A stretch of 64,000 bases of DNA from Atriophallophorus winterbourni (taxonomy: Eukaryota; Platyhelminthes; Trematoda; Plagiorchiida; Microphallidae): positions 5,524 to 69,523 of the forward strand of contig JACCGJ010000559.1 in assembly GCA_013407085.1 (NCBI GenBank), read 5' to 3'. Numbering within the stretch: the stretch's first letter is position 1; each line of letters starts with the position of its first letter. This document shows positions 1 through 64,000 of this stretch, piece by piece. A model generated the notes under the pieces. It was not told the origin of the DNA. It ran no database searches and was given only the letters and a program-made list of their open reading frames with translations. The translations under genes and the position numbers were made by a program.

Positions 1-420
1 TTCCGTGCTGCGCAGCTAACGCCGTGCTAAATTGAGTTGCCATCGGTAGTGAGCTGCATGCGAGTACACGCTGGAGTCTCACTACCATTTCTATTTTCCT
101 TCCCCTTATCTGTCTAGGTCTGAGCAACCTGACAGTATCTTAGCCCACGTGCAGTCTCTGACTGTGCAATCGTGCAGCATTCCCGTGCTGCACGGCTAAC
201 ATCGTGCTAAATTGATTGGCCAACGGTAGTGAGCTGCATGCTGAAATACGCTGGAGTCTCGCTACCATTTCTATTTCTCCCTCATATCTGTCTAGGTCTG
301 GGCAACATGACAGTATCTTAGCCCACGTGCAGTCTCTGACTGTGCGGCAATTTGCCTGGATCAGGCTTGTGCATTCATACATACTGTGCGGCACTTTGCC
401 TGGATCAGGCTTGTGATTCC
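1..420 (+). mobile_element. Two adjacent copies of a SINE-like repeat
   Basis: A partial copy (1-165) followed by a fuller copy (about 166-420). Shared landmarks in order: gtgctaaattgattggccaa, ggtagtgagctgcatgctga, ctggagtctcactaccattt, tgtctaggcctgggcaacct, gacagtatcttagcccacgt, gcctggatcaggcttgtg, then a cataccatacc-type tail (here decayed to cataca repeats). Confidence 0.8.
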
Positions 421-606
421 ATACATACATACATACCGGTTTCTAATCAATTTAGCACGGTGTTTGATGCACAACACATAAATGCACATCCGTGCATAGA
501 TGATATACCAACTTTTCTGTATTTACAAACATTTTACCATTACCCACATTCACCGCAGTACCTAAAACATCCCTGCGTAACATAGTCCCTCGTTTTATCC
601 AAACAG

Positions 607-947
607 AGAACTGGCCAGCAAACCGATCATCCCAGTAAACGTCATACATCTCCACCTACGCAAAGTCTCTGGGCTACGGCGAATCAGCCTCGCCAGTCAC
701 AGCAGTCGAGTGACGGGTGGGAGCCCATCCCAATGACGTATGGCATTCGTCACAGTACCCCAAGTGGATCTGTCCAACATCGGTTGTCCTCGACGCAGCA
801 GTTCAAGTCTCCAATTCCTCCGGAATCCCCCTTGTCACGGACTCCAGCGCGATCATTGGCTTCTGTTCAGTCCCCATTAACTGCAAATAAGCAACATGGT
901 CTACTCACCCCTGATAGACTTGTGGAAGCTTTGAATACCCCTAAAAG
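607..947 (+). CDS. NUP35: NUP35-like exon: Ser/Pro-rich N-terminal region
   Basis: Acceptor ccaaacag at 599-606, then an open phase-0 frame rich in Ser, Pro, Gln and Thr with repeated SP/TP sites ([31 protein letters not shown]), as in the disordered N-terminus of NUP35. No GT donor fits; ending at 947 before GCAAGC leaves phase 2, exactly what the exon at 2615 requires, so a GC-AG intron is inferred. Low-complexity content means the protein match alone is weak; phase continuity with the RRM exons is the main support. Confidence 0.72.
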
Positions 948-3900
948 GCAAGCCTTTCTGTTTATAATTTGGTCCGGCTATTTGTGCACGAATGTGCGAT
1001 CGTACAGTACTTATGTGCTGTGCGGCCAAAAGCGTGCTAAGTCGAGTGATCACTGAAAGTAAGCTGCATGCTGAAACACACTGGAGTCTCACTACCATTT
1101 CTAATCTATTTTGTCTCATATCTGTCTAGCCCTGGGCAACCTGACAGTATGGTATGGTATGAAAGCACAAGCCTGATCCAGGCAAAGTACCGCACAGTCA
1201 CAGACTGCACATGGGCGAAAATACTGTCAGGATGCCCAGGCCTAGACAGATATGAGGAAACAAAAAAGAACAGGAAATGATAATGAGACCTTAGCCTGTT
1301 TCAGCATGCAGCTCACTACCGTTGGTCAATCAATTTGGCACGATGTTAGCCACACAGCATATAAATGCTACACGATTGCACATCCGTTCACGTTGCGGAA
1401 TTCTTACTACTTGGCTCCACGGGTGGATAAGCCGGCTTCATTGATGTCTCGAATCATGCCAGCCCGCGCGCGACGATCGGAGGGGATATCTTTGGATATC
1501 ATAATCCAGTCACGTTCTCACCTGCGAACGCCGTAGACGGTGCGCAGTCCCATGGAGTCTAGTCCTCCTTCACATTCGATAACCATTTCTTCACTTGACC
1601 TCCTTGTCACCGGATTGCACGGATGTGCAATCGTGCAGCATTTTTGTGCTGTACGGCTAACATCATGCTAAATTGATTGGCCAACGGTAGTGAGCTGCAT
1701 GCTGAAACACGCTGGAGTCTCACTACCATTTATATCCCCTCTGTCTAGGCCTGGGCAACCTGACAGTATCTTAGCCCACGTGCAGTCTCTGACTGTGCGG
1801 CACTTTGCCTGGACCAGGTACGAGCGAGTTTAGTGTCGAGGACGAGTTTCGTGAGCTCTAAGTCTGTCTTTCAGAGGACGTGGCAAAACCAATGTGTAGT
1901 CTTCACCGTTCTATGTGAACGGGAAGCAGAGGTAATCCGTTGCATCGCGCTCGAACGGCAGTGTTAGATACTCGGTCACTATATCAGATGCCCAAGATTC
2001 TCCCAAGGCACATATGGTCAAACACTTCTAAGAATAGTACATCCTGTGACCTCAGCAGCCACGTCTCGCATCAATAAAGCAGTACAGGGTGGATCGTTGC
2101 TTGATAAACACGTATTTAAGTTTTTAGGCTGATCTCGGGCCTGCGCCAAAGGGTGCCTTTCAACTGCAAATACGCATTGCACACACGATCAATTCTTAAC
2201 TTCACTTCCTCGTTCGCCTGACCAGTGGGCAAGATACTTGAACATACTCGATCGGACAGCCCTGGACGTTCAGTTGCTGGATGCATGGTGTAACGGTAGC
2301 TTGCCAACCTCCACCCTGTTACTACGCATACATTTGTTATGTATAACAGCGGAGCATCGGTGTGCGATACCTTTATTCTCTATTTCTTATATCTGTCTAG
2401 GCCTGGGCAACCTGACAGTATCTTAGCCCACCTGCCTGGATCAGACTTGTGCTTTCATACCATACCTGATCATATCTGCCTTATGTTTCCTCTGGTGATC
2501 GTAGACGTTTTATTTTTTATGTTAATGATGATGGCAGTCGATGTTCAACAATAATGTTGATTTTTGTGTGTGTTTTTTCTCACCTTTGTTACACCTTTCC
2601 CCCTCTTTTTTCAGCTCGGACTTTGATCGCTTGTCGAAGGAGTGTTGGGTCACCGTGTTTGGGTGAGTCGTCATCATCATTGTGTTCGCGCACTCACATT
2701 AACTCTAAACGATCTCTTATTTGTCTTCATCTAATACACACGTTTTTCATACGTGTTTCTATTGTTTGTACCCTTGGAGTTGTTGTTCGTCTCCATCGGC
2801 TGATGTCTAGGCCTGGGCAATCTGACAGTATCTCAGCCCACGTGCAGTCTCTGACTGTGCGGCATTTTGCCTGGATTAGGCTTCTGCTTTCACATTACAG
2901 ACACACACATCGGCTGATGTTCATTGTGGATGCACAGTGCATGTGATGATCTCATGTTCCACATCGTGTCACATTATGTGCAGCCGATTCAAAGGCCCGC
3001 TCGCTATACGGATATGTGATTTCGCGGTTTTATGTCCTTCTCACATTGACTATTTTGATTGCTACCGGATCACATGTTGCTGTATAGCTTGGTACTTTGT
3101 CTGGCCACAGGCATGTGCTTCATGATGATGACATACTGCCGTTTCGTTACCATTATCCTTTACGTAGTGTTATGTCTGAGGCTGTCTAGGCCTGGGTAAC
3201 CTGACAGTATCTTAACCCAAAGGTTGTCATAGCCGGGGGTGACAGTGGGGATAAGCTCCTACTGTTTATGAAATGCTCCCATATGGCACGCGTCTCAAAT
3301 AGCCTCTGACAACCAAGTCCAGCTTTTGGCCTGCACGAGTGGCTCCCCGAGCCCGGCGGAACTGCTTTTACCAACAGGAGAAGGGGCGAGGGCGAGTGAC
3401 TGGCGCCTGAAAACCAGGTTTGTTAGCCTGGGAGGGCATTTCATCTAAGGGAAGGAAACCCTGATTTAAACCTCCGCTGCCTTGCGGGATACCCGATCGC
3501 GGAAAGGCTTCGGGAGAAAACCCTGAGGAAAAACCTGGAACAGAGTCTGGTAGACCACCTCTTTCTGGCAACTCCCTGCTGCCTTGCAGGTCGCACTTGG
3601 TTGTGCAAAGGCTAGAGAAGCTGACTCGAACAAACACCGAGTGGTGCTGGGGACACCGCTTTGTACCCAAATCCCCAAGAACCTTCATTGAAGCCAACTC
3701 ATCCTCCAGGAGGAGATAGTCGCACAAAAGTAAAGTAAAGTAACCCACGTGTAGCCTCTGATTCTGTGGCACTTTGCCTGGATCGGGCTTGTGATTTCAT
3801 ACCATACCATACGCGGAAAACAGCTCACATCGTGTGCAGTCTAATAAATTGTGCAGCACTTGCTGACTTTAGATTCGGTTTATAATCATACTTTTCTCTC

Positions 3901-6900
3901 CCTCCACATAGTCCGGAGAAAAAATTATGTATATGTATAACAATCTTGTCTTCTTAATTTTACAGACAATTTCTAACTACAAGCTTGTACTCAAATACTA
4001 CCCGTTATTTGTATACAAAAATACTCATTACATGTTTCTTCAGGTTAAACGATGTAGACATGCAATAAACTCTCGGACGTTACAGAACCTTTCATTTGTA
4101 ACAAAATCAACATTCGCTTGCATTTCTATCGCATACACGTCTCACGACCGGTTTCGTGCTGTTTGCACTCATCAAGGATAGTACCATCAGATGCCTTGAA
4201 ACGGTCAAGCAATCGTAAACAAGTTTTGAAGTTGTATGCCACTGCTGGATAAGCCTGGTACGACCAACTTGTTCAATCACATGTGCCGACACACCCATGT
4301 GTGATAGAAATGTATGCAAATGAGTATTTTCGTTCCAGCCGATGGGCTCAATCCCATCCGCATGTATGCAAATGAGTATTTTCGTTCCAGCCGATGGGCT
4401 CAATCCCATCCGCATGTATGTTTGCCCATGCCACCGAACAATTTGGTCCGTGCTAGTCTCACCCAACAGCGGCTTCCAACGTCAGACTTTGTATACGATT
4501 TGTATTGGTATCCCTTGTTTGCTGTAAACCGGATCGATATTTGTACCCAATGTTTCTAATTTTCTTTCACACTTCACTTTCTTTCCTCCCCTAGATACCC
4601 AGCTTCACGAGCCGCCTTTATTTTGAACCAATTCGCTCAATTCGGTACAATTGAAAAACACGTTGTAAGTTTGCGAAAGCTAAATGAGTTTCGGAACCTT
4701 TAAACCCACTTATAATTACGCATATATGGTATGGTCTGAAAGCACAAGCCTGATCCATGCAAAGTGCCGCACAGTTAGAGACTGCATGCGGGCTAGGATA
4801 CTGTCAGGTTGCTCAGGCCTAGACAGATATGAGGAAGAAAATAGAATAGGAAATGGTAGTGAGACTCCAGTGTGTTTCAGCATGAAGCTCACTACCTCTA
4901 GCCAATCAATTTAGCACGGTGTTAGCCGCGCAGCATAAAGTACTGCACATCCGTGCAATCTGCCAGTCCATGCATCGTTGAAACATCATTCACGTCGTTG
5001 TAGGCACACGAGTGATGCGATTCCCGTCCTTTGACAAATGATCTCCGCTTGTGACTTGATATCGTGCAGCAATCATGTTCCTCACACCTACAACCCACAA
5101 CGGGCTTCGGGTTTTTTTACAATGTTCAATTGTAGACACCGTTATGCGCATGTGAAACTGAAGTTCTCGTCTACTCGCTACCTTATAAGTAGCTGAAGGG
5201 ACTAAACTAAGCCCCAACTGATCCAACGGCGTATTGCCGCGAGGGTTATTACAACCCCAGGATAGATCATAGTAGAATACCATTCCGAAACGCTAAAATC
5301 TCATCGGAAGCACAGGACTGGTTTCGAGATTTCTGCCTCTCATCAGCTATTGCGTATCCGCTTAGTTTAGTCCCTTCAGCTACTTATAACCGTAGGCAGT
5401 AGACGCGAACTTCCTTTCACATTACGGGGCCTCCCGTCTACGCAAATACTATTTCGAAACGCAAGAAGTCCCAGCGATCGCATAGCTGATTATAGGCAAA
5501 ACCTCGAAACCGGTTCTTTTCTTCCGGTGAGATTTTAGCGTTTCGGAATGGTATCTACCTGACCGTTTCGCCGCTTCTTCGGATGCCTTTAATTTTGGCT
5601 ATCACGTGGATTATTTTCGATTCACCATGGGAGAATGCCGAGATCCTCATCATCATTATCCTCGGAATCCAGCATTAGCGTTAATCCAAGGTGTGTGAAA
5701 GGAAAACCAGCAAGTGAACAATAGAAAACCGTTTTTGCAGTTTCATCGTATGCTAATTTTTTCCATGTGATATAACGCGATTCTATGGCATTGAAAACGT
5801 GAGACACATAATAAATAATGCTTATGATTTACTTGTATGTATGTATGCATGCATGCCCGTATTTATGTAACTATGCTATCGTTTATGTATGTACATTTGC
5901 GTATGCGCAATCATGCAGCTGACACATCTTCTAACTTAACTAGCCACTGCCCAAACACGCCGGTGTCTCACAGCCCTTCTGTTGCCAGTTTCATTTTCAT
6001 ATGTGGCTAGGCCTGAACAACCTGACAGTATCTTCGCTCACGTGCAATCTACGACTCGGCGGTACTTTGCCTGGATCCGTACCTGTGATTTCATCCACAC
6101 ACGATGCATTTACCGGAAGCTCGGCCACGTTTTAAGACTGTATGTCGGCTGCGATTCTGTCCAGACTGCTGTTGACAGTGAGATTACAGCGTGCTCTCGT
6201 GTGCAGCCCATTTACGACCGATCTATCACGGCATAACAACATGCAGCAGAGTATTACCGGTTCACAGTAAACGAAGTTATTTCTCCGGATTTTGAGCTCG
6301 CCACCAATGCAAGATAGCCTCTATTTATTTGACTCTACTATTCTATCGCATTTAACCACAACTGCTATGATGCTCCAAACCTCGTGTTCGGCGGTTCTTG
6401 CACTCGTCACAAAACATTTGTACTCCTAAACGATTTGAGTACCCACACGTTTGTGTCAAATCAACGTCTTGAATTGGTTCTCGATCCCCCTCATGAATAG
6501 TTAACAAGAAATTCCGATTCTTGGCATTGTACCAACCTCTTCCAGCGCTTGTGCCATTTCCATCAGGTCAAACAACCAATCTAGTAGGGGAACTTGACGA
6601 GAGACCAAAGAATCTTGGTAGGCATATTTACATCCTTTTTACGTGGTTATTTTTACCCGCTAGATTCCCTCTTTCGTGAACTGAGCAGCACGTGTACTCA
6701 CTCTTCTATTGCTCTAGGAGTAAGGTATTGCCATCGGTCTCCCATTGCACTCTTGTACACCGTAATTCCTCCGCACACGGTCACGAAGTACAATTGCTAT
6801 GGGTACGAACGTGACCCCTTATCTTCTTCAGAGCGGGATCCGATGTATTTAATCAATTGGACAAGTCCATGTTTTTCCAGATTCTTTCGTTTTTTCGTTA

Positions 6901-9554
6901 CTCTTCTTTGTCTTACCCTTTTACACTTGACCTCACCTTGGTCGAGGGCACCTAGCAGCCGTGTCACATCCACTCTGTCACCAATGTCACCTTGCTTCTT
7001 GTCAGATTACCAATGACGGGAACTGGATGCACATCAAGTATCAAAACAAACTGCAAGCCCGTTGCGCACTGAGCCGTAACGGCCGTGTTTTCGGTGACAA
7101 CATCATGGTGGGAGTATGCCCCTGCACGGACCAAGTGAGTGCCAATTGAATTCAATGATTATCTCATCTCAATGCCCTGTGATTGTTCACTAAACGATGA
7201 TTATATTCCACGGTTTCTTTTTTACGGACGTAAGCAGTATTTTGGCTTTCGAAACATGTTCGTTATTTGCTGTAGCTATAAACAAACCGAGATTAAGGTC
7301 CACTGTCAATTGGACGACATGTATAGGCCAATGAGGAACGGAGCATTAAGAGGTGTGACCTTGAGAACAACTAATGACGAGGAAAGGAACAGAACAATCA
7401 GAAAACACGATGGTTACGAACACTTCGCAAGAAGCTCAGCTGACGATGTCATCTAGCTTGATGACGAAACGTCCTACTGCCACCATGCCAGCTCAGCGAA
7501 CACACAACATCCAATCCCTGAGATACAAGTGTTCGTTTCAAGGTCCACTGTCGTGTTCTTTCAGTAAAGAAGGAAACATCGAGATCCCGGTTGTTTTGAT
7601 TATTTTTCTGTTTACTGTGACCTCGTCATGAAGTGTTTTTTGTGCAACATTTCGGATATTTCTTGTTGATTTAGAAACTTCATAAATCCTGGTACGACCC
7701 TCTATTTATAGGTCCACGTTACGATCGAATCACCTTTTCCCCTAACGTTTTCTTTAGGATGTTATGTCCACCGAGGGCAGTACCAGGCGCTCAGAAATCG
7801 ACCATGACACGGAGTTCAAATCACCGTTGGCTCGAAACCTGATGCCGAAAAGTCCCGCTCCGACATCCAGTCAATCGCTGATGAATCAAAGCTTCTCGTG
7901 CGCGCCACCAGAGCGGCCTCCGGCCGCTGGTGTTTCCAGACATAGCTCGATGCGTTCGCTGGCTGGGGAATATCGGAACGGTCATTTGAATCGGACGTCT
8001 AGTGTAAGTTGCTTCTCCGGTGTTTGGTTTTGGTTTGGCGCGCAATCGTTTGTACCTTCCTCTGCAGCGTGTTGGCAAAGGTTTTAATCTGAACCGTTCT
8101 CTACACCATCCCCCAAGTATGTATCTCTGCTAATTACTGGCGCTGGATCTTAATGCCGTTCTGATTTTGACGATGATGGTGTTCTTGGTTGCCCACTCCA
8201 GTGTATTCATAGTGGCATTTCTTCTCACTCTCACCGACCTCCCCACTACCCCGCGGTTTCGTGTATCCCGTTAACCTGAATGTTTGAGCAGCTCTCGGTA
8301 ATCGGACCCATCCGAAAGTGACGTCGATCCATATGTCATGGGTATTTCTTGTTCTCCCAGCCATCAGCCAGCTGGTTGTGTCATCAAAAACCAAATTACC
8401 TATTGACCCCGACCATGTGATTTGTTGATTTAGTGCACTGCACGAATGGTTTTTCCTTGCGACAGTCTTGAACATTGGTAGCAATAAAACGTTCGTTCGT
8501 TTTTGTTCTGATGATTCTACAAAGTCTCGAATGGCATTCACAAAGCTATGTTTGAGTCCCGATAAGACAGACGTCCTTGTGGCGATGCCCGCTTGATGCG
8601 CAACACTCCTGTGAATTCACGGATTATGATGTTGTGTGTGATAATACTTGTTGTCTTGATTGAGTTTTCTTATTGATTGACAATTACGTCTATTGCCTTT
8701 GCCTTTGTCAATTGAACTGGTTCCATTATTACTGCTGCATCTTCGTAGAATCGGTGTTAAGCACGGTGCGAAGCGGCTAGATATTGACGTTGCAAAACCA
8801 CACTGCTTATATCCCGTCAATTTCTGTGATCCATCACACACTGGATCGTCCATTTCGCATTCATATAATTTGTCTCCCGGTGTCCGGTCACTTAATCGTC
8901 AGACACTTAATCACCAGACATTTGATCCCCAGACATTTAACCCCCAAGTTCATCCGCAGTCACTTAATCCCTAGTTTGATAACTTCTGATTTTAAGAACC
9001 TCAATTTTCCGTAGTTGATTATCGCTGAATTGCTCGAGATGTCATACCATGCAACAAAGAATAAGTGAACTAGGGATGAATGCAGATAATGAGGCAGACG
9101 ATGATTTACGCCTCATGATTGTGCCGTTGAATGATGCATTACAGTCACTCTTTTGTTGCCAATATCCCACCATGTGGACATTTCTTAACGGTTTGCGAAA
9201 GGATTGCCGACAGCATGCGGTCTCAGTTCTTCAAGCAAGTGCTGGGGTTTATATCAAACAGAAGAAGAAGAAGCATGCTAAGATATGCGGATTTTTCAGA
9301 AGTTATCAAACTGACAGACTGAAGATTAAGTGACTGGGGATGAAGTGACTTGAGGGTTAAATGTCTGGGGATCAAATGTCTGGTGGTTAAGTGTCAGTAA
9401 ACCTGTCTACCACCCCTGATAACGTATCGCCAAACATACATGCCGCTTATTTTGTTTCGTTCATTTATTGTTTCACGTTCTCGCGCAGGTCCGCCAAAAC
9501 AAGGAATCTGGCATTCTATGGAAAGCCCTCGGCTCGATGTTTGGATGGTCTTGA
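607..9554 (+). CDS. NUP35: NUP35/Nup53-like nucleoporin gene, 3' part, six exons
   Basis: Joined exons 607-947, 2615-2662, 4595-4664, 7006-7134, 7758-8003 and 9489-9554 give 900 nt (299 codons plus stop) with every phase consistent. NUP35 is a structural nucleoporin of the inner ring of the nuclear pore; its atypical RRM dimerises and its C-terminal amphipathic helix contacts the nuclear membrane. Seen here: a Ser/Pro/Gln-rich N-terminal segment; an RRM with WVTVFG (about residues 125-130), an [11 protein letters not shown] helix-strand and [28 protein letters not shown]; a Ser/Pro-rich linker; and a final [10 protein letters not shown], close to the KAMEYMFGW end known in animal NUP35. The first listed exon starts in phase 0 without a start codon, so at least one upstream exon is probably outside the window. 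Introns hold SINE-like repeats and a MULE-like transposon. Family assignment is firm; exon 1 is the least certain part. Confidence 0.92.
1000..1395. mobile_element. Inverted pair of SINE-like repeats
   Basis: A truncated + copy (about 1000-1149) abuts a fuller minus copy (about 1150-1395, starting ggtatggtatgaaag), making a head-on inverted pair in the first NUP35 intron. Confidence 0.78.
1617..1817 (+). mobile_element. SINE-like repeat copy
   Basis: Nearly full copy from ggatgtgcaatcgtgcagca to cctggaccagg; the ATACC tail is missing. Confidence 0.78.
2385..2466 (+). mobile_element. SINE-like repeat, 3' part
   Basis: Contains tgtctaggcctgggcaacct through to a cataccatacc tail; an internal stretch after tagcccac is deleted. 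Confidence 0.7.
2615..2662 (+). CDS. NUP35: NUP35-like exon: first RRM strand
   Basis: A 48-nt exon after a pyrimidine-rich acceptor (ccctcttttttcag) and before donor gtgagt. It reads [17 protein letters not shown], matching the DDSWVTVFGF start of the Nup35 RRM. It begins with one nucleotide and ends in phase 2, matching both neighbours. Confidence 0.9.
2803..2890 (+). mobile_element. SINE-like repeat, 3' part
   Basis: Truncated copy starting at gatgtctaggcctgggcaat; it lies just downstream of the NUP35-like exon 2615-2662. Confidence 0.68.
3183..3811 (+). mobile_element. SINE-like repeat split by a nested retroelement
   Basis: The left half (3183-3219) and right half (3741-3811) are interrupted by a 521-bp element. 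The direct repeat taaccca at 3213-3219 and 3741-3747 is the target-site duplication. The right half ends in cataccatac. Confidence 0.8.
3220..3740 (+). mobile_element. LINE-derived short non-autonomous element with TSD
   Basis: Begins aaggttgtcatagccggggg, ends cgcacaaaagtaaagtaaag, and is flanked by taaccca. Its first half matches the leader of the LINE at 32486; its second half (gcacttggttgtgcaaaggc onward) ends like the copies at 35391 and 52607. No long ORF is intact. Best read as a LINE derivative keeping both ends and lacking the coding region. Confidence 0.75.
4142..4178 (-). ncRNA. Degenerate hammerhead-type motif, subfamily B
   Basis: Minus strand reads UUGAUGA, then GUGC-AAACA-GCAC (perfect 4-bp stem II), then GAAACCGGUC. 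The first core base is U instead of C and stem I does not pair, so this copy is probably inactive. Confidence 0.5.
4310..4413. repeat. Perfect 52-bp tandem duplication
   Basis: Two adjacent 52-bp units, each starting atgtatgcaaatgagtattt and ending caatcccatccgc. Each contains the octamer ATGCAAAT. Lies inside a repeat of the hammerhead-bearing family. Confidence 0.9.
4595..4664 (+). CDS. NUP35: NUP35-like exon: RRM helix 1
   Basis: A 70-nt exon between tttcctcccctag and gtaagt. It completes the glycine of VFG and reads [20 protein letters not shown] then KHV, equivalent to the human [22 protein letters not shown] segment. It ends in phase 0. Confidence 0.92.
4726..4970 (-). mobile_element. 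SINE-like repeat copy
   Basis: Minus-strand copy from ggtatggtctgaaagcacaa to actgcacatccgtgcaatc, nearly full length. Confidence 0.8.
5160..5554. repeat. Nested inverted-repeat (foldback) elements
   Basis: The outer unit 5277-5554 has inverted ends ataccattccgaaacgctaa / reverse at 5531-5554. A second inverted pair joins 5160-5212 (with cttataagtagctgaaggga) to 5360-5413. No coding capacity; resembles MITE-type foldback DNA inside the NUP35 intron. Confidence 0.7.
5998..6095 (+). mobile_element. SINE-like repeat, diverged 3' part
   Basis: Diverged copy from tatgtggctaggcctgaaca through gcctggatccgtacctgtg; no clear tail. Confidence 0.6.
7006..7134 (+). CDS. NUP35: NUP35-like exon: RRM core
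   Basis: A 129-nt phase-0 exon between cttcttgtcag and gtgagt. It reads [20 protein letters not shown] followed by [23 protein letters not shown]. The GNWMHI-YQ-KLQAR-AL-GR-FG signature is diagnostic of Nup35-type RRMs. Confidence 0.95.
7758..8003 (+). CDS. NUP35: NUP35-like exon: Ser/Pro linker after the RRM
   Basis: An 82-codon phase-0 exon between ttctttag and gtaagt. Begins [20 protein letters not shown], continues with [15 protein letters not shown] and [16 protein letters not shown], and ends NRTSS. The SxMRxLAxxY segment aligns with the STMRPLATAY region of animal NUP35. Joining directly to 9489 keeps phase 0. Confidence 0.88.
8004..8878. other. NUP35-like last intron, unique part
   Basis: Holds a 49-nt candidate exon with good splice sites at 8068-8116, but it ends in phase 1 and breaks the frame into the terminal exon, so it is not included. 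The rest shows no recognisable coding sequence. Confidence 0.5.
8879..9403 (+). mobile_element. MULE-like DNA transposon, deleted copy, in NUP35 intron
   Basis: Starts GGTGTCCGGTCACTTAA and ends with the inverse of GGTTTACTGACACTTAA. Flanked by 8-bp duplications TGTCTCCC (8871-8878) and TGTCTACC (9404-9411). Ends carry inverted arrays of a degenerate cacttaatccccag unit. The centre keeps a transposase remnant ([20 protein letters not shown], then ALQSLF and [17 protein letters not shown]); the part holding TNNAVEGWHH in the sister copy is deleted. Confidence 0.82.
9489..9554 (+). CDS. NUP35: NUP35-like terminal exon: C-terminal amphipathic helix and stop
   Basis: After acceptor cgttctcgcgcag the phase-0 frame reads [20 protein letters not shown] then S and TGA. 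The W/L/M face and the FGW end match the membrane-binding helix of NUP35. The intron before it (8004-9488) carries a MULE-like element. Confidence 0.9.
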   Translation, partial: VRQNKESGILWKALGSMFGWS

Positions 9555-10096
9555 AGATGTTTCGCTCCGTAGCGAGTATCTCTATCGATTTTTATGTGAA
9601 TGTGTTTATCAACCCGATATTGATGATTATTTGTCAATCTACTCAAGAGATTGTCTATGTTGAATACCTGTTGTGTTTCTCGAATCACGGAAAGCATTTT
9701 ATGCTCATATGACTTCCGGGGAATAGTTTGAACGCCTGTTTGTCCCGTGTAGCAATTGCGACGTATTTTTTTCTGAGCGGAAAGTTTTTGCGCTATTTGT
9801 TCGAAGGTGTTTCCGAAAACCATCGGGATTTGGGTGGGTCTAAGTCGACATCGCAAGCAAGTGCAGTGCTGTCCATCATTCAACTCCATAAAACTCACAT
9901 TCATATACCTCATGTGCATCAAGGTGTACGTTGTAAGCCGATTCTTTATCATTTTGTGTGTGTTTTATACCTCGAAGCTGACTTGTGCATTCGGCCAAAC
10001 TGTCTTGAAAGTTCCACGCTAATCTCCCATCATATCTTGTAATTGCACGTCTGGAACGCATCACTCCATCCGCTTTCTATTTTTCCTAGGAGTGCT
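9555..10096. other. Downstream flank of NUP35-like gene
   Basis: Probably 3' UTR and flank; no clear polyadenylation signal singled out and no homology recognised. Confidence 0.3.
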
Positions 10097-10193
10097 TTTT
10101 AGGCCTGGGCAACCTGACAGTATCTTTGCCCACGTGCATCTCTGATTGTGTGGCACTTTGCGTGGATCAGGCTTGTGCTTTCATACCATACCT
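10097..10193 (+). mobile_element. SINE-like repeat, 3' part
   Basis: Copy from tttttaggcctgggcaacct to a cataccatacc tail, 5'-truncated. Confidence 0.72.
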
Positions 10194-10199
10194 GGTGCA

Positions 10200-10798
10200 T
10201 CATATCCAGCTTGAGCAGTTTAATATTCTGCCCAGCCTCGGTGGTGTCAAATCTTGTAATAGCTTGGTACCCGAGCTTCCATCAAAAATGATCTTGTTCC
10301 CAAATCGAGTATCGCTCATGCGATTCGTTCTCCAAGCGTTATTGGTTAAGTCCAGCTCTGTACAAGTGATTGGAACCCTTTGCGCGATGATTTCGTTAAC
10401 GGCTTAAGGTAGGACCCCGTACGCTCGACCGTTTAATTAGCCTCATTATGTTTTTGCATTCGTATGGTGGTGTCAGCATAAGTGCGCCAGATAACACGTG
10501 AACCATATTGCATCACACTTGATCACCATGGTTTAATTCGGAGTTGACAAACTCAACGGGGTGTAGTACTTTGCTCTCCATTTGTCATCCTCGGTTTTAC
10601 GTCTTTCGAACGTTGATGTTTATCACGCAAAATATGTTCGTATGACATTTGGTAATGATTCAATGACCTTCCGGGGTTTAATCGATAACGTCAAGGTAGA
10701 TTCCCCTTAAAAATGATTGGATTTTTCAGTTTTATATTGAAGATTTTACCATGGAAAGCTTGTTACATCATTGCTGTTTCGCACGCTCAACCTCACCG
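10200..10798. other. Unassigned intergenic stretch
   Basis: No recognisable coding or repeat signature between a SINE-like copy and the second MULE-like element. Confidence 0.4.
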
Positions 10799-10806
10799 GA
10801 TGCGTC

Positions 10807-11659
10807 GGTCTCCGGTCACTTAATCCCTAGAAACTTAATACCCAGACATTTAACCCCCAAGTCACTTAATCCCCAGTCACTCAATCCCCAATTTGATAAC
10901 TTCTGATGAATGCAGAATACGTTTAAATGAATTTATTTAGCAGGAGAAATATGCAATTGATTTTAAGAACGTCAATCTTTCCGTAGTTGAGTATCGCTGA
11001 ATTGCTCGAGATGTCCTGGCGCATACTTCAGCATACTAGTTCTTGTGTTTGATATGAACCCCAGCACTTGCTTGAAGAACTGAGGCCGTATGCTGTCTTC
11101 AATCCTTTCGCAAATCGTTAAGAAATGTACTCATGGTGGGATGTTGGTAAGCAAAGAGTGACTGTAATGCATGATGCCAGCCTTCTACAGCATTATTCGT
11201 TCGGACAACACCACTATTTGCGTCTTCATACTTATTCCAGGTTTCAGGTGGAAATACAGCTGGCGCAAAGTTTTCTCTTCTACCTCTAATTCGTCGACCT
11301 CGAACAAAGGTATATTCAAATTAAGATAACAGTTCGTTCATCCTCTCACTTTGAGACAGATTCGGCTAAAATCTCAAATGTGCCGACTACATCATTCAAC
11401 GACATAATCATGTGGCGTAAATCATCGTTTGCCTCATTATCTGCTTTCATCCCTAGTTTACATATTTTTCGTTGCATGACATGACATCTCGAGCAATTCA
11501 GCGTTACTCCACTACAGAAAGATTGACGTTCTTAAAATCAATGGCATATCTCTCCTGCTAAATAAATTCATTTAAACGTATTTTGCAATCTTCAGAAGTT
11601 ATCAAATGGGATGAAGTGACTTGTGGGTTAAATGTCTGGAGATTAAGTGTCAGTAAACC
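10807..11659 (-). mobile_element. MULE-like DNA transposon, longer dead copy
   Basis: An 853-bp element with ends GGTCTCCGGTCACTTAA / inverse of GGTTTACTGACACTTAA, flanked by GATGCGTC at 10799-10806 and 11660-11667. Terminal inverted repeats of about 150-200 bp include cacttaatccccag arrays and a shared block with tttaaatgaatttatttagc. The minus strand encodes FVRGRRIRGRRENFAPAVFP, PETWNKYEDANSG and TNNAVEGWHHALQSLF, typical of MULE transposase C-terminal regions, with stops. Confidence 0.85.
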
Positions 11660-11667
11660 GATGCGTC

Positions 11668-12953
11668 ACCTCTCATATTAAACAATGATATGTGACTGTT
11701 CGACTAGCGTGGTTTGATTCTTCGCGTTTAGTATCCTCTCCCTCCCATGATGTAGGATGCCGTTCAATCGGTAAAATGAAGCTAGGCGAAGTGACGCACA
11801 GTCATATACTAATCGTTGACTTTGGCAATTAGGTTAATTAGAAATCAGCGAGAGAACGCGTCGTGTTCTTCCGTGCAGCGCAGAAGGGGCAACAAGCATC
11901 TTAGAGACATTTAGTGTAAGTACACGTCTGTGCAATACTTCACCTGCGCGAATGATTATTCCGCAACTTTGTCAATTTGACATGTAAACCAAAAGTCATG
12001 AAATTCTTGGTGTTGGAATTGTTGGTGATTTCAGAATTAAGAGATAAAAAAACGCTGCGAGCAAGGCTGTGTAGACAACAAAAACTACGCTGTTTAGTGT
12101 TACATTTGCGGCTGAGATACTTGTTGCCTTTTGTGACGTAACTCCATGTTGATTAAATGTGACAATCAGGAAAAGTGACACGCTAAATCCCCAGGTTAAT
12201 CAGAAGCAATGTGGATTTTTCAATATATTTGATGCTGTATTCAGGCAGTTAAAATATGAGAATACCATTGAACAATTATAAGAGTCAACCGAGTCGATTT
12301 CGAGTACATACACGAGTCGGGAATATTTCAAATTTCGAAAATTAGAACATCCCACGTGATCGAGATTTAAACAAACTGCACGTCAATTCAAAGTCAAAAT
12401 AGAAGTTAAATAAATAATGAAAACAGTACGGAAGCGCTCCATACTCGAACACCAATTTGATCCTGCGAATGGCGTTAGTCTCCAATTATCTAGCACTTTT
12501 GAAACTTAGGTTCAACGTCTAACATCAATGAAGTGGGGTTTAGCAGACAGCGACATTTTGTTTTAAGTCTTACCATGGCCTACGCTCTCGAGTGCGCTTT
12601 CACAGTACGTGAACCTAATATATTTTCTCCCATGTATCACGTGAATATTAGAATCACTGAAGACGTGGACACAGTCGATCAAGTATCCATGAACCACGAC
12701 TGATAGTAGTGGTAGTGATTTTGTTTTATAAGCGTTTCCTTGTAAAGCACCCTTGCGGCGAGATTACCGATTCGGTCCAAAAGCGCACGGAGCATTTACA
12801 TGCTTTCACCAAACCCGATCATGTTGGACAAATTTTTCATTTTTATATAGCATTTTCCGGATTTATCAATATTTCAATCAACGTTTCGATTCTTGAGTCT
12901 CCTAGACACTTAGAAGTGCCGATTGATACTTTTGGCACGAAGACTCGAAGGTA
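11668..12953. other. Unassigned AT-rich intergenic stretch
   Basis: No credible protein or repeat match; AT-rich sequence leading into the dead CR1 cluster. Confidence 0.4.
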
Positions 12954-14330
12954 CTAGTTTAGGCTGGAATGGGGTAACACCAACAGATATTCATGGGTCC
13001 GATAATTTCTCGTATCCCTTTGCGTGAATAAATTCTGTGAGGGATGGTTTGGGGTATGGAATATTTTGTAAATTAGGATAAGGTCTCCTCTGATTCGTCG
13101 ATATGGAAAGTCGGACAGATTCCGTTGAGCTATCCTTTCATTATATGGCTCATTTCGGATGCTGAGAACCAGTTTTGTTGAGCGGTGATAGATTCGCTGC
13201 ATAAGTTCCACATCCTTTTTGAGCCACGGAGACCATGACTGCACGCCGTGTTCCGTGACTGGTCTGAAGTTCGTATTCGTGATGCTTGGGAATATCTTAG
13301 GCGAAAATTTCACAAATACCCGTTTGAGTAGATTGAGGACACGTGTTGCCCTTGTAAAGGCAGTGTTAGTTTGAAGTAAGGTTTTAAAACCAGTGCATAT
13401 CCAGACACCCAAATCTTTTATTTCACTGCAATTTTCAAGGATGCGAGCCTATATGGTATGGCAAATCTGCTCGTTTCCCCACATTCATGAGCATGTATTT
13501 GTTGTCGTTAAACGGCAATTTGTTCTTCAACGACCAGCTGTGAAGCGTATCAAGATCTTTTTGTAATTGCAGACAGTCTTCTGGACTAAGGATGCAACGA
13601 TTTATCTTTATTTTGACCGCAAATAACAAGATGTTACACCGAAAAATTTCCGGTATTTCATTCACATAAGTCAGAAAGAGGATCGGACCAAGGACTGAAC
13701 CTTGAGAAACTCTGCTATTTGCTGGGATTGGTTTTGGTAATGCTCCGTCATCATGTACCAGGGTAGTGCGATTTATTAGGTAGTCATTTAGCCAATTCAA
13801 CAACTTTCAATCTTCTGCAGTAGTAAGCTATTATTAACACGATCAAATACTTTGGAGATATCAAGGTAGCTAACGTGTATTACTTGCCCTTTATATACCG
13901 CTTGCGTCCAATCATCCTGCGTTATCAGTAAATTAGATAAATTGGAATTATTCCGACTAAATACAAGCTGTTTTCTCGAAAGCAACTGATCATTTTCAAT
14001 ATGTTTCTTTAGGTCGTCAACAATGAGGCGCTCCAGTTATTTGGAAATCACATGGTAACAGAGTAACGTTTCGGGAATTAGAAACATCGGAACTATTTTC
14101 TCCATTATAAATAGGATTAATTATACCGCGTTTCCAATCGGTAGGAATTACATCATTTGCCAGTGTTTGATTAAACAAGTATGTGACTGGTTTGTATAGT
14201 ATGATCGCGTGTTTCTTCAAATTTAGCGAAGTTATTCCGTCTACCCGGGAGACTTCCCAGCTTTACGATTGAATAATGTTTGGTGGATGCGGTTTGACGT
14301 GACATTTATTTCACTGAGGTCAACTGTGGT
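12954..14330 (-). pseudogene. Dead CR1-type LINE, reverse transcriptase
   Basis: Minus-strand RT pieces in order: NDVIPTDWKRGIINPIYNG (about 14150), SYLDISKVFDRVN (13870), RVSQGSVLGPILFLTYVNEI (13700), then the C-terminal VQSWSPWLKKDVELMQRIY and YRRIRGDLILIYKIF (13000-13250). The catalytic FADD box is degraded to FAVK and frames shift, so it is inactive. Confidence 0.85.
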
Positions 14331-14569
14331 TGAAATGGTTTGATTTGGAATGTAAATTGCATAAACACAGTGCTTCTCTTAGAGTGAATTTTGCGTTAAT
14401 GTCGATCAGCACGTTCAACGATTGTGATGTTTTTCGCCCGATCGTTTCGAAACAAATTAATATTGAGACTGGATTAATTTGATTTTCTCAAGATTCAAGA
14501 ATTAATATTATAAAAAGCTTGTAGCTGAAGAACACCACATAATATTCGTATAAGAACAATAAATATATA

Positions 14570-14890
14570 TACAAAATAAAATGAGGCATTAGGATGATTG
14601 ACAGTTTTGTAGTTACAAAATAAAATGTCATGTATTGTCGTGTTATGATTGGAACAAATATTCGTTTGGATAAAGATTATGTTATATAAACGGGATGTAG
14701 GGTGGAATTACTACGCATAAATATATCCAATTTGTTCCTGAAAATCCTTTCACTAGATGATTGTACAACATCTGATGGTAGGGAGTTCCATGAGAAACAA
14801 ACGCGCACCGAAAATAAGAACCGAAGGCAGTTCCGGTGGGAATTTTAAATATCAAATGTCAGTGGGTGAGTACGTGATACATGCCTTGAC
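14570..14890 (-). pseudogene. CR1-type LINE C-terminal fragment
   Basis: The minus strand reads FSVRVCFSWNSLPSDVVQSS then a FRNKLDIFM-like segment, the usual CR1 end (FFxxRVxxxWNxLPxxVV). The upstream part is lost or scrambled. Confidence 0.65.
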
Positions 14891-15289
14891 CGGAGTGGAA
14901 ATGAATGTCTTTGAGGGTTTTGATTGTATTTGGCAATAAATGAAACGTCCCAAGTTCAGTGACGCGCAAAATTTCCAGGTATATCAGAACCTAACGCGGA
15001 TTTGTCTATAAAAGCGGTACTGTATTCAGTCAATCAAATATAGTAAAATCATACCTCAATTATTGGGGTTAACCGGGTAAAAATCCGGGTCAATGTCAAA
15101 ACAATATCGAGTACGTACCAAGTTACGTACTCGAGTCAAAATCAAGTCAAGGTCAAATGTCTGAGTGTCCCACGCAATCGAGATTACGACAAATTGTGCG
15201 CAACAAATGAAGGTCGAAATAAGCAAAAGGGTTCATAAAACAAAAAGATAATGACAGGTCAGAAAAACGGTATGGAAGACGATATTGAC

Positions 15290-16300
15290 GGAACAGAAAG
15301 AAGCAACAGAGGGTGCATCTTTGAGTTTATTATTTTATAAGTTAGGATTAGATCAAATCAAACCCGTCTGCGAAGCAGTGTTTCCAAATTAAGATGCACA
15401 AGTCGATTCTCATATGGTAGGTTGCGGAGACATTCAACCATTTTAGTTGCTCTGTGATAAATCCTCTCGAGCAGCTTGATGTCATTTTGTAGCCATGGTG
15501 CTCAAGTTTGCACTGAATAATCCATCACTGGGTGAATATAAGTATTTATGACCATGGGGAATGACTCACATGAAAAATGTCCGAAAACACGCCTAAGCAT
15601 ACCTAGCATGCGGCTAGCTCGGTTGTACACTGCTTCGCATTGCATGCTATTCTTACGACTTCCACTAATCCATAGGCCGAGGTCTTTTTTCGTTGTCCAT
15701 TACAGTTGTTTTGATCCCAGGTCGTATGAGAATGGGAAATCTTTGCCTATTTGCAGAATTTTACACTTCCTGTAGTTGAATGGAAGTTTGTTTTGCTCCG
15801 ACCAGCTGTTCAATATATCCAAATTGCTTTGTGAGCGCAAACAATACACTCTTGACGTGATTCGCATCCAAAGTTTAAGATCATCCGAAAAGAGAAACAT
15901 TTTGGCTGTGACAATTTTCGGAAGGTCGTTGATGTAGACCAAAATCAGAACGTGACCAAGTACCGAACCTTGTTGGAAACCGTTAGTGGTTTCAATTTCC
16001 ACGGACATCAGACCATCGATACGTACAATTGCCTTGCGATCAAGAAGGTAACTTTTGAGCCAGGTAAGAAGGCACCCATTAATATTAATATCGTGCAGCT
16101 TGCTCAGGAGTATAGAATGGTCCACGCGATCAGACGCCTTTGATATGTCCAAGTAACACGCATACACGCAACCACCATCGTCCACTCCCTGCGTCCAGTT
16201 GTCCATTGTCTCCAATGGGTTAGTCGAGCAAGAACGAGACTTCCGAAATCCATGTTGCTCCTTGGACAACAATTTTTTGGCTTCGAGATTCAAGGATTTA
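15290..16300 (-). pseudogene. Dead CR1-type LINE, RT domain
   Basis: The minus strand has LSKEQHGFRKSRSCSTN, CYLDISKASDRVDHSILL, NGFQQGSVLGHVLILVYIND, then FLFSDDLKLW where FADD would be, and NLPYENRLVHLNLETLLRRR near 15380. FADD is changed to FSDD and GVPQGSVLGP is degraded, indicating an old copy. Confidence 0.85.
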
Positions 16301-16359
16301 TGGTTAAAAAAGTTATTACTTTACAACACCACAGGATTGTGGTATGAATAAAAACATGA

Positions 16360-19300
16360 AAAATACAATAGTATAAAGGCAATAGAGAATATCAAATGTA
16401 AGGCTCACGAATGTTATTCTTTTGCATATGTAAGTCCAATTTCGCTTTATACGCCGCCAGGCAAGGAGAGTCTACCACATGCTAGGGTAGGGAATTCCAA
16501 AGAAATATAGCACGTATGGCGAAAAAATGGCACCGACAATAAATGCGAGAACTAGGAACGTAAAGAAATAAGGTATGTCCGCGTGTCACTTTCCCATCAC
16601 ACACATGGAGAAATTGTTTTGGTGGATGTCCTTCGGTAGACACATTTCTATAAGTCAGATTAATATCCTACTTTGGGTGAAGTCGTATAGATCCGGACGT
16701 CGCAATCTTTCGGTGTATGGAACATTGCGAAGACCCGTCACTAACTACGTTGCTCTATGATAGATTTTATCGAAGAGAGCAATGTCTTTTCGCAGCCAAG
16801 GAGCCCAGACCTCGACCGCATACTCCATCGTAGGGCGAAGTTAGACATTCATTATCCTTGGTAACGTTACCAGAGAGAATCTTCCAAATATTCTTCGACA
16901 GATACCTAACAATCTGTTTGCCCGCCGATATATGTTCTGGCAGTGTGCTGTGATCTTCTGGTTCCCGCTAATCCACACGCCAAGATCTTTTTATAACGAG
17001 CTCTATGCTAGGTTTTCAGTTCCCAATTGTTATCCGTGGAACATTAATAATGATAATAATATGTATTCTTGGACATCCAAGGCATGCAATACATGATCAG
17101 TTTATCAAAATTTGAACAACAAAAGAAAATAGAACAGTGCAAGTGACCGAAGTGAGCGGGATTTTTAAACATTTTTTTCCGTTTAATAAGGGAAATGAAT
17201 ATACAGCAGGTGAGAAAAAATTTTCAATGTGTATTAGAAATAAAATTTCATTTAAATTATGTCAAGATTTACTAATGGCAAGGATGCAAGGAACAAATGA
17301 AGAACAGAAATGGAAGGTAGTTATGGAAAAGTGGTGCGAATTGTAATGAAGTTGTCATAAAAAATTGATAAATAAATTATATATGCATAAATTCATGTTT
17401 TTACGGAAAGTTTGGTTGGGAAGATTGAAAAGGAAACATAAATTCATTGGATTAAGAAATTCTAAGAAATTGTGAGGGATGAGAGTGGGTGTGGCTAATA
17501 GCAGGGAGTAGGCAGTAGGGTGCTGTGCTCCAATACTCTTCAAGAATGGCCGACGAATCAAACCAAAATTTGTTCACCAGCCAGATTTTCGTTATCTGCA
17601 GGAGAGTGAATCGCATACGGAACAAATCTCGGGCGGATAGATTTCGAGCCAATTACAGTGATGGTTCGTTATTCGAAGCCAAGATGGAGCATCTTACATT
17701 TCTTTATGTTGAATGACATGTCATTCATGGCCGCCCAATTCGACACGTTGTCCAAATCCATTTGCAGTTTCTCACAATCCTCTATATAACTTATTGGCGT
17801 CCAAATTTTCATATCATCCGCGAACAGGACCATTTTGGACGATATGAGAGGGGTTATATCATTTATGTACAACAGAAACAGGAGCGGGCCTAGCACAGAT
17901 CCTTGTGGGAATCCACTGGTGGTTTTGAACGTTTGTGTTAGGGCTCCGTTAGCTTTAACGCGGACTCACAATTCTTTCCCACACAATCTACTCAATAACG
18001 TTTGAGTTCACTGGAAGCAGTGTAACATGGCGTTAATTTGCTGGGTCTGAACGAGTTCCACCTTTGTAGATGGGTGTTATGATTCCTCTTTTCCAGTCAG
18101 TCGGTACAACACCTTCCCTTATAGAGTCATTACATAAATCACAAAGTGGTTCGCACAATTGATTGCCGCATACATTTAGGATTGCGGGAGTGATTCCGTC
18201 AGCTCCCGGGGACTTGTTGATATTAAACATGCGCAGGTGCTGATGCATTATTTCAGAATTGATGCATATTTCGCATATAGTCTGTGGCACAATTGGTGCT
18301 GACAATTCTGATGATTGTAATGCATCCGTGGGGGTAAAAACTTGTGAATAAAACTAGCGAGAGCAAAAGCGAGAGAGCACAGAATCAGTTAGTCTGTTAT
18401 CTGTCCTGATCGAAAAAACACCGGATTTCAGTTTCGTAGTGTTGTTAACAGTTCGATGAAGCTGTTTGGGATTTCGCTGCATCCTCACTGCCAGCTAGGG
18501 CTGGTGATATTGTGTGCCCTCTCGGATGAGATTTGTCATTTGATTCCGCGATTCGCGAAAGTTTGCCCAGTTTTAATCAGTTCTAGCGACATTGTGAATA
18601 GCCCATGTCAAATTTCACTTTGTCAAACATTTTCTAGTCCGACTGCGAATTATGAAGTGTGGATCTTTGCTAGTATGTTTCGAAAGATATTTAGAATTGA
18701 AATGTATCATGTTAATAATGCAATATGTCACGGTTGTGCAATGCGAGTCTGGATAACTGAAATTTATATTATCTTCATCGAAAGCTACCATTGTTTCATT
18801 CAAACCAATGTAATCCACTTTACTATTTAGTTTTTTGCTGGACAATTCTACTGGCGCTGCACACATATTGAAAGAGCAGAACAAGGTGGTCGCTTCGACC
18901 CAGCGGAGGGTGATACTGAACATCTTTAACGGCTGTGGCTTCTGAGGTTAAGACTAGGTCTAGAACAGATGTCTGTTGCAAATTTCGTTGTCGTGTATAT
19001 TCGAAAACATGATTAAACAAGGGAATATAATTGAACAGTTCGCGAAATTTTTAGTCTAGTAATCGGGTTATGAGATCTACTCGGTTATATAGTTGAGGCA
19101 GATTGAAGTCTCCCATAATCAGCAATTGCGAGTTGCGCTGTTTTCACACGTATTGCATTGCTCTCAATAGTTTTCCGTCATGCGCATCCGAAGATGATGG
19201 TGAACGTTAAACAACATCAACGATGCAACTTTCACCTTATTCGAGCTTTTAGTTTCACCATATATTGTCTTCCAGGTTGAGTTCAGTGTCCGTAACTGCG

Positions 19301-19550
19301 ATACTGTATAAACGGTCGTGGTGGTAAACAACTACTCCACCATATGTACTTAAGCGGTCTTTTCGAAATAGGGTCATGTTTGGGATAGAGAGCTTACGAA
19401 CGCTCACGTAAGGTTGAAACCATGTCTCAATTATTGCTATGACGTCGAGTGTGTGCTCATTACAGAGATCCTATAGTTCAGCTAGTTTGTTTACCAGGCA
19501 TTGTGGTTTTCGTATACAGTGATAGAGCTGGAAGCTCGTGTATTTCTCCG
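16360..19550 (-). pseudogene. Near full-length dead CR1-type LINE (endonuclease plus RT)
   Basis: From right to left on the minus strand: endonuclease pieces DVIAIIETWFQPYVSV, RLSTYGGVVVYHHDRLYSIA, LLIMGDFNLPQLYNRVDLI and SVLDLVLTSEATAV with GRSDHLVL (18820-19450); a linker with VDYIGLNETMVAF; RT start NINKSPGADGITPAILNVCG and VVPTDWKRGIITPIYKGG (18040-18300); GPLLFLLYINDI and intact VLFADDMKIW (17670-17890); the C-terminus near 16400-16830. Broken by stops and an AT-rich stretch at about 17050-17480. Confidence 0.82.
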
Positions 19551-19639
19551 ACCCATTGAGAGCCGGACATCGGTCGCTGTTTGGGATTGCCGCAGTGTTT
19601 CCAATCGGATTTTCGTCTAATCCTAAAACCGTCGTTCAT

Positions 19640-22380
19640 TAGGTGGTTTCGGCGTAGAAAGTCTGTGGTTACTCATTCTGACATCCTTCGGGAGATTTCT
19701 ATCATTTGTTTTCCAGTTAGCTCTAATTGATTTCATCTTACCTTTTGTTAAAAATCTTATTTCAAGGGGTTTCGGCATGTTACCTTTATATTTTGGTGAC
19801 CGAGGTATTCTAAAAGTGTCCACAACGATTGATTAGTGCGCTCCGAGGCTGTTGGTAACGAACAACCACTGTTTGAAATCGTGGTGCTGTATCGTAATTC
19901 CCGAAGCAGTGTTAGTCTGTTCGGGAAAACCAAGAAGAACAACACTTAGTCGGTCATATGTTTTCCCATTGTTTCAATTTCCTTTCCTCTTCCACCACGA
20001 AATAACAGCATGTATGCGATATTTAGTCTGTGAACAGGTACGGCGCAAGAAAAAGTTTAGAAGAACGTCTTTCATCTCTCTTTGGCTTTTGAGAGTTATT
20101 CTCAGTAAACGCGGTTCCTCAAGATGAGGAGAATTGGGGGGCCGACTTAGGCGGGTTATTGAGGCTGGCAGTATCGAGCTCATATCCATCATTTAACACA
20201 GCTGGTACCATTGTTCAATGTCGTGAGTTCTCCTATTTGATAAAAGTGTCACGGATTTCTCCGCCGCATTGGTGCAGATTACACTGAAATTCATTTAATT
20301 TGTTTATATGTCAGTATTAGATTTGGATGTAGAGGAATTTTGCTCACGGACAGTCAGTAGACTCTCCTTCGAATTTTCAGCTGACTAACATCTGAGTCGC
20401 AGCTAGCTCTCGCATAACTGAACTATTCAGCGTTTAACGGCTTTTTTCTGAAGACGCTTGGAATTTCAGCATTAATAATAAAAACTACCGCCTCTTTAGT
20501 CAAAACTCTATCGCAATTCGTGTGTATAATATTTTAGCACATATAACATCTGACGACATCCGATTCCGCACTTACCTTCTTTTTGCAAATATGATACAAA
20601 TCACGCTCAGTTTCTTAGGTCCTGACATCCGTTAGCAGTTGAGGTCAATGTCGTCTGATCATTGAATGTGTGCTTTGATAGCTTGCACGGAAACATCTAC
20701 GCGCGTATCGATCGATGTACGGTTGAGAAATGAAATTTGCGAGGTTCGCGTGGAAACGTATCGAAATGTATTGTATGCAATATACCGAGTGAAACAGTCG
20801 TGGTGACCGTAGATTTGATCTCAGACAAAGGAAATACGGCTTGTTGAATGCAGCAGAAGATCTTTCAACAAATTTTACACGCGCACAAATTGTCCACGGC
20901 TATTTGGAAATTAGGAACTTTCGAAGTAGTCCAATAGATCTCTTCAAGCGAAATCAATTGGTGTAAGAATGATCCAGATATAACCAGCGAGTCACGAGTA
21001 ATGTTCCAAAGCATCAGAGCACAAAATTATGCATCCGTTCGTTAACTGACAACGCGTATTAAGATAACTATGTTTGTCTCAGTGATGCAGACATATCATA
21101 CAAAACCCTGTCGTTTCGTTCCACAAACGTTTCACATTTGTTGGAAACTGTTGTGCTGGAGCAATGAATTTTAATTATTGGTCCAATTCGGTTGAAAGCG
21201 GCATGTTCTGGTTTTCACATGGGTATCAGTTCGAATAGCCTCTCTAGGCGTTAATTAATCGGTTCTTTCGTGCGATATCATTACAATCTCGTTTCACAGC
21301 AGCTACAATAGTGCGCTGAGATTCAAAGTTCTTGGGTCAGGCTGTTATAGTTGAATTTCATGAAATTATTTAAGTACTGATAACTTTGGGTATCTATTGT
21401 TCGGCTAATTACATTAGGAAATCTTAATCGTTGTCAAATGTTTTTACAGACGGTACATCAACATAATTCACTGGAACGTATTAAAGGGCAACGATTCCTT
21501 CATTATATTGTCCTCCGAATTTCTGAGATGGAGAGAGTTCCCAATGGTGGACCAGCATAGATACGCCAGGTGGAGTAGGAAATTTCCCACTAAAGATAAT
21601 CACTGTAGATTTTATTTCCTCATCATTCACGGATCACAGGTTTATACTTGCGTCACTTTACCTCACCCAATTTGAGACCGCTGGATTTGTAGAATCAATT
21701 TTTTGAACTCATATTTCATTAACTATTGACTTTTATACCTTAGAGAATTAGATTTTAAGATACAGAGAAAAGTTGTCCCCTTCTTAAGTGTTTGAAGTTT
21801 TACTTTCGAACTGAGTTCCAATAGGTTGTTGAACAATAAAAAATAAAAATTGCAGAACGATGTGATATCAAATTTAGCCAAACATGAATCTGCTTGCTTT
21901 TTTTCGTATTAAAAGGCACCGCTTCTAATGAATTAAACACTCTCAATCATTGATTAGCCGAAAATCAGACACCACTATTGATCAGTGAATGCATTTCAAA
22001 TCATTGATCGGTTTAGACGTTGATTAATATTTACAGTCATTATCGATATATTATCGACAGACATTCTAGAAACATTGATTTCATGTGTAATAAACGTAGT
22101 GTTCACTCCGTTGTAATTGATCTCACTATTGTGGTATAAATAAATCGTTATTTTACGATCAACTGGCTTTTTGAAGTTCTACGTAAGTAGACAGTGAATT
22201 TGGAATCGGTTTGTTTGAAACTCCTCTTTATGAAAAAGACAAAGCTATATTCCCGCAAGTAGAATGACATTGTAATAAGAAAGCGAATAACACGAATATT
22301 GCTGAATTTAATAACGTACAATCTTACTGATAGACACGTCCAAGTACGCGTCGGCCTCATCATCCCTAGTAAAATAGACG
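19640..22380. other. Unassigned AT-rich intergenic stretch
   Basis: No credible gene seen. Could contain 5' non-coding or upstream exons of the FGD-like gene, which cannot be recognised by eye. Confidence 0.35.
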
Positions 22381-22382
22381 TC

Positions 22383-22500
22383 ACAGGTGGAGTTCCGCAA
22401 AGCTAGGTGCTTAGACCACTTCTGTTCTTTGTGTATATGAACGATATAGTAGAGGTTATTGGATGGAAATTTATACTGTTTGCACACTTACATTATTTAT
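22383..22500 (+). pseudogene. LINE reverse-transcriptase fragment
   Basis: The + strand reads VTGGVPQS, a stop, then VLRPLLFFVYMNDIVEVIGW and FILFAH, recognisable as the GVPQGSVLGPLLFxxYxND block running to a destroyed FADD box. About 115 bp only. Confidence 0.7.
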
Positions 22501-23746
22501 TGTGTTGCATATTGTCGAAATCTGGCTCGCGCGATTCCAAGCATGTCACTTTTTAACGTACTTCAGAAATAAATTTATTGGCTGAAAATTTCTGTACACA
22601 CATAAGTTCACTTCTGTTTCTCTTTCTTCCTATTCTTTCTCCTCCTCCTCTTCTTCTTCGTCTGTTTCTCATACTTTGAATTCTGCAACTTTGGATCTTC
22701 CAAACCGCTTTTTAGTTTAAGATTTTTTGTATGCATTAATGAAGGCTAGCTATCTAAACGAACAGTGGTTATCGTGTCCATTGATGCATAAATCTAAGAT
22801 TGCGTAGATTGTGTGACGCTTCTTGCTTCAAAATCAACTTTGCTTTGGAATAATGTTGGGTTTCGTGCAGATATTGGAGGCCGAAGTGTGGATACAGTCT
22901 AATTTTCTTCTCTGATATATTAGACGTGAATCATTTGACAATGAATATTAGAAGAATTGGAGCTCGCTGTTTTATGCTGTATTTGTGCAGGCAAGCGAAC
23001 AACACAATTTACCGGAATGTCTTATGACGTGAGATCACATATTGTAAGTCAATTGGAAGAGAGATATCATCAATATCAAGGAGAATATTATTCACTCTGG
23101 CTTATTTCAATGAAGTTTGTATCTATAATTTTTCGTAATATATCAAAACATAATGATTTATTTTGACCTATTTGTTGTAAAAGATAATATGGGTCTAGGA
23201 AAAGCTAAACAGTTTGAGTGTTTTTTACCTCATATCGTAGACCTGACACTTTAGATTATACATTACTTACCTACTTTATTATGAAAGAAGTGTAAATGGA
23301 AACCTTCTCCAATTGGATTCGTCAGCAAATTTATTTACTGCCCCAAAGAATTGCTTGAGCTTTTTTAGATTGTTTGTGATTTGAACGTGCATATGTTTAA
23401 ATTTGTGTTGCAAAGTATTGTGCTGGCAACCAATACGAATCTGTTGTCGATATTTCGCTGAATTCGCCGTTATTTGATGATATATTCTATTCAACCTACC
23501 TGAGATAAATATATTTTTAATTTACTCGTGCAACTTGCATTGCGCTCTTTGCGTATTGTCAATAATTTTAAGGTTTTCTCGAAAAATATTTGGCTAAGAA
23601 ATACGGCAGGATTAAAGCGTAAATGAAATATATCTGCTGATTCCATTGGAAACATTACTGGTTGAGGCTTGTTAGAATTTGCATGAATCATTACAGAAAT
23701 TTCTCCCGATTATGCGCAATAATGCATTCGGTCACATAACCTCCAG
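22500..23746. other. Unassigned stretch upstream of the CR1 LINE
   Basis: Contains a pyrimidine-rich tract (22620-22670) and a splice-site-bounded open stretch (about 22991-23043, tttgtgcag to gtaagt) reading KRTTQFTGMSYDVRSHI. This could be an upstream FGD exon in compatible phase but has no domain support. Confidence 0.25.
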
Positions 23747-25890
23747 ATGATTCAATTTCGCGCAAAGAAAAATCTTGTGCATAATTCCCAGTTATTAAAT
23801 TTTGTCAATTACTTGAAACGCGTTCTGTTATCAAATTTGAAGCTGTTTTGGAAATATTTTCTTCAAGACCTTTACTGTCCTTTTCGACCTATACCGCTAA
23901 AGAACAAGCCACCTTGGTGGACTCCTGCGGTGCGACGCAACATTATTAGGCGCGACAGACACTGGCGGAGATACACAGCCTTGCAACCTATAGAAATTGG
24001 TCGTGCTATAAGGCTTCGAGGAACAACACAATAAAGCTACAACGGAAGCTTAAGCGATGCTACGAAACTTACCCGGTGAAATCTGCTAAAACGTACCCTA
24101 AGAAGTATTATAGTTATGTTCAGTCTAAGGGTAAGAAAAGGGAGCACATAGGTACCCTAATATTAGACAATGGCCAGAAAGCCAATTCTGACCCCGAAAA
24201 GGCAGCAGCTTCGCTGGATTATTTTCGAAGCGTACACAGAATGGATGGCGGGGATGCGATTCACTCAGTCCCAACTCTTAATACGGAAATGGGTGCCTCA
24301 CTAAGCGAAGTAGTTTTTTGCACGGATGATGTCGCACGTGTCCTAAAGAATCTAGACGGAAATAAATCCGCCGGACCTGACGATGTGCATCCTAAAATTG
24401 TAAAGGAAATATCTAAGGTACTAGCAGGGCCTCTATGTGAGTTATATAACGAATCGTTCTGCAAAGGCATCCTACCAGATGACTGGAAGAAAGCCATTGT
24501 CGTACCCATTCCAAAGGGAGGTTGCGCAAACATAGTTAAGAATTTCCGACCGGTAAGCTTGACTAGTGTTTTATGTAAAACCTTGGAGAGACTTATCAGG
24601 GATCGATTGTGCAGCCACCTCGTGCACAATTCATCATTAAGCACGGTTCAACATGGCTTTCTTAAAGGAAGGTCGTGTCTCTCAAATCTTTTATGCTTTT
24701 TAGATCGAGTTTCTAAGACACTGGATGAAGGCGGACGGGTAGAGGTCTTTTACTTAGACTTTAGTAAGGCGTTCGACTCGGTTAGTCACAGGTTCCTAGG
24801 GATGAAGCTCTCGGCCAAAGGCATATCTGGTAAGCTTCACGACTGGATAACCAGTTTTCTTCGTGATAGATCCTTCCAGGTCCGTGTAGGCGATACTACC
24901 TCTGAATTCGCAACAGTTACCAGTGGGGTCCCACAAGGTTCAGTATTAGGCCCAATACTCTTTCTGATCTTCATCGATGATCTGGCATCGCAGTTGTCAT
25001 GTCCCTGCTACATGTTTGCTGATGATGTCAAATTCACCGGATCCAGTGATCACGGTGATTTGTTGAGAGATATTGAAAAGGTCATTAAATGGTCGCAGGA
25101 TTGGGATCTTCCTCTGAACTATAGTAAATGTCATCTGTTGTCTGCAGCAGTCGACAGAATTACAGTAACTGCGAATAACGGTAGGATCGACTTTCAATCT
25201 ATCCAGAGGATTAAGGATTTGGGTATAGTCGTAACAGCGGACTTCAAATGGGCTGCGCAGTGTGCCACCGCTGCACAACGAGCTAGAGGAGAACTCTTTA
25301 GGCTTAAATCCGTTCTGACATGTAGAACGCCGGAAGTGTTTATCCCTTTATATACGGCGATTGTCAGGCCGCATTTAGAATACTGCGTGCAAGCCTGGAG
25401 CCCCTTCTTTCAAAAGGACATATTACTATTAGAAAGAGTCCAACGACTGGCTACCAAAATGGTTGAAGGTATGTTTGGGAAACCCTACGAAGAACGTCTA
25501 ATTTCTTTAGGTCTCTTCTCCCTTCGGCGTCGGCGTCTACGGGGTGACCTCATAGAAACTTTCAAAATCCTGAAAGGCTTAGGCGACGAGGGCTGTCAAA
25601 TCCTGTTCTCTCGAGCGATCAACCCCTCAACTAGAGGACATACATTGAAGCTCGCGAAAAACACAGCCGTCTGAATCTTAGGCAACACTTTTTCAGTGAA
25701 AGAGTGGTAAGCTTCTGGAACAAGCTGCCTGAGGAACTAATAGCTTGCACATCAATAGGTGCATTCAAAAGGGGTTTAGATGCCTTGTGGCTTGGGCTTT
25801 TCCCAGACTTTTTCCCGTGAATATACAGGTTGTCTTTCGTCAGAATTGTCCATTTTTTGTTCATTTTGAAATTATATGGTCTTGACCACA
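23747..25890 (+). mobile_element. CR1-type LINE, 5'-truncated, well preserved
   Basis: Begins in the endonuclease-RT linker (PPWWTPAVRRNIIRRDRHWR near 23910), runs through a complete RT domain, and ends with a CR1-type C-terminus (HSRLNLRQHFFSERVVSFWN near 25660-25720) reached by a frameshift near 25645. It lies upstream of the recognised FGD-like exons in the same orientation. Confidence 0.88.
24076..25674 (+). CDS. CR1-type LINE reverse transcriptase ORF, 532 codons
   Basis: An uninterrupted 532-codon frame. Motifs: NKSAGPDDVHPKIVKEISKV (about 95), NFRPVSLTSVLCKTLERLI, HGFLKGRSCLSNL, YLDFSKAFDSVSHRF (about 225), TSGVPQGSVLGPILFLIFID (about 283), catalytic FADD in CYMFADDVKF (about 314), then the thumb and C-terminal IVRPHLEYCVQAWSPFFQKD and RRRRLRGDLIETFKIL. 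Copies its own RNA at a nicked target in CR1 retrotransposition. The 5' endonuclease is missing and the last residues are shifted out of frame, so this copy cannot move alone, but it is far younger than the minus-strand cluster. Confidence 0.9.
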   Translation: MKSAKTYPKKYYSYVQSKGKKREHIGTLILDNGQKANSDPEKAAASLDYFRSVHRMDGGDAIHSVPTLNTEMGASLSEVVFCTDDVARVLKNLDGNKSAGPDDVHPKIVKEISKVLAGPLCELYNESFCKGILPDDWKKAIVVPIPKGGCANIVKNFRPVSLTSVLCKTLERLIRDRLCSHLVHNSSLSTVQHGFLKGRSCLSNLLCFLDRVSKTLDEGGRVEVFYLDFSKAFDSVSHRFLGMKLSAKGISGKLHDWITSFLRDRSFQVRVGDTTSEFATVTSGVPQGSVLGPILFLIFIDDLASQLSCPCYMFADDVKFTGSSDHGDLLRDIEKVIKWSQDWDLPLNYSKCHLLSAAVDRITVTANNGRIDFQSIQRIKDLGIVVTADFKWAAQCATAAQRARGELFRLKSVLTCRTPEVFIPLYTAIVRPHLEYCVQAWSPFFQKDILLLERVQRLATKMVEGMFGKPYEERLISLGLFSLRRRRLRGDLIETFKILKGLGDEGCQILFSRAINPSTRGHTLKLAKNTAV

Positions 25891-25899
25891 ATTTAAAAA

Positions 25900-26900
25900 A
25901 ATCCTGTTATATAATGCCTCGTTTTAAATGTCATGTTTTAAATGTACGCACCAATTTTCCATAGCTAACCTCTCACCGGCTTGGTGAAGAGAAACCCTTT
26001 CCGTTTTTCTCAGTCCCAGCTACAAATTCTGGGACCAAAGGACGGCTTGGAAAACATCGGACGTACCTTCGCATACGACGAGGATACCAGAGAAAAATGA
26101 ACCAACTTTAGCAGTGGTGGGCGCTTCTTTGAAGCTTTCCACAGACTGAAATTCTGGACGGTCGATTGGCTCATCCCTTGGCGGCGCGATCGTCGAGGAT
26201 ATCCAAATCACAATAAGAAAAAACGCTTTGGTAGTGGTGGTTGCTTTTCTGCAGCTTTCCACCGAAGAAATTCTGTACGCTCGATTGACTCGTTAGCCAC
26301 ATACTGTCCTGTGCAAACTGAACTGAACTCAACTGAAAACATGAATGTTTCCATAAAATCCTCGCGAAAAAATTTCAATTACTTATTTATAATTATTCGC
26401 TGTTTAATTATAATATTCTCCAACATTTTCACGTAGATAAATATAATTATTTTGTGATTCTTCGAATTCGTCCTTATTATAAAACAGCCCAATTTACTAA
26501 TTAACATTTCACACACTCAATAGCTTGATTGCTCCAGCAACGAACAGCGTATAAATTATACACTTCAGTCAAAATCACTTAATGGAGATGAATATAGCGA
26601 TTTTTTTAGTTATAAATTTTAATCACATATTTTGGCCGCTTATTCCATTTTTGGTTTTTTTATTCCTGGTAAAGTAAGATACGCGAATATTTCTTTAACA
26701 ACAGTTTTTCAACTGGATTTATTAATCAGTTTTGATAAATATGCACATCGAATAAGCAAGCATGAAGTAAACAGATTCACGTTTTCAATATGATTTTCCT
26801 TTTTCTAATAAATGTATAATTTTAGTATATAATATTGAACATCAACATTGTAGTCACAAAATTTGTTTTTATGAATCCCATAAATTTTTAAACGTTTTAA
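25900..26900. repeat. Intergenic stretch with a diverged two-unit direct repeat
   Basis: Related units at about 26100-26170 and 26225-26295 share gcagtggtgg/gtagtggtgg, gaagctttccac/gcagctttccac and gaaattctg-acg-tcgattg. The rest is AT-rich with nothing recognisable. Confidence 0.5.
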
Positions 26901-26901
26901 G

Positions 26902-27058
26902 GTAAATTTTGAAATTATTTATTTGACGTCGCGCGGTTTCGGAATGTCAACCAATGATGAACCTCAAGTGAAAGTTCTTGTTTTGCATCCCGATTATGTT
27001 TCATTCTTATCAAGCCTAAAGGATCTTGAAACTGGTGAAACTGGTGGCAAAACTGAAG
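26902..27058 (+). CDS. FGD-like exon upstream of the DH domain (tentative)
   Basis: The frame reads VNFEIIYLTSRGFGMSTNDE then PQVKVLVLHPDYVSFLSSLKDLETGE, with a GT after GAAG leaving phase 1, as the next exon requires. The acceptor (cgttttaag) is weak and the donor gttttt is poor. No domain is recognisable, so boundaries are tentative. Confidence 0.45.
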
Positions 27059-30000
27059 GTTTTTCTGCGTTGTTTTTATATATTTACAGTTTATGCAACC
27101 CTTGGCCCTACTCATGAAGCAGAATTAAAATCTCCGAAAGAAATACAAATTGAAAATGATAAGGATCATTCAAATCTTACTTCGGTTGATTCTTGTCCAT
27201 CGCTGACATATGATCGAGAGAAACTCGAAAAGAAAATTAAACGGATTCATTACGAAATGGTGAATTATGAGAAGAGACTGTTGGAATCTCTCCGTATCCT
27301 CAAGGTATAAAATTATTAATTCATCGCTTCACAGCTTATCAGTGATCAAATTATACCTGAATCAACCTGGCGAGACACGCAAGCTCTGTGTGACATATTC
27401 AAAGATATTCCACTATTGTATTCATTGCATCAAAATATTTCTGACGATTTTAATGAAATTACTGAGGGGAACTCTAAGCATTTTCTTCCTTCGGTATTCA
27501 AAAATAGCACTGGATTTCCAAATATGAATATTTATCAAAGTTTCATTTGCCGATATTCACAAAACTTTCACAAATTGGCAGTCATTCTATCGAAGGATAA
27601 AGATTTTTCAGATTTTTGCAAATCCTGCCTCGTAAGTTATCTCCGAAATATATCTTGGGAAAATTTTATTCCTTTTTGTATTTATATTTTTACAGTAAAC
27701 TTAATTATATCCTATTGAGCTGAAATATCTGTTTGTCTATTAATTTAGGTTTTGCCAACATTCTTGTTAACACTAAGCAAAGATTTGATTTGCTGTCAAT
27801 CTTGTAGAGATTTTTCATTGCTAATTCCACGTGTTCATTACATGAGTCAAAAATGTCTGAAATCCGAGGTAATAATCTCGATAGTCTGTAATCACTAATT
27901 ATTGCGTAATTATCACAGTGCATTAACTAGAATTTCGAATTTGCTCAAAAATATATTTGATCGGTTTCCAGTCCGATGTATCACTACTATTATTTTCACT
28001 ATCCACCTTTTTTGCAAGAGGTTTTTATAATCTATATTTTCCGTCCTGATGTGAATTTTATTACAATTTCTGTTTCCATTCTCCGTCTAGGAAACTTCAC
28101 AATTTGAAGAACAACGGATACAAGATGTGTTCGGAATGTATTTTGGGGTGCATTGTTCGCTAACCCGATTTAGATTGCTTATTTCAAGTGAGTCAGTTTC
28201 ACATGGTTTATATTTTCCTCGAGTTAGAATTACATCAAGAATTACCGGAACATGACGAACGTTTTAAAGAAACAGAAAGTATGTTTGCTTGTCATTTTTA
28301 TACATTCACCAGGCGCACTTAAATGCCTCAGCAATCTTTTACTAAACTCTGAGGGAGAAATGATACGACAGGTAAACATTTGTGGTTCGCATTGTTCTTA
28401 TATTACATCGTCTTCATTTGTTTTATTTGTGTTTTAAACTTTTTGATGTTTCACAGATATTTTTAAGATCGGTAAACTTCGTATACAAAAAGTTCAGTTA
28501 ACCATTACTTCTAGTTTATAATTAGATGTTTTGTTGCAAATGGGATTCATTAGTGTGAGTTCGGAGGGTCAAAGTTATCGGCCCTAAGTTTGTGTACTGT
28601 AAAATTGTTTCAAAAACGTCACTTCGAAGCAGATTTTCTTAAAATTAAAAATTCTCGTTCGACGTATAGATATATAGTCGCTATATCTGAAATCTGTAAA
28701 TATTTTTACTGATTGATTTTAAGGCTGAAGTCTTTCTGACGAAATTAAAATTTATAATTAAATATAAATAACGATATTTGATATATCCGTAATTGATATT
28801 GGAATCGCACTGTTGTTAGCTTCAGACTTCTGATCTGCGCAGCTACTAATATAGTTATATAAAAATACGAATTATTTAAAACATAAGCGCAGGACCGTTT
28901 TCTGCTCATATCTTTGTCCTTTATGCTACTATGGTTAATACAAAAAGTCTTTTTCAAGACGTTGACATTGATTTATTTTCAGAAATGAGTCATTCTACCT
29001 CACCGCCACATAAACTTGGCGAAGCCTGTGCAGAATACTCTGTTCATGAAGGAATGTTTAACCATGGAAACAAACCTTCTCATTTAAACTAGCTTTGTCT
29101 TATCCTTAGTGACTGATATTGTTAAATTATTTTTGTATTATTTTGTCTGGATTGTATTAGCTTTCGATATCATTGATTGCGCATATTTAATGCTATTTCG
29201 CATCATGATAATTCATTACTGTTAATTAAACCAACTCTGCTCGCATTTAAGCATGCCACAGTCCTTAACTCTTTGACTGGTTGTTTTGTTCTAGTGATCC
29301 ATACACAGAGTAAATTTACACAATTTCCTTAAACAGGATCAGATTTCACTTGCTCATTTGGCCTTGAACAAGATCGACGGTCTTCATTTCACATTTGACG
29401 AAATTCCACCATTGTTGCGCGAAGGACCATGCAAAAAAATTTCGCGTCGTTCAATAAACAAACCGACAATGGACCGGCATTTGCTTTTAGTGAGTTCTTT
29501 CAAATAAGGTGTCAAGTTATGTACGGTAGTTAAACGACAGAGATGACCAAACTCAGCTTGAAATAACATTTAAAATGGATTGATTCGCATTGTAACTAGA
29601 TTTGAAAAAGACCGTCGTTGACCACTATTTCTTGATCTCGTACTTGCTGCGAAGGCCAAGCACATGCAGCGATATTTGGAGTGCTACTTATTCGTGTTTT
29701 CTGATTTGACTATCAGCTTTAGTCAGACGAAATTTCTGAATCGGAACTGACATGTGACCAGAAAGTGCTCTATTCGATGGTCTGTGAATTTCTTTCGGTT
29801 CCGTCGCTTCCTTTCACTTACAGCGTTATGAGGATTTGTGCCAACAATGAGGGCAAATCGAGATTTCTAATTTCTGATATTTTGCTTACATATTTTTAAA
29901 ATGCATTCGATGCTTCATTGAATGATATGCACCGTTGTATTCGTTACATGACTAATACAATCTGCCATAACTCCAAATTTGACTGGGGCCATTACATCTA

Positions 30001-31437
30001 TCGGAAAATCGTTTAATTCTTATTTTCCGCTATGTGAAACACCGTGCATCCCTTTGCCGCATTTCTAACAGCATACTACATTGCTTTCTCCAACTGTTTC
30101 TAAACTTAAACTTAATCTGTTAATCAGACTGACACAGGCAACTTTCGAATGACCGATCTACACAGTGGATCTAATTCAAACGATCAAATTAATAGAAATG
30201 ATCAGTTTTGTAGTGCTCACATCCACTGCACATACGCATCCCAACTGGTTTCTTGTTTCTGAATAATAGTGGCATTCAAGTATACATTTGTCTAAAACTT
30301 ACCCACGTTTCAAGGCTCCCTGAACCTGATCTTTTTGTCTCCATCTGATGAGGGCAAACAGCCAGAAACCGGTTGCGGTGTGTAAGTGCAAGGGATGTGA
30401 GCACTGCAAAACTGTTCATAATCTATTATACTCCAGATTTTTACAGAATGCGTTGAAAATTTATAATTATCCGATCATAAACTGAGACTTCGTTTCATGT
30501 ATGATGCGGAAGTATAGTTCTGTGTACATGAGAAAAAGAAATTCTTTCAATGTATTTAGCAGATTTCGAAGCCTAATTGCATCAATATTGTGGCAGGCAG
30601 TGATTAAACTTCTCACGAAGCCGAACTTTGCGCCCGACTAACCTCAATAGGAGTTTATCCAAATGCCTACTATATTTGGTGGAGAGTTTGAACTTTCCGT
30701 TTTCCGTTCATTTTTATCACTAGTGTCAGTGGCATATTTTTCATGATTTACGAAGTCTAATTCCTCATCTAGTTGCTCCTTGAATTGACGATCTGACTGC
30801 AATCGGTTAGCAGACTCAAAAATTACCCTCTACTTCAAATGCAAGTCTCCGTGCAATAGGCTTGGCTTATCGTTTTTCGTCGTGATTTAAGCATCCGATG
30901 AGTATGTGCGGACTCTCATTTCCATCAAACCTCGAAGCCTCTTCGACAGCCGTTAAATCTTTTTAACCATACATTTGAAACCCCGCTAGTATCGTGAAAC
31001 TGAAACCAGACCGTTGTGTCTGACTTTGTTCTTCCTTTTTTATTCTTTTTAACAGTTCTCCGGTTACTTGGTTCTCACCGAGCCACCTAGTCCGCTGGGC
31101 CGTTATCAAGTGAAATCGGAAACGATTTTGAAGAATATGAAGGTATCGTATATCAATCTTATTGGTTTTTCTATTTGACGTTGATATTTTTTGTCTGTGT
31201 TATATGAGTTGTTCGAAAAATATTTTATATTACAGAATTTTGGGATCATTTTGAGAATGAATTTCAATGATTTAGAGTCATATTCAATTAGGAATTTTCA
31301 GGTATAAGTCAGATTTAAATGTTGAAGCATTTTGAGGCACGGAATGTGTATATTTCTCTTTCTCTCTCTATCTATATATACATATATATACCTAGATCGG
31401 TTCGGTATCACTTGTATACGGCTGTAAAACTGACACG

Positions 31438-31477
<40 letters not shown>

Positions 31478-34400
31478 CAGTTCTTNNNNNNNNNNNNNNN
31501 NNNNNNNNNNNNNNNNNNNNNNNNNNNNNNNNNNNNNNNNNNNNNNNNNNNNNNNNNNNNNNNNNNNNNNNNNNNNNNNNNNNNNNNNNNNNNNNNNNNN
31601 NNNNNNNNNNNNNNNNNNNNNNNNNNNNNNNNNNNNNNNNNNNNNNNNNNNNNNNNNNNNNNNNNNNNNNNNNNNNNNNNNNNNNNNNNNNNNNNNNNNN
31701 NNNNNNNNNNNNNNNNNNNNNNNNNNNNNNNNNNNNNNNNNNNNNNNNNNNNNNNNNNNNNNNNNNNNNNNNNNNNNNNNNNNNNNNNNNNNNNNNNNNN
31801 NNNNNNNNNNNNNNNNNNNNNNNNNNNNNNNNNNNNNNNNNNNNNNNNNNNNNNNNNNNNNNNNNNNNNNNNNNNNNNNNNNNNNNNNNNNNNNNNNNNN
31901 NNNNNNNNNNNNNNNNNNNNNNNNNNNNNNNNNNNNNNNNNNNNNNNNNNNNNNNNNNNNNNNNNNNNNNNNNNNNNNNNNNNNNNNNNNNNNNNNNNNN
32001 NNNNNNNNNNNNNNNNNNNNNNNNNNNNNNNNNNNNNNNNNNNNNNNNNNNNNNNNNNNNNNNNNNNNNNNNNNNNNNNNNNNNNNNNNNNNNNNNNNNN
32101 NNNNNNNNNNNNNNNNNNNNNNNNNNNNNNNNNNNNNNNNNNNNNNNNNNNNNNNNNNNNNNNNNNNNNNNNNNNNNNNNNNNNNNNNNNNNNNNNNNNN
32201 NNNNNNNNNNNNNNNNNNNNNNNNNNNNNNNNNNNNNNNNNNNNNNNNNNNNNNNNNNNNNNNNNNNNNNNNNNNNNNNNNNNNNNNNNNNNNNNNNNNN
32301 NNNNNNNNNNNNNNNNNNNNNNNNNNNNNNNNNNNNNNNNNNNNNNNNNNNNNNNNNNNNNNNNNNNNNNNNNNNNNNNNNNNNNNNNNNNNNNNNNNNN
32401 NNNNNNNNNNNNNNNNNNNNNNNNNNNNNNNNNNNNNNNNNNNNNNNNNNNNNNNNNNNNNNNNNNNNNNNNNNNNNNNNNNNNNCAAAAAGCCTCCGAC
32501 AACCAAAACCCAGCTCCTGGCCTGCAGGTGGCGGGGAATGCGGCTAATGACAAGAGAAAGGGCGAAGGCGGGTGACCGGCGCCTCAAAACTAGTTTGCTC
32601 CGGGCAGATGGAGCTCGTTAGCCTGGGAGGGCAGTCCATCTAAGGGAAGGAAAACTCTGATTCCAAACATCCTCTGCCTTCCGGCATACCCGATTGCGGA
32701 AAAGGCTTCGAAAGTGAACCCTGAGGAAAAATCCCTGCTGCCTTGCGGGAAGACTTTTGCGTCAAAGGCTCCGGGTGGGGTCCCCTAAGCTAACCCCCTA
32801 CTTCGGCCTTGGCAACCGGGTAGTATGCCGCCTACAACAAGAACCATGGAATCTACTTCAACCACAACTTGCTGTCAAAATTACGTTCGCTACATTACAT
32901 CACATGCCGATCCTTATATCCCACACCCCTCCTTACACACAAGCAATGAATCTCGTCAAAATGCTCCTTCAAGCTCGCCAAACAGAACAGCCAAGCCAGA
33001 GTGCTCACTTCTTGAAACCCCGTATGCCCTTCAAGCTAGCTGCATTCAACGTGAGGACCTTGAGACAAACAGGACAACAGGCTGGATTAGCTCGTACACT
33101 AGAAACGATGAGAGTAGACATCTGCTGCCTATCAGAAACGCGCTTACACGACTATACTAATGTGATAAACCTATGCTCACCGAATAATACCGGCGTCAAG
33201 TTCCGTTGGCGTGTATCTGGTGATGAAGAGGCCCAGGCAGCGGGACTTGCAGGAGTTGGTATTGCCCTGAGCTCACGCGCCGAGGCAGCCTTGATTGACT
33301 GGTTACCTGTCAATAGCCGTTTGTGCGCCGTCCGACTTCGTAGCTCATGCAAAATCAGTCAAAACAAGCAGAACACTCGTGCACTTTTCATCATCGCAGC
33401 CTACGCCCCCACTGACTGCAGTGCTGATTTAGCGAAAGACGAATTCTACCGAAGTCTAGAAGAATTACTGCGTAAAGCACGAAAGTCGGATATTGTCATC
33501 CTGGCTGGCGATCTTAATGCCCGAGTTGGCCGGCTCTCACAAAGTAAACGACACCTCGGTGGTCCATATGGTCTCAATTGCGTCCGATCAGACAACGGTG
33601 AACGCCTGCTGAGTCTATGTGCTGAGCACCGCCTATTTCTCCGCAGCGTCAACTTCCGACATTCCAAACAACGGTCAGCAACATGGAGATCCCCCTCGAC
33701 AGGACTCTGGACACAAATTGATCACATTGCGATCAGTTATCGATGGCGTTCCAGTGTGCAAGACTGCAGATCATTTTGGTCGACCTGCCTATCATCAGAA
33801 CACGCGTTAGTCTGTGCAAACTTAACTATGCGTTTCAGCGGATTGCGTAAGAAAAATATCACGAGGCTGGATACGCTTAAACTATCAGATAGATCAGTGG
33901 CAGAGAACTATCTAACGGCCCTATCTAATGCACTCGGACCCCATCCCGATAATATTGAGGAGCATTAGGCTCAAATCGAAAGCGCAATGTATCATGCTGG
34001 CCTGGAAAGCTGTGGAACATCCAAGCGAACAGATTCCAACTGGATATCTGCTGCTACAGCCAAATTAATTGACAAACAGCGTTCCTTACCTCCGGGAGAA
34101 AGATATGATGAACAGCGCAGGCAAATTCGCCACCAGTTGAAGACCAGCCTCAAAACGGACCGAGAATCATGGTGGGAAGAGCGGGCAAGCGAGATGGAAG
34201 CAGCCCAAGCAGTTGGCAACACCCGCAAATTGTCCCAGCTTATACGCTCCACGGGACCCCGAATGCCCAGCGTGAGCGAACTCATCACGGAAGCAGATGG
34301 GTCGTTGATTACCAACAGAGAAAGGCGAATGGACCGCTGGAGGGAACATTTCGCTAGCCAATTCAATCAACCGCGACCACTCTCTGTTGCTCAGCCAAGT

Positions 34401-37400
34401 GGCTCCACCACTCAGTGGCCGGCCCCACAGGGACCACCTACAGAGGCATAAATCCGCTCACACATAATAAAGCCTAGACGACGCAAGGCCCCTGGTTTAG
34501 ACGAGTTACCAGCCGAACTATTCGTTGAAGGTGTCGACGTTTTGTGCAGTGCTCTTCGGAAAGATCTGGAACGAGGAAAACGTACCCAGCGCGTGGGGAC
34601 CGTCAGCCATGGTCCCAGTATTCAAGAAAGGGTCGAGGAAAGAGTGCGGTAATCACAGGGGTATCAGTCTCATACCGGTGGTTTCTAAACTGTTTGTATC
34701 AATCATCCTGACCAGGCTTAACAGCTACCGAGAAGCAGAGTATCAAGAAGAACAGGCTGGTTTCAGAGGAGGACGCGGGTGTGTGGACCAAATCTTCACG
34801 CTCCGCCAAATTTTGGAGCAACGTTACCAATACGCGCGTCCAACAATTATCGTCTTTCTTGACATACGAGCAGCCTTTGATTCCATTGACAGAACCGCTC
34901 TCTGGGACTGTCTCATTCGCCATGGTGTCCCACCGAAGTACGTAACCCTGCTCAAGAAGCTGTACTGCCACACCACCGGCAGAGTCAAAGCCTATGGTGA
35001 TTTATCCAAGCAGTTTACCATTTCCAGCGGGGTTCGTCAAGGATGTCCGATCTCCCCATTCCTATTTAACTTTGCGATTGACGATGTCATGCAGGCAGCA
35101 ACAGCCCAGCTACCGAATTGTGGGATAGACCTGCTCCCCGGTCGACGAGTTATGGATCTGGACTATGCTGACGACATTGCTCTCCTCGGAGAGGATGCTT
35201 GCGCCATACAAAGCGCTTTGGATCTACTCGTTGATCAGTTGTCGCTGTATGGATTACACTTCTCTCCGTCAAAATGCAAAGTGTTCCTACAGGATTGGAC
35301 AGACCCAACACTTGATTTGACGATCGAAAACCATAAACTGGAAGTGACTGACAGATTCACCTACCTAGGGCGCTGCATCAAAGGTTCCACAGGTTGTAAC
35401 AGCGGGGTGGTAGTAGGAATGACCACCTACTATCTATAAATGCTCCCAAGTGGCGTGAGTCTCAAATAGCCTCTGACAACCAAGTCCAACTCCGGCTGCA
35501 CGAGTGGCTTTTCACAAAGGCCCGCGGAACTGCTGCTTACTGACAGGAGAAGGGGCGAAAGGAGGGTGGGACTGGGCGCCTCTTAAAACCAGTTTGCTCC
35601 GGCGATGGAGCTCGTCAGACTAACTGGCAATCAATCTAGGGGGAGGAAACCCTGACTCACAAACACCCATGCCTTGGGGGTCACCCGATTGCGGGAAAGG
35701 CGTAGGGAGAAAACCCGAGGAAAAATCCGGAGAGAGCCCGTTAGTAGATACTGGCGCACAGCGCGTGTATCCCTGCAACTCCCTGCTGTCGGTTGGTTGC
35801 ACTTGACTGTGCAAAGGCTAGAGAGGTGTACTCGAACAAACACCAAGTGGTGCTGGGGACATCACTTGTACACTATCCCCAAGAAACTTCATGGTGATGT
35901 CTCAATCTGAGACATCAATGAAGCCGGCTAATCCACCCGTGGAGCCAGCCGCACAAAAGTAAAAAAAGGAGCTGCATCACCGCTGGGGGCGATATCGAAG
36001 CTGAAATCACAGCTGTCCTATGTTTGCTTGTGACAAATTTAGGAACGCTAGGGATAATTGCTACATTTGCCCGACGCCAGCAGCATACTACATAAAGCTG
36101 TGAGCAATTACAAGATCTTGCACATGGATACGAAATAAAAAAACCATTGGAGTTTGAAAACAAGTAATGTTTTTCTGTAATCATCACCATCGTGAACAGG
36201 TTTCGTGGCGGTTATAGGAGAAGAAACTATAGTTCCATGTATTTTTTCGATCAACACAATTGATTTGTTTACACACCATCACACAAATGAATTCCCGTTT
36301 GGTGATACAAATATTGATGTAGATCACCACGTTGAGTTTGTTGCTGTTTTCGGGTGGACTAACGACGACAAAATGACTATTTAGTAAAAGGATAAACGAG
36401 AATGAAAAGTTTCGCATTGTTTCAGGTGATGATTTGTCATTTTCATTTTCCATTTCATTGATATTCCAAATACAGTTTGTCAGTCTAATAGTGGACAGTC
36501 TGTTCCGGATCACATTCCCATCCCTTACACACCACTACCGGTTTCTGGCTGTTTGCCATCGTCAGGTGGAGACAGTAAGATCAGGTTCAGTGAGCCTTGA
36601 AACAGTGATAAAGTGGTAAACAAAGTTATGCTTGTATGCCACTGTTATATAACCTTGTTTACCCTTTATCCACTGTTTCGACGCTCACTGAACCTAATGT
36701 TACTTTCTCCACCTGACGATGGCGAACAGCCAGAAACCGGTAGTGGTGTGTAAGGGATGGGAATGTGAGCAACACATTACTTTAGTCTGTTCAGGAATTT
36801 TCATAATTTTTTGACGGGGCTAACTTGATCAACACATGACTAGCTGAGATATGTCGCATTTGCTGAAACGTGTTTCCATTCCAAACCAATGAACCACTCA
36901 ACACCACTTGGTTTTAATCATTTATGTAATCACGTATTCAATGAATCGTCGTCTAATGATAGTCCGCTTATTTTCTACAGCTGTCCCAAATTGGCGAAGA
37001 TGATGAAATTGGCATACCGCATAGTTTTCGAATCAGAGCCCAAAATTTATGCGTACAGGTGGCATTCTCGTGAGTTTGAAGCATACCATTGTAACTGGCG
37101 TGGTGATTCAATGGATGACCTCAACTTGCGATTTTGCCTAGATGGTCATAATTATTTTGATTTCCACCGGGTATTACTTTGGAGTGAAACCCATGTTATA
37201 CGATCCACCCCACCCCACGAGAAGCAAGTTGCGCGTGTATAGCGCTCGTTGTTTATATTTTATAGTAGGGCTGGCTTGCCGAAATACCTCCACGTGGTGC
37301 CCGCTGGGTGGGCTCGGTTCTCCGAGATCAGCGAAAGGTTCGACGGTGGTGTCTGAGGGCGTGGTGGGTTTTCGCCTGGCAAGCGTTCTCCCTATAAAAA

Positions 37401-40400
37401 GCCACAAAAATCCAATGATGACATCACGACGCGGCGGATGTGTCTCGCCGCTCCAAAAGTCACTGCCCCTTGTCCTATCCAAGGACATTGTATGGTGCAC
37501 AGGCAAAAACTGAAGTCACCAACCTATCAACGGTGTTATCGGGCTCCGAACTGGAAATTCCCAGAAAAGGGCGTATGAACCGCTTCGTTCGTCACCGGCC
37601 ACCGATAGGTGCGAACCTCTCTCGCTTCACCCTGGCCGTGGTGTTGTAAAGGCTCTGGTGTGGGACCCCATAACGAATCCTTCCCAACTCAGTGGATGCA
37701 CCGGGTAGTAGCATGTCCGAGTCAACGCTTTAGTACCCCCCTTCGCGCTTTGTACATTCATTGTTTAATGTTATTGAACGGCACTATATCTTATCGATTG
37801 TGCAAATATAATCATAATCATCTTATCGTGGGGGCTGCGGTGAAACCAACTGATTCAACAAGCACGCCTGCAATTTCGAAGTTTCCAGGCTCCCGCGATT
37901 ATAGCCATATAGCTAGCATTGGTAGCAATTCCGACGAAATGGTGGCAATGTACCAGGAGATAGACACAGACTATTTCGGTCTTATTATGTGCCTCATGAT
38001 ACTAAAACAATCACCGATTGAGTGGCGGTTATTAGCCGTTTTCGGGGTTTGTCTCGTTATGTTTTCCTTATTACAAACGATTCGTATCCAAGTCCACGAT
38101 TTCGACCGTCACATCTATCGAAATTCTCGCAGAGTTATAGATTGCTGTTTTACCATGTGTTTTTTCCTATTCCCTGCTGATCGCTGTCAACGCTCTGTTC
38201 AAGTTAAGGGCGATCAGCACTCACCGAGACTTACACGAAAAACGCAACCTTAGAATGCTAAACATTCAAGCGTATCGGTCAATTTTTCGAATTAAAAATT
38301 GTGATGCATTTACTCTTGTTAGCAATAACGAGGAGAAAAAAAGCTGGTGGGACGCTATTCAAAGTGCGATCGAGGAGGAAAACATGCGTGAAACACATGC
38401 AGAAAACGGTGATAACGTTAATGGATTGGTATGTTTCACCGGTTTTACTAATTCTGTTCGTTCACGTGGTCTGATTTCTCTTACTTCGAAGCCGTACTTT
38501 TCTCAAACTTTCAGCTTCATATGTCGCTTTGATCTTAGAGAGAGAGAGCCTATGCGTACGGTGTTAGTTTGCTTACATTTTTAACTTGATACTGGTTATC
38601 TCTCTAAATTTGGTAGTCACACGGCATCGATAACGCAAGTGCGATTGAATGCTGGGAGTGTTTCGTCAACAGTCGTGTTCGCACTCAAATTTCTCAATGC
38701 ACCCATTTGAAAATTAGACGCAGCTATAAGTTAGAAAAATGAGTGGTTTATATCCCTGTGAGATAAACAAAATAAGTCGCTTTGAGACCCAAACGTCATA
38801 CTGTCCTACCAAAAGACAAACGGTGCTTGTCCAATAAACGCTGACGTTTATCCTTATCAAGCCATACGGAAGTTGCTCTCCTTCCCCTGGCTGCTCGGCT
38901 AGACATCACATTCTTTTAGTTGCGAACACTTAGGATTAATAGCAATGGTACTGGTCTTGATAAAATCCACGAAAGCCAAAAAAACACCAACTGTAAATGT
39001 TGCTAACCCTGAAACAACCACACAAAGTGCTTATCTACGCGATAATGTCAGCGGGTGTTGGTCACAGTGAAACAATCAATAATGGTTTCACGTGATTACC
39101 AAAGTTTGGACATGAACCGACTGTCCAGTGTGTGTAACAAGTTACGTTAGTTGTTTCCGCGGCTGTTGACCTAATTGCCAGCGCACCTGAATCAGTGCTG
39201 AGAATCATGTGATTTTCTAAAGGACAGCGTTTCCAGGAGCTTGGATTTTGTGCTTGTAGCGTAATTGGATTTTCAGCATCATCCGCCACACAAAGTTGAC
39301 CGATTTTCTAAACGGTTGCGCATGATTGAGCGTCCTTATTCTCTCAGTATATAATTGCTTCTTTTCTGGAACTGTATTTCTGACGGTTGTTTTGATAGAG
39401 CACTCGAAAGTTGAACTGATCCAATAGTTGGATGCGGGCAATAAATATTGTGGGCCTCCTATGGTCGATGCTTATTTCCTATTCCACACCGTCTCGCATG
39501 ACTACGCAGTTCGATTCGGGAGTGACAAGTTCACGGCAATAAGCAGTACTTGGTAAATTGGCGGCATTCGACAACTTTCGGAGTGCCCCGCGTTCGGTGT
39601 TGAAAACGACACGTTATCTCCACCAGAGTAAATATCATGTACATTTGAAAACAAACCTTTGCAACTCATTCAACCTGATGGAATATTACCACAATATGGC
39701 ACACTAATCACAGGTATGGTGTTGTCGCTCAAGTTAGCAGAACAAGCATCACACATTGAGAATGGACCTCGCTCTTGCGGTTGCCTAATTCAATTTTAAC
39801 TTGAACTTCAATGCGTTGGCGTGAAAAACCTTTTGGGGAACCAGTGTGAAAATGGATAATTTTACCCTATTTGCATAGCGTGGGTAGACAATGTAAGGAG
39901 CACCTTACCAGGTCTATAAGACATGCGGTTTCTACCTCTGCATTATCACCCGCCTGTTGGGTTACTTCTGTAGAATGGAAAGTGGTTGCATTCCTGAAGA
40001 TTCACTTCTCTCGTGCGGTACAAGACGCTTGCAAATGGTGCGTGGATGCTGTTGACATAGATCCGACCTTAATAGCCCTTTGGGTGACAGTAAAATACGT
40101 CAGTTTAAGCTCCGTTGAGCTATAACTGCCACACCGGACCAAACGATTATTGCTGTGGGGGAGATTGCTACTGCAATATCGGACTACGTCTACATACGAT
40201 GGAATCTGATCGATGAAATCAACATACGGTTCTAATAAAAATGTCCACCGTCGACATCCAACGATACAAACCAGAAATAACAGCAGCTCGACTTATTATT
40301 ATTATTATTACTATTACTATTACACAAGTCTTTACAGACGATGTGCCAACAAGTATACCATGAAGAGGGTACATGATGAAAGGAAAAAAGGTCTAGAGAG

Positions 40401-43400
40401 GCTAGAGAGGGGAAGACTTTTGAGTCAAAGGCTCCAGGTGGGGTCCCCTAAGCTAACCCCTTATTTTGGCCTTGGCAACCGGGTAGTATGTCGCCTCAAC
40501 AAGAACCATGGAACCTACTTCAACCATTACTTGCTGTCCAAACTATCTTCGCTACATTACATCACTCAACTTATTCGCAGCTGTTTGCTCAATCTGCCTA
40601 ATGAAAATTCGTTATTGGTGGTCATTGTTTGTTGGAACAGATCGATTCCTTTGAACAGGCACTATGTAAAGCATCATCTACAAGATGGGGGTGGAGCAGA
40701 TACTGCTGCCGATTTCGTGTCACGCTGTCAGTGTGCAACGGACATTGATCGACCCATTACTGCTTATCGCTCTCAGCGCTGTGATGCATGAAGTCGCCAC
40801 GCGTTTGTCATGTACATCTATGGTCGACATCGACCGAAGCCTACCAACAACAAAAAACAACTGATTGAGATGATTTCGTGACGTGAAAGCTCAGACTACT
40901 ATCTTCCTCGTAACTTTTACGACGAATGGCCAATTTATATCCAAATTTTGTGCAAAATTGCCGCCCATCTCCAAATACCCTACACCGAATGCCCTTCTTT
41001 AATAGACGTTTCTTTGTGCCTGTTTCCTCGTCCCTCACAGGACCTGCCTGCCACCACCGGATCGACGGCGGTCGAATGGATTCGTGACGAGCAGGCGACC
41101 ATGTGTGCCGAGTGCAGCACCGAGTTCACCGTGTTCAATCGCCGACATCACTGTCGAGCATGTGGTCAGGTAAGCGGTGTGTGAGGCACAGGCATATTCT
41201 CGTAAATATTTGGTGAACAATTAATACCACTTTTCGAAATTTCGAGCCAGTTTATTTTCGGCATATTTCGCTTCTTGTGGACAAATGATTCGTAAAATAC
41301 TCACCATCGTCATGTCAGAACCTCATGCGTTCGCACAATTGATGATGATGATGATGCTTGAGTGGATGTTGCTACTCCTGCTAATCTCAGTCAACCGATG
41401 ATGTTCATGTTCCGCTCAGCCGTGACGGGTATGCTGACGAGTAGGATCGACCATCTTCCATGGATTCGATCACTTGTATGGTGGCCATGTAGAAAGGAAA
41501 TTTTAATTCACCAAGACGTCATTCAGTGGCTTATAGACAATGGCTTTCCCGAGAGTTTTGCAAGGCACCAGCTAAACTGGATGAAACACATCACACTAAA
41601 ACAAAGATAAATTGGTGAGCTACGGAATGCATGGGGTTTGTATAATGATAATTAGCATCTTAAATGAGAGACAATAAGGGTATGGTATGGTATGAAAGCA
41701 CAAGCCTGATCCAAGCAAAGTGCCGCACAGTCAGAGACTGCACGTGGGCTAAGATACTGTCAGGTTGCCCAGTCCTTGACAGATTTATCCGCAAATGAGG
41801 AGCCACCAGAGTGGAAATGGAAATAGAAATGGCAGGGAGACTACAGCGTGTTTCAGCATGTAGCTTGCTACCGTTGGCCAATTAATTTAGCACGATGTTA
41901 GCCGCACAGCACAGAAATGCTGCACGATTGTACATCCGTGCACACAGACAATAAGGGTGACATATATGACGCGTAGAACTCTTTGGTCAGCTTTGGTACA
42001 GTTCGAAGTTAAGTTAACTTTAGATATTTCTACTTATTGTGTGTATAGGAACAAGTGCAAAGATTGCTTTACTGTATACATAAAACATACAACCAAGGAA
42101 CTTCATATGAGGTATGAAGAACTCAAGAGCTGCATAAAGAACTCTCAGCAAAATGAGACGGATTATCAGTCCCTAATCAGAGACTCCGATTTCGCTCAAC
42201 ATGTGCTAGACACTGGTCACAGCGCGGATTTGGAAAAGGTTGATGTCCTGTGGCCTACACTTATGCCTTTTATTATACGCCTGCACATAGAGGCAGTTGA
42301 AATTACGAAGGCTGGAACAGAGGCGATTAAGGAAATATACGGGACTGAAATCTTCACATGAAACTCGGTAAGCGACGGACAAACATTAATTCATGTTCGA
42401 TTTCTGCATAATTTTCAGCGAATTTTAGCTCTATACACATTTGTCACATGAGAACAACTATGTCAATAACCTTGGCCGATTTCACGTTGTGCTGAGTAAA
42501 TTAGCCAATTGATCTGGCGTTTGTTTACATGACACATCACACGTAAGATTTCGGTAGGCCACTCAAAGCTGTTTACTTTCATTCGCTGTTCTGACTGACG
42601 AAACTTCCGTGTCAGAAGCGAATCGTCACCCCAACCGGCTCTAACCGATCGCCGTCGTGTTTCATGTTCATGGCACGGATAAATCGACCGGTCCCTAACA
42701 TTTTCTCATACATTCAATTTACGTTGTACAAGATTTCACCACTGTTCTAGCCACAAATGGATCCTTTAAATTCACAGCGCTTGAGTTCTATTTACGGTAT
42801 TTGAACATTGGTTTAATGTAAAACTACTCAGTTCTATACATATTTCAGTTATCTATTGTGGATGGTAATCAATATAAGGATAATTTTACATTACTAACGC
42901 GAACAGAACCAAACGCATTACCGAATATTACATATTGCTACGTGTGTCTTGTTTTCGTTCCTCATTTCTGTGTTTATCAATACGAGTTTCTCCGCAGAAA
43001 TTTATCCCCTTAGATTAATATACTCAGAATTACAATTGTTTATCTATAGCAAATTGGCTAAATGTTTAAGTGACACATTGTAATAAACTGTCTAAACTTA
43101 GATCCGAAGTGTTCCGATTGCCATGGGAAACAGGTCAGGTTATATCACCACTAACGCTTCTGTTTTGCGCAGTTCCATGCATGGTCCATTATTGAAAGTG
43201 ACATTGATTGGTTGTTGTTTTATTATCAATTATAACGAGCGGTTTTGGTTTTGTTCTGATGCAAATCACCGCCTTTTTCTCTTCACTTCATGTCATCCTA
43301 AGCAATACACCCCACCCATTCCCCGGCATATTTTCGAGTGTTGGCAAATTTTATACCATTCGTTGTCCATTTACACCTCCGCAGGTATTCTGCGGTTCGT

Positions 43401-46400
43401 GCACCGATTATCAAGCACCCATCGCCTACCTGAACGGAAAACTTCAGCGTGTATGTGAGGCTGATTACCATCTGATCTATGGTGAGATGTTGCCAGGTAA
43501 ATCGTCCTCAGAAAATTCACCGGAACACGATGATGAGGTAAGAATCTGTCGCGTAATATTTGATCATTTACGTCTCTCTGCGTGATCAATTCGTACTGAT
43601 TATTCTAACCTAGTGCAAAGGACACGCCTTACGTTAATAAGTACTACGTTTGGTTCTGATGCACTTAAATAATTCCCGAAATGTTATGTAGATTCCGTGA
43701 TTTCTCGATTTATTCGTAATCTATAGTGGGATGCTTATAACAGCGTATCTAAGCGAATTTGTTTCCAGGCACCCGAATTCCCTATTCTGTCTCGGCAATA
43801 ACTATGGCATACAGACTTTTCTCATATTTATCCACGTCAAATTGCGTAGTTGAAGAATGATGGCACGTTTTTCCAGCATGCATTTCCACCACCTCACAAA
43901 GTTGTTTGCCTGATGTCAGCGGACCATATTCATTCTGTGAGAGAAACACCCCATTTATTGTCAACAATGTTGTGCACCATTCGTCCTTTGCTTCCTCTCG
44001 TCACTAAAAATTGAGTGCAACGGATGAGCGAGTGAACATAACACGAACGTTTACTCATTAAGCTCAACACAATGGAACTCCAAATCTTTTCCCACTGGGT
44101 GCATCGCTATGCCACCTAGGGTTGCGAAATGACATCAGATCAATCGCATGTTTCTCGTTCTAAACTCTGTTACGTTGTTCATGAAGTTTTTGCGGAAACT
44201 CGATGCCACGTCAACCTCCCCTCGTTTTCCCTCCCTCCCTTCCAAATAGCGTCCCAACTCATCCCAGAGTGCAACCTGTACTAAGTTAATCTAGCTCACC
44301 CACGAAGCCAACTCAACACAACTCACATGGCAATAAATAAACTACACACACGCAATGTAATGGAAAATGTTTGTGACCGATCGGGGAATCATAATCATGA
44401 AAAAATAAAATTTGTAATGAATCGGTGAGAGTAGTTTATTGGTAACGTTTCGCTTTTGACACAGAAGCTTCGTCAGACCAAGGGTGTCAGTACGAACAGA
44501 GATCAAGCTTAAATTGCATTCACCTGACCAATCATAGTCTGGTTAAGAACTGCACAGTCCATGGTGGGTTCTGCGCTCGTTAAGAAGGACAGGCGCGTTC
44601 AATATCAACTGACGCACCACCACCAATACGTGCTGTATAATCCCTTAATTGTTTTAGTCTTGGCAGGTGTGAATGACATCTGCTGACAGATTAGCGCGAT
44701 TGTGTAATCGGTGCGCACACTAGGGGTTACGCACGTTAATGTTTATCCGCTGCAGGACCGCACGCCAGATTGTGGAGATATCAGCCCCATCCACCTTATT
44801 GACAGCATTCTTACCAGCCTTTGTTATCTCAACCGCCTCAGCGTGAGCGTGTATGGTTTTATTCCCCACCTTATCACTTTTACGTTGTCAAGATCAACGC
44901 TGTGTGACCTGTGTCCAGCACGTGTTCAGCTAGTACTGAATCTCTTATCAGTGATTGATATTCACTAGAATTGCGTAGCTGCCTACCAATTAATTATACT
45001 AGTACTGAATTCCCTGGATGTTTGCCCGATATATACTCCTTAGCAACCCTTGCAGTTAATCTTATGCAAACACAACACTCTGATCATCACGTCTCTACGG
45101 GTTCTTACTTTGATTTGATTTGTCACAATCAATTTCGTGACAACCGTTCATTTGCCGAATCTTGGCGGATTACATATCATCATTCAATAGCGATTGACGT
45201 CGTCCATTTGTTCGCGAGCATGGTGTCACTCGACTCGTTCTCATGCAACGCTTCTGAAATCCGAGTTAGCGATTGTGTTAGTTGCACGTTGTGACGTTTC
45301 CTGCTCTCANNNNNNNNNNNNNNNNNNNNNNNNNNNNNNNNNNNNNNNNNNNNNNNNNNNNNNNNNNNNNNNNNNNNNNNNNNNNNNNNNNNNNNNNNNN
45401 NNNNNNNNNNNNNNNNNNNNNNNNNNNNNNNNNNNNNNNNNNNNNNNNNNNNNNNNNNNNNNNNNNNNNNNNNNNNNNNNNNNNNNNNNNNNNNNNNNNN
45501 NNNNNNNNNNNNNNNNNNNNNNNNNNNNNNNNNNNNNNNNNNNNNNNNNNNNNNNNNNNNNNNNNNNNNNNNNNNNNNNNNNNNNNNNNNNNNNNNNNNN
45601 NNNNNNNNNNNNNNNNNNNNNNNNNNNNNNNNNNNNNNNNNNNNNNNNNNNNNNNNNNNNNNNNNNNNNNNNNNNNNNNNNNNNNNNNNNNNNNNNNNNN
45701 NNNNNNNNNNNNNNNNNNNNNNNNNNNNNNNNNNNNNNNNNNNNNNNNNNNNNNNNNNNNNNNNNNNNNNNNNNNNNNNNNNNNNNNNNNNNNNNNNNNN
45801 NNNNNNNNNNNNNNNNNNNNNNNNNNNNNNNNNNNNNNNNNNNNNNNNNNNNNNNNNNNNNNNNNNNNNNNNNNNNNNNNNNNNNNNNNNNNNNNNNNNN
45901 NNNNNNNNNNNNNNNNNNNNNNNNNNNNNNNNNNNNNNNNNNNNNNNNNNNNNNNNNNNNNNNNNNNNNNNNNNNNNNNNNNNNNNNNNNNNNNNNNNNN
46001 NNNNNNNNNNNNNNNNNNNNNNNNNNNNNNNNNNNNNNNNNNNNNNNNNNNNNNNNNNNNNNNNNNNNNNNNNNNNNNNNNNNNNNNNNNNNNNNNNNNN
46101 NNNNNNNNNNNNNNNNNNNNNNNNNNNNNNNNNNNNNNNNNNNNNNNNNNNNNNNNNNNNNNNNNNNNNNNNNNNNNNNNNNNNNNNNNNNNNNNNNNNN
46201 NNNNNNNNNNNNNNNNNNNNNNNNNNNNNNNNNNNNNNNNNNNNNNNNNNNNNNNNNNNNNNNNNNNNNNNNNNNNNNNNNNNNNNNNNNNNNNNNNNNN
46301 NNNNNNNNNAAGATGGGGGTATAGCAGATTTTGTGTCACGCCGAAAGTGTGCAACTAACATCGATCAACCCACTACTGCGTATCGTTCTCATCGCTGTGA

Positions 46401-49400
46401 TACATGAAGTCGCCACGCGTTTGTGCTGTACATCTTTGGTCGACATCGATCGAAGGATACCAACAACAAAAACAACTGATTCAGATGATTTCGTGACACC
46501 GTAATTGACGTGAAAGCGCAGACTACTATCTTCCTCGTAACTTTTACGACGAATGGCCACTTTATTTCCAAATTTTGTGCAAAATTGCCGCCCATCTCCA
46601 AATACCCTACACCGAACGCCCTTCTTTCTTTGTGCCTGTTTTCTCGTCCCTCACAGGACCTGCCTGCCACCACCGGATCGACGGCGGTCGAATGGATTCG
46701 TGACGAGCAGGCGACCATGTGTGCCGAGTGCAGCACCGAGTTCACCGTGTTCAATCGTCGACATCACTGTCGAGCATGTGGTCAGGTAAGCGGTGTGTGT
46801 GTGTGAGGCACAGGCATATTCTCGTAAATATTTGGTGAACAATTAATACCACTTTTCGAAATTTCGAGCCAATTTATTTTCGGCATATTTCGCTTCTTGT
46901 GGAGAAATGATTCGTAAAATACTCACTATCGTTATGTCAGAACTGCATGCGTTTGCACAAATGATGATGATGATGCTTGAATGGATGTTGCTACTCCTGC
47001 TAATCTCAGTCAACCGTAAAAGTTAAATTTAACACAACTTGACCAGAACCATGTTTTTTTCGTTGTGATGATGTTCATGTTTCGCACAGCCGAGACGGTA
47101 TCGACCATCTTTCATGGATTCGATCACTTTTATAGTGACCATGTAGAAAGGAAATTTTAATTCATGAAGACGCCGCTATTCAGTGGCTTTGGGACGATGG
47201 CTATCCCGAGAGTTTTGTAAGGCACCAGTTAAACTGGGTGGAATACATCACACCAAAACAAAGATAAATTGGTGAGCTACGGAATGCATGGGGTTTGTAT
47301 AGTGATAATTACCATCTTAAATGAGAGACAATAAGGGTATGGTATGGTATGAAAGCACAAGCCTGATCCAGGCAAAGTGCCGCACAGTCAGAGACTACAC
47401 GTGGGCTAAGCTACTGTCAGATTGCCCAGGCCTCGACAGATTTATCCGCAAATGAAGAGCCACCAGAGTGGAAATGAAAATAGAAATGGCAGGGAGACTA
47501 CAGCGTGTTTCAGCATGCAACTTGCTACCGTAGGCCAATTAATTTAGCACGATGTTAGCCGCACAGCACAGAAATGCTGCACGATTGCACATCCGTGCAC
47601 ACAGACAATAAGGGTGACATATATGACGCGTAGAACTCTTCGGTCAGCTTTGGTACAGTTCGAAGATAAGTTAACTTCAGATATCTCTACTTATTGTGTG
47701 TATAGGAACAAGTGCAAAGATTGCTTTTACTGTATACATAAATATGCAGCAATAGAACTTCATACTAGGTATGAAGAACTCAAGAGCTGCATAAAGAACT
47801 CTCAGCAAAATGAGTCGGATTATCAAAGACTACGATTTCGCTCAACATCTGCTAGACACAGCGCGGATTTGGAAAAGGTTGATGTCCTGTGGCCTACACT
47901 TATGCCTTTTATTATACGCCTGCACATAGAGGCAGTTGAAATTACGAAGGCTGGAACAGAGGCGATTAAGGAAATAGACGGGACTGAAATCTTCGCATTA
48001 TGAAACTCGGTAATGCGACGGACAAACATTAATTCATGTTCGATTTCTGCACAATTTTCAACGAATTTTAGTTTTATACACATTTGTCACATGAGAACAA
48101 CACTGTGTCAATAACCTTGGCCGATTTCACGTTGTGCTGAGTAAATTAGCCAATTGCACTGGTGTTTGTTTACATGACACATCACACGTAAGATTTCGGT
48201 AGGCCACTCAAAGCTGTTTACTTTCATTCGCTGTTCTGACTGACGAAACTTCCGTGTCAGAAGCGAATCGTCACCCCAACCGGCTCGAACCGATCGCCGT
48301 CGTGTTTCATTTTCAGGGCACGGATAAATCGACCGGTCCCTAACATTTTCTCATACATTCAATTTGTACGTTGTACAAGATTTCACCACTGTTCTAGCCA
48401 CAAATGGATCCTTTAAATTCTCAGCGCTTGAGTTCTATTTACGGTATTTGAACATTGGTTTAATGTAAAACTACTCAGTTCTATACATATTTCAGTTATC
48501 TACTGTGGATGGTAATCAATATAAGGATAATTTTACATTACTAACGCGAACAGAACCAAACGTATTACGTTCGTCTGTTTTCAATTGTATCTGCTATCGA
48601 ATATTACACATTGTTACATGTGTCTTGTTTTAGTTGAGTTTCTATAATAGCTCAACAAAGCCCCTTGACCTTCCTCATTTCTGTGTTTATCAATACAAGT
48701 TTCTCCCCTTAGATTAATATACTCAGAATTACAATCGTTTATCTATAGTAAATTGGCTAAATGTTTGAGTGACACCTTGTATTAAACTGTATAAACTTAG
48801 ATCCGAAGTGTCCCGATTGTCAAGGTCAGGTTATATCACCACTAACGCTTCTGTTTTGCGCAGTTCCATGCATGGTCCATCATTGAAAGTGACATTGATT
48901 GGTTGTTGTTTTATTATCAATGATAACGAGCGGTTTTGGTTTTGTTCTGATGCAAATCACCGCCTTTTTCTCTTCGCTTCATGTCATCCGAAGCAATACA
49001 CCCCACCCATTCCCCTGCATATTTTCGAGTGTTATCAAATTTTATACCCTTCGTTGTCCATTTACACCTCCGCAGGTATTCTGCGGTTCGTGCACCGATT
49101 ATCAAGCACCCATCGCCTACCTGAACGGAAAACTTCAGCGTGTTTGTGAGGCTGATTACCATCTGATCTATGGTGAGATGTTGCCAGGTAAATCGTCCTC
49201 AGAAAATTCACCGGAACACGATGATGAGGTAAGAATCTGTCGCGTAATATTTTATCATTTACGTCTCTCTGCGGGATCAATTCGTACTGATTACTCTAAC
49301 CTAGTGCAAAGGACACGCCTTACGTTAATAAGTACTACGTTTGGTTCTTATGCACTTAAATAATTTCCAAAATGTTATGTAGATTCCGTGATTTCTCGAT

Positions 49401-51410
49401 TTATTCGTAATCTATAGTGGGATGCTTATAACAGCGTATCTAAGCGAATTTGTTTCCACGCACCCGAATTTCCTATTCTGTCTCGGCAATAACTATGGCA
49501 TACAGACTTTTCTCATATTTATCCATGTTAAATCACCCTGCATTACGTCAAATTGCGTAGTTAAAGACTCACTCACTCACTCAGCCCTCTCCGTGCCGGG
49601 TGGCACATGAGGCGAAGACAACTTCACGCCAGTGGTTCCGGTCTGTCGCTGCTTCCGTTGCCGTCTGCACCGTGAATCCTTGTGCATGTAGTTCGCGTTC
49701 CAACGTTCTGTGCCAAGTTTCCTTGGGCCGTCCCCTTTTCGTTTACCTTGCGGACGATACCTTCGTATGCGAACTGGGATCCATCCTGCATACATGACCG
49801 AGCCACGGATCTGTTGTCTTCGTTTCCGTAGCAATGTAGGTTTTACGGGATAGGGTTGCTAGCCCTAAGCCCAACCCTCCTCCTTTCTCAGACGGGCTTG
49901 GGACCGTCCTTGGCGGAGTTGTTGAAGACTGATGGCGCGTTTTTTGCAGCATGCATTTCCACCGCCTCACAAAGTTGTTTGCCTGATGTCAGCGGACCAT
50001 ATTCATTCTGTGAGAGAAACACCCCATTTATTGTCAACAATGCTGTGCACCATTTGTCCTTTGCTTCCTCTTGTCACCAAAAATTGAGTGCAACGGATGA
50101 GCGAGTGAACATAACACGAACGTTTACTCATTAAGCTTTTACGAATAACCTTTCAACACAATGGAACTCCAAATCTTTTCCCAGTGGGTGCATCGCTATG
50201 CCACCTAGGGTTGCGAAATGACATCAGGTCAATCGCATGTTTCTCGTTCTAACCTCTGTTACGTTGTTCATAAAGTTTTTGCGGAAACTCGATGCCACGT
50301 CAACCTGCCCTCGTTTTCCCTCCCCCCTTCCAAATAGCGTCCCAACTCATCCCAGAGTGCAACCTGTACTAAGTTAATCTAGCTCACCCACGAATCCAAC
50401 TCAACACAACTCACATGGCAATAAATAAACTACACACACGCAATGTAATGGAAAATGTTTGTGACCGATGGAGGAATCATAATCATGAAAAAATAAAGTT
50501 TGTAATGAATCGGTGAGAGTAGTTTATTGGTAACGTTTCGCTTTTGACACAGAAGCTTCGTCAGACCAAGGGTGTCAGTACGAACAGAGATCAAGTTTAA
50601 ATTGCATTCACCTGACCAATCATTAGCTGGTTAAGAACTGCACAGTCCATGGTGGGTTCTGCGCTCGTTAAGAAGGACAGGCGCGTTCAATATCAACTGA
50701 CGCACCACCACCCCTACGTGCCATATAATCCCTTAATTGTTTTAGTCTTGGCAGGTGTGAATGACATCTGCTGACAGATTAGCGCGATTGTGTAATCGGT
50801 GCGCACACTAGGGGTTACGCACGTTAATGTTTATCCGCTGCAGGACCGCACGCCAGATTGTGGAGATATCAGCCCCATCCACCTTATTGACAGCATTCTT
50901 ACCAGCCTTTGTTATCTCAACCGCCTCAGCGTGAGCGTGTATGGTTTTATTCCCCACCTTATCACTTTTACGTTGTCAAGATCAACGCTGTGTGACCTGT
51001 GTCCAGCACGTGTTCAGCTAGTACTGAATCTCTTATCAGTGATTGATATTCACTAGAATTGCGTAGCTGCCTACCAATTAATTATACTAGTACTGAATTC
51101 CCTGGATGTTTGCCCGATATATACTCCTTAGCAACCCTTGCAGTTAATCTTATGCAAACACAACACTCTGATCATCACGTCTCTACGGGTTCTTACTTTG
51201 ATTTGATTTGTCACAATCAATTTCGTGACAACCGTTCATTTGCCGAATCTTGGCGGATTACATATCATCATTCAATAGCGATTGACGTCGTCCATTTGTT
51301 CGCGAGCATGGTGTCACTCGACTCGTTCTCATGCAACGCTTCTGAAATCCGAGTTAGCGATTGTGTTAGTTGCACGTTGTGACGTTTCCTGCTCTCAGGT
51401 TGGGCCGGAG

Positions 51411-51442
<32 letters not shown>

Positions 51443-54400
51443 CAGACAGCATTACACCGGTAGCGCGTATCCAATGCTTAACTGCCACACAACCATGAAA
51501 AAGTAAAATCCTAAAAGACGGGGAAGGGTGGGACTTAAATAGCTACGGATTCTATAGAAGAGTAAGCACAAACAAACGGGGTAGAGGTGCCTACACCTCG
51601 AATGGAACATGCATTCAAACAAGTTTCGTGAACGAGTAGAGCGGAGGTTGGTGTTTTGTATATCATCCCCACACTCTTTGCTACTGCACCTCACACCTTT
51701 ACATTATGTATCAAGGTTAGAAATGTCCTTGGGCCATTAATTGTCAGTTTGTCTGATAAATTGCTTGCAATTGAACATTTTTGCGAATTATTACAACTGA
51801 GTTACACCGTGTATTCGCTTGCTCACTTAAGTAATTTTCGTTAAAGTTGTTGCACATGCTAAACAATATTGCCGCCAGCAATAGAGGAGAATATACGTAG
51901 CTCAGGATGAGGATGTTGTTCAGATGGCGTTCGCCGAGCTTGTGTAGTAGTTGTTGTTGTTGTTGGACGCTAGATGACATCATCAGCGGAAGCTCTTTCG
52001 AAGTGACTTCTAATTGGCCGCTAAATATTGCCGCCGTCGCACTGCTTGTCAATATCCTTGTAAATACCAAGGTTTTGATCGCGCCTCGCGATGAAGCAAG
52101 GCTGTTCAAGGGTCGATCGGATCACAAATGCTTATTGCGTTCGAAATACAAAATGCGCTTTTCAACTCAACGTGTTTGTTTATGGTCCTTGATTTTCACA
52201 CTTGTCAAGCGATCGACTTGGTGAACTCGTCTCACAAACCGAGTTGCAGTTTGTTCTCCTTTGGCCCAATTGCCGATTCCGTCATGCGATTGTTGGTCGA
52301 TTCGATTGTGTTTTTATACTTCAACCCGATTCAACATTTTTCGGGCGAATTCTTGTACAAATACTTTATCCACTCAAGACTGATCCTTGCATGACGATGT
52401 GTCACATTCAACAACAATCTGTGGATTAGGTCACTTGTTTTACTGAAACAAAACTGCATGCAGAACGAAAATTCAGATTGTCTTACACGAGTTTGAGCAA
52501 TACTAAATCAGTTACTAACAGATGTGTCTGTTTTCGACACCGCATCGTGTACTCTGTAGACGCATATGAGGCTGTAGTTTGCAGGCAAATGCATGTATGT
52601 ATTTTTGTGTGCGACTATCTCCTCCTGGAGGATGAGTCGGCTTCAATAAAGATTCTTGGGAATTTGGGTACAAAGCGGCGTCCCCAGCACCACTCGGCGT
52701 TTGTTCGAGTCAGCTTCTCTAGCCTTCGCACAACCAAGTGCGACCTGCAAGGCAGCAGGGAGTTGCAGAAAGAGGTTGGTGTCACAACTAAACCGTCTAC
52801 CAGACTCTGATTCCTAGGTTTTCCTCATGGTTTTCTACCCGAATCTTTCCCGCGATCGGGTATCACAGCATTGCAGCGGAGACGTAAAATCAGGGATTGT
52901 CCTTCTCTTAGATTGAAAACGCCCTACAGCGCTAAAGATGCTATATATCGACGAAAGCAAACTGGTTTTCAGACGCCAGTCACTCGCCCTCGCCCGTTCT
53001 CCTGTTGGTAGAAGCAGTTCTGCCGGGCTCGGGGAGCCACTCATGCTGGCCAGAAGCTGGACTTGGTTGTCAGATGCCATTTGAGACGCGCGCCATATAG
53101 GAGCATTTTATAGACGGTGGTAGCTTATCCCCACTGCCACCCCCGGCTATGACAACCTTTGGAATCCATGTATACATTGACATCGTCCGGTTGCTATTGC
53201 ATCTGGATGTTGATCTCAGACGCATGATGATTGCATAACGCTTAGTATAAAGATAAAGTCCACTGGAAGGGAAACATTTGGCCACCAAACGTTCACAATG
53301 GTATGCGGTACATAGTAAATAGCCACCGTTTATCTTGCATCGGTGTAGCAGTAACGTCCATTATTTCCATCTCGAAGTTAACTTCAGAATGTTCGCCCTC
53401 AAGCTATTTCCTTCCTCATTCTATTCTGAATTTAAAGATCTTCTTTCATATTTATTCCTTTAATGTTCCCGTTAAGTAGAACTGTAGGAATACAACCGTT
53501 TTCCATCATATAATCATGAACCACTCTGTATGTGATGGTGTCAAAGCAGTGCGATTATGTTCTACGAAGCAGCACCTAAATTACACGAACTAGTCGATTT
53601 TAAGCACTAGGATGTGCTTATAAAGCTCGAACAATAGAAACTGAGTAAACTCAGAAACATATGAGAAAAATGCAATTGTTACACAACTTTTGCCTCAACT
53701 ATCTCTATGTATTCGTGTGTGTGTGTGTGTCCTGATTCGATCGGCAGTCAGTTATTTAGCACCCATTTGCTAAACTTCATTTAGCTTCGCTTACAATCCC
53801 ATGAGAAATGAGCGCTTTCTTCGTAATCACATCATCTGCATTATTGTACATTTGCCTTCTCTCCAAATGAAACTTCATTTTTGACTTTCCGTATCGGTTC
53901 ATGGCATTAATTACTTTACAGGATTCCAAAACAGTACAAAAGGGTCATCTGCTCAGTTGTCAATACAGACATGGAACATGGAGTCTCAAACCGATACATC
54001 GTTCTGCCCTTTGTACATCGTACATCAAACACGTCAAGGTGATGTTGTCCCCTACAAGCAAAGAAAGCGCTAAAACCCCGAGCAACAAAACTGGAAGCTC
54101 CCAAAGTCTACCAGAAGCGGGGGATACTACCGATCATGATAGTAGTAGTAGTCCACCCACTAGCCAAGCTTACTTGTCTCGTGTGTTTTGTGACTTGCAC
54201 GTGGACACGCTGCTCTCGATATTCGCCGCTCGTGCGGACTCTCGCCCCCGGGTGAAATTCCCGTTGCTTGGCACACGATTGATATACATGGATGAGGCCA
54301 CGTCGGACCTTGGCAAAAAGCGCAGTTCTTCTTGTGGCAATCTGGATGCGATGGACAAAACACCGCAATTGTTTCAATATTGCAAAGTGCCCTCCAAGGA

Positions 54401-57400
54401 CGAAGGCCAACCGAGTTCCCCGGTGAACAACACCACCACCACCACCACAGGAAATCCGATCTACCGGAATCGAAAACCACCACCTCCACCACCCCCTGCT
54501 CCGGTTGATTCAACGGAACCGCAAACCAACAATGCGATAGTCGATTCTCTCCGTCCACTGAGGGAAAAATTGCAGTCGGCCGCTGGTCAAATTGATTCGC
54601 TGGCCGCGAAGGGAATGCGTATGGCTCCCAAACTGCTGGGACTGTTGGAACAGATGCAGGCGAACCAACCATCGGGCTCTCGTGTGGTCAACCTTTCCAA
54701 CGCGACGGAAGAAGTGGATTCGCATCAACAACTGGAGTCGGTGTCACCAATGGTGGTTCGGATGTTGCGCAATCGCCTTGGTTTCATCCTGCTTCCAATG
54801 AATTCGGATATTATTGCGTATTATTTCGAGGCTCAAACTTTGGAAATGCGCAATCGGTAAGTTATTTTTTTTATGTCATCAATTTGGAAGGTTTCAATCA
54901 GCCCATGTTGCATGATTCCTTTTTGGCATGAATAAAGCGGACCAGTTTCTTCATGCTAGCCTCATCCAAACGTGGCTTGGAAGTTTATACCTTGTTTACA
55001 ATTTCCTCACGTGTCAACACATGTGTATCCTGATCGTAGTGTCCCGACGTGATAAGCGCAAACAGCATGAAATCGGCGGTGGTCTGTGTTCGTGAGAGAG
55101 TGAGATGGAACTGCACACGATTGCTGATGTATTGTGTTGCTCACACACCACCACTACCTTACCATTACTTTTGACACCACTACAGTTTCAAGGCTCAATG
55201 AACCTGATCTTACTGTCTCCACCTGATGACGGCAAACAGCCAGAAACCGGTAGTGGTGTGTAAGTGCGGGGGATGTGAGCAACACATCACGTTGGTCATC
55301 CATAAGCGCCTCGAGCGCTTGGCCAGGAATCACTTTGTGATTCTGTGTTTGAACATCGTGGTTCGTTGTACGAACCCTATACAACAGTGACATACAAGTT
55401 GAACTTTGTTTCACACGATTGCGGTTTTTCGCTCAAACCCATGGGTTAAACCCCAACCACGTGTGTGTGTGTCCACCTGCAAGCATTATCCAACAGGTCA
55501 TCACACCGATATGCCTGGTTTTCGAAGCGTCCGTTATGAGTCATATCATGCATTGTTACTCATGGCAAAAATAACACACGTTGCATGTAAGACTGGTTTA
55601 TAAGTAAAAGCGCTATCGCGGGCAGTCGCATATCTATTAGCGCAACGAATATTATCATATGCATTTGTATGGAACTTCTGCGATGCTGACGGCAAAGAAA
55701 ATACTCTCAAAATATCGCATGATTGGTGATATTTTTGATATATAGAGGCATATTTCTGTTTGCTACTTGGGAATTTCTGTATATTCTGCAATGAAATAGC
55801 AACGTTCGCATCTCTGTGATAACAATGCGTGCTGCAAAGGAATAAATGCCACAAGCAGGCTACCGTGCTGATGTCACACTACTGGTTCGCACAAGTTGAG
55901 TAAATGTCTTTTTTATATTGAAATGAAAACGTCAAACTCTACTTTAAAAGTCCCCGACATGAATTTAGACACCATATTTCATCGATTTTGTGGGAGTTGA
56001 GTATAGCTGCTTTATTTTCATATAATGCGATCTTTGAGTGAGACACGGTTCAAGGTCATTGAGATCGAAGTAGTAATGATTTAAAGTCATTGATCCATTG
56101 TGAGCGGTGTGAAGTGTCATTGACAGATCTTAACTGAAATGTTTTTGAATACCGATGACTATAAATGACAATCTGGTTATAACCCGACTAATACTGTCGC
56201 AGGAAAATTCAATATGCGACACTATGAAAGGTAGACAAACTACAATCTTTTGCTCCTCGTATGCTCACCACTCACACCTGTCACTGGCCCGTTTCGGGTA
56301 TGGGCCTCTGCTTCTTGGGAGTATCATGCTCTGGTTGCGCTTAAAATCCCACTTCTTCGTATCCGGTGAAACATGGAAATGTACGCGATTGCAGGCAATT
56401 TGTCTCACAATCATGTCACTTGATCCACGTGACTGTAGCTCCCACCACAGTTGAAATACCCTTTACAAAAAGGAACACCATACTTCCCAACTTAGACTCA
56501 CCGGTAGTAATTCAGAATTTAACATTTGGAAAAAAATTGGATGCAGTCGAAATCTTCCTGAACCACATTTATGAGCTGGAGATCCCGGAAAAACAGTATC
56601 CTAATATTATCGCTCGCATCAATATCTCGTTTACGAAGAATCCATTTGACCACGTACTTCAAGATTCTCTGTGAACCTCGATATAAAGATTCCTTGCGAA
56701 TCGGATTGCATATATTCGTGAAACACTTTGCAGAATAATTCGTGATCGACTTCGATCGAATGTTTCAAACATTTCAGAGGTTTCTCTTGAAGTTAATTTT
56801 TGATTCTCGGTCCACACAAAATGCTCTTCACTCCTACTTGTGCTCTTACAAATGTTTCTTGCTAGTTTGAATGATATTTCTGATGGTTTAATATAAATAC
56901 GCGTCGGTCAAGTCACCGTGGTATTCCTATGGCATGGCATGAACGCACAATCCTGATCCAGGCAAAGTACCGCACAGTGGGAGACTGCACGTTGGCGAAG
57001 ATACTGTCAGGTTGCCCAGTCCTAGGCAGATATGAGTAAGAAAATAGAGATGGTAGTGAAACTGCGGTGTATTTCAGCATGCAGCTCACCACCAGTTGCC
57101 AATCAATTTAGCACGGTGTTAGCCGCACAGTAAAGAAGTACTGCACGATTGCACATCCGTGCCGTGGTATTCTTACACCGAGTATTGCTGCGTGATTCGA
57201 TGCGATTATCAAGCTTAAAAGGGATTCAGGTCTTGTTTTGTGTGTCAGAATTTTGCAGGAATAATCAATTTCACCTCTGCAAGAAATTAGGATACACGGA
57301 AACAAGCTAAACGGAAAGTTTGCTGATTAGTTTTAGCACAAATAATGATTACATAGCGTGATAGCTTTACCGGTGAAATTTATTTAGACATTGATATTGA

Positions 57401-60400
57401 AGGCATTCATGACCGTTAAGCCACCAGCGTGTCCATCATCAAGGTGTCCTTCGATTTGTATGAGCACTGCATGGCTGTTGCTTCAAAAATCTGATACGTG
57501 TTTGCTTGCGATTGGATTATTTGGTGAAGGTATTCATCCCAGTTTGCACGTAATCTTCTTCAGATTCCGTGGCTTTTGTAGTTCCACCCGTCCGGTTTAA
57601 TGCTGTCGGTTATAATGATGACGATCCAATCTTCTTCATACTCTCCTTTATCTGTTGATCCTTCTTCCACAAATTGTTTGCCAGAATATCTGGATCTGAA
57701 ACTGTTTTTCAGGATGAGAGCGTTAACAATGACTTACTATCCACTGCTTGTACTACCGATTCTATTATCACAAAAGCCGATTATACCACAAAAATGCTCA
57801 CTTGCATGCTTTTCTTTCTGCTACGCCTCTCGACGGGTTTTGTGCTATTTGCGCTTGAAACAGTGGAAGAATGGAAAACAAAGTGCTCCTCTATGCAAGT
57901 GTTGGATATGGTTGGTACGACCAACCTGTTCAATCACAGGTGTCCAAACACATGTAGGTAGGGTTTAAACATATGATTATGAACAAAAATGCTCATTTGC
58001 ATACATTTCCACCACACACACAGCTGTCCTTCCCTGTGAGTATAAGAAACAATACGAATGGGTTCCCAATGGCTAGGGAAAGTCAACAATGTAAAACAAG
58101 TTCAATAGTATGTTACTTTGCCCTGAACGCATCTTTGCGTTGATTTATGCACCATTTTAACCACGCAACTTCGGAACAAGTTGATCTTGATCGCTTACTT
58201 TGGAGGCACCGTGTAGAGCGTCATCCCAAAAGAGCCGATACTGCACTCGGCTGCTAAACTTAGATTAAGCCTGACCGAGTTCAAATGCCCCTGATCAGCT
58301 GAGTACTACCGAGCGCTGTGGACTTGGTAATCGTCGTGAGCTTGTAATGTATATCCATTTTAACCCTCAGGCAATCTATGACTACGTAGCACTTTACCTA
58401 GCTCAGACTTATGGTTTCATACCTCCATAAAATGTGGATTCATGGTCCACATCGACCGAAGATGGCCAACACCCGCTCCTCACAAGTTCACTGGCGCCTG
58501 TCAGTCAATCGAAATGCCTTCAGAAATCTCGTTACATTTCCATTCTAATGCTTTTCCGTTACACACACTGGCATCATGACACTGTGCTTCTGATACGGAG
58601 ATAGAGACGAAAGTTAATCCATTTCGGATTTAGTAACGCTGTCCGACAAAATATGGCTGTCGTTAGTCACGTGCGTTGTGGTTTGCCCCTCCATTTGTAC
58701 CAATTACTTGCACTCTCTTATCTTCATCATCAAGAATGTTATCATGTACATCTCGCTCTCATTTAGTATTATTCAGAAAACGCAAACATTATACGAGAGA
58801 AATCATTGTTCAGGTTTTTACAAATTCCTCGACATTCCATGACCTGTGGCATTCCACTAACCTGTTGTTCCGCACAAGTGGGTACTGCCCGCTTGCTCCC
58901 TTGTTCATTTTAACAACTCACAGCTTTAACAACCCACATGGGCTGCATTTGGGATAAACAACTTTATATGTGAATCATGGCACTTTTGTGCTTCCCGCAT
59001 TCATCAATCGTACAGGGCAAGCATACAATTTGCTCGACCTGACAAATGAGACACTCGTTATAAAACATGCATGGGGATGCTTTCGAAAGTGGTTCCACTT
59101 TCGCTTGTTTACTTGTGTTCATTTGTTTACCTCAGTAAATCATTCATTTCGGAATATGGATGTTTTATGTTCAGTAAACAAAGCCACAGAAGTGTTCACA
59201 ACCCCATTAGTCATCTCTGAGATTTTCTGGGCTTTCGGGTGTTTCACGACCGGGGAATGTGTTGATAAAGCAAACCACCAAGCAAGTACTATCACATTTC
59301 TTCGTGTTCCTTCGGTCATAGGGCGCTAGAATCAATTAACTCGATATTCGGCCCATAGAAATGCTTATGGTTTTTGAATAGGCTGTCAGACCCTAAAAAG
59401 AGATTGATTTAGATTCTTAACCAAAGTTTGTTGACCATCCACCAGTAAAATCAGAGTACTTTATCTTCTATAAACTGAAATCTCATCCAAACATGTAAAA
59501 TTCTCTGAATTTGCATGCATTTCCATCACACACACACACCCCACGACCGGTTTCCTACTGTTTGCACTCATCGTGTACGGACATTACGACCGGGATCCGC
59601 ATATCTTGGATACATGGTAAACAAAGTGTGAAATTGTAAGCCACTGTTGGATAAGGCTTGCACCACCAACCATTTACAATTATACGTGTCAGCACACATT
59701 TAAACCAATGGTCCTGAACAAAAAACCGTATTTGCATGCATTTCCATCACACACACACACACTCCACGACTGGTTTCGTGTTGTTTGCATTCAAGCCCAG
59801 GCTTAAACCATCTACATGTATATCGACACATGTGATTGAACAAGTTGGTCTTACCATCCAACATTGGCTTACAGGGTCATACCTTATCTACCATGTATCC
59901 ACTGTTGCAAGGCATGTGGATCCTGATAGTACTACACCTTAACTAAAAAGTGCAAACAGCACGGAACCAGTCGTGTGCCGTGTGATGAAAATGCACACAA
60001 ATGCAATTTTTTGTCTCAAATTCCCATTGACTCTTTCTCATCTGGGCCTGAACAACCGGGATTATTGACTGGATTTCGTTGTTGTATGTGCTCTATTATT
60101 CAATATCCACATCACCATGATAAATTAAATTTTAAGCGTTTGCCGAGTGTTTACAAAACAGTAGTGACATTTTCGTAATATGAGCCTTGTACACATGCAT
60201 TGGATAAGATAGTACTTTGTCCTGAATATACTGGATGGGTTACGAACCGTAAACTTGAGAGTCATAATGATTTCCTATTCTCTGATTTGAGTTCCCTTCC
60301 CAACACACACACACACCGGTGATACATTTGTGTTGTTTTGTCAAACTTTCAGATGGATCAACGCCATTCGCCATACCTGCCTGGCTTACATGAACCAACA

Positions 60401-60407
60401 TTTGTGA
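26902..60407 (+). CDS. FGD-like RhoGEF gene (DH-PH-FYVE-PH), about 15-17 exons
   Basis: Exons: 26902-27058, 27090-27304, 27335-27631, 27749-27868, 28091-28187, 28228-28278, 28313-28371, 29337-29489, 31056-31142, 36981-37069, 38254-38428, 41041-41169, 43385-43537, 53922-54856 and 60353-60407, plus duplicate FYVE exons 46657-46785 and 49076-49228. They join in frame to 2772 nt (923 aa and stop) with one FYVE pair, or about 1017 aa with two. FGD proteins activate Cdc42/Rho GTPases through DH-PH1 and bind phosphoinositides through PH1, FYVE and PH2, linking membranes to actin. Approximate residues: DH 100-332, PH1 370-480, FYVE 505-575, PH2 595-923 with inserts. The FYVE segment CGSCTDYQAPIAY resembles FGD FYVE domains (CxKCSDYRAxLxY). 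The upstream start is not identified. Which FGD paralogue is unresolved. Confidence 0.88.
27090..27304 (+). CDS. FGD-like exon: start of DH domain
   Basis: Acceptor tatttacag and donor gtataa. After an acidic/Ser linker (ENDKDHSNLTSVDSCPSLTY) it reads REKLEKKIKRIHYEMVNYEK then RLLESLRILK: the first DH helix, where a Glu and the YxxxL pattern of conserved region 1 are expected. It starts with two nucleotides and ends in phase 0. Confidence 0.75.
27335..27631 (+). CDS. FGD-like exon: DH domain, conserved regions 1-2
   Basis: A 99-codon phase-0 exon between cgcttcacag and gtaagt. Contains LCDIFKDIPLLYSLHQNISD, matching the IFxNIxxIYxxH signature of RhoGEF domains, then a middle helix with FPNMNIYQSFICRYSQNFHK (typical YxxYxxNY pattern) and DFSDFCKSCL. 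Confidence 0.88.
27749..27868 (+). CDS. FGD-like exon: DH domain, middle part
   Basis: A 40-codon phase-0 exon after tattaatttag, donor gtaata. Reads VLPTFLLTLSKDLICCQSCR then DFSLLIPRVHYMSQKCLKSE. Similarity to DH consensus is loose, but phase, splice sites and position between two DH exons support it. Confidence 0.65.
28091..28187 (+). CDS. FGD-like exon: DH domain, conserved region 3
   Basis: Acceptor ttctccgtctag and strong donor gtgagt. Reads ETSQFEEQRIQDVFGMYFGV then HCSLTRFRLLIS. The (S/R)LTRFRLLI segment matches the PVQR-xxRYxLLL helix that contacts the GTPase. It ends in phase 1. Confidence 0.72.
28228..28278 (+). CDS. FGD-like exon: DH loop and helix
   Basis: A 51-nt exon between tcctcgagttag and gtatgt. 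With the preceding nucleotide it reads KLHQELPEHDERFKETE, matching the ELLKxTPxxHPDxxxL segment of DH domains. The short length and 2-in/1-out phase fit both neighbours. Confidence 0.78.
28313..28371 (+). CDS. FGD-like exon: last DH helix
   Basis: Between cattcaccag and gtaaac. Completes a Ser codon, then reads ALKCLSNLLLNSEGEMIRQ, equivalent to the long C-terminal DH helix (A-xxI-xxxxNE-xR). It ends in phase 0. Confidence 0.8.
29337..29489 (+). CDS. FGD-like exon: DH-PH linker and first PH1 strands
   Basis: A 51-codon phase-0 exon between ttccttaaacag and gtgagt. Contains LALNKIDGLHFTFDEIPPLL, then REGPCKKISRR and TMDRHLLL, the LxREGxLxKxS and RxLxLF pattern that opens the PH domain after a DH domain. 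Confidence 0.85.
29490..31055. other. FGD-like intron with hammerhead-family repeat
   Basis: Apart from the hammerhead-type motif at 30341-30378 and its flanks (about 30300-30420), no coding or repeat features are recognised. Confidence 0.5.
30341..30378 (+). ncRNA. Hammerhead-type ribozyme motif, subfamily A, diverged
   Basis: CUGAUGA core at 30345-30351, stem II GGGC-AAACA-GCCA (3 of 4 pairs), then GAA and ACCGGU. Stem I (CCAU versus GCGG) is weakened, so activity is doubtful. Confidence 0.55.
31056..31142 (+). CDS. FGD-like exon: PH1 middle strands
   Basis: A 29-codon phase-0 exon between ttctttttaacag and gtatcg. Reads FSGYLVLTEPPSPLGRYQVK then SETILKNMK, continuing LLL from the previous exon into the strand-loop-strand (xGRYxVK) of FGD-type PH1. 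Confidence 0.85.
31440..31476. repeat. (TA)n microsatellite at gap edge
   Basis: About 18 TA units ending a few bases before the N run; probably the reason the assembly breaks here. Confidence 0.95.
31486..32485. other. Assembly gap of 1000 N
   Basis: Exactly 1000 N, a placeholder of unknown true length, within the FGD-like intron between 31142 and 36981. The 5' end of the following LINE is lost in it. Confidence 0.98.
32486..35390 (+). mobile_element. RTE-like non-LTR retrotransposon, 3'-truncated
   Basis: Leader repeat (32486-32750), apurinic-type endonuclease, linker and RT, all on +. The RT frame stops making sense at YLGRCIKGSTG (about 35390), where the sequence becomes a second copy of the element's own leader. 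Inserted in sense orientation in an FGD-like intron. Confidence 0.85.
32757..34451 (+). pseudogene. RTE-like LINE endonuclease region with in-frame stop
   Basis: Motifs along the frame: FKLAAFNVRTL (residue 92), CLSETRL (124), GVGIALSS (166), AAYAPTD (214), ILAGDLNARVG (248), DNGERLLSLCAEHRLF, WTQIDHIAISYRW and SSEHALV. The final catalytic motif, usually SDH, is SEH here. A TAG at 33966 interrupts the frame, which then continues in frame to 34451 (TAA). Nicks target DNA in target-primed reverse transcription; this copy is broken. Confidence 0.88.
34452..35439 (+). pseudogene. RTE-like LINE reverse transcriptase, frameshifted and truncated
   Basis: Starts with RRRKAPGLDELPAELFVEGV, shifts frame near 34550, then NHRGISLIPVVSKLFVSIIL, EEQAGFRGGRGCVDQIFTLR, IIVFLDIRAAFDSIDRTALW, SSGVRQGCPISPFLFNFAID and the catalytic LDYADDIALL (about 35157). 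Catalytic residues are intact, but the thumb and C-terminal region are missing because the frame runs into leader repeat (terminal GVVVGMTTYYL). Confidence 0.88.
35391..35965 (+). mobile_element. LINE-derived short element joined to the LINE
   Basis: Begins aggttgtaacagcggggtgg, matching the start of the element at 3220, and ends cgcacaaaagtaaaaaaagg. It follows the truncated RT directly with no spacer, giving the LINE the same leader on both sides in the same orientation. Confidence 0.75.
36532..36569 (-). ncRNA. Hammerhead-type ribozyme motif, complete core (minus)
   Basis: Minus strand 5'-3': CCAC, CUGACGA, stem II UGGC-AAACA-GCCA, GAA, ACCGGU, A, GUGG. All invariant core bases of the hammerhead are present. 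Stem I CCAC/GUGG and stem II UGGC/GCCA pair perfectly; ACCGGU is a palindromic minimal stem III; predicted cleavage is after the GUA triplet. Prediction from sequence only. Confidence 0.72.
36709..36746 (+). ncRNA. Hammerhead-type ribozyme motif, complete core (plus)
   Basis: Plus strand: CCAC (36709-36712), CUGACGA (36713-36719), UGGC-GAACA-GCCA (36720-36732), GAA, ACCGGU, A, GUGG (36743-36746). Every helix pairs and the core matches the hammerhead consensus. Mirror image of the motif at 36532-36569. Confidence 0.74.
36981..37069 (+). CDS. FGD-like exon: PH1 strands (3' end uncertain)
   Basis: After acceptor ttttctacag the phase-0 frame reads LSQIGEDDEIGIPHSFRIRA then QNLCVQ. Two donors are possible: gtggca after 37058 (phase 0) and gtgagt after 37069 (phase 2, adding VAF). 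Only the second matches the phase of the exon at 38254, so it is preferred. The combined PH1 would carry an unusual extra segment near strand 6. Confidence 0.75.
37245..37745. repeat. GC-richer block, probable unknown repeat
   Basis: About 500 bp markedly more GC-rich than its AT-rich intron surroundings (e.g. cacgtggtgcccgctgggtg, catcacgacgcggcggatgt), with open frames on both strands but no recognised domain. Looks like an inserted element; family unknown. Confidence 0.4.
38254..38428 (+). CDS. FGD-like exon: PH1 end and linker to FYVE
   Basis: Reads YRSIFRIKNCDAFTLVSNNE then EKKSWWDAIQSAIEEEN, the last PH strand and the C-terminal helix with its invariant Trp. An acidic linker ends in DNVNGL at donor gtatgt, phase 0. 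The acceptor chosen (ccttag, 38248-38253) has a poor pyrimidine tract; cattcaag at 38270 is an alternative but mismatches phase. Confidence 0.82.
38429..39890. other. FGD-like intron, unassigned
   Basis: No recognised gene or repeat between the PH1-end exon and the LINE fragment at 39930. Confidence 0.4.
39930..40110 (+). pseudogene. LINE C-terminal fragment, decayed
   Basis: Frames on + give GYFCRMESGCIPEDSLL then VQDACKWCVDAVDIDPT, matching LGHVYRMENGRIPKDLL and YKDVCKRDMKALDIDPA of the LINE at 62750-63500. Contains stops and frame changes. Confidence 0.65.
40292..40322. repeat. (TTA)n / (CTATTA) microsatellite
   Basis: Uninterrupted TTA repeats followed by ctattac units. Confidence 0.9.
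40413..40860 (+). mobile_element. Internally deleted LINE: 5' leader joined to a 3' end
   Basis: 40413-40570 matches the LINE leader at 32747-32905 (ggggtcccctaagctaaccc, ggcaaccgggtagtatg). About 40680-40860 matches the 3' end of the LINE at 62750, including gtcgacatcgaccg and a caacaacaaa tail. The coding region is absent. Its 3' end marks the start of duplication copy 1. Confidence 0.65.
41041..41169 (+). CDS. FGD-like exon: FYVE first half, copy 1
   Basis: A 43-codon phase-0 exon between tcgtccctcacag and gtaagc. Contains the WIRD motif (WxxD), the first zinc pair CAEC, and the basic RRHHCRACG signature that binds PtdIns3P. Continues in phase into 43385. A near-identical copy is at 46657, differing by one synonymous base (CGC/CGT Arg). 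Confidence 0.93.
41681..41945 (-). mobile_element. SINE-like repeat in duplication copy 1
   Basis: Minus-strand full-length-like copy starting ggtatggtatggtatgaaag, including a 26-bp insertion-like segment (ttatccgcaaatgaggagcc). The same copy is at the equivalent place in duplication copy 2, so insertion predates the duplication. Confidence 0.8.
41990..42361 (+). pseudogene. Penelope-like element endonuclease (GIY-YIG) fragment, copy 1
   Basis: Reads CVYRNKCKDCFTVYIKHTTK, then SLIRDSDFAQHVLDTGHSAD and HIEAVEITKAGTEAIKEI. The pattern of VYxxxCxxCxxVYI, HxxxTGHxxD and a conserved E is that of the C-terminal GIY-YIG nuclease of Penelope-like retroelements. The RT upstream is absent. Confidence 0.72.
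42370..43384. other. Intron between FYVE half-exons, copy 1
   Basis: No coding signal; conserved with copy 2 (48010-49075) apart from small indels. Confidence 0.5.
43385..43537 (+). CDS. FGD-like exon: FYVE second half, copy 1
   Basis: A 51-codon phase-0 exon between ttacacctccgcag and gtaaga. Reads VFCGSCTDYQAPIAYLNGKL then QRVCEADYHLIYGEMLP and an acidic tail ending EHDDE. CGSC supplies the third zinc pair. The fourth pair is C-E-A-D, with Asp where the eighth Cys is expected. The same residue is in copy 2. Confidence 0.92.
44400..45309 (-). mobile_element. Penelope-like element 3' part, minus strand, copy 1
   Basis: The minus strand reads KINCKGC, a stop, GVYIGQTSREFST (45063-45025), then SLIRDSVLAEHVLDTGHTAL and, after a frameshift, EAVEITKAGKNAVNKVDGAD with LQRININVRNP ending near 44720. 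About 240 bp downstream on the same strand is a hammerhead-like motif. GIY-YIG residues are visible (GVY, YIG). Confidence 0.78.
44439..44481 (-). ncRNA. Hammerhead-like motif of Penelope element, copy 1
   Basis: Minus strand: UUGGU, CUGACGA, A, GCUU...AAGC (stem II with 8-nt loop CUGUGUCA plus one A), GAA, ACGU, U, ACCAA. Stem I UUGGU/ACCAA pairs over 5 bp and ACGU is palindromic. One extra A before stem II departs from consensus. Position downstream of the endonuclease fits ribozymes known in Penelope terminal repeats. Confidence 0.6.
45310..46309. other. Assembly gap of 1000 N
   Basis: Exactly 1000 N separating the two duplication copies. Its flanks both belong to the duplicated unit, so its true content and the tandem order are unverified. 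Confidence 0.98.
46657..46785 (+). CDS. FGD-like exon: FYVE first half, duplicate copy 2
   Basis: A duplicate of 41041-41169 with the same acceptor, donor and phase and one synonymous substitution. If both copies are genuine it could be a mutually exclusive exon or add a second FYVE module in frame; it could also be an allelic contig placed in tandem across the gap. Confidence 0.85.
47336..47601 (-). mobile_element. SINE-like repeat in duplication copy 2
   Basis: Orthologous duplicate of the copy at 41681-41945, with several point differences but the same distinctive internal insertion. Confidence 0.8.
47640..48003 (+). pseudogene. Penelope-like endonuclease fragment, copy 2
   Basis: Duplicate of 41990-42361 with a deletion around the HVLDTGH segment (RSTSARHSADLEKVDVL), so more decayed than copy 1. 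Confidence 0.7.
49076..49228 (+). CDS. FGD-like exon: FYVE second half, duplicate copy 2
   Basis: A duplicate of 43385-43537 with a single synonymous change (GTA/GTT Val before CEAD). Splice sites and phase are intact. Its EHDDE end joins in phase 0 either to 53922 or, if preceded by copy 1, produces a double-FYVE protein. Confidence 0.85.
49574..49914 (-). mobile_element. LINE C-terminal insertion present only in copy 2
   Basis: The minus strand reads DPWLGHVCRMDPSSHTKVSS, then GRPKETWHRTLERELHAQGF and DRNHWREVVFASCATRHG, a LINE C-terminus, followed by a (TGAG)n tail. Near-direct repeats gttaaagact (left) and gttgaagact (right) look like a target duplication. Absent from the same place in copy 1 (about 43850). 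Confidence 0.78.
50488..51397 (-). mobile_element. Penelope-like element 3' part, minus strand, copy 2
   Basis: Duplicate of 44400-45309. The endonuclease part (50799-51397) appears identical to copy 1 by eye. Confidence 0.78.
50527..50569 (-). ncRNA. Hammerhead-like motif of Penelope element, copy 2
   Basis: Identical in sequence and position to the motif at 44439-44481 (offset 6088). Confidence 0.6.
51413..51442. repeat. (TCA)n microsatellite
   Basis: About ten TCA units immediately after the end of duplication copy 2. Confidence 0.95.
51460..52604. other. FGD-like intron, unassigned
   Basis: No recognised coding or repeat homology. Confidence 0.4.
52605..53158 (-). mobile_element. LINE-derived short non-autonomous element
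   Basis: Minus-strand relative of 3220-3740: starts (at 53158) ccaaaggttgtcatagccgg and ends gatagtcgcacaaaaata. Collinear over the whole length, with a different middle segment (about 52915-52965). Confidence 0.78.
53715..53730. repeat. (GT)n microsatellite
   Basis: Eight GT units, in the intron just upstream of the FGD-like PH2 exon. Confidence 0.9.
53922..54856 (+). CDS. FGD-like large exon: PH2 domain with long inserts
   Basis: A 935-nt exon between aattactttacag and gtaagt. DSKTVQKGHLLSCQYRHGTW looks like the first PH2 strand pair; TLLSIFAARADSRPRVKFPL with LGTRL looks like the middle strands; LGFILLPMNSDIIAYYFEAQ with TLEMRNR looks like the last strand and start of the helix. Between these lie Ser/Thr-rich inserts, a Thr run (NNTTTTTTG), a seven-proline run (RKPPPPPPPAP) and a helical stretch (DSLRPLREKLQSAAGQIDSL). 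It ends in phase 2, matching 60353. Confidence 0.85.
55044..55085 (+). ncRNA. Degenerate hammerhead-family copy
   Basis: Reads GUGAUAA, GCGC-AAACA-GCAU, GAAAUCGG, a mutated version of the family motif; not expected to be active. Confidence 0.4.
55219..55256 (+). ncRNA. Hammerhead-type ribozyme motif, complete core
   Basis: CCAC, CUGAUGA, CGGC-AAACA-GCCA (3 of 4 stem II pairs), GAA, ACCGGU, A, GUGG. The core is the textbook CUGAUGA. Flanks (upstream cctgatcttactgtctccac, downstream gtgtgtaagtgcgggggatg) are shared with the copies at 30341 and 36709. Confidence 0.7.
56455..56674 (+). other. Unrecognised open reading segment
   Basis: After a ccaccacag acceptor-like site an open stretch reads VEIPFTKRNTILPNLDSPVV, IQNLTFGKKLDAVEIFLNHI and ISFTKNPFDHVLQDSL then a stop. 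Composition looks protein-like, but no family is recognised; could be a retroelement remnant or an alternative FGD terminal exon. Confidence 0.2.
56930..57167 (-). mobile_element. SINE-like repeat copy in last FGD intron
   Basis: Minus copy beginning near tggcatggcatgaacgcaca and ending gattgcacatccgtgc. Confidence 0.75.
57170..59540. other. FGD-like last intron, repeat remnants
   Basis: Contains a decayed hammerhead-family repeat (about 57825-58010, with a tgctcatttgcatacatttc tail region) and a short LINE 3' remnant (ggtccacatcgaccgaagat near 58450). Otherwise nothing recognised. Confidence 0.45.
59541..60000. repeat. Cluster of decayed hammerhead-family repeats
   Basis: Three units: minus at 59541-59580 and about 59761-59797, plus at about 59949-59984. 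They keep the GUGC-AAACA-GCAC-like stem II and ACCGGUCGUG but have damaged CUGAUGA cores. The two minus units are followed (at lower coordinates) by cacacacaca tracts and tgcatgcatttccatcacac. Confidence 0.6.
60353..60407 (+). CDS. FGD-like terminal exon: end of PH2 helix and stop
   Basis: After acceptor gtcaaactttcag one nucleotide completes Arg, then WINAIRHTCLAYMNQHL and TGA. The Trp following MRNR is the invariant Trp of the PH C-terminal helix, so the exon finishes PH2 and the protein. The intron before it is 5.5 kb and contains SINE-like and hammerhead-bearing repeats. Confidence 0.88.
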
Positions 60408-60946
60408 CTCGGGAACCGTTGAGAGTGAACTTATTCCGCTCACTAATACACCCCTTTTCACAACCATGCACGACTGGTGGCCCACCACGCACTCTCGTCA
60501 CGTTGATTTTGCCGTGATTTCGATTGTTTTTCTTGTACCTAACTGACTTGATGATCTTCTTTTCTACTGAATCTCTTCACGTTTTCCAACCGCAATCAAT
60601 CACTCAACCTTTGATCCAAACTATGATTTTTGCCTTGTGAAACAATTGGTTATGTCTTGGTTGGTTGGGTGTTCCATATTAGCCATCAATCACTTCGTGG
60701 AAGTACTAGTGATGAACTCTCGTGTACCATTCAGGTAGATTGGAAGAGCTAATTGCAGGGTCAGTGTTTCAAGGTTCATTAACTGTTGAGGCGGAAAACG
60801 TACAGCGGCAGTTTTTCCGCTTTCGTAATCTCGCACTCTCATAATCATGGATAGCATTATCGCGATATCAAGTACTCTCATACAACTATAACATGTTAAA
60901 ATGGGAAAGGGTGTAACCTAAAGCTACAAACCATGTAGTAGATTAA

Positions 60947-61918
60947 CCTTCCTGGACCTGAAACCTCTCATAGTACACGGAGTACTAAAATGGGGTCATA
61001 ATTGACCCCAATCGTTTTTTTGTATTTAAACATGTTATTAAGGTTCTGCAATGGAATGAAATGAATAAAAACTATATTCTAGAGACTTTAAAGCTTTATT
61101 TCCAAATATTCATCAACTAAAATCCATATTTATGGAAAGAAAAACAAAATTTAATAAAAGATAAACTGATGGGTACAAATAATTAAGCATGACAGTTTAC
61201 ACAATTTGTTACATTGGCTTCTGTATGTTCAGGGCAAATGAATGCAGAGCATAACGAACATTTAACACTATATTTGGTGTCTTTCGTCCTTGGGCAGAAT
61301 GCACAGCGATTTCTTTTCCCTTTTCCTAAATTAGCTGGTATTGGTGGTGGAACCGGTTGTGGTAGAGGGCTTATAACTGATGCCATAGCTGCTTGAACTG
61401 ACAATGGTATTCCTGTTCTTGGAGGATTTGCCCTTGCTTTGATTGCAGGTTTCAGGTTTAAGTAGAAGAGGAAGAATCATCTTCATTAGGCAAGATATTG
61501 TCTTCTATTTCTGAATTTTCATCATGAATAAGTTCTTCTTCACTATCAACCTCCGAATCGGATTTATATAAAGTTTCTTGTATTTGTTCATCACTAAGAT
61601 ATATACCAGACATAACTGGGTATTATTATCTGGAAAAAAATTATAAAAATTAAAAATTTCTGTAATAAATAAATTTTTAGGACAATATTTGACATCAACA
61701 CATTCTCCTGAAATGGGGTCAAAAATGACCCCACACACTTAAAAACGTCATAAGTAGTAAAATAAAACAAGTATTCAATTGGTACTGCTTGTCAATGTTT
61801 TACACATAATTTTAGGAAGGAAATGATAATTTTGGATAAATTTAACAATTAGTTTAGCAGTTATTGCAAAATTACATACTCTGGGGTCATTTCTGACCCC
61901 ATTTCAGGTCCAGGAAGG
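60947..61918 (-). mobile_element. piggyBac-type transposon, internally deleted
   Basis: Flanked by TTAA at 60943-60946 and 61919-61922, with inverted ends CCTTCCTGGACCTGAAA identical over 17 bp. Internal palindromes TGGGGTCA-n4/5-TGACCCCA lie near both ends and at 61712-61733. The minus strand encodes an acidic N-terminal piece (MSGIYLSDEQIQETLYKSDS) and a Cys-rich C-terminus; the catalytic core is missing. 972 bp long. Confidence 0.9.
61183..61480 (-). pseudogene. piggyBac transposase C-terminal zinc-binding remnant
   Basis: Minus frame: GKGKRNRCAFCPRTKDTKYS, then VKCSLCSAFICPEHT and NVTNCVNCHA. The CxxC-C-xxC-CxxH-CxxC arrangement is the C-terminal cysteine-rich domain of piggyBac transposases, which binds the transposon ends. 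The upstream DDD catalytic region is deleted. Confidence 0.82.
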
Positions 61919-61922
61919 TTAA

Positions 61923-62749
61923 GCAGATCAATACTGGGATATGGTGCTCACACCTCGGATCAAACATGCATTCACTCAGATTTTAAGAACCAGTGAGCGA
62001 TATCAGAATAACATCTTATCTGCGGCTTTCACTGTCATACATCTAGAGAAGCATTCCTCGCTACGTAACTTGAGAACAACCAAGATAGGGGCGTTTCTCG
62101 CAACTACAATTTCTAATGGAAATGATTCATTACAGATCCATAAAGCAAACAACAACGACACTTCAAAAACACAATTCTGAGCGACATCGAATAATTCACC
62201 GCGTGTAGAGCGGGCACGAAGTATTCAGACGTATTCACTTTCTGAGGTCATACGGGCCGACTTGTTGTGCCGCGCAGGTAATCGTGGCATATTGATTTAC
62301 AACAGACAATAAGCCGAAACGAAAGCGGTGTGTGCTCACTCTCATTATCGGTTTAGACTTGAACAACCGAATAGTATTCAAGCTCATGCGCAGCTATTTT
62401 TAACGCATTTCGGAGTTCACTGCGACGAACAACGGGTATGCGTAACTTAATTCAAGGTTTTTAATGGTCCAAAAAGCAACAAGCTTAACAGCAACCATAG
62501 GATGATAAACATTGAAATGAATGTGTATAAACAAGATAAGGAATTCGATTAAACAGTATATAAGTGTTCGGGAAACGAATAATTCAATAAAAAATCGTCT
62601 AATTTCGTTTTGAATTCATGCAAGCTAGTGGCGCGAGCAACGGTAGAACGTAATCTATTCCAAGTAAAACAGACATGGGCAGAGTAAAAATACCTTCTAC
62701 AGTTCAGGCGATGTTGTGGCTCGGTTTGTAAAATTAATTTAGTTATCTA
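61923..62749. other. Unassigned flank
   Basis: No coding or repeat signature recognised. Confidence 0.4.
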
Positions 62750-63500
62750 CATTTGTTGTTGTTAGCCTCCGTCGGTCGATGTCGACCATGGATGTACACC
62801 ACATCGCATGAATTTCATGTTTTGCAACTTTTTGAATGACTAAACAGTCCGATTCGTGAGGAACAATCTCTCCCGCAGCGCTTGCAACGATAGTCAGAAC
62901 TGTGTTGTATTGCATCAGTTGCACGCCGGCGGCGTGATCTGCGTTCAGCAGCCAGGAGCTGTATTTGCTCCTCCCCGGCTTGCAGTCGACGCTTTACACA
63001 ATGCCTCCAAAGTGAGCGGTCAAGAGCAAGTTCTTCCCAGCTTGCGGGGTCAATGTCAAGAGCTTTCATATCTCTTTTGCAAACATCTTTGTACCGCAAG
63101 TGCGGTCTGCCCAATGGTCGACTTCCTAATTGCAACTCACCGTAGAGTAGATCTTTCGGAATACGACCATTTTCCATTCTATAGACATGACCAAGCCATC
63201 GCAGGCGGCGCTGACGTAATAGGGTGAACATGCTCTGTAGACCAGCTTTTGAAAGCATTTAGCATTAGTCACTCTGTCCATCCACGATATGTTCAAGATA
63301 CGACGGATGCTTCGTAGATGGAAAGCATTCAGCTTCCGTTCGTGTCTTGCGTGGGTTGGCCCAGGTTTCACTGCCGTATAGTAAAGCATTTAGTACGCAC
63401 GCGCTGTATACCATCATCTTTGTCTTTACAGTCAGCTTGCGGTTACCCCAAACACGAGAGTTCAATCGGGACAAAATGACAGCTGCTCTGCCAATCCGCT
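62750..63500 (-). pseudogene. LINE RT C-terminal region with Cys-His motif, 5'-truncated
   Basis: The minus strand in order (with frame changes): LNSRVWGNRKLTVKTKMMVY, LNALLYGSETW, KLNAFHLRSIRRILNISWMD, RRLRWLGHVYRMENGRIPKD, RPHLRYKDVCKRDMKALDID, and finally a CKRCGRDCSSRIGLFSHSKS zinc-knuckle-like end before the stop at 62815. The 3' end is gtcgacatcgaccgac plus an (AAC)n tail. An old 5'-truncated copy of a non-LTR element. Confidence 0.85.
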
Positions 63501-63696
63501 TATCACGTGTAAAATCCGATTAGTATAGCGATTTTTCAACGTATGACTTCGTCTAGAGTTTTGCATGAACAAGCGTGTATTATTCGCTTGAGCTGAAATT
63601 GATTGAAAGCCTTTGAGTTCTCCCGTCTTGGTTCATTAGCCATCTCCTATCTATAACATCAGGACATTAAGGAAATATCCATATCAAACACCTCTC

Positions 63697-63733
63697 ACGA
63701 ACCGGTTTCGTACTGATTGCGCTTATCAGGTAG
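63697..63733 (-). ncRNA. Degenerate hammerhead-family copy
   Basis: Minus strand: CUGAUAA (core G to A), GCGC-AAUCA-GUAC, GAAACCGGUU. The core change and weak stem II suggest an inactive remnant. Confidence 0.45.
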
Positions 63734-63739
63734 GCACCG

Positions 63740-64000
63740 TACGGTCAGTAGTGAAATGGCAAACAAGGCATTAATGTTCTAGCCTCTATAGAATAAAGCT
63801 GGCACCACCAAACTGTTCAATCGCTTTTAAACACATGCGGATAGAGTAAAACCTTTGGGCATGAACACAAGATCCTTATTTGCATACTATTTCATCAGAT
63901 TATAGCTTCACACGAAATTATTTGAATTTGGCTGTAGAAAAGCGAAATCATCCATCTTCGTGCTCCCAAACGAGATTTAGAATCAAACGTTCGGATCGAA
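63740..64000. other. Remainder of hammerhead-family repeat and window end
   Basis: Continues the repeat (ctttagg-type text, tatttgcatactatttcatc) and then nothing recognisable to the window end. Confidence 0.4.

Follow-up and report, generated by a model that had tools for sequence, protein, structure and literature searches.

Hammerhead motifs in inverted and tandem repeat units of a probable Penelope-type family in Atriophallophorus winterbourni

The dispersed repeats described here, found in a window of 64 kb (the whole stretch of DNA that was analysed), are probably remnants of a Penelope-type family, present as units resembling pseudo-LTRs (pLTRs) only; cutting by its minimal type I hammerheads may take place in dimers. 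The first-pass annotation of this DNA had mentioned Penelope elements merely as a known parallel, but the layout of the units is that published for pseudo-LTRs, so that the family is most likely itself of Penelope type. Because this layout matches the end repeats of Penelope-like elements, the family seems to be a new example of something known. Coordinates of all features are collected in Table 1.

Hammerhead motifs and their copies

A descriptor scan combining the exact core with stem rules found four perfect motifs in 64 kb, compared with 0 matches in 200 dinucleotide shuffles and 0 when 400 permuted cores were run on the real window; with one mismatch allowed, 20 shuffles gave a mean of 0.1 matches. 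A looser pattern (up to three mismatches) had nine matches in the window, from which 3523-3552 was excluded as unrelated, against a mean of 0.36 and a maximum of 3 in 100 shuffles. The three hammerhead motifs reported earlier, 36532-36569(-), 36709-36746(+) and 55219-55256(+), are real and beyond chance, and none of them has a damaged core letter. Their description as fitting every hammerhead requirement holds for the three cores, but is slightly too strong for 55219, where a C.A mismatch closes stem II. Hammerhead core and helices, a minimal palindromic stem III and a dispersed repeat family are all supported, and the decayed copies announced at 4142, 30341, 55044, 59541-60000 and 63697 were found again. 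Two copies extend that list, at 59764-59801(-) and 57828-57865(-), as does the fourth exact motif (5316-5346, minus strand), which belongs to another family (B). The core is exact (11/11 letters, H17 = A or U) in 4 of the 11 family-A copies and in B1, and damaged in the remaining 7 of family A. Searched against Rfam, B1 matched Hammerhead_HH9 at 23.0 bits, below the gathering threshold of 52 (E 0.33 for the whole window, 0.0015 for 301 nt).

Table 1. Hammerhead copies, partner arms and target-site duplications in the window
Feature	Positions	Strand	Basis or state
Old copy h5 (A2)	4142..4179	-	1/11 core letters changed
Inverted A2 3'-end motif upstream of h5	4307..4321	+	3'-end motif search
Hammerhead B1, second family	5312..5350	-	exact core; descriptor match 5316-5346
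Hammerhead B2, damaged, inverted partner of B1	5486..5515	+	loose pattern
Inverted partner arm of h4 element	30190..30253	-	83.1% inverted match to 30364-30428
Hammerhead h4 (A1)	30341..30378	+	11/11 core letters; stems I and II damaged
Left target-site duplication, 13 bp	36497..36509	.	12/13 letters match 36784-36796
A1 element, head-to-head inverted pair of pLTR-like arms, 3' ends outward	36510..36783	.	self-inverted match
Hammerhead h1 (A1)	36532..36569	-	core intact
Hammerhead h2 (A1)	36709..36746	+	core intact
Right target-site duplication, 13 bp	36784..36796	.	12/13 letters match 36497-36509
Old copy h6 (A2)	55045..55082	+	3/11 core letters changed
Inverted A1 3'-end piece left of h3, short	55132..55148	-	3 mismatches to A1 3'-end motif
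Hammerhead h3 (A1)	55219..55256	+	core intact; C.A mismatch closes stem II
Old copy h12 (A2)	57828..57865	-	5/11 core letters changed
Old copy h7 (A2)	59541..59578	-	2/11 core letters changed
Old copy h10 (A2)	59764..59801	-	4/11 core letters changed
Old copy h9 (A2)	59939..59976	+	3/11 core letters changed; inverted to h10 and h7
Old copy h8 (A2)	63696..63733	-	1/11 core letters changed

Layout of the units

The family-A copies fall into a young clade (A1) and an old one (A2), and their units, of about 180-220 bp, are direct and/or inverted head-to-head, as in Penelope. Inverted units occur at five of the seven family-A loci (4.1-4.3, 30.3, 36.5, 55.2 and 59.5 kb), those at 55.2 and 4.1 kb on short matches (13 bp exact, 55133-55145 / 55274-55286, E 0.002; 77%, 4300-4330 / 4103-4133, E 0.004); family B has them too, at 5.3 kb (5272-5350 / 5482-5558, 87%). 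The hammerheads at 36532 and 36709 are the two arms of one inverted repeat (36510-36768, 86.9% self-inverted match), and the three copies first reported are therefore two loci. The right end of this 36.5-kb element lies 15 bp beyond the left, a tail-like, one-sided 3' extension corresponding to the optional short tail on one inverted unit of Penelope elements and seen at this one locus. This is also the one locus with a clear target-site duplication; inspection by eye gave no clear one at 30.3 or 55.2 kb.

Direct tandem units were found by self-match at two of the seven loci, 57.8 kb (h12 and a 3' end lying upstream of it, 57995-58009, at a spacing of 195 bp) and 59.5 kb (h10 and h7, spacing 221 bp). 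A direct tandem probably exists at 63.7 kb as well, where a 3'-end-like piece upstream of h8 was recognized from the match 63800-63893 / 57913-58009 and by eye, self-matching having returned none. The A2 3'-end motif was found at eight places, with 7020-7034 excluded as unrelated. Judged by eye, the starts of three pieces (4.3, 57.9 and 63.8 kb) seem to lie no more than about 15 nt past the hammerhead cut site, a lead that is kept weak because the boundary sits in a TG-rich stretch. Visual inspection of the units gave no convincing Pol III boxes.

Pfam searches of 20 of the window's 81 open reading frames of at least 100 aa detected reverse transcriptase, endonuclease/exonuclease, FYVE, a weak RhoGEF and two sub-threshold zinc-type matches, with no Penelope protein or GIY-YIG domain, and thus no single frame joining reverse transcriptase to a GIY-YIG endonuclease, among those 20. 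The insertions themselves are too short for such a frame, hence the name Penelope-type rather than autonomous Penelope element. Pattern scans of viral and genome contig collections gave 0 matches, and a 574-aa reverse transcriptase frame compared with viral contigs gave four pattern stretches, none confirmed; since the collections hold viruses, bacteria and archaea, absence from them says little about a eukaryotic family.

Stem II, the core and the reading frame

Covariation in stem II was 0.372 vs 0.185 (0/500 shuffles), pair 13-23 being GC in four and UA in four of the 10 aligned copies. The alignment took 10 of 13 copies, leaving out h12, in which the first core strand is mostly missing, and B1 and B2, whose loop lengths differ. 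It holds no both-sided changes in stems I and III, and covariation over the whole structure lay within the shuffles (77/500). The stem II signal marks a single split between the two clades. A compensatory change had been proposed, and the GC/UA exchange at pair 13-23 bears it out, but its weight was overstated, one split being what it reflects. The accompanying "UGGC/GCCA subfamily" dissolves into a single insertion: this stem is found only in the two arms at 36.5 kb, while 55219 has CGGC/GCCA, its closing pair being the C.A mismatch, and 30341 has GGGC/GCCA, mismatched as G.A. The other check suggested, on whether the core changes as fast as the flanks, showed no significant difference: variable columns in the alignment of the four young copies number 0 of 11 in the core vs 16 of 63 elsewhere, p = 0.11 two-sided (0.054 one-sided) in a test omitting eight columns where the h1 row is flanking DNA, and seven of eleven cores are damaged, as expected for neutrally decaying insertions.

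When two copies were folded together without constraint, h1 gave the exact double hammerhead (22/22 pairs), h3 gave 20/22 of its pairs, h2 14/22, and each of the other eight between 0 and 5. The h1 dimer gains less energy (-3.7) than shuffled sequence does (median -7.6), and for this reason dimer folding energy was rejected as evidence. A transcript of the 36.5-kb element is predicted to form one long hairpin (-202.9 kcal/mol), which should bury the ribozyme.

The first in-frame ATG stands 24 or 27 nt ahead of the cut in 6/11 copies, a position largely implied by the CUGAUGA core. Open frames of at least 24 codons have a chance probability of 0.36, and frame length was rejected as evidence since such frames are frequent by chance. 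Ribozyme and frame start could form one dual-coded element under joint selection, in which a dimerisation-gated cut, 24-27 nt into the frame, would take away the start codon and convert a transcript that could be translated into a non-translated replication template; we regard this as quite unlikely. Compared with h3 and h4, h1 and h2 have no first AUG, their position 7 being C, and the U at their stem II closing position creates an in-frame AUG one codon later while restoring a U-A pair. This is the shift that a dual constraint would predict, seen in one insertion and with a presumed direction of change.

Origin of the units

In the Penelope-type reading, a unit of about 200 bp would carry a minimal type I hammerhead that lies beside a frame start and may overlap it. 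In transcripts with at least two units, pairing through the palindromic ACCGGU of stem III would build a double hammerhead, which would cut behind the GUH triplet at a point 24-27 nt into the putative frame. Reverse transcription of this RNA at a new site would then account for the direct and the head-to-head inverted arrangement and for the short target-site duplication seen at least once, with the mobilising Penelope protein presumably encoded elsewhere.

A rather unlikely alternative, though the weightiest of those considered, is a non-LTR retrozyme, a SINE-like tandem repeat bearing type I hammerheads, of the kind found in corals, mussels and salamanders and resembling schistosome SM-alpha, in which self-cleavage to monomers of about 220 nt would be followed by circularisation by a host ligase and copy-back by a reverse transcriptase of foreign origin. 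The tandem units, 195-221 bp long and with no coding region between them, fall inside the 150-450 bp range given in a section of PMC7229834, and the single A-U pair with a palindromic tetraloop equals stem III of axolotl HHR_Amex1 as described in that section; stem I of h1 and h3, with an internal loop and an outer CUUAC/GUAAG helix, points the same way. What argues against it is that inverted units (5/7 loci) and a one-sided 3' extension are described for Penelope and absent from the portions of the retrozyme descriptions examined, and that the window holds no long tandem array: units occur there as dimers only, and none of 11 Tandem Repeats Finder rows has a period near 195-221. A further reading, very improbable, is that an ordinary fold-back repeat carries the motif by chance or as a vestige, without any function as a ribozyme. 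The damaged cores, a hairpin context that disfavours cutting, the whole-structure covariation within shuffles, the non-significant core conservation of the young copies and an Rfam search finding no hammerhead at 36640-36800 would all suit it; opposed to these are the failure of every permuted core (0/400) and shuffle (0/200) to match, the stem II covariation, the same architecture in a second family and complete cores in all four young copies.

The two clades, the recent inverted insertions and the compensatory stem II change make up a compact set of natural variants for asking if dimers are required for cutting and if cutting and translation compete. In 2020, what minimal hammerheads do in Penelope elements was still called a mystery (in a passage of PMC7761336).

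Comparison with known systems

Later papers credit earlier work (Cervera and de la Pena 2014; Lunse 2017) with describing minimal type I hammerheads in Penelope pseudo-LTRs. Rotifer Penelope pLTRs measure 181-218 bp and occur direct plus inverted, mostly head-to-head, with palindromes at the inverted junction, an optional 31-bp tail on one inverted pLTR and duplications (8, 9 or 10 bp) that some copies have and others lack, according to part of PMC3846280. A point against the proposed cycle is that the lizard Penelope hammerhead proved dispensable when insertion was assayed in vitro, with reads ending at its cut site absent (PMC11167929). As far as these partial accounts extend, the present units share with pseudo-LTRs a minimal stem III thought to cut as dimers, a length of about 200 bp, direct and inverted head-to-head arrangement and, at one locus, a tail and a short target duplication; their hammerhead may likewise lie at an ORF start. 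Unlike Penelope, they were found with no Penelope coding region and form tandems with no ORF between, and the likeness described here is one of layout.

Animal non-LTR retrozymes, in the section of PMC7229834 concerned, resemble the family in having a type I hammerhead within tandemly repeated units of about 220 bp, in low GC (40.9% in the window) and, for axolotl HHR_Amex1, in a palindromic stem III loop; frequent inversion and at most two units in a row set the present copies apart from them. By description, the family is also like the schistosome SM-alpha and W-element, dispersed repeats whose minimal hammerheads have an extremely short stem III, and three of five schistosome candidates tested were active in vitro (both from a portion of PMC8490949).

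Hammerhead motifs and core variation

The hammerhead motifs reported in the first-pass annotation are present in the window as stated. A descriptor requiring the exact core CUGANGA and GAA, at least three pairs in stem II, two in stem III and three in stem I, and H at the cut matched four times in the 64 kb (see table), with 0 matches in 200 dinucleotide shuffles of the window and 0 when 400 permuted cores were scanned on the real window. The three copies originally listed all exist but represent only two loci, because those at 36532 and 36709 belong to opposite arms of a single inverted repeat.

Eleven copies of family A, the dispersed minimal type I hammerhead repeats, can be aligned in one 38-column register. 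Core letters are intact (11/11) in each of the four young copies (A1), and the old copies (A2) carry one change of 11 letters (h5, h8), two (h7), three (h6, h9), four (h10) or five (h12), a decay that is ordinary for mobile elements. Among the young four, variable columns amount to 0/11 in the core, 6/27 in the rest of the motif, 5/14 upstream and 5/22 downstream. A core changing as fast as its flanks had been named in advance as evidence against the ribozyme reading; comparison of core with remaining columns (p = 0.11 two-sided, 0.054 one-sided) favors constraint on the A1 core as a trend, not as an established fact. A value of p = 0.029 for core conservation was discarded because it used 8 extra downstream columns where the h1 row is already outside the element.

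Seven of the 11 copies have an in-frame ATG ahead of the cut, the first one being 24 nt upstream in h1 and h2, 27 nt in h3, h4, h5 and h7 (together 6/11 copies) and 12 nt in h6; the other four have none before the cut. ATG placement is in part dictated by the hammerhead core letters, and open-frame length is unremarkable.

Features of the hammerhead repeats and their surroundings
Feature	Position	Detail
Young copy h1 (A1)	36532-36569(-)	descriptor match 36536-36565(-)
Young copy h2 (A1)	36709-36746(+)	descriptor match 36713-36742(+)
Young copy h3 (A1)	55219-55256(+)	descriptor match 55223-55252(+)
Young copy h4 (A1)	30341-30378(+)	
Family B, B1	5312-5350(-)	descriptor match 5316-5346(-)
Flanking repeats of 36.5-kb insertion	36497-36509 and 36784-36796	13 bp, 1 mismatch; bracket whole insertion
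Inverted match, family A	36.5 kb	86.9%
Inverted match, family A	30.3 kb	83%
Inverted match, family A	59.5 kb	68-75%
Inverted match, family A, short	4.1-4.3 kb	31 bp, 77%
Inverted match, family A, short	55.2 kb	13 bp, exact
Inverted match, family B	5.3 kb	79 bp, 87%
Direct self-match	59.5 kb	221 bp spacing
Direct self-match	57.8 kb	195 bp spacing
Second inverted repeat, surrounding B1	5150-5212 to 5360-5422	89%
Weak match to plant microRNA precursor model MIR840	5150-5422	26.7 bits (gathering score 150)
Perfect tandem duplication adjoining old A2 element	4310-4420	52 bp
Twister-P1 ribozyme	49871-49925 (within 49534-49925, -)	47.4 bits; gathering score 67.2 not reached
Tandem duplication	40708-45309 and 46324-51397	90-97% identity; frame with FYVE zinc finger in each copy
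Weak RhoGEF match, beyond tandem duplication	27320-27715	
N runs, probably assembly gaps	31486-32485 and 45310-46309	each exactly 1000

Covariation and folding

The compensatory change claimed for stem II stands above shuffled alignments (score 0.372 vs 0.185, reached by 0/500 shuffles; 10 aligned copies), but whole-structure covariation stays within the shuffled range (0.196 vs 0.161, reached by 77/500). Pair 13-23 is GC in four copies, UA in four and unpaired in two; pair 12-24 is GC in three, UA in two, GU in one and unpaired in four. Stem I is paired in 70% across the aligned copies, and changes on both sides were found in neither stem I nor stem III. Because the 13-23 change marks a single A1/A2 split and UA at 12-24 is confined to one insertion, stem II covariation gives real but small support.

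Judging from loop geometry, a monomer should form no more than a single A-U pair within ACCGGU, leaving CCGG as the loop, and none of the minimum-energy monomer folds of h1-h4 is a hammerhead. The unconstrained fold of two h1 copies is a double hammerhead (22/22 pairs), with 20 of these pairs in h3, 14 in h2 and 0 to 5 in eight others; the dimer energy gain is unremarkable against shuffled sequence. In h1 and h3, stem I extends beyond an internal loop as CUUAC/GUAAG. Both arms of the 36.5-kb insertion are predicted to pair into one hairpin (-202.9 kcal/mol), and this hairpin should form in preference to the ribozyme fold.

Element layout and neighboring features

Self-comparison of eight regions of the window yielded inverted matches at 5/7 family-A loci. 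At 36.5 kb, the 3' ends of the arms face outward, and the right end is 15 bp longer than the left. No direct self-match was found at 63.7 kb; the only hints of a tandem piece there are a match to 57.9 kb and inspection by eye. Family B, a second hammerhead family, has the outward inverted layout of family A with a different sequence, and B1 scores 23.0 bits against Rfam Hammerhead_HH9, under the gathering score of 52.

Elsewhere, an insertion of ~384 bp, found in one copy of the tandem duplication and not the other, carries the twister-P1 at its 5' end and finishes in a GAGT repeat. Truncated twisters at the 5' ends of RTE elements are mentioned in a passage of PMC7761336.

Identity and relation to known elements

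PMC3846280 describes Penelope pseudo-LTRs (pLTRs) of 181-218 bp in direct and inverted orientation. Where two of them meet head-to-head the junction is palindromic, one inverted pLTR may carry a 31-bp tail, and target duplications of 8, 9 or 10 bp are present in some copies and absent from others. A hammerhead at the ORF start is a further published Penelope feature (PMC11167929), with which the ATG positions given above compare. Direct units in the window are spaced 195 and 221 bp apart, close to these published lengths. The main rival is that the family is a retrozyme, a class treated in PMC7229834. The family is filed as Penelope-type pLTR units; it is not called an autonomous Penelope element because Pfam recognized no GIY-YIG or Penelope-type frame in the 20 ORFs tested of 81 (at least 100 aa). 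From the retroelement frames in the window, a flatworm or other invertebrate host is a tentative guess.

No publication naming the family-A sequence was found among open-licence papers, which is weak evidence that it has not previously been named. According to published work, minimal type I hammerheads occur by the thousands in many animal genomes, both dispersed and in Penelope pLTRs, and a dimer model for them is already published (PMC7761336, PMC6155905, PMC8490949).
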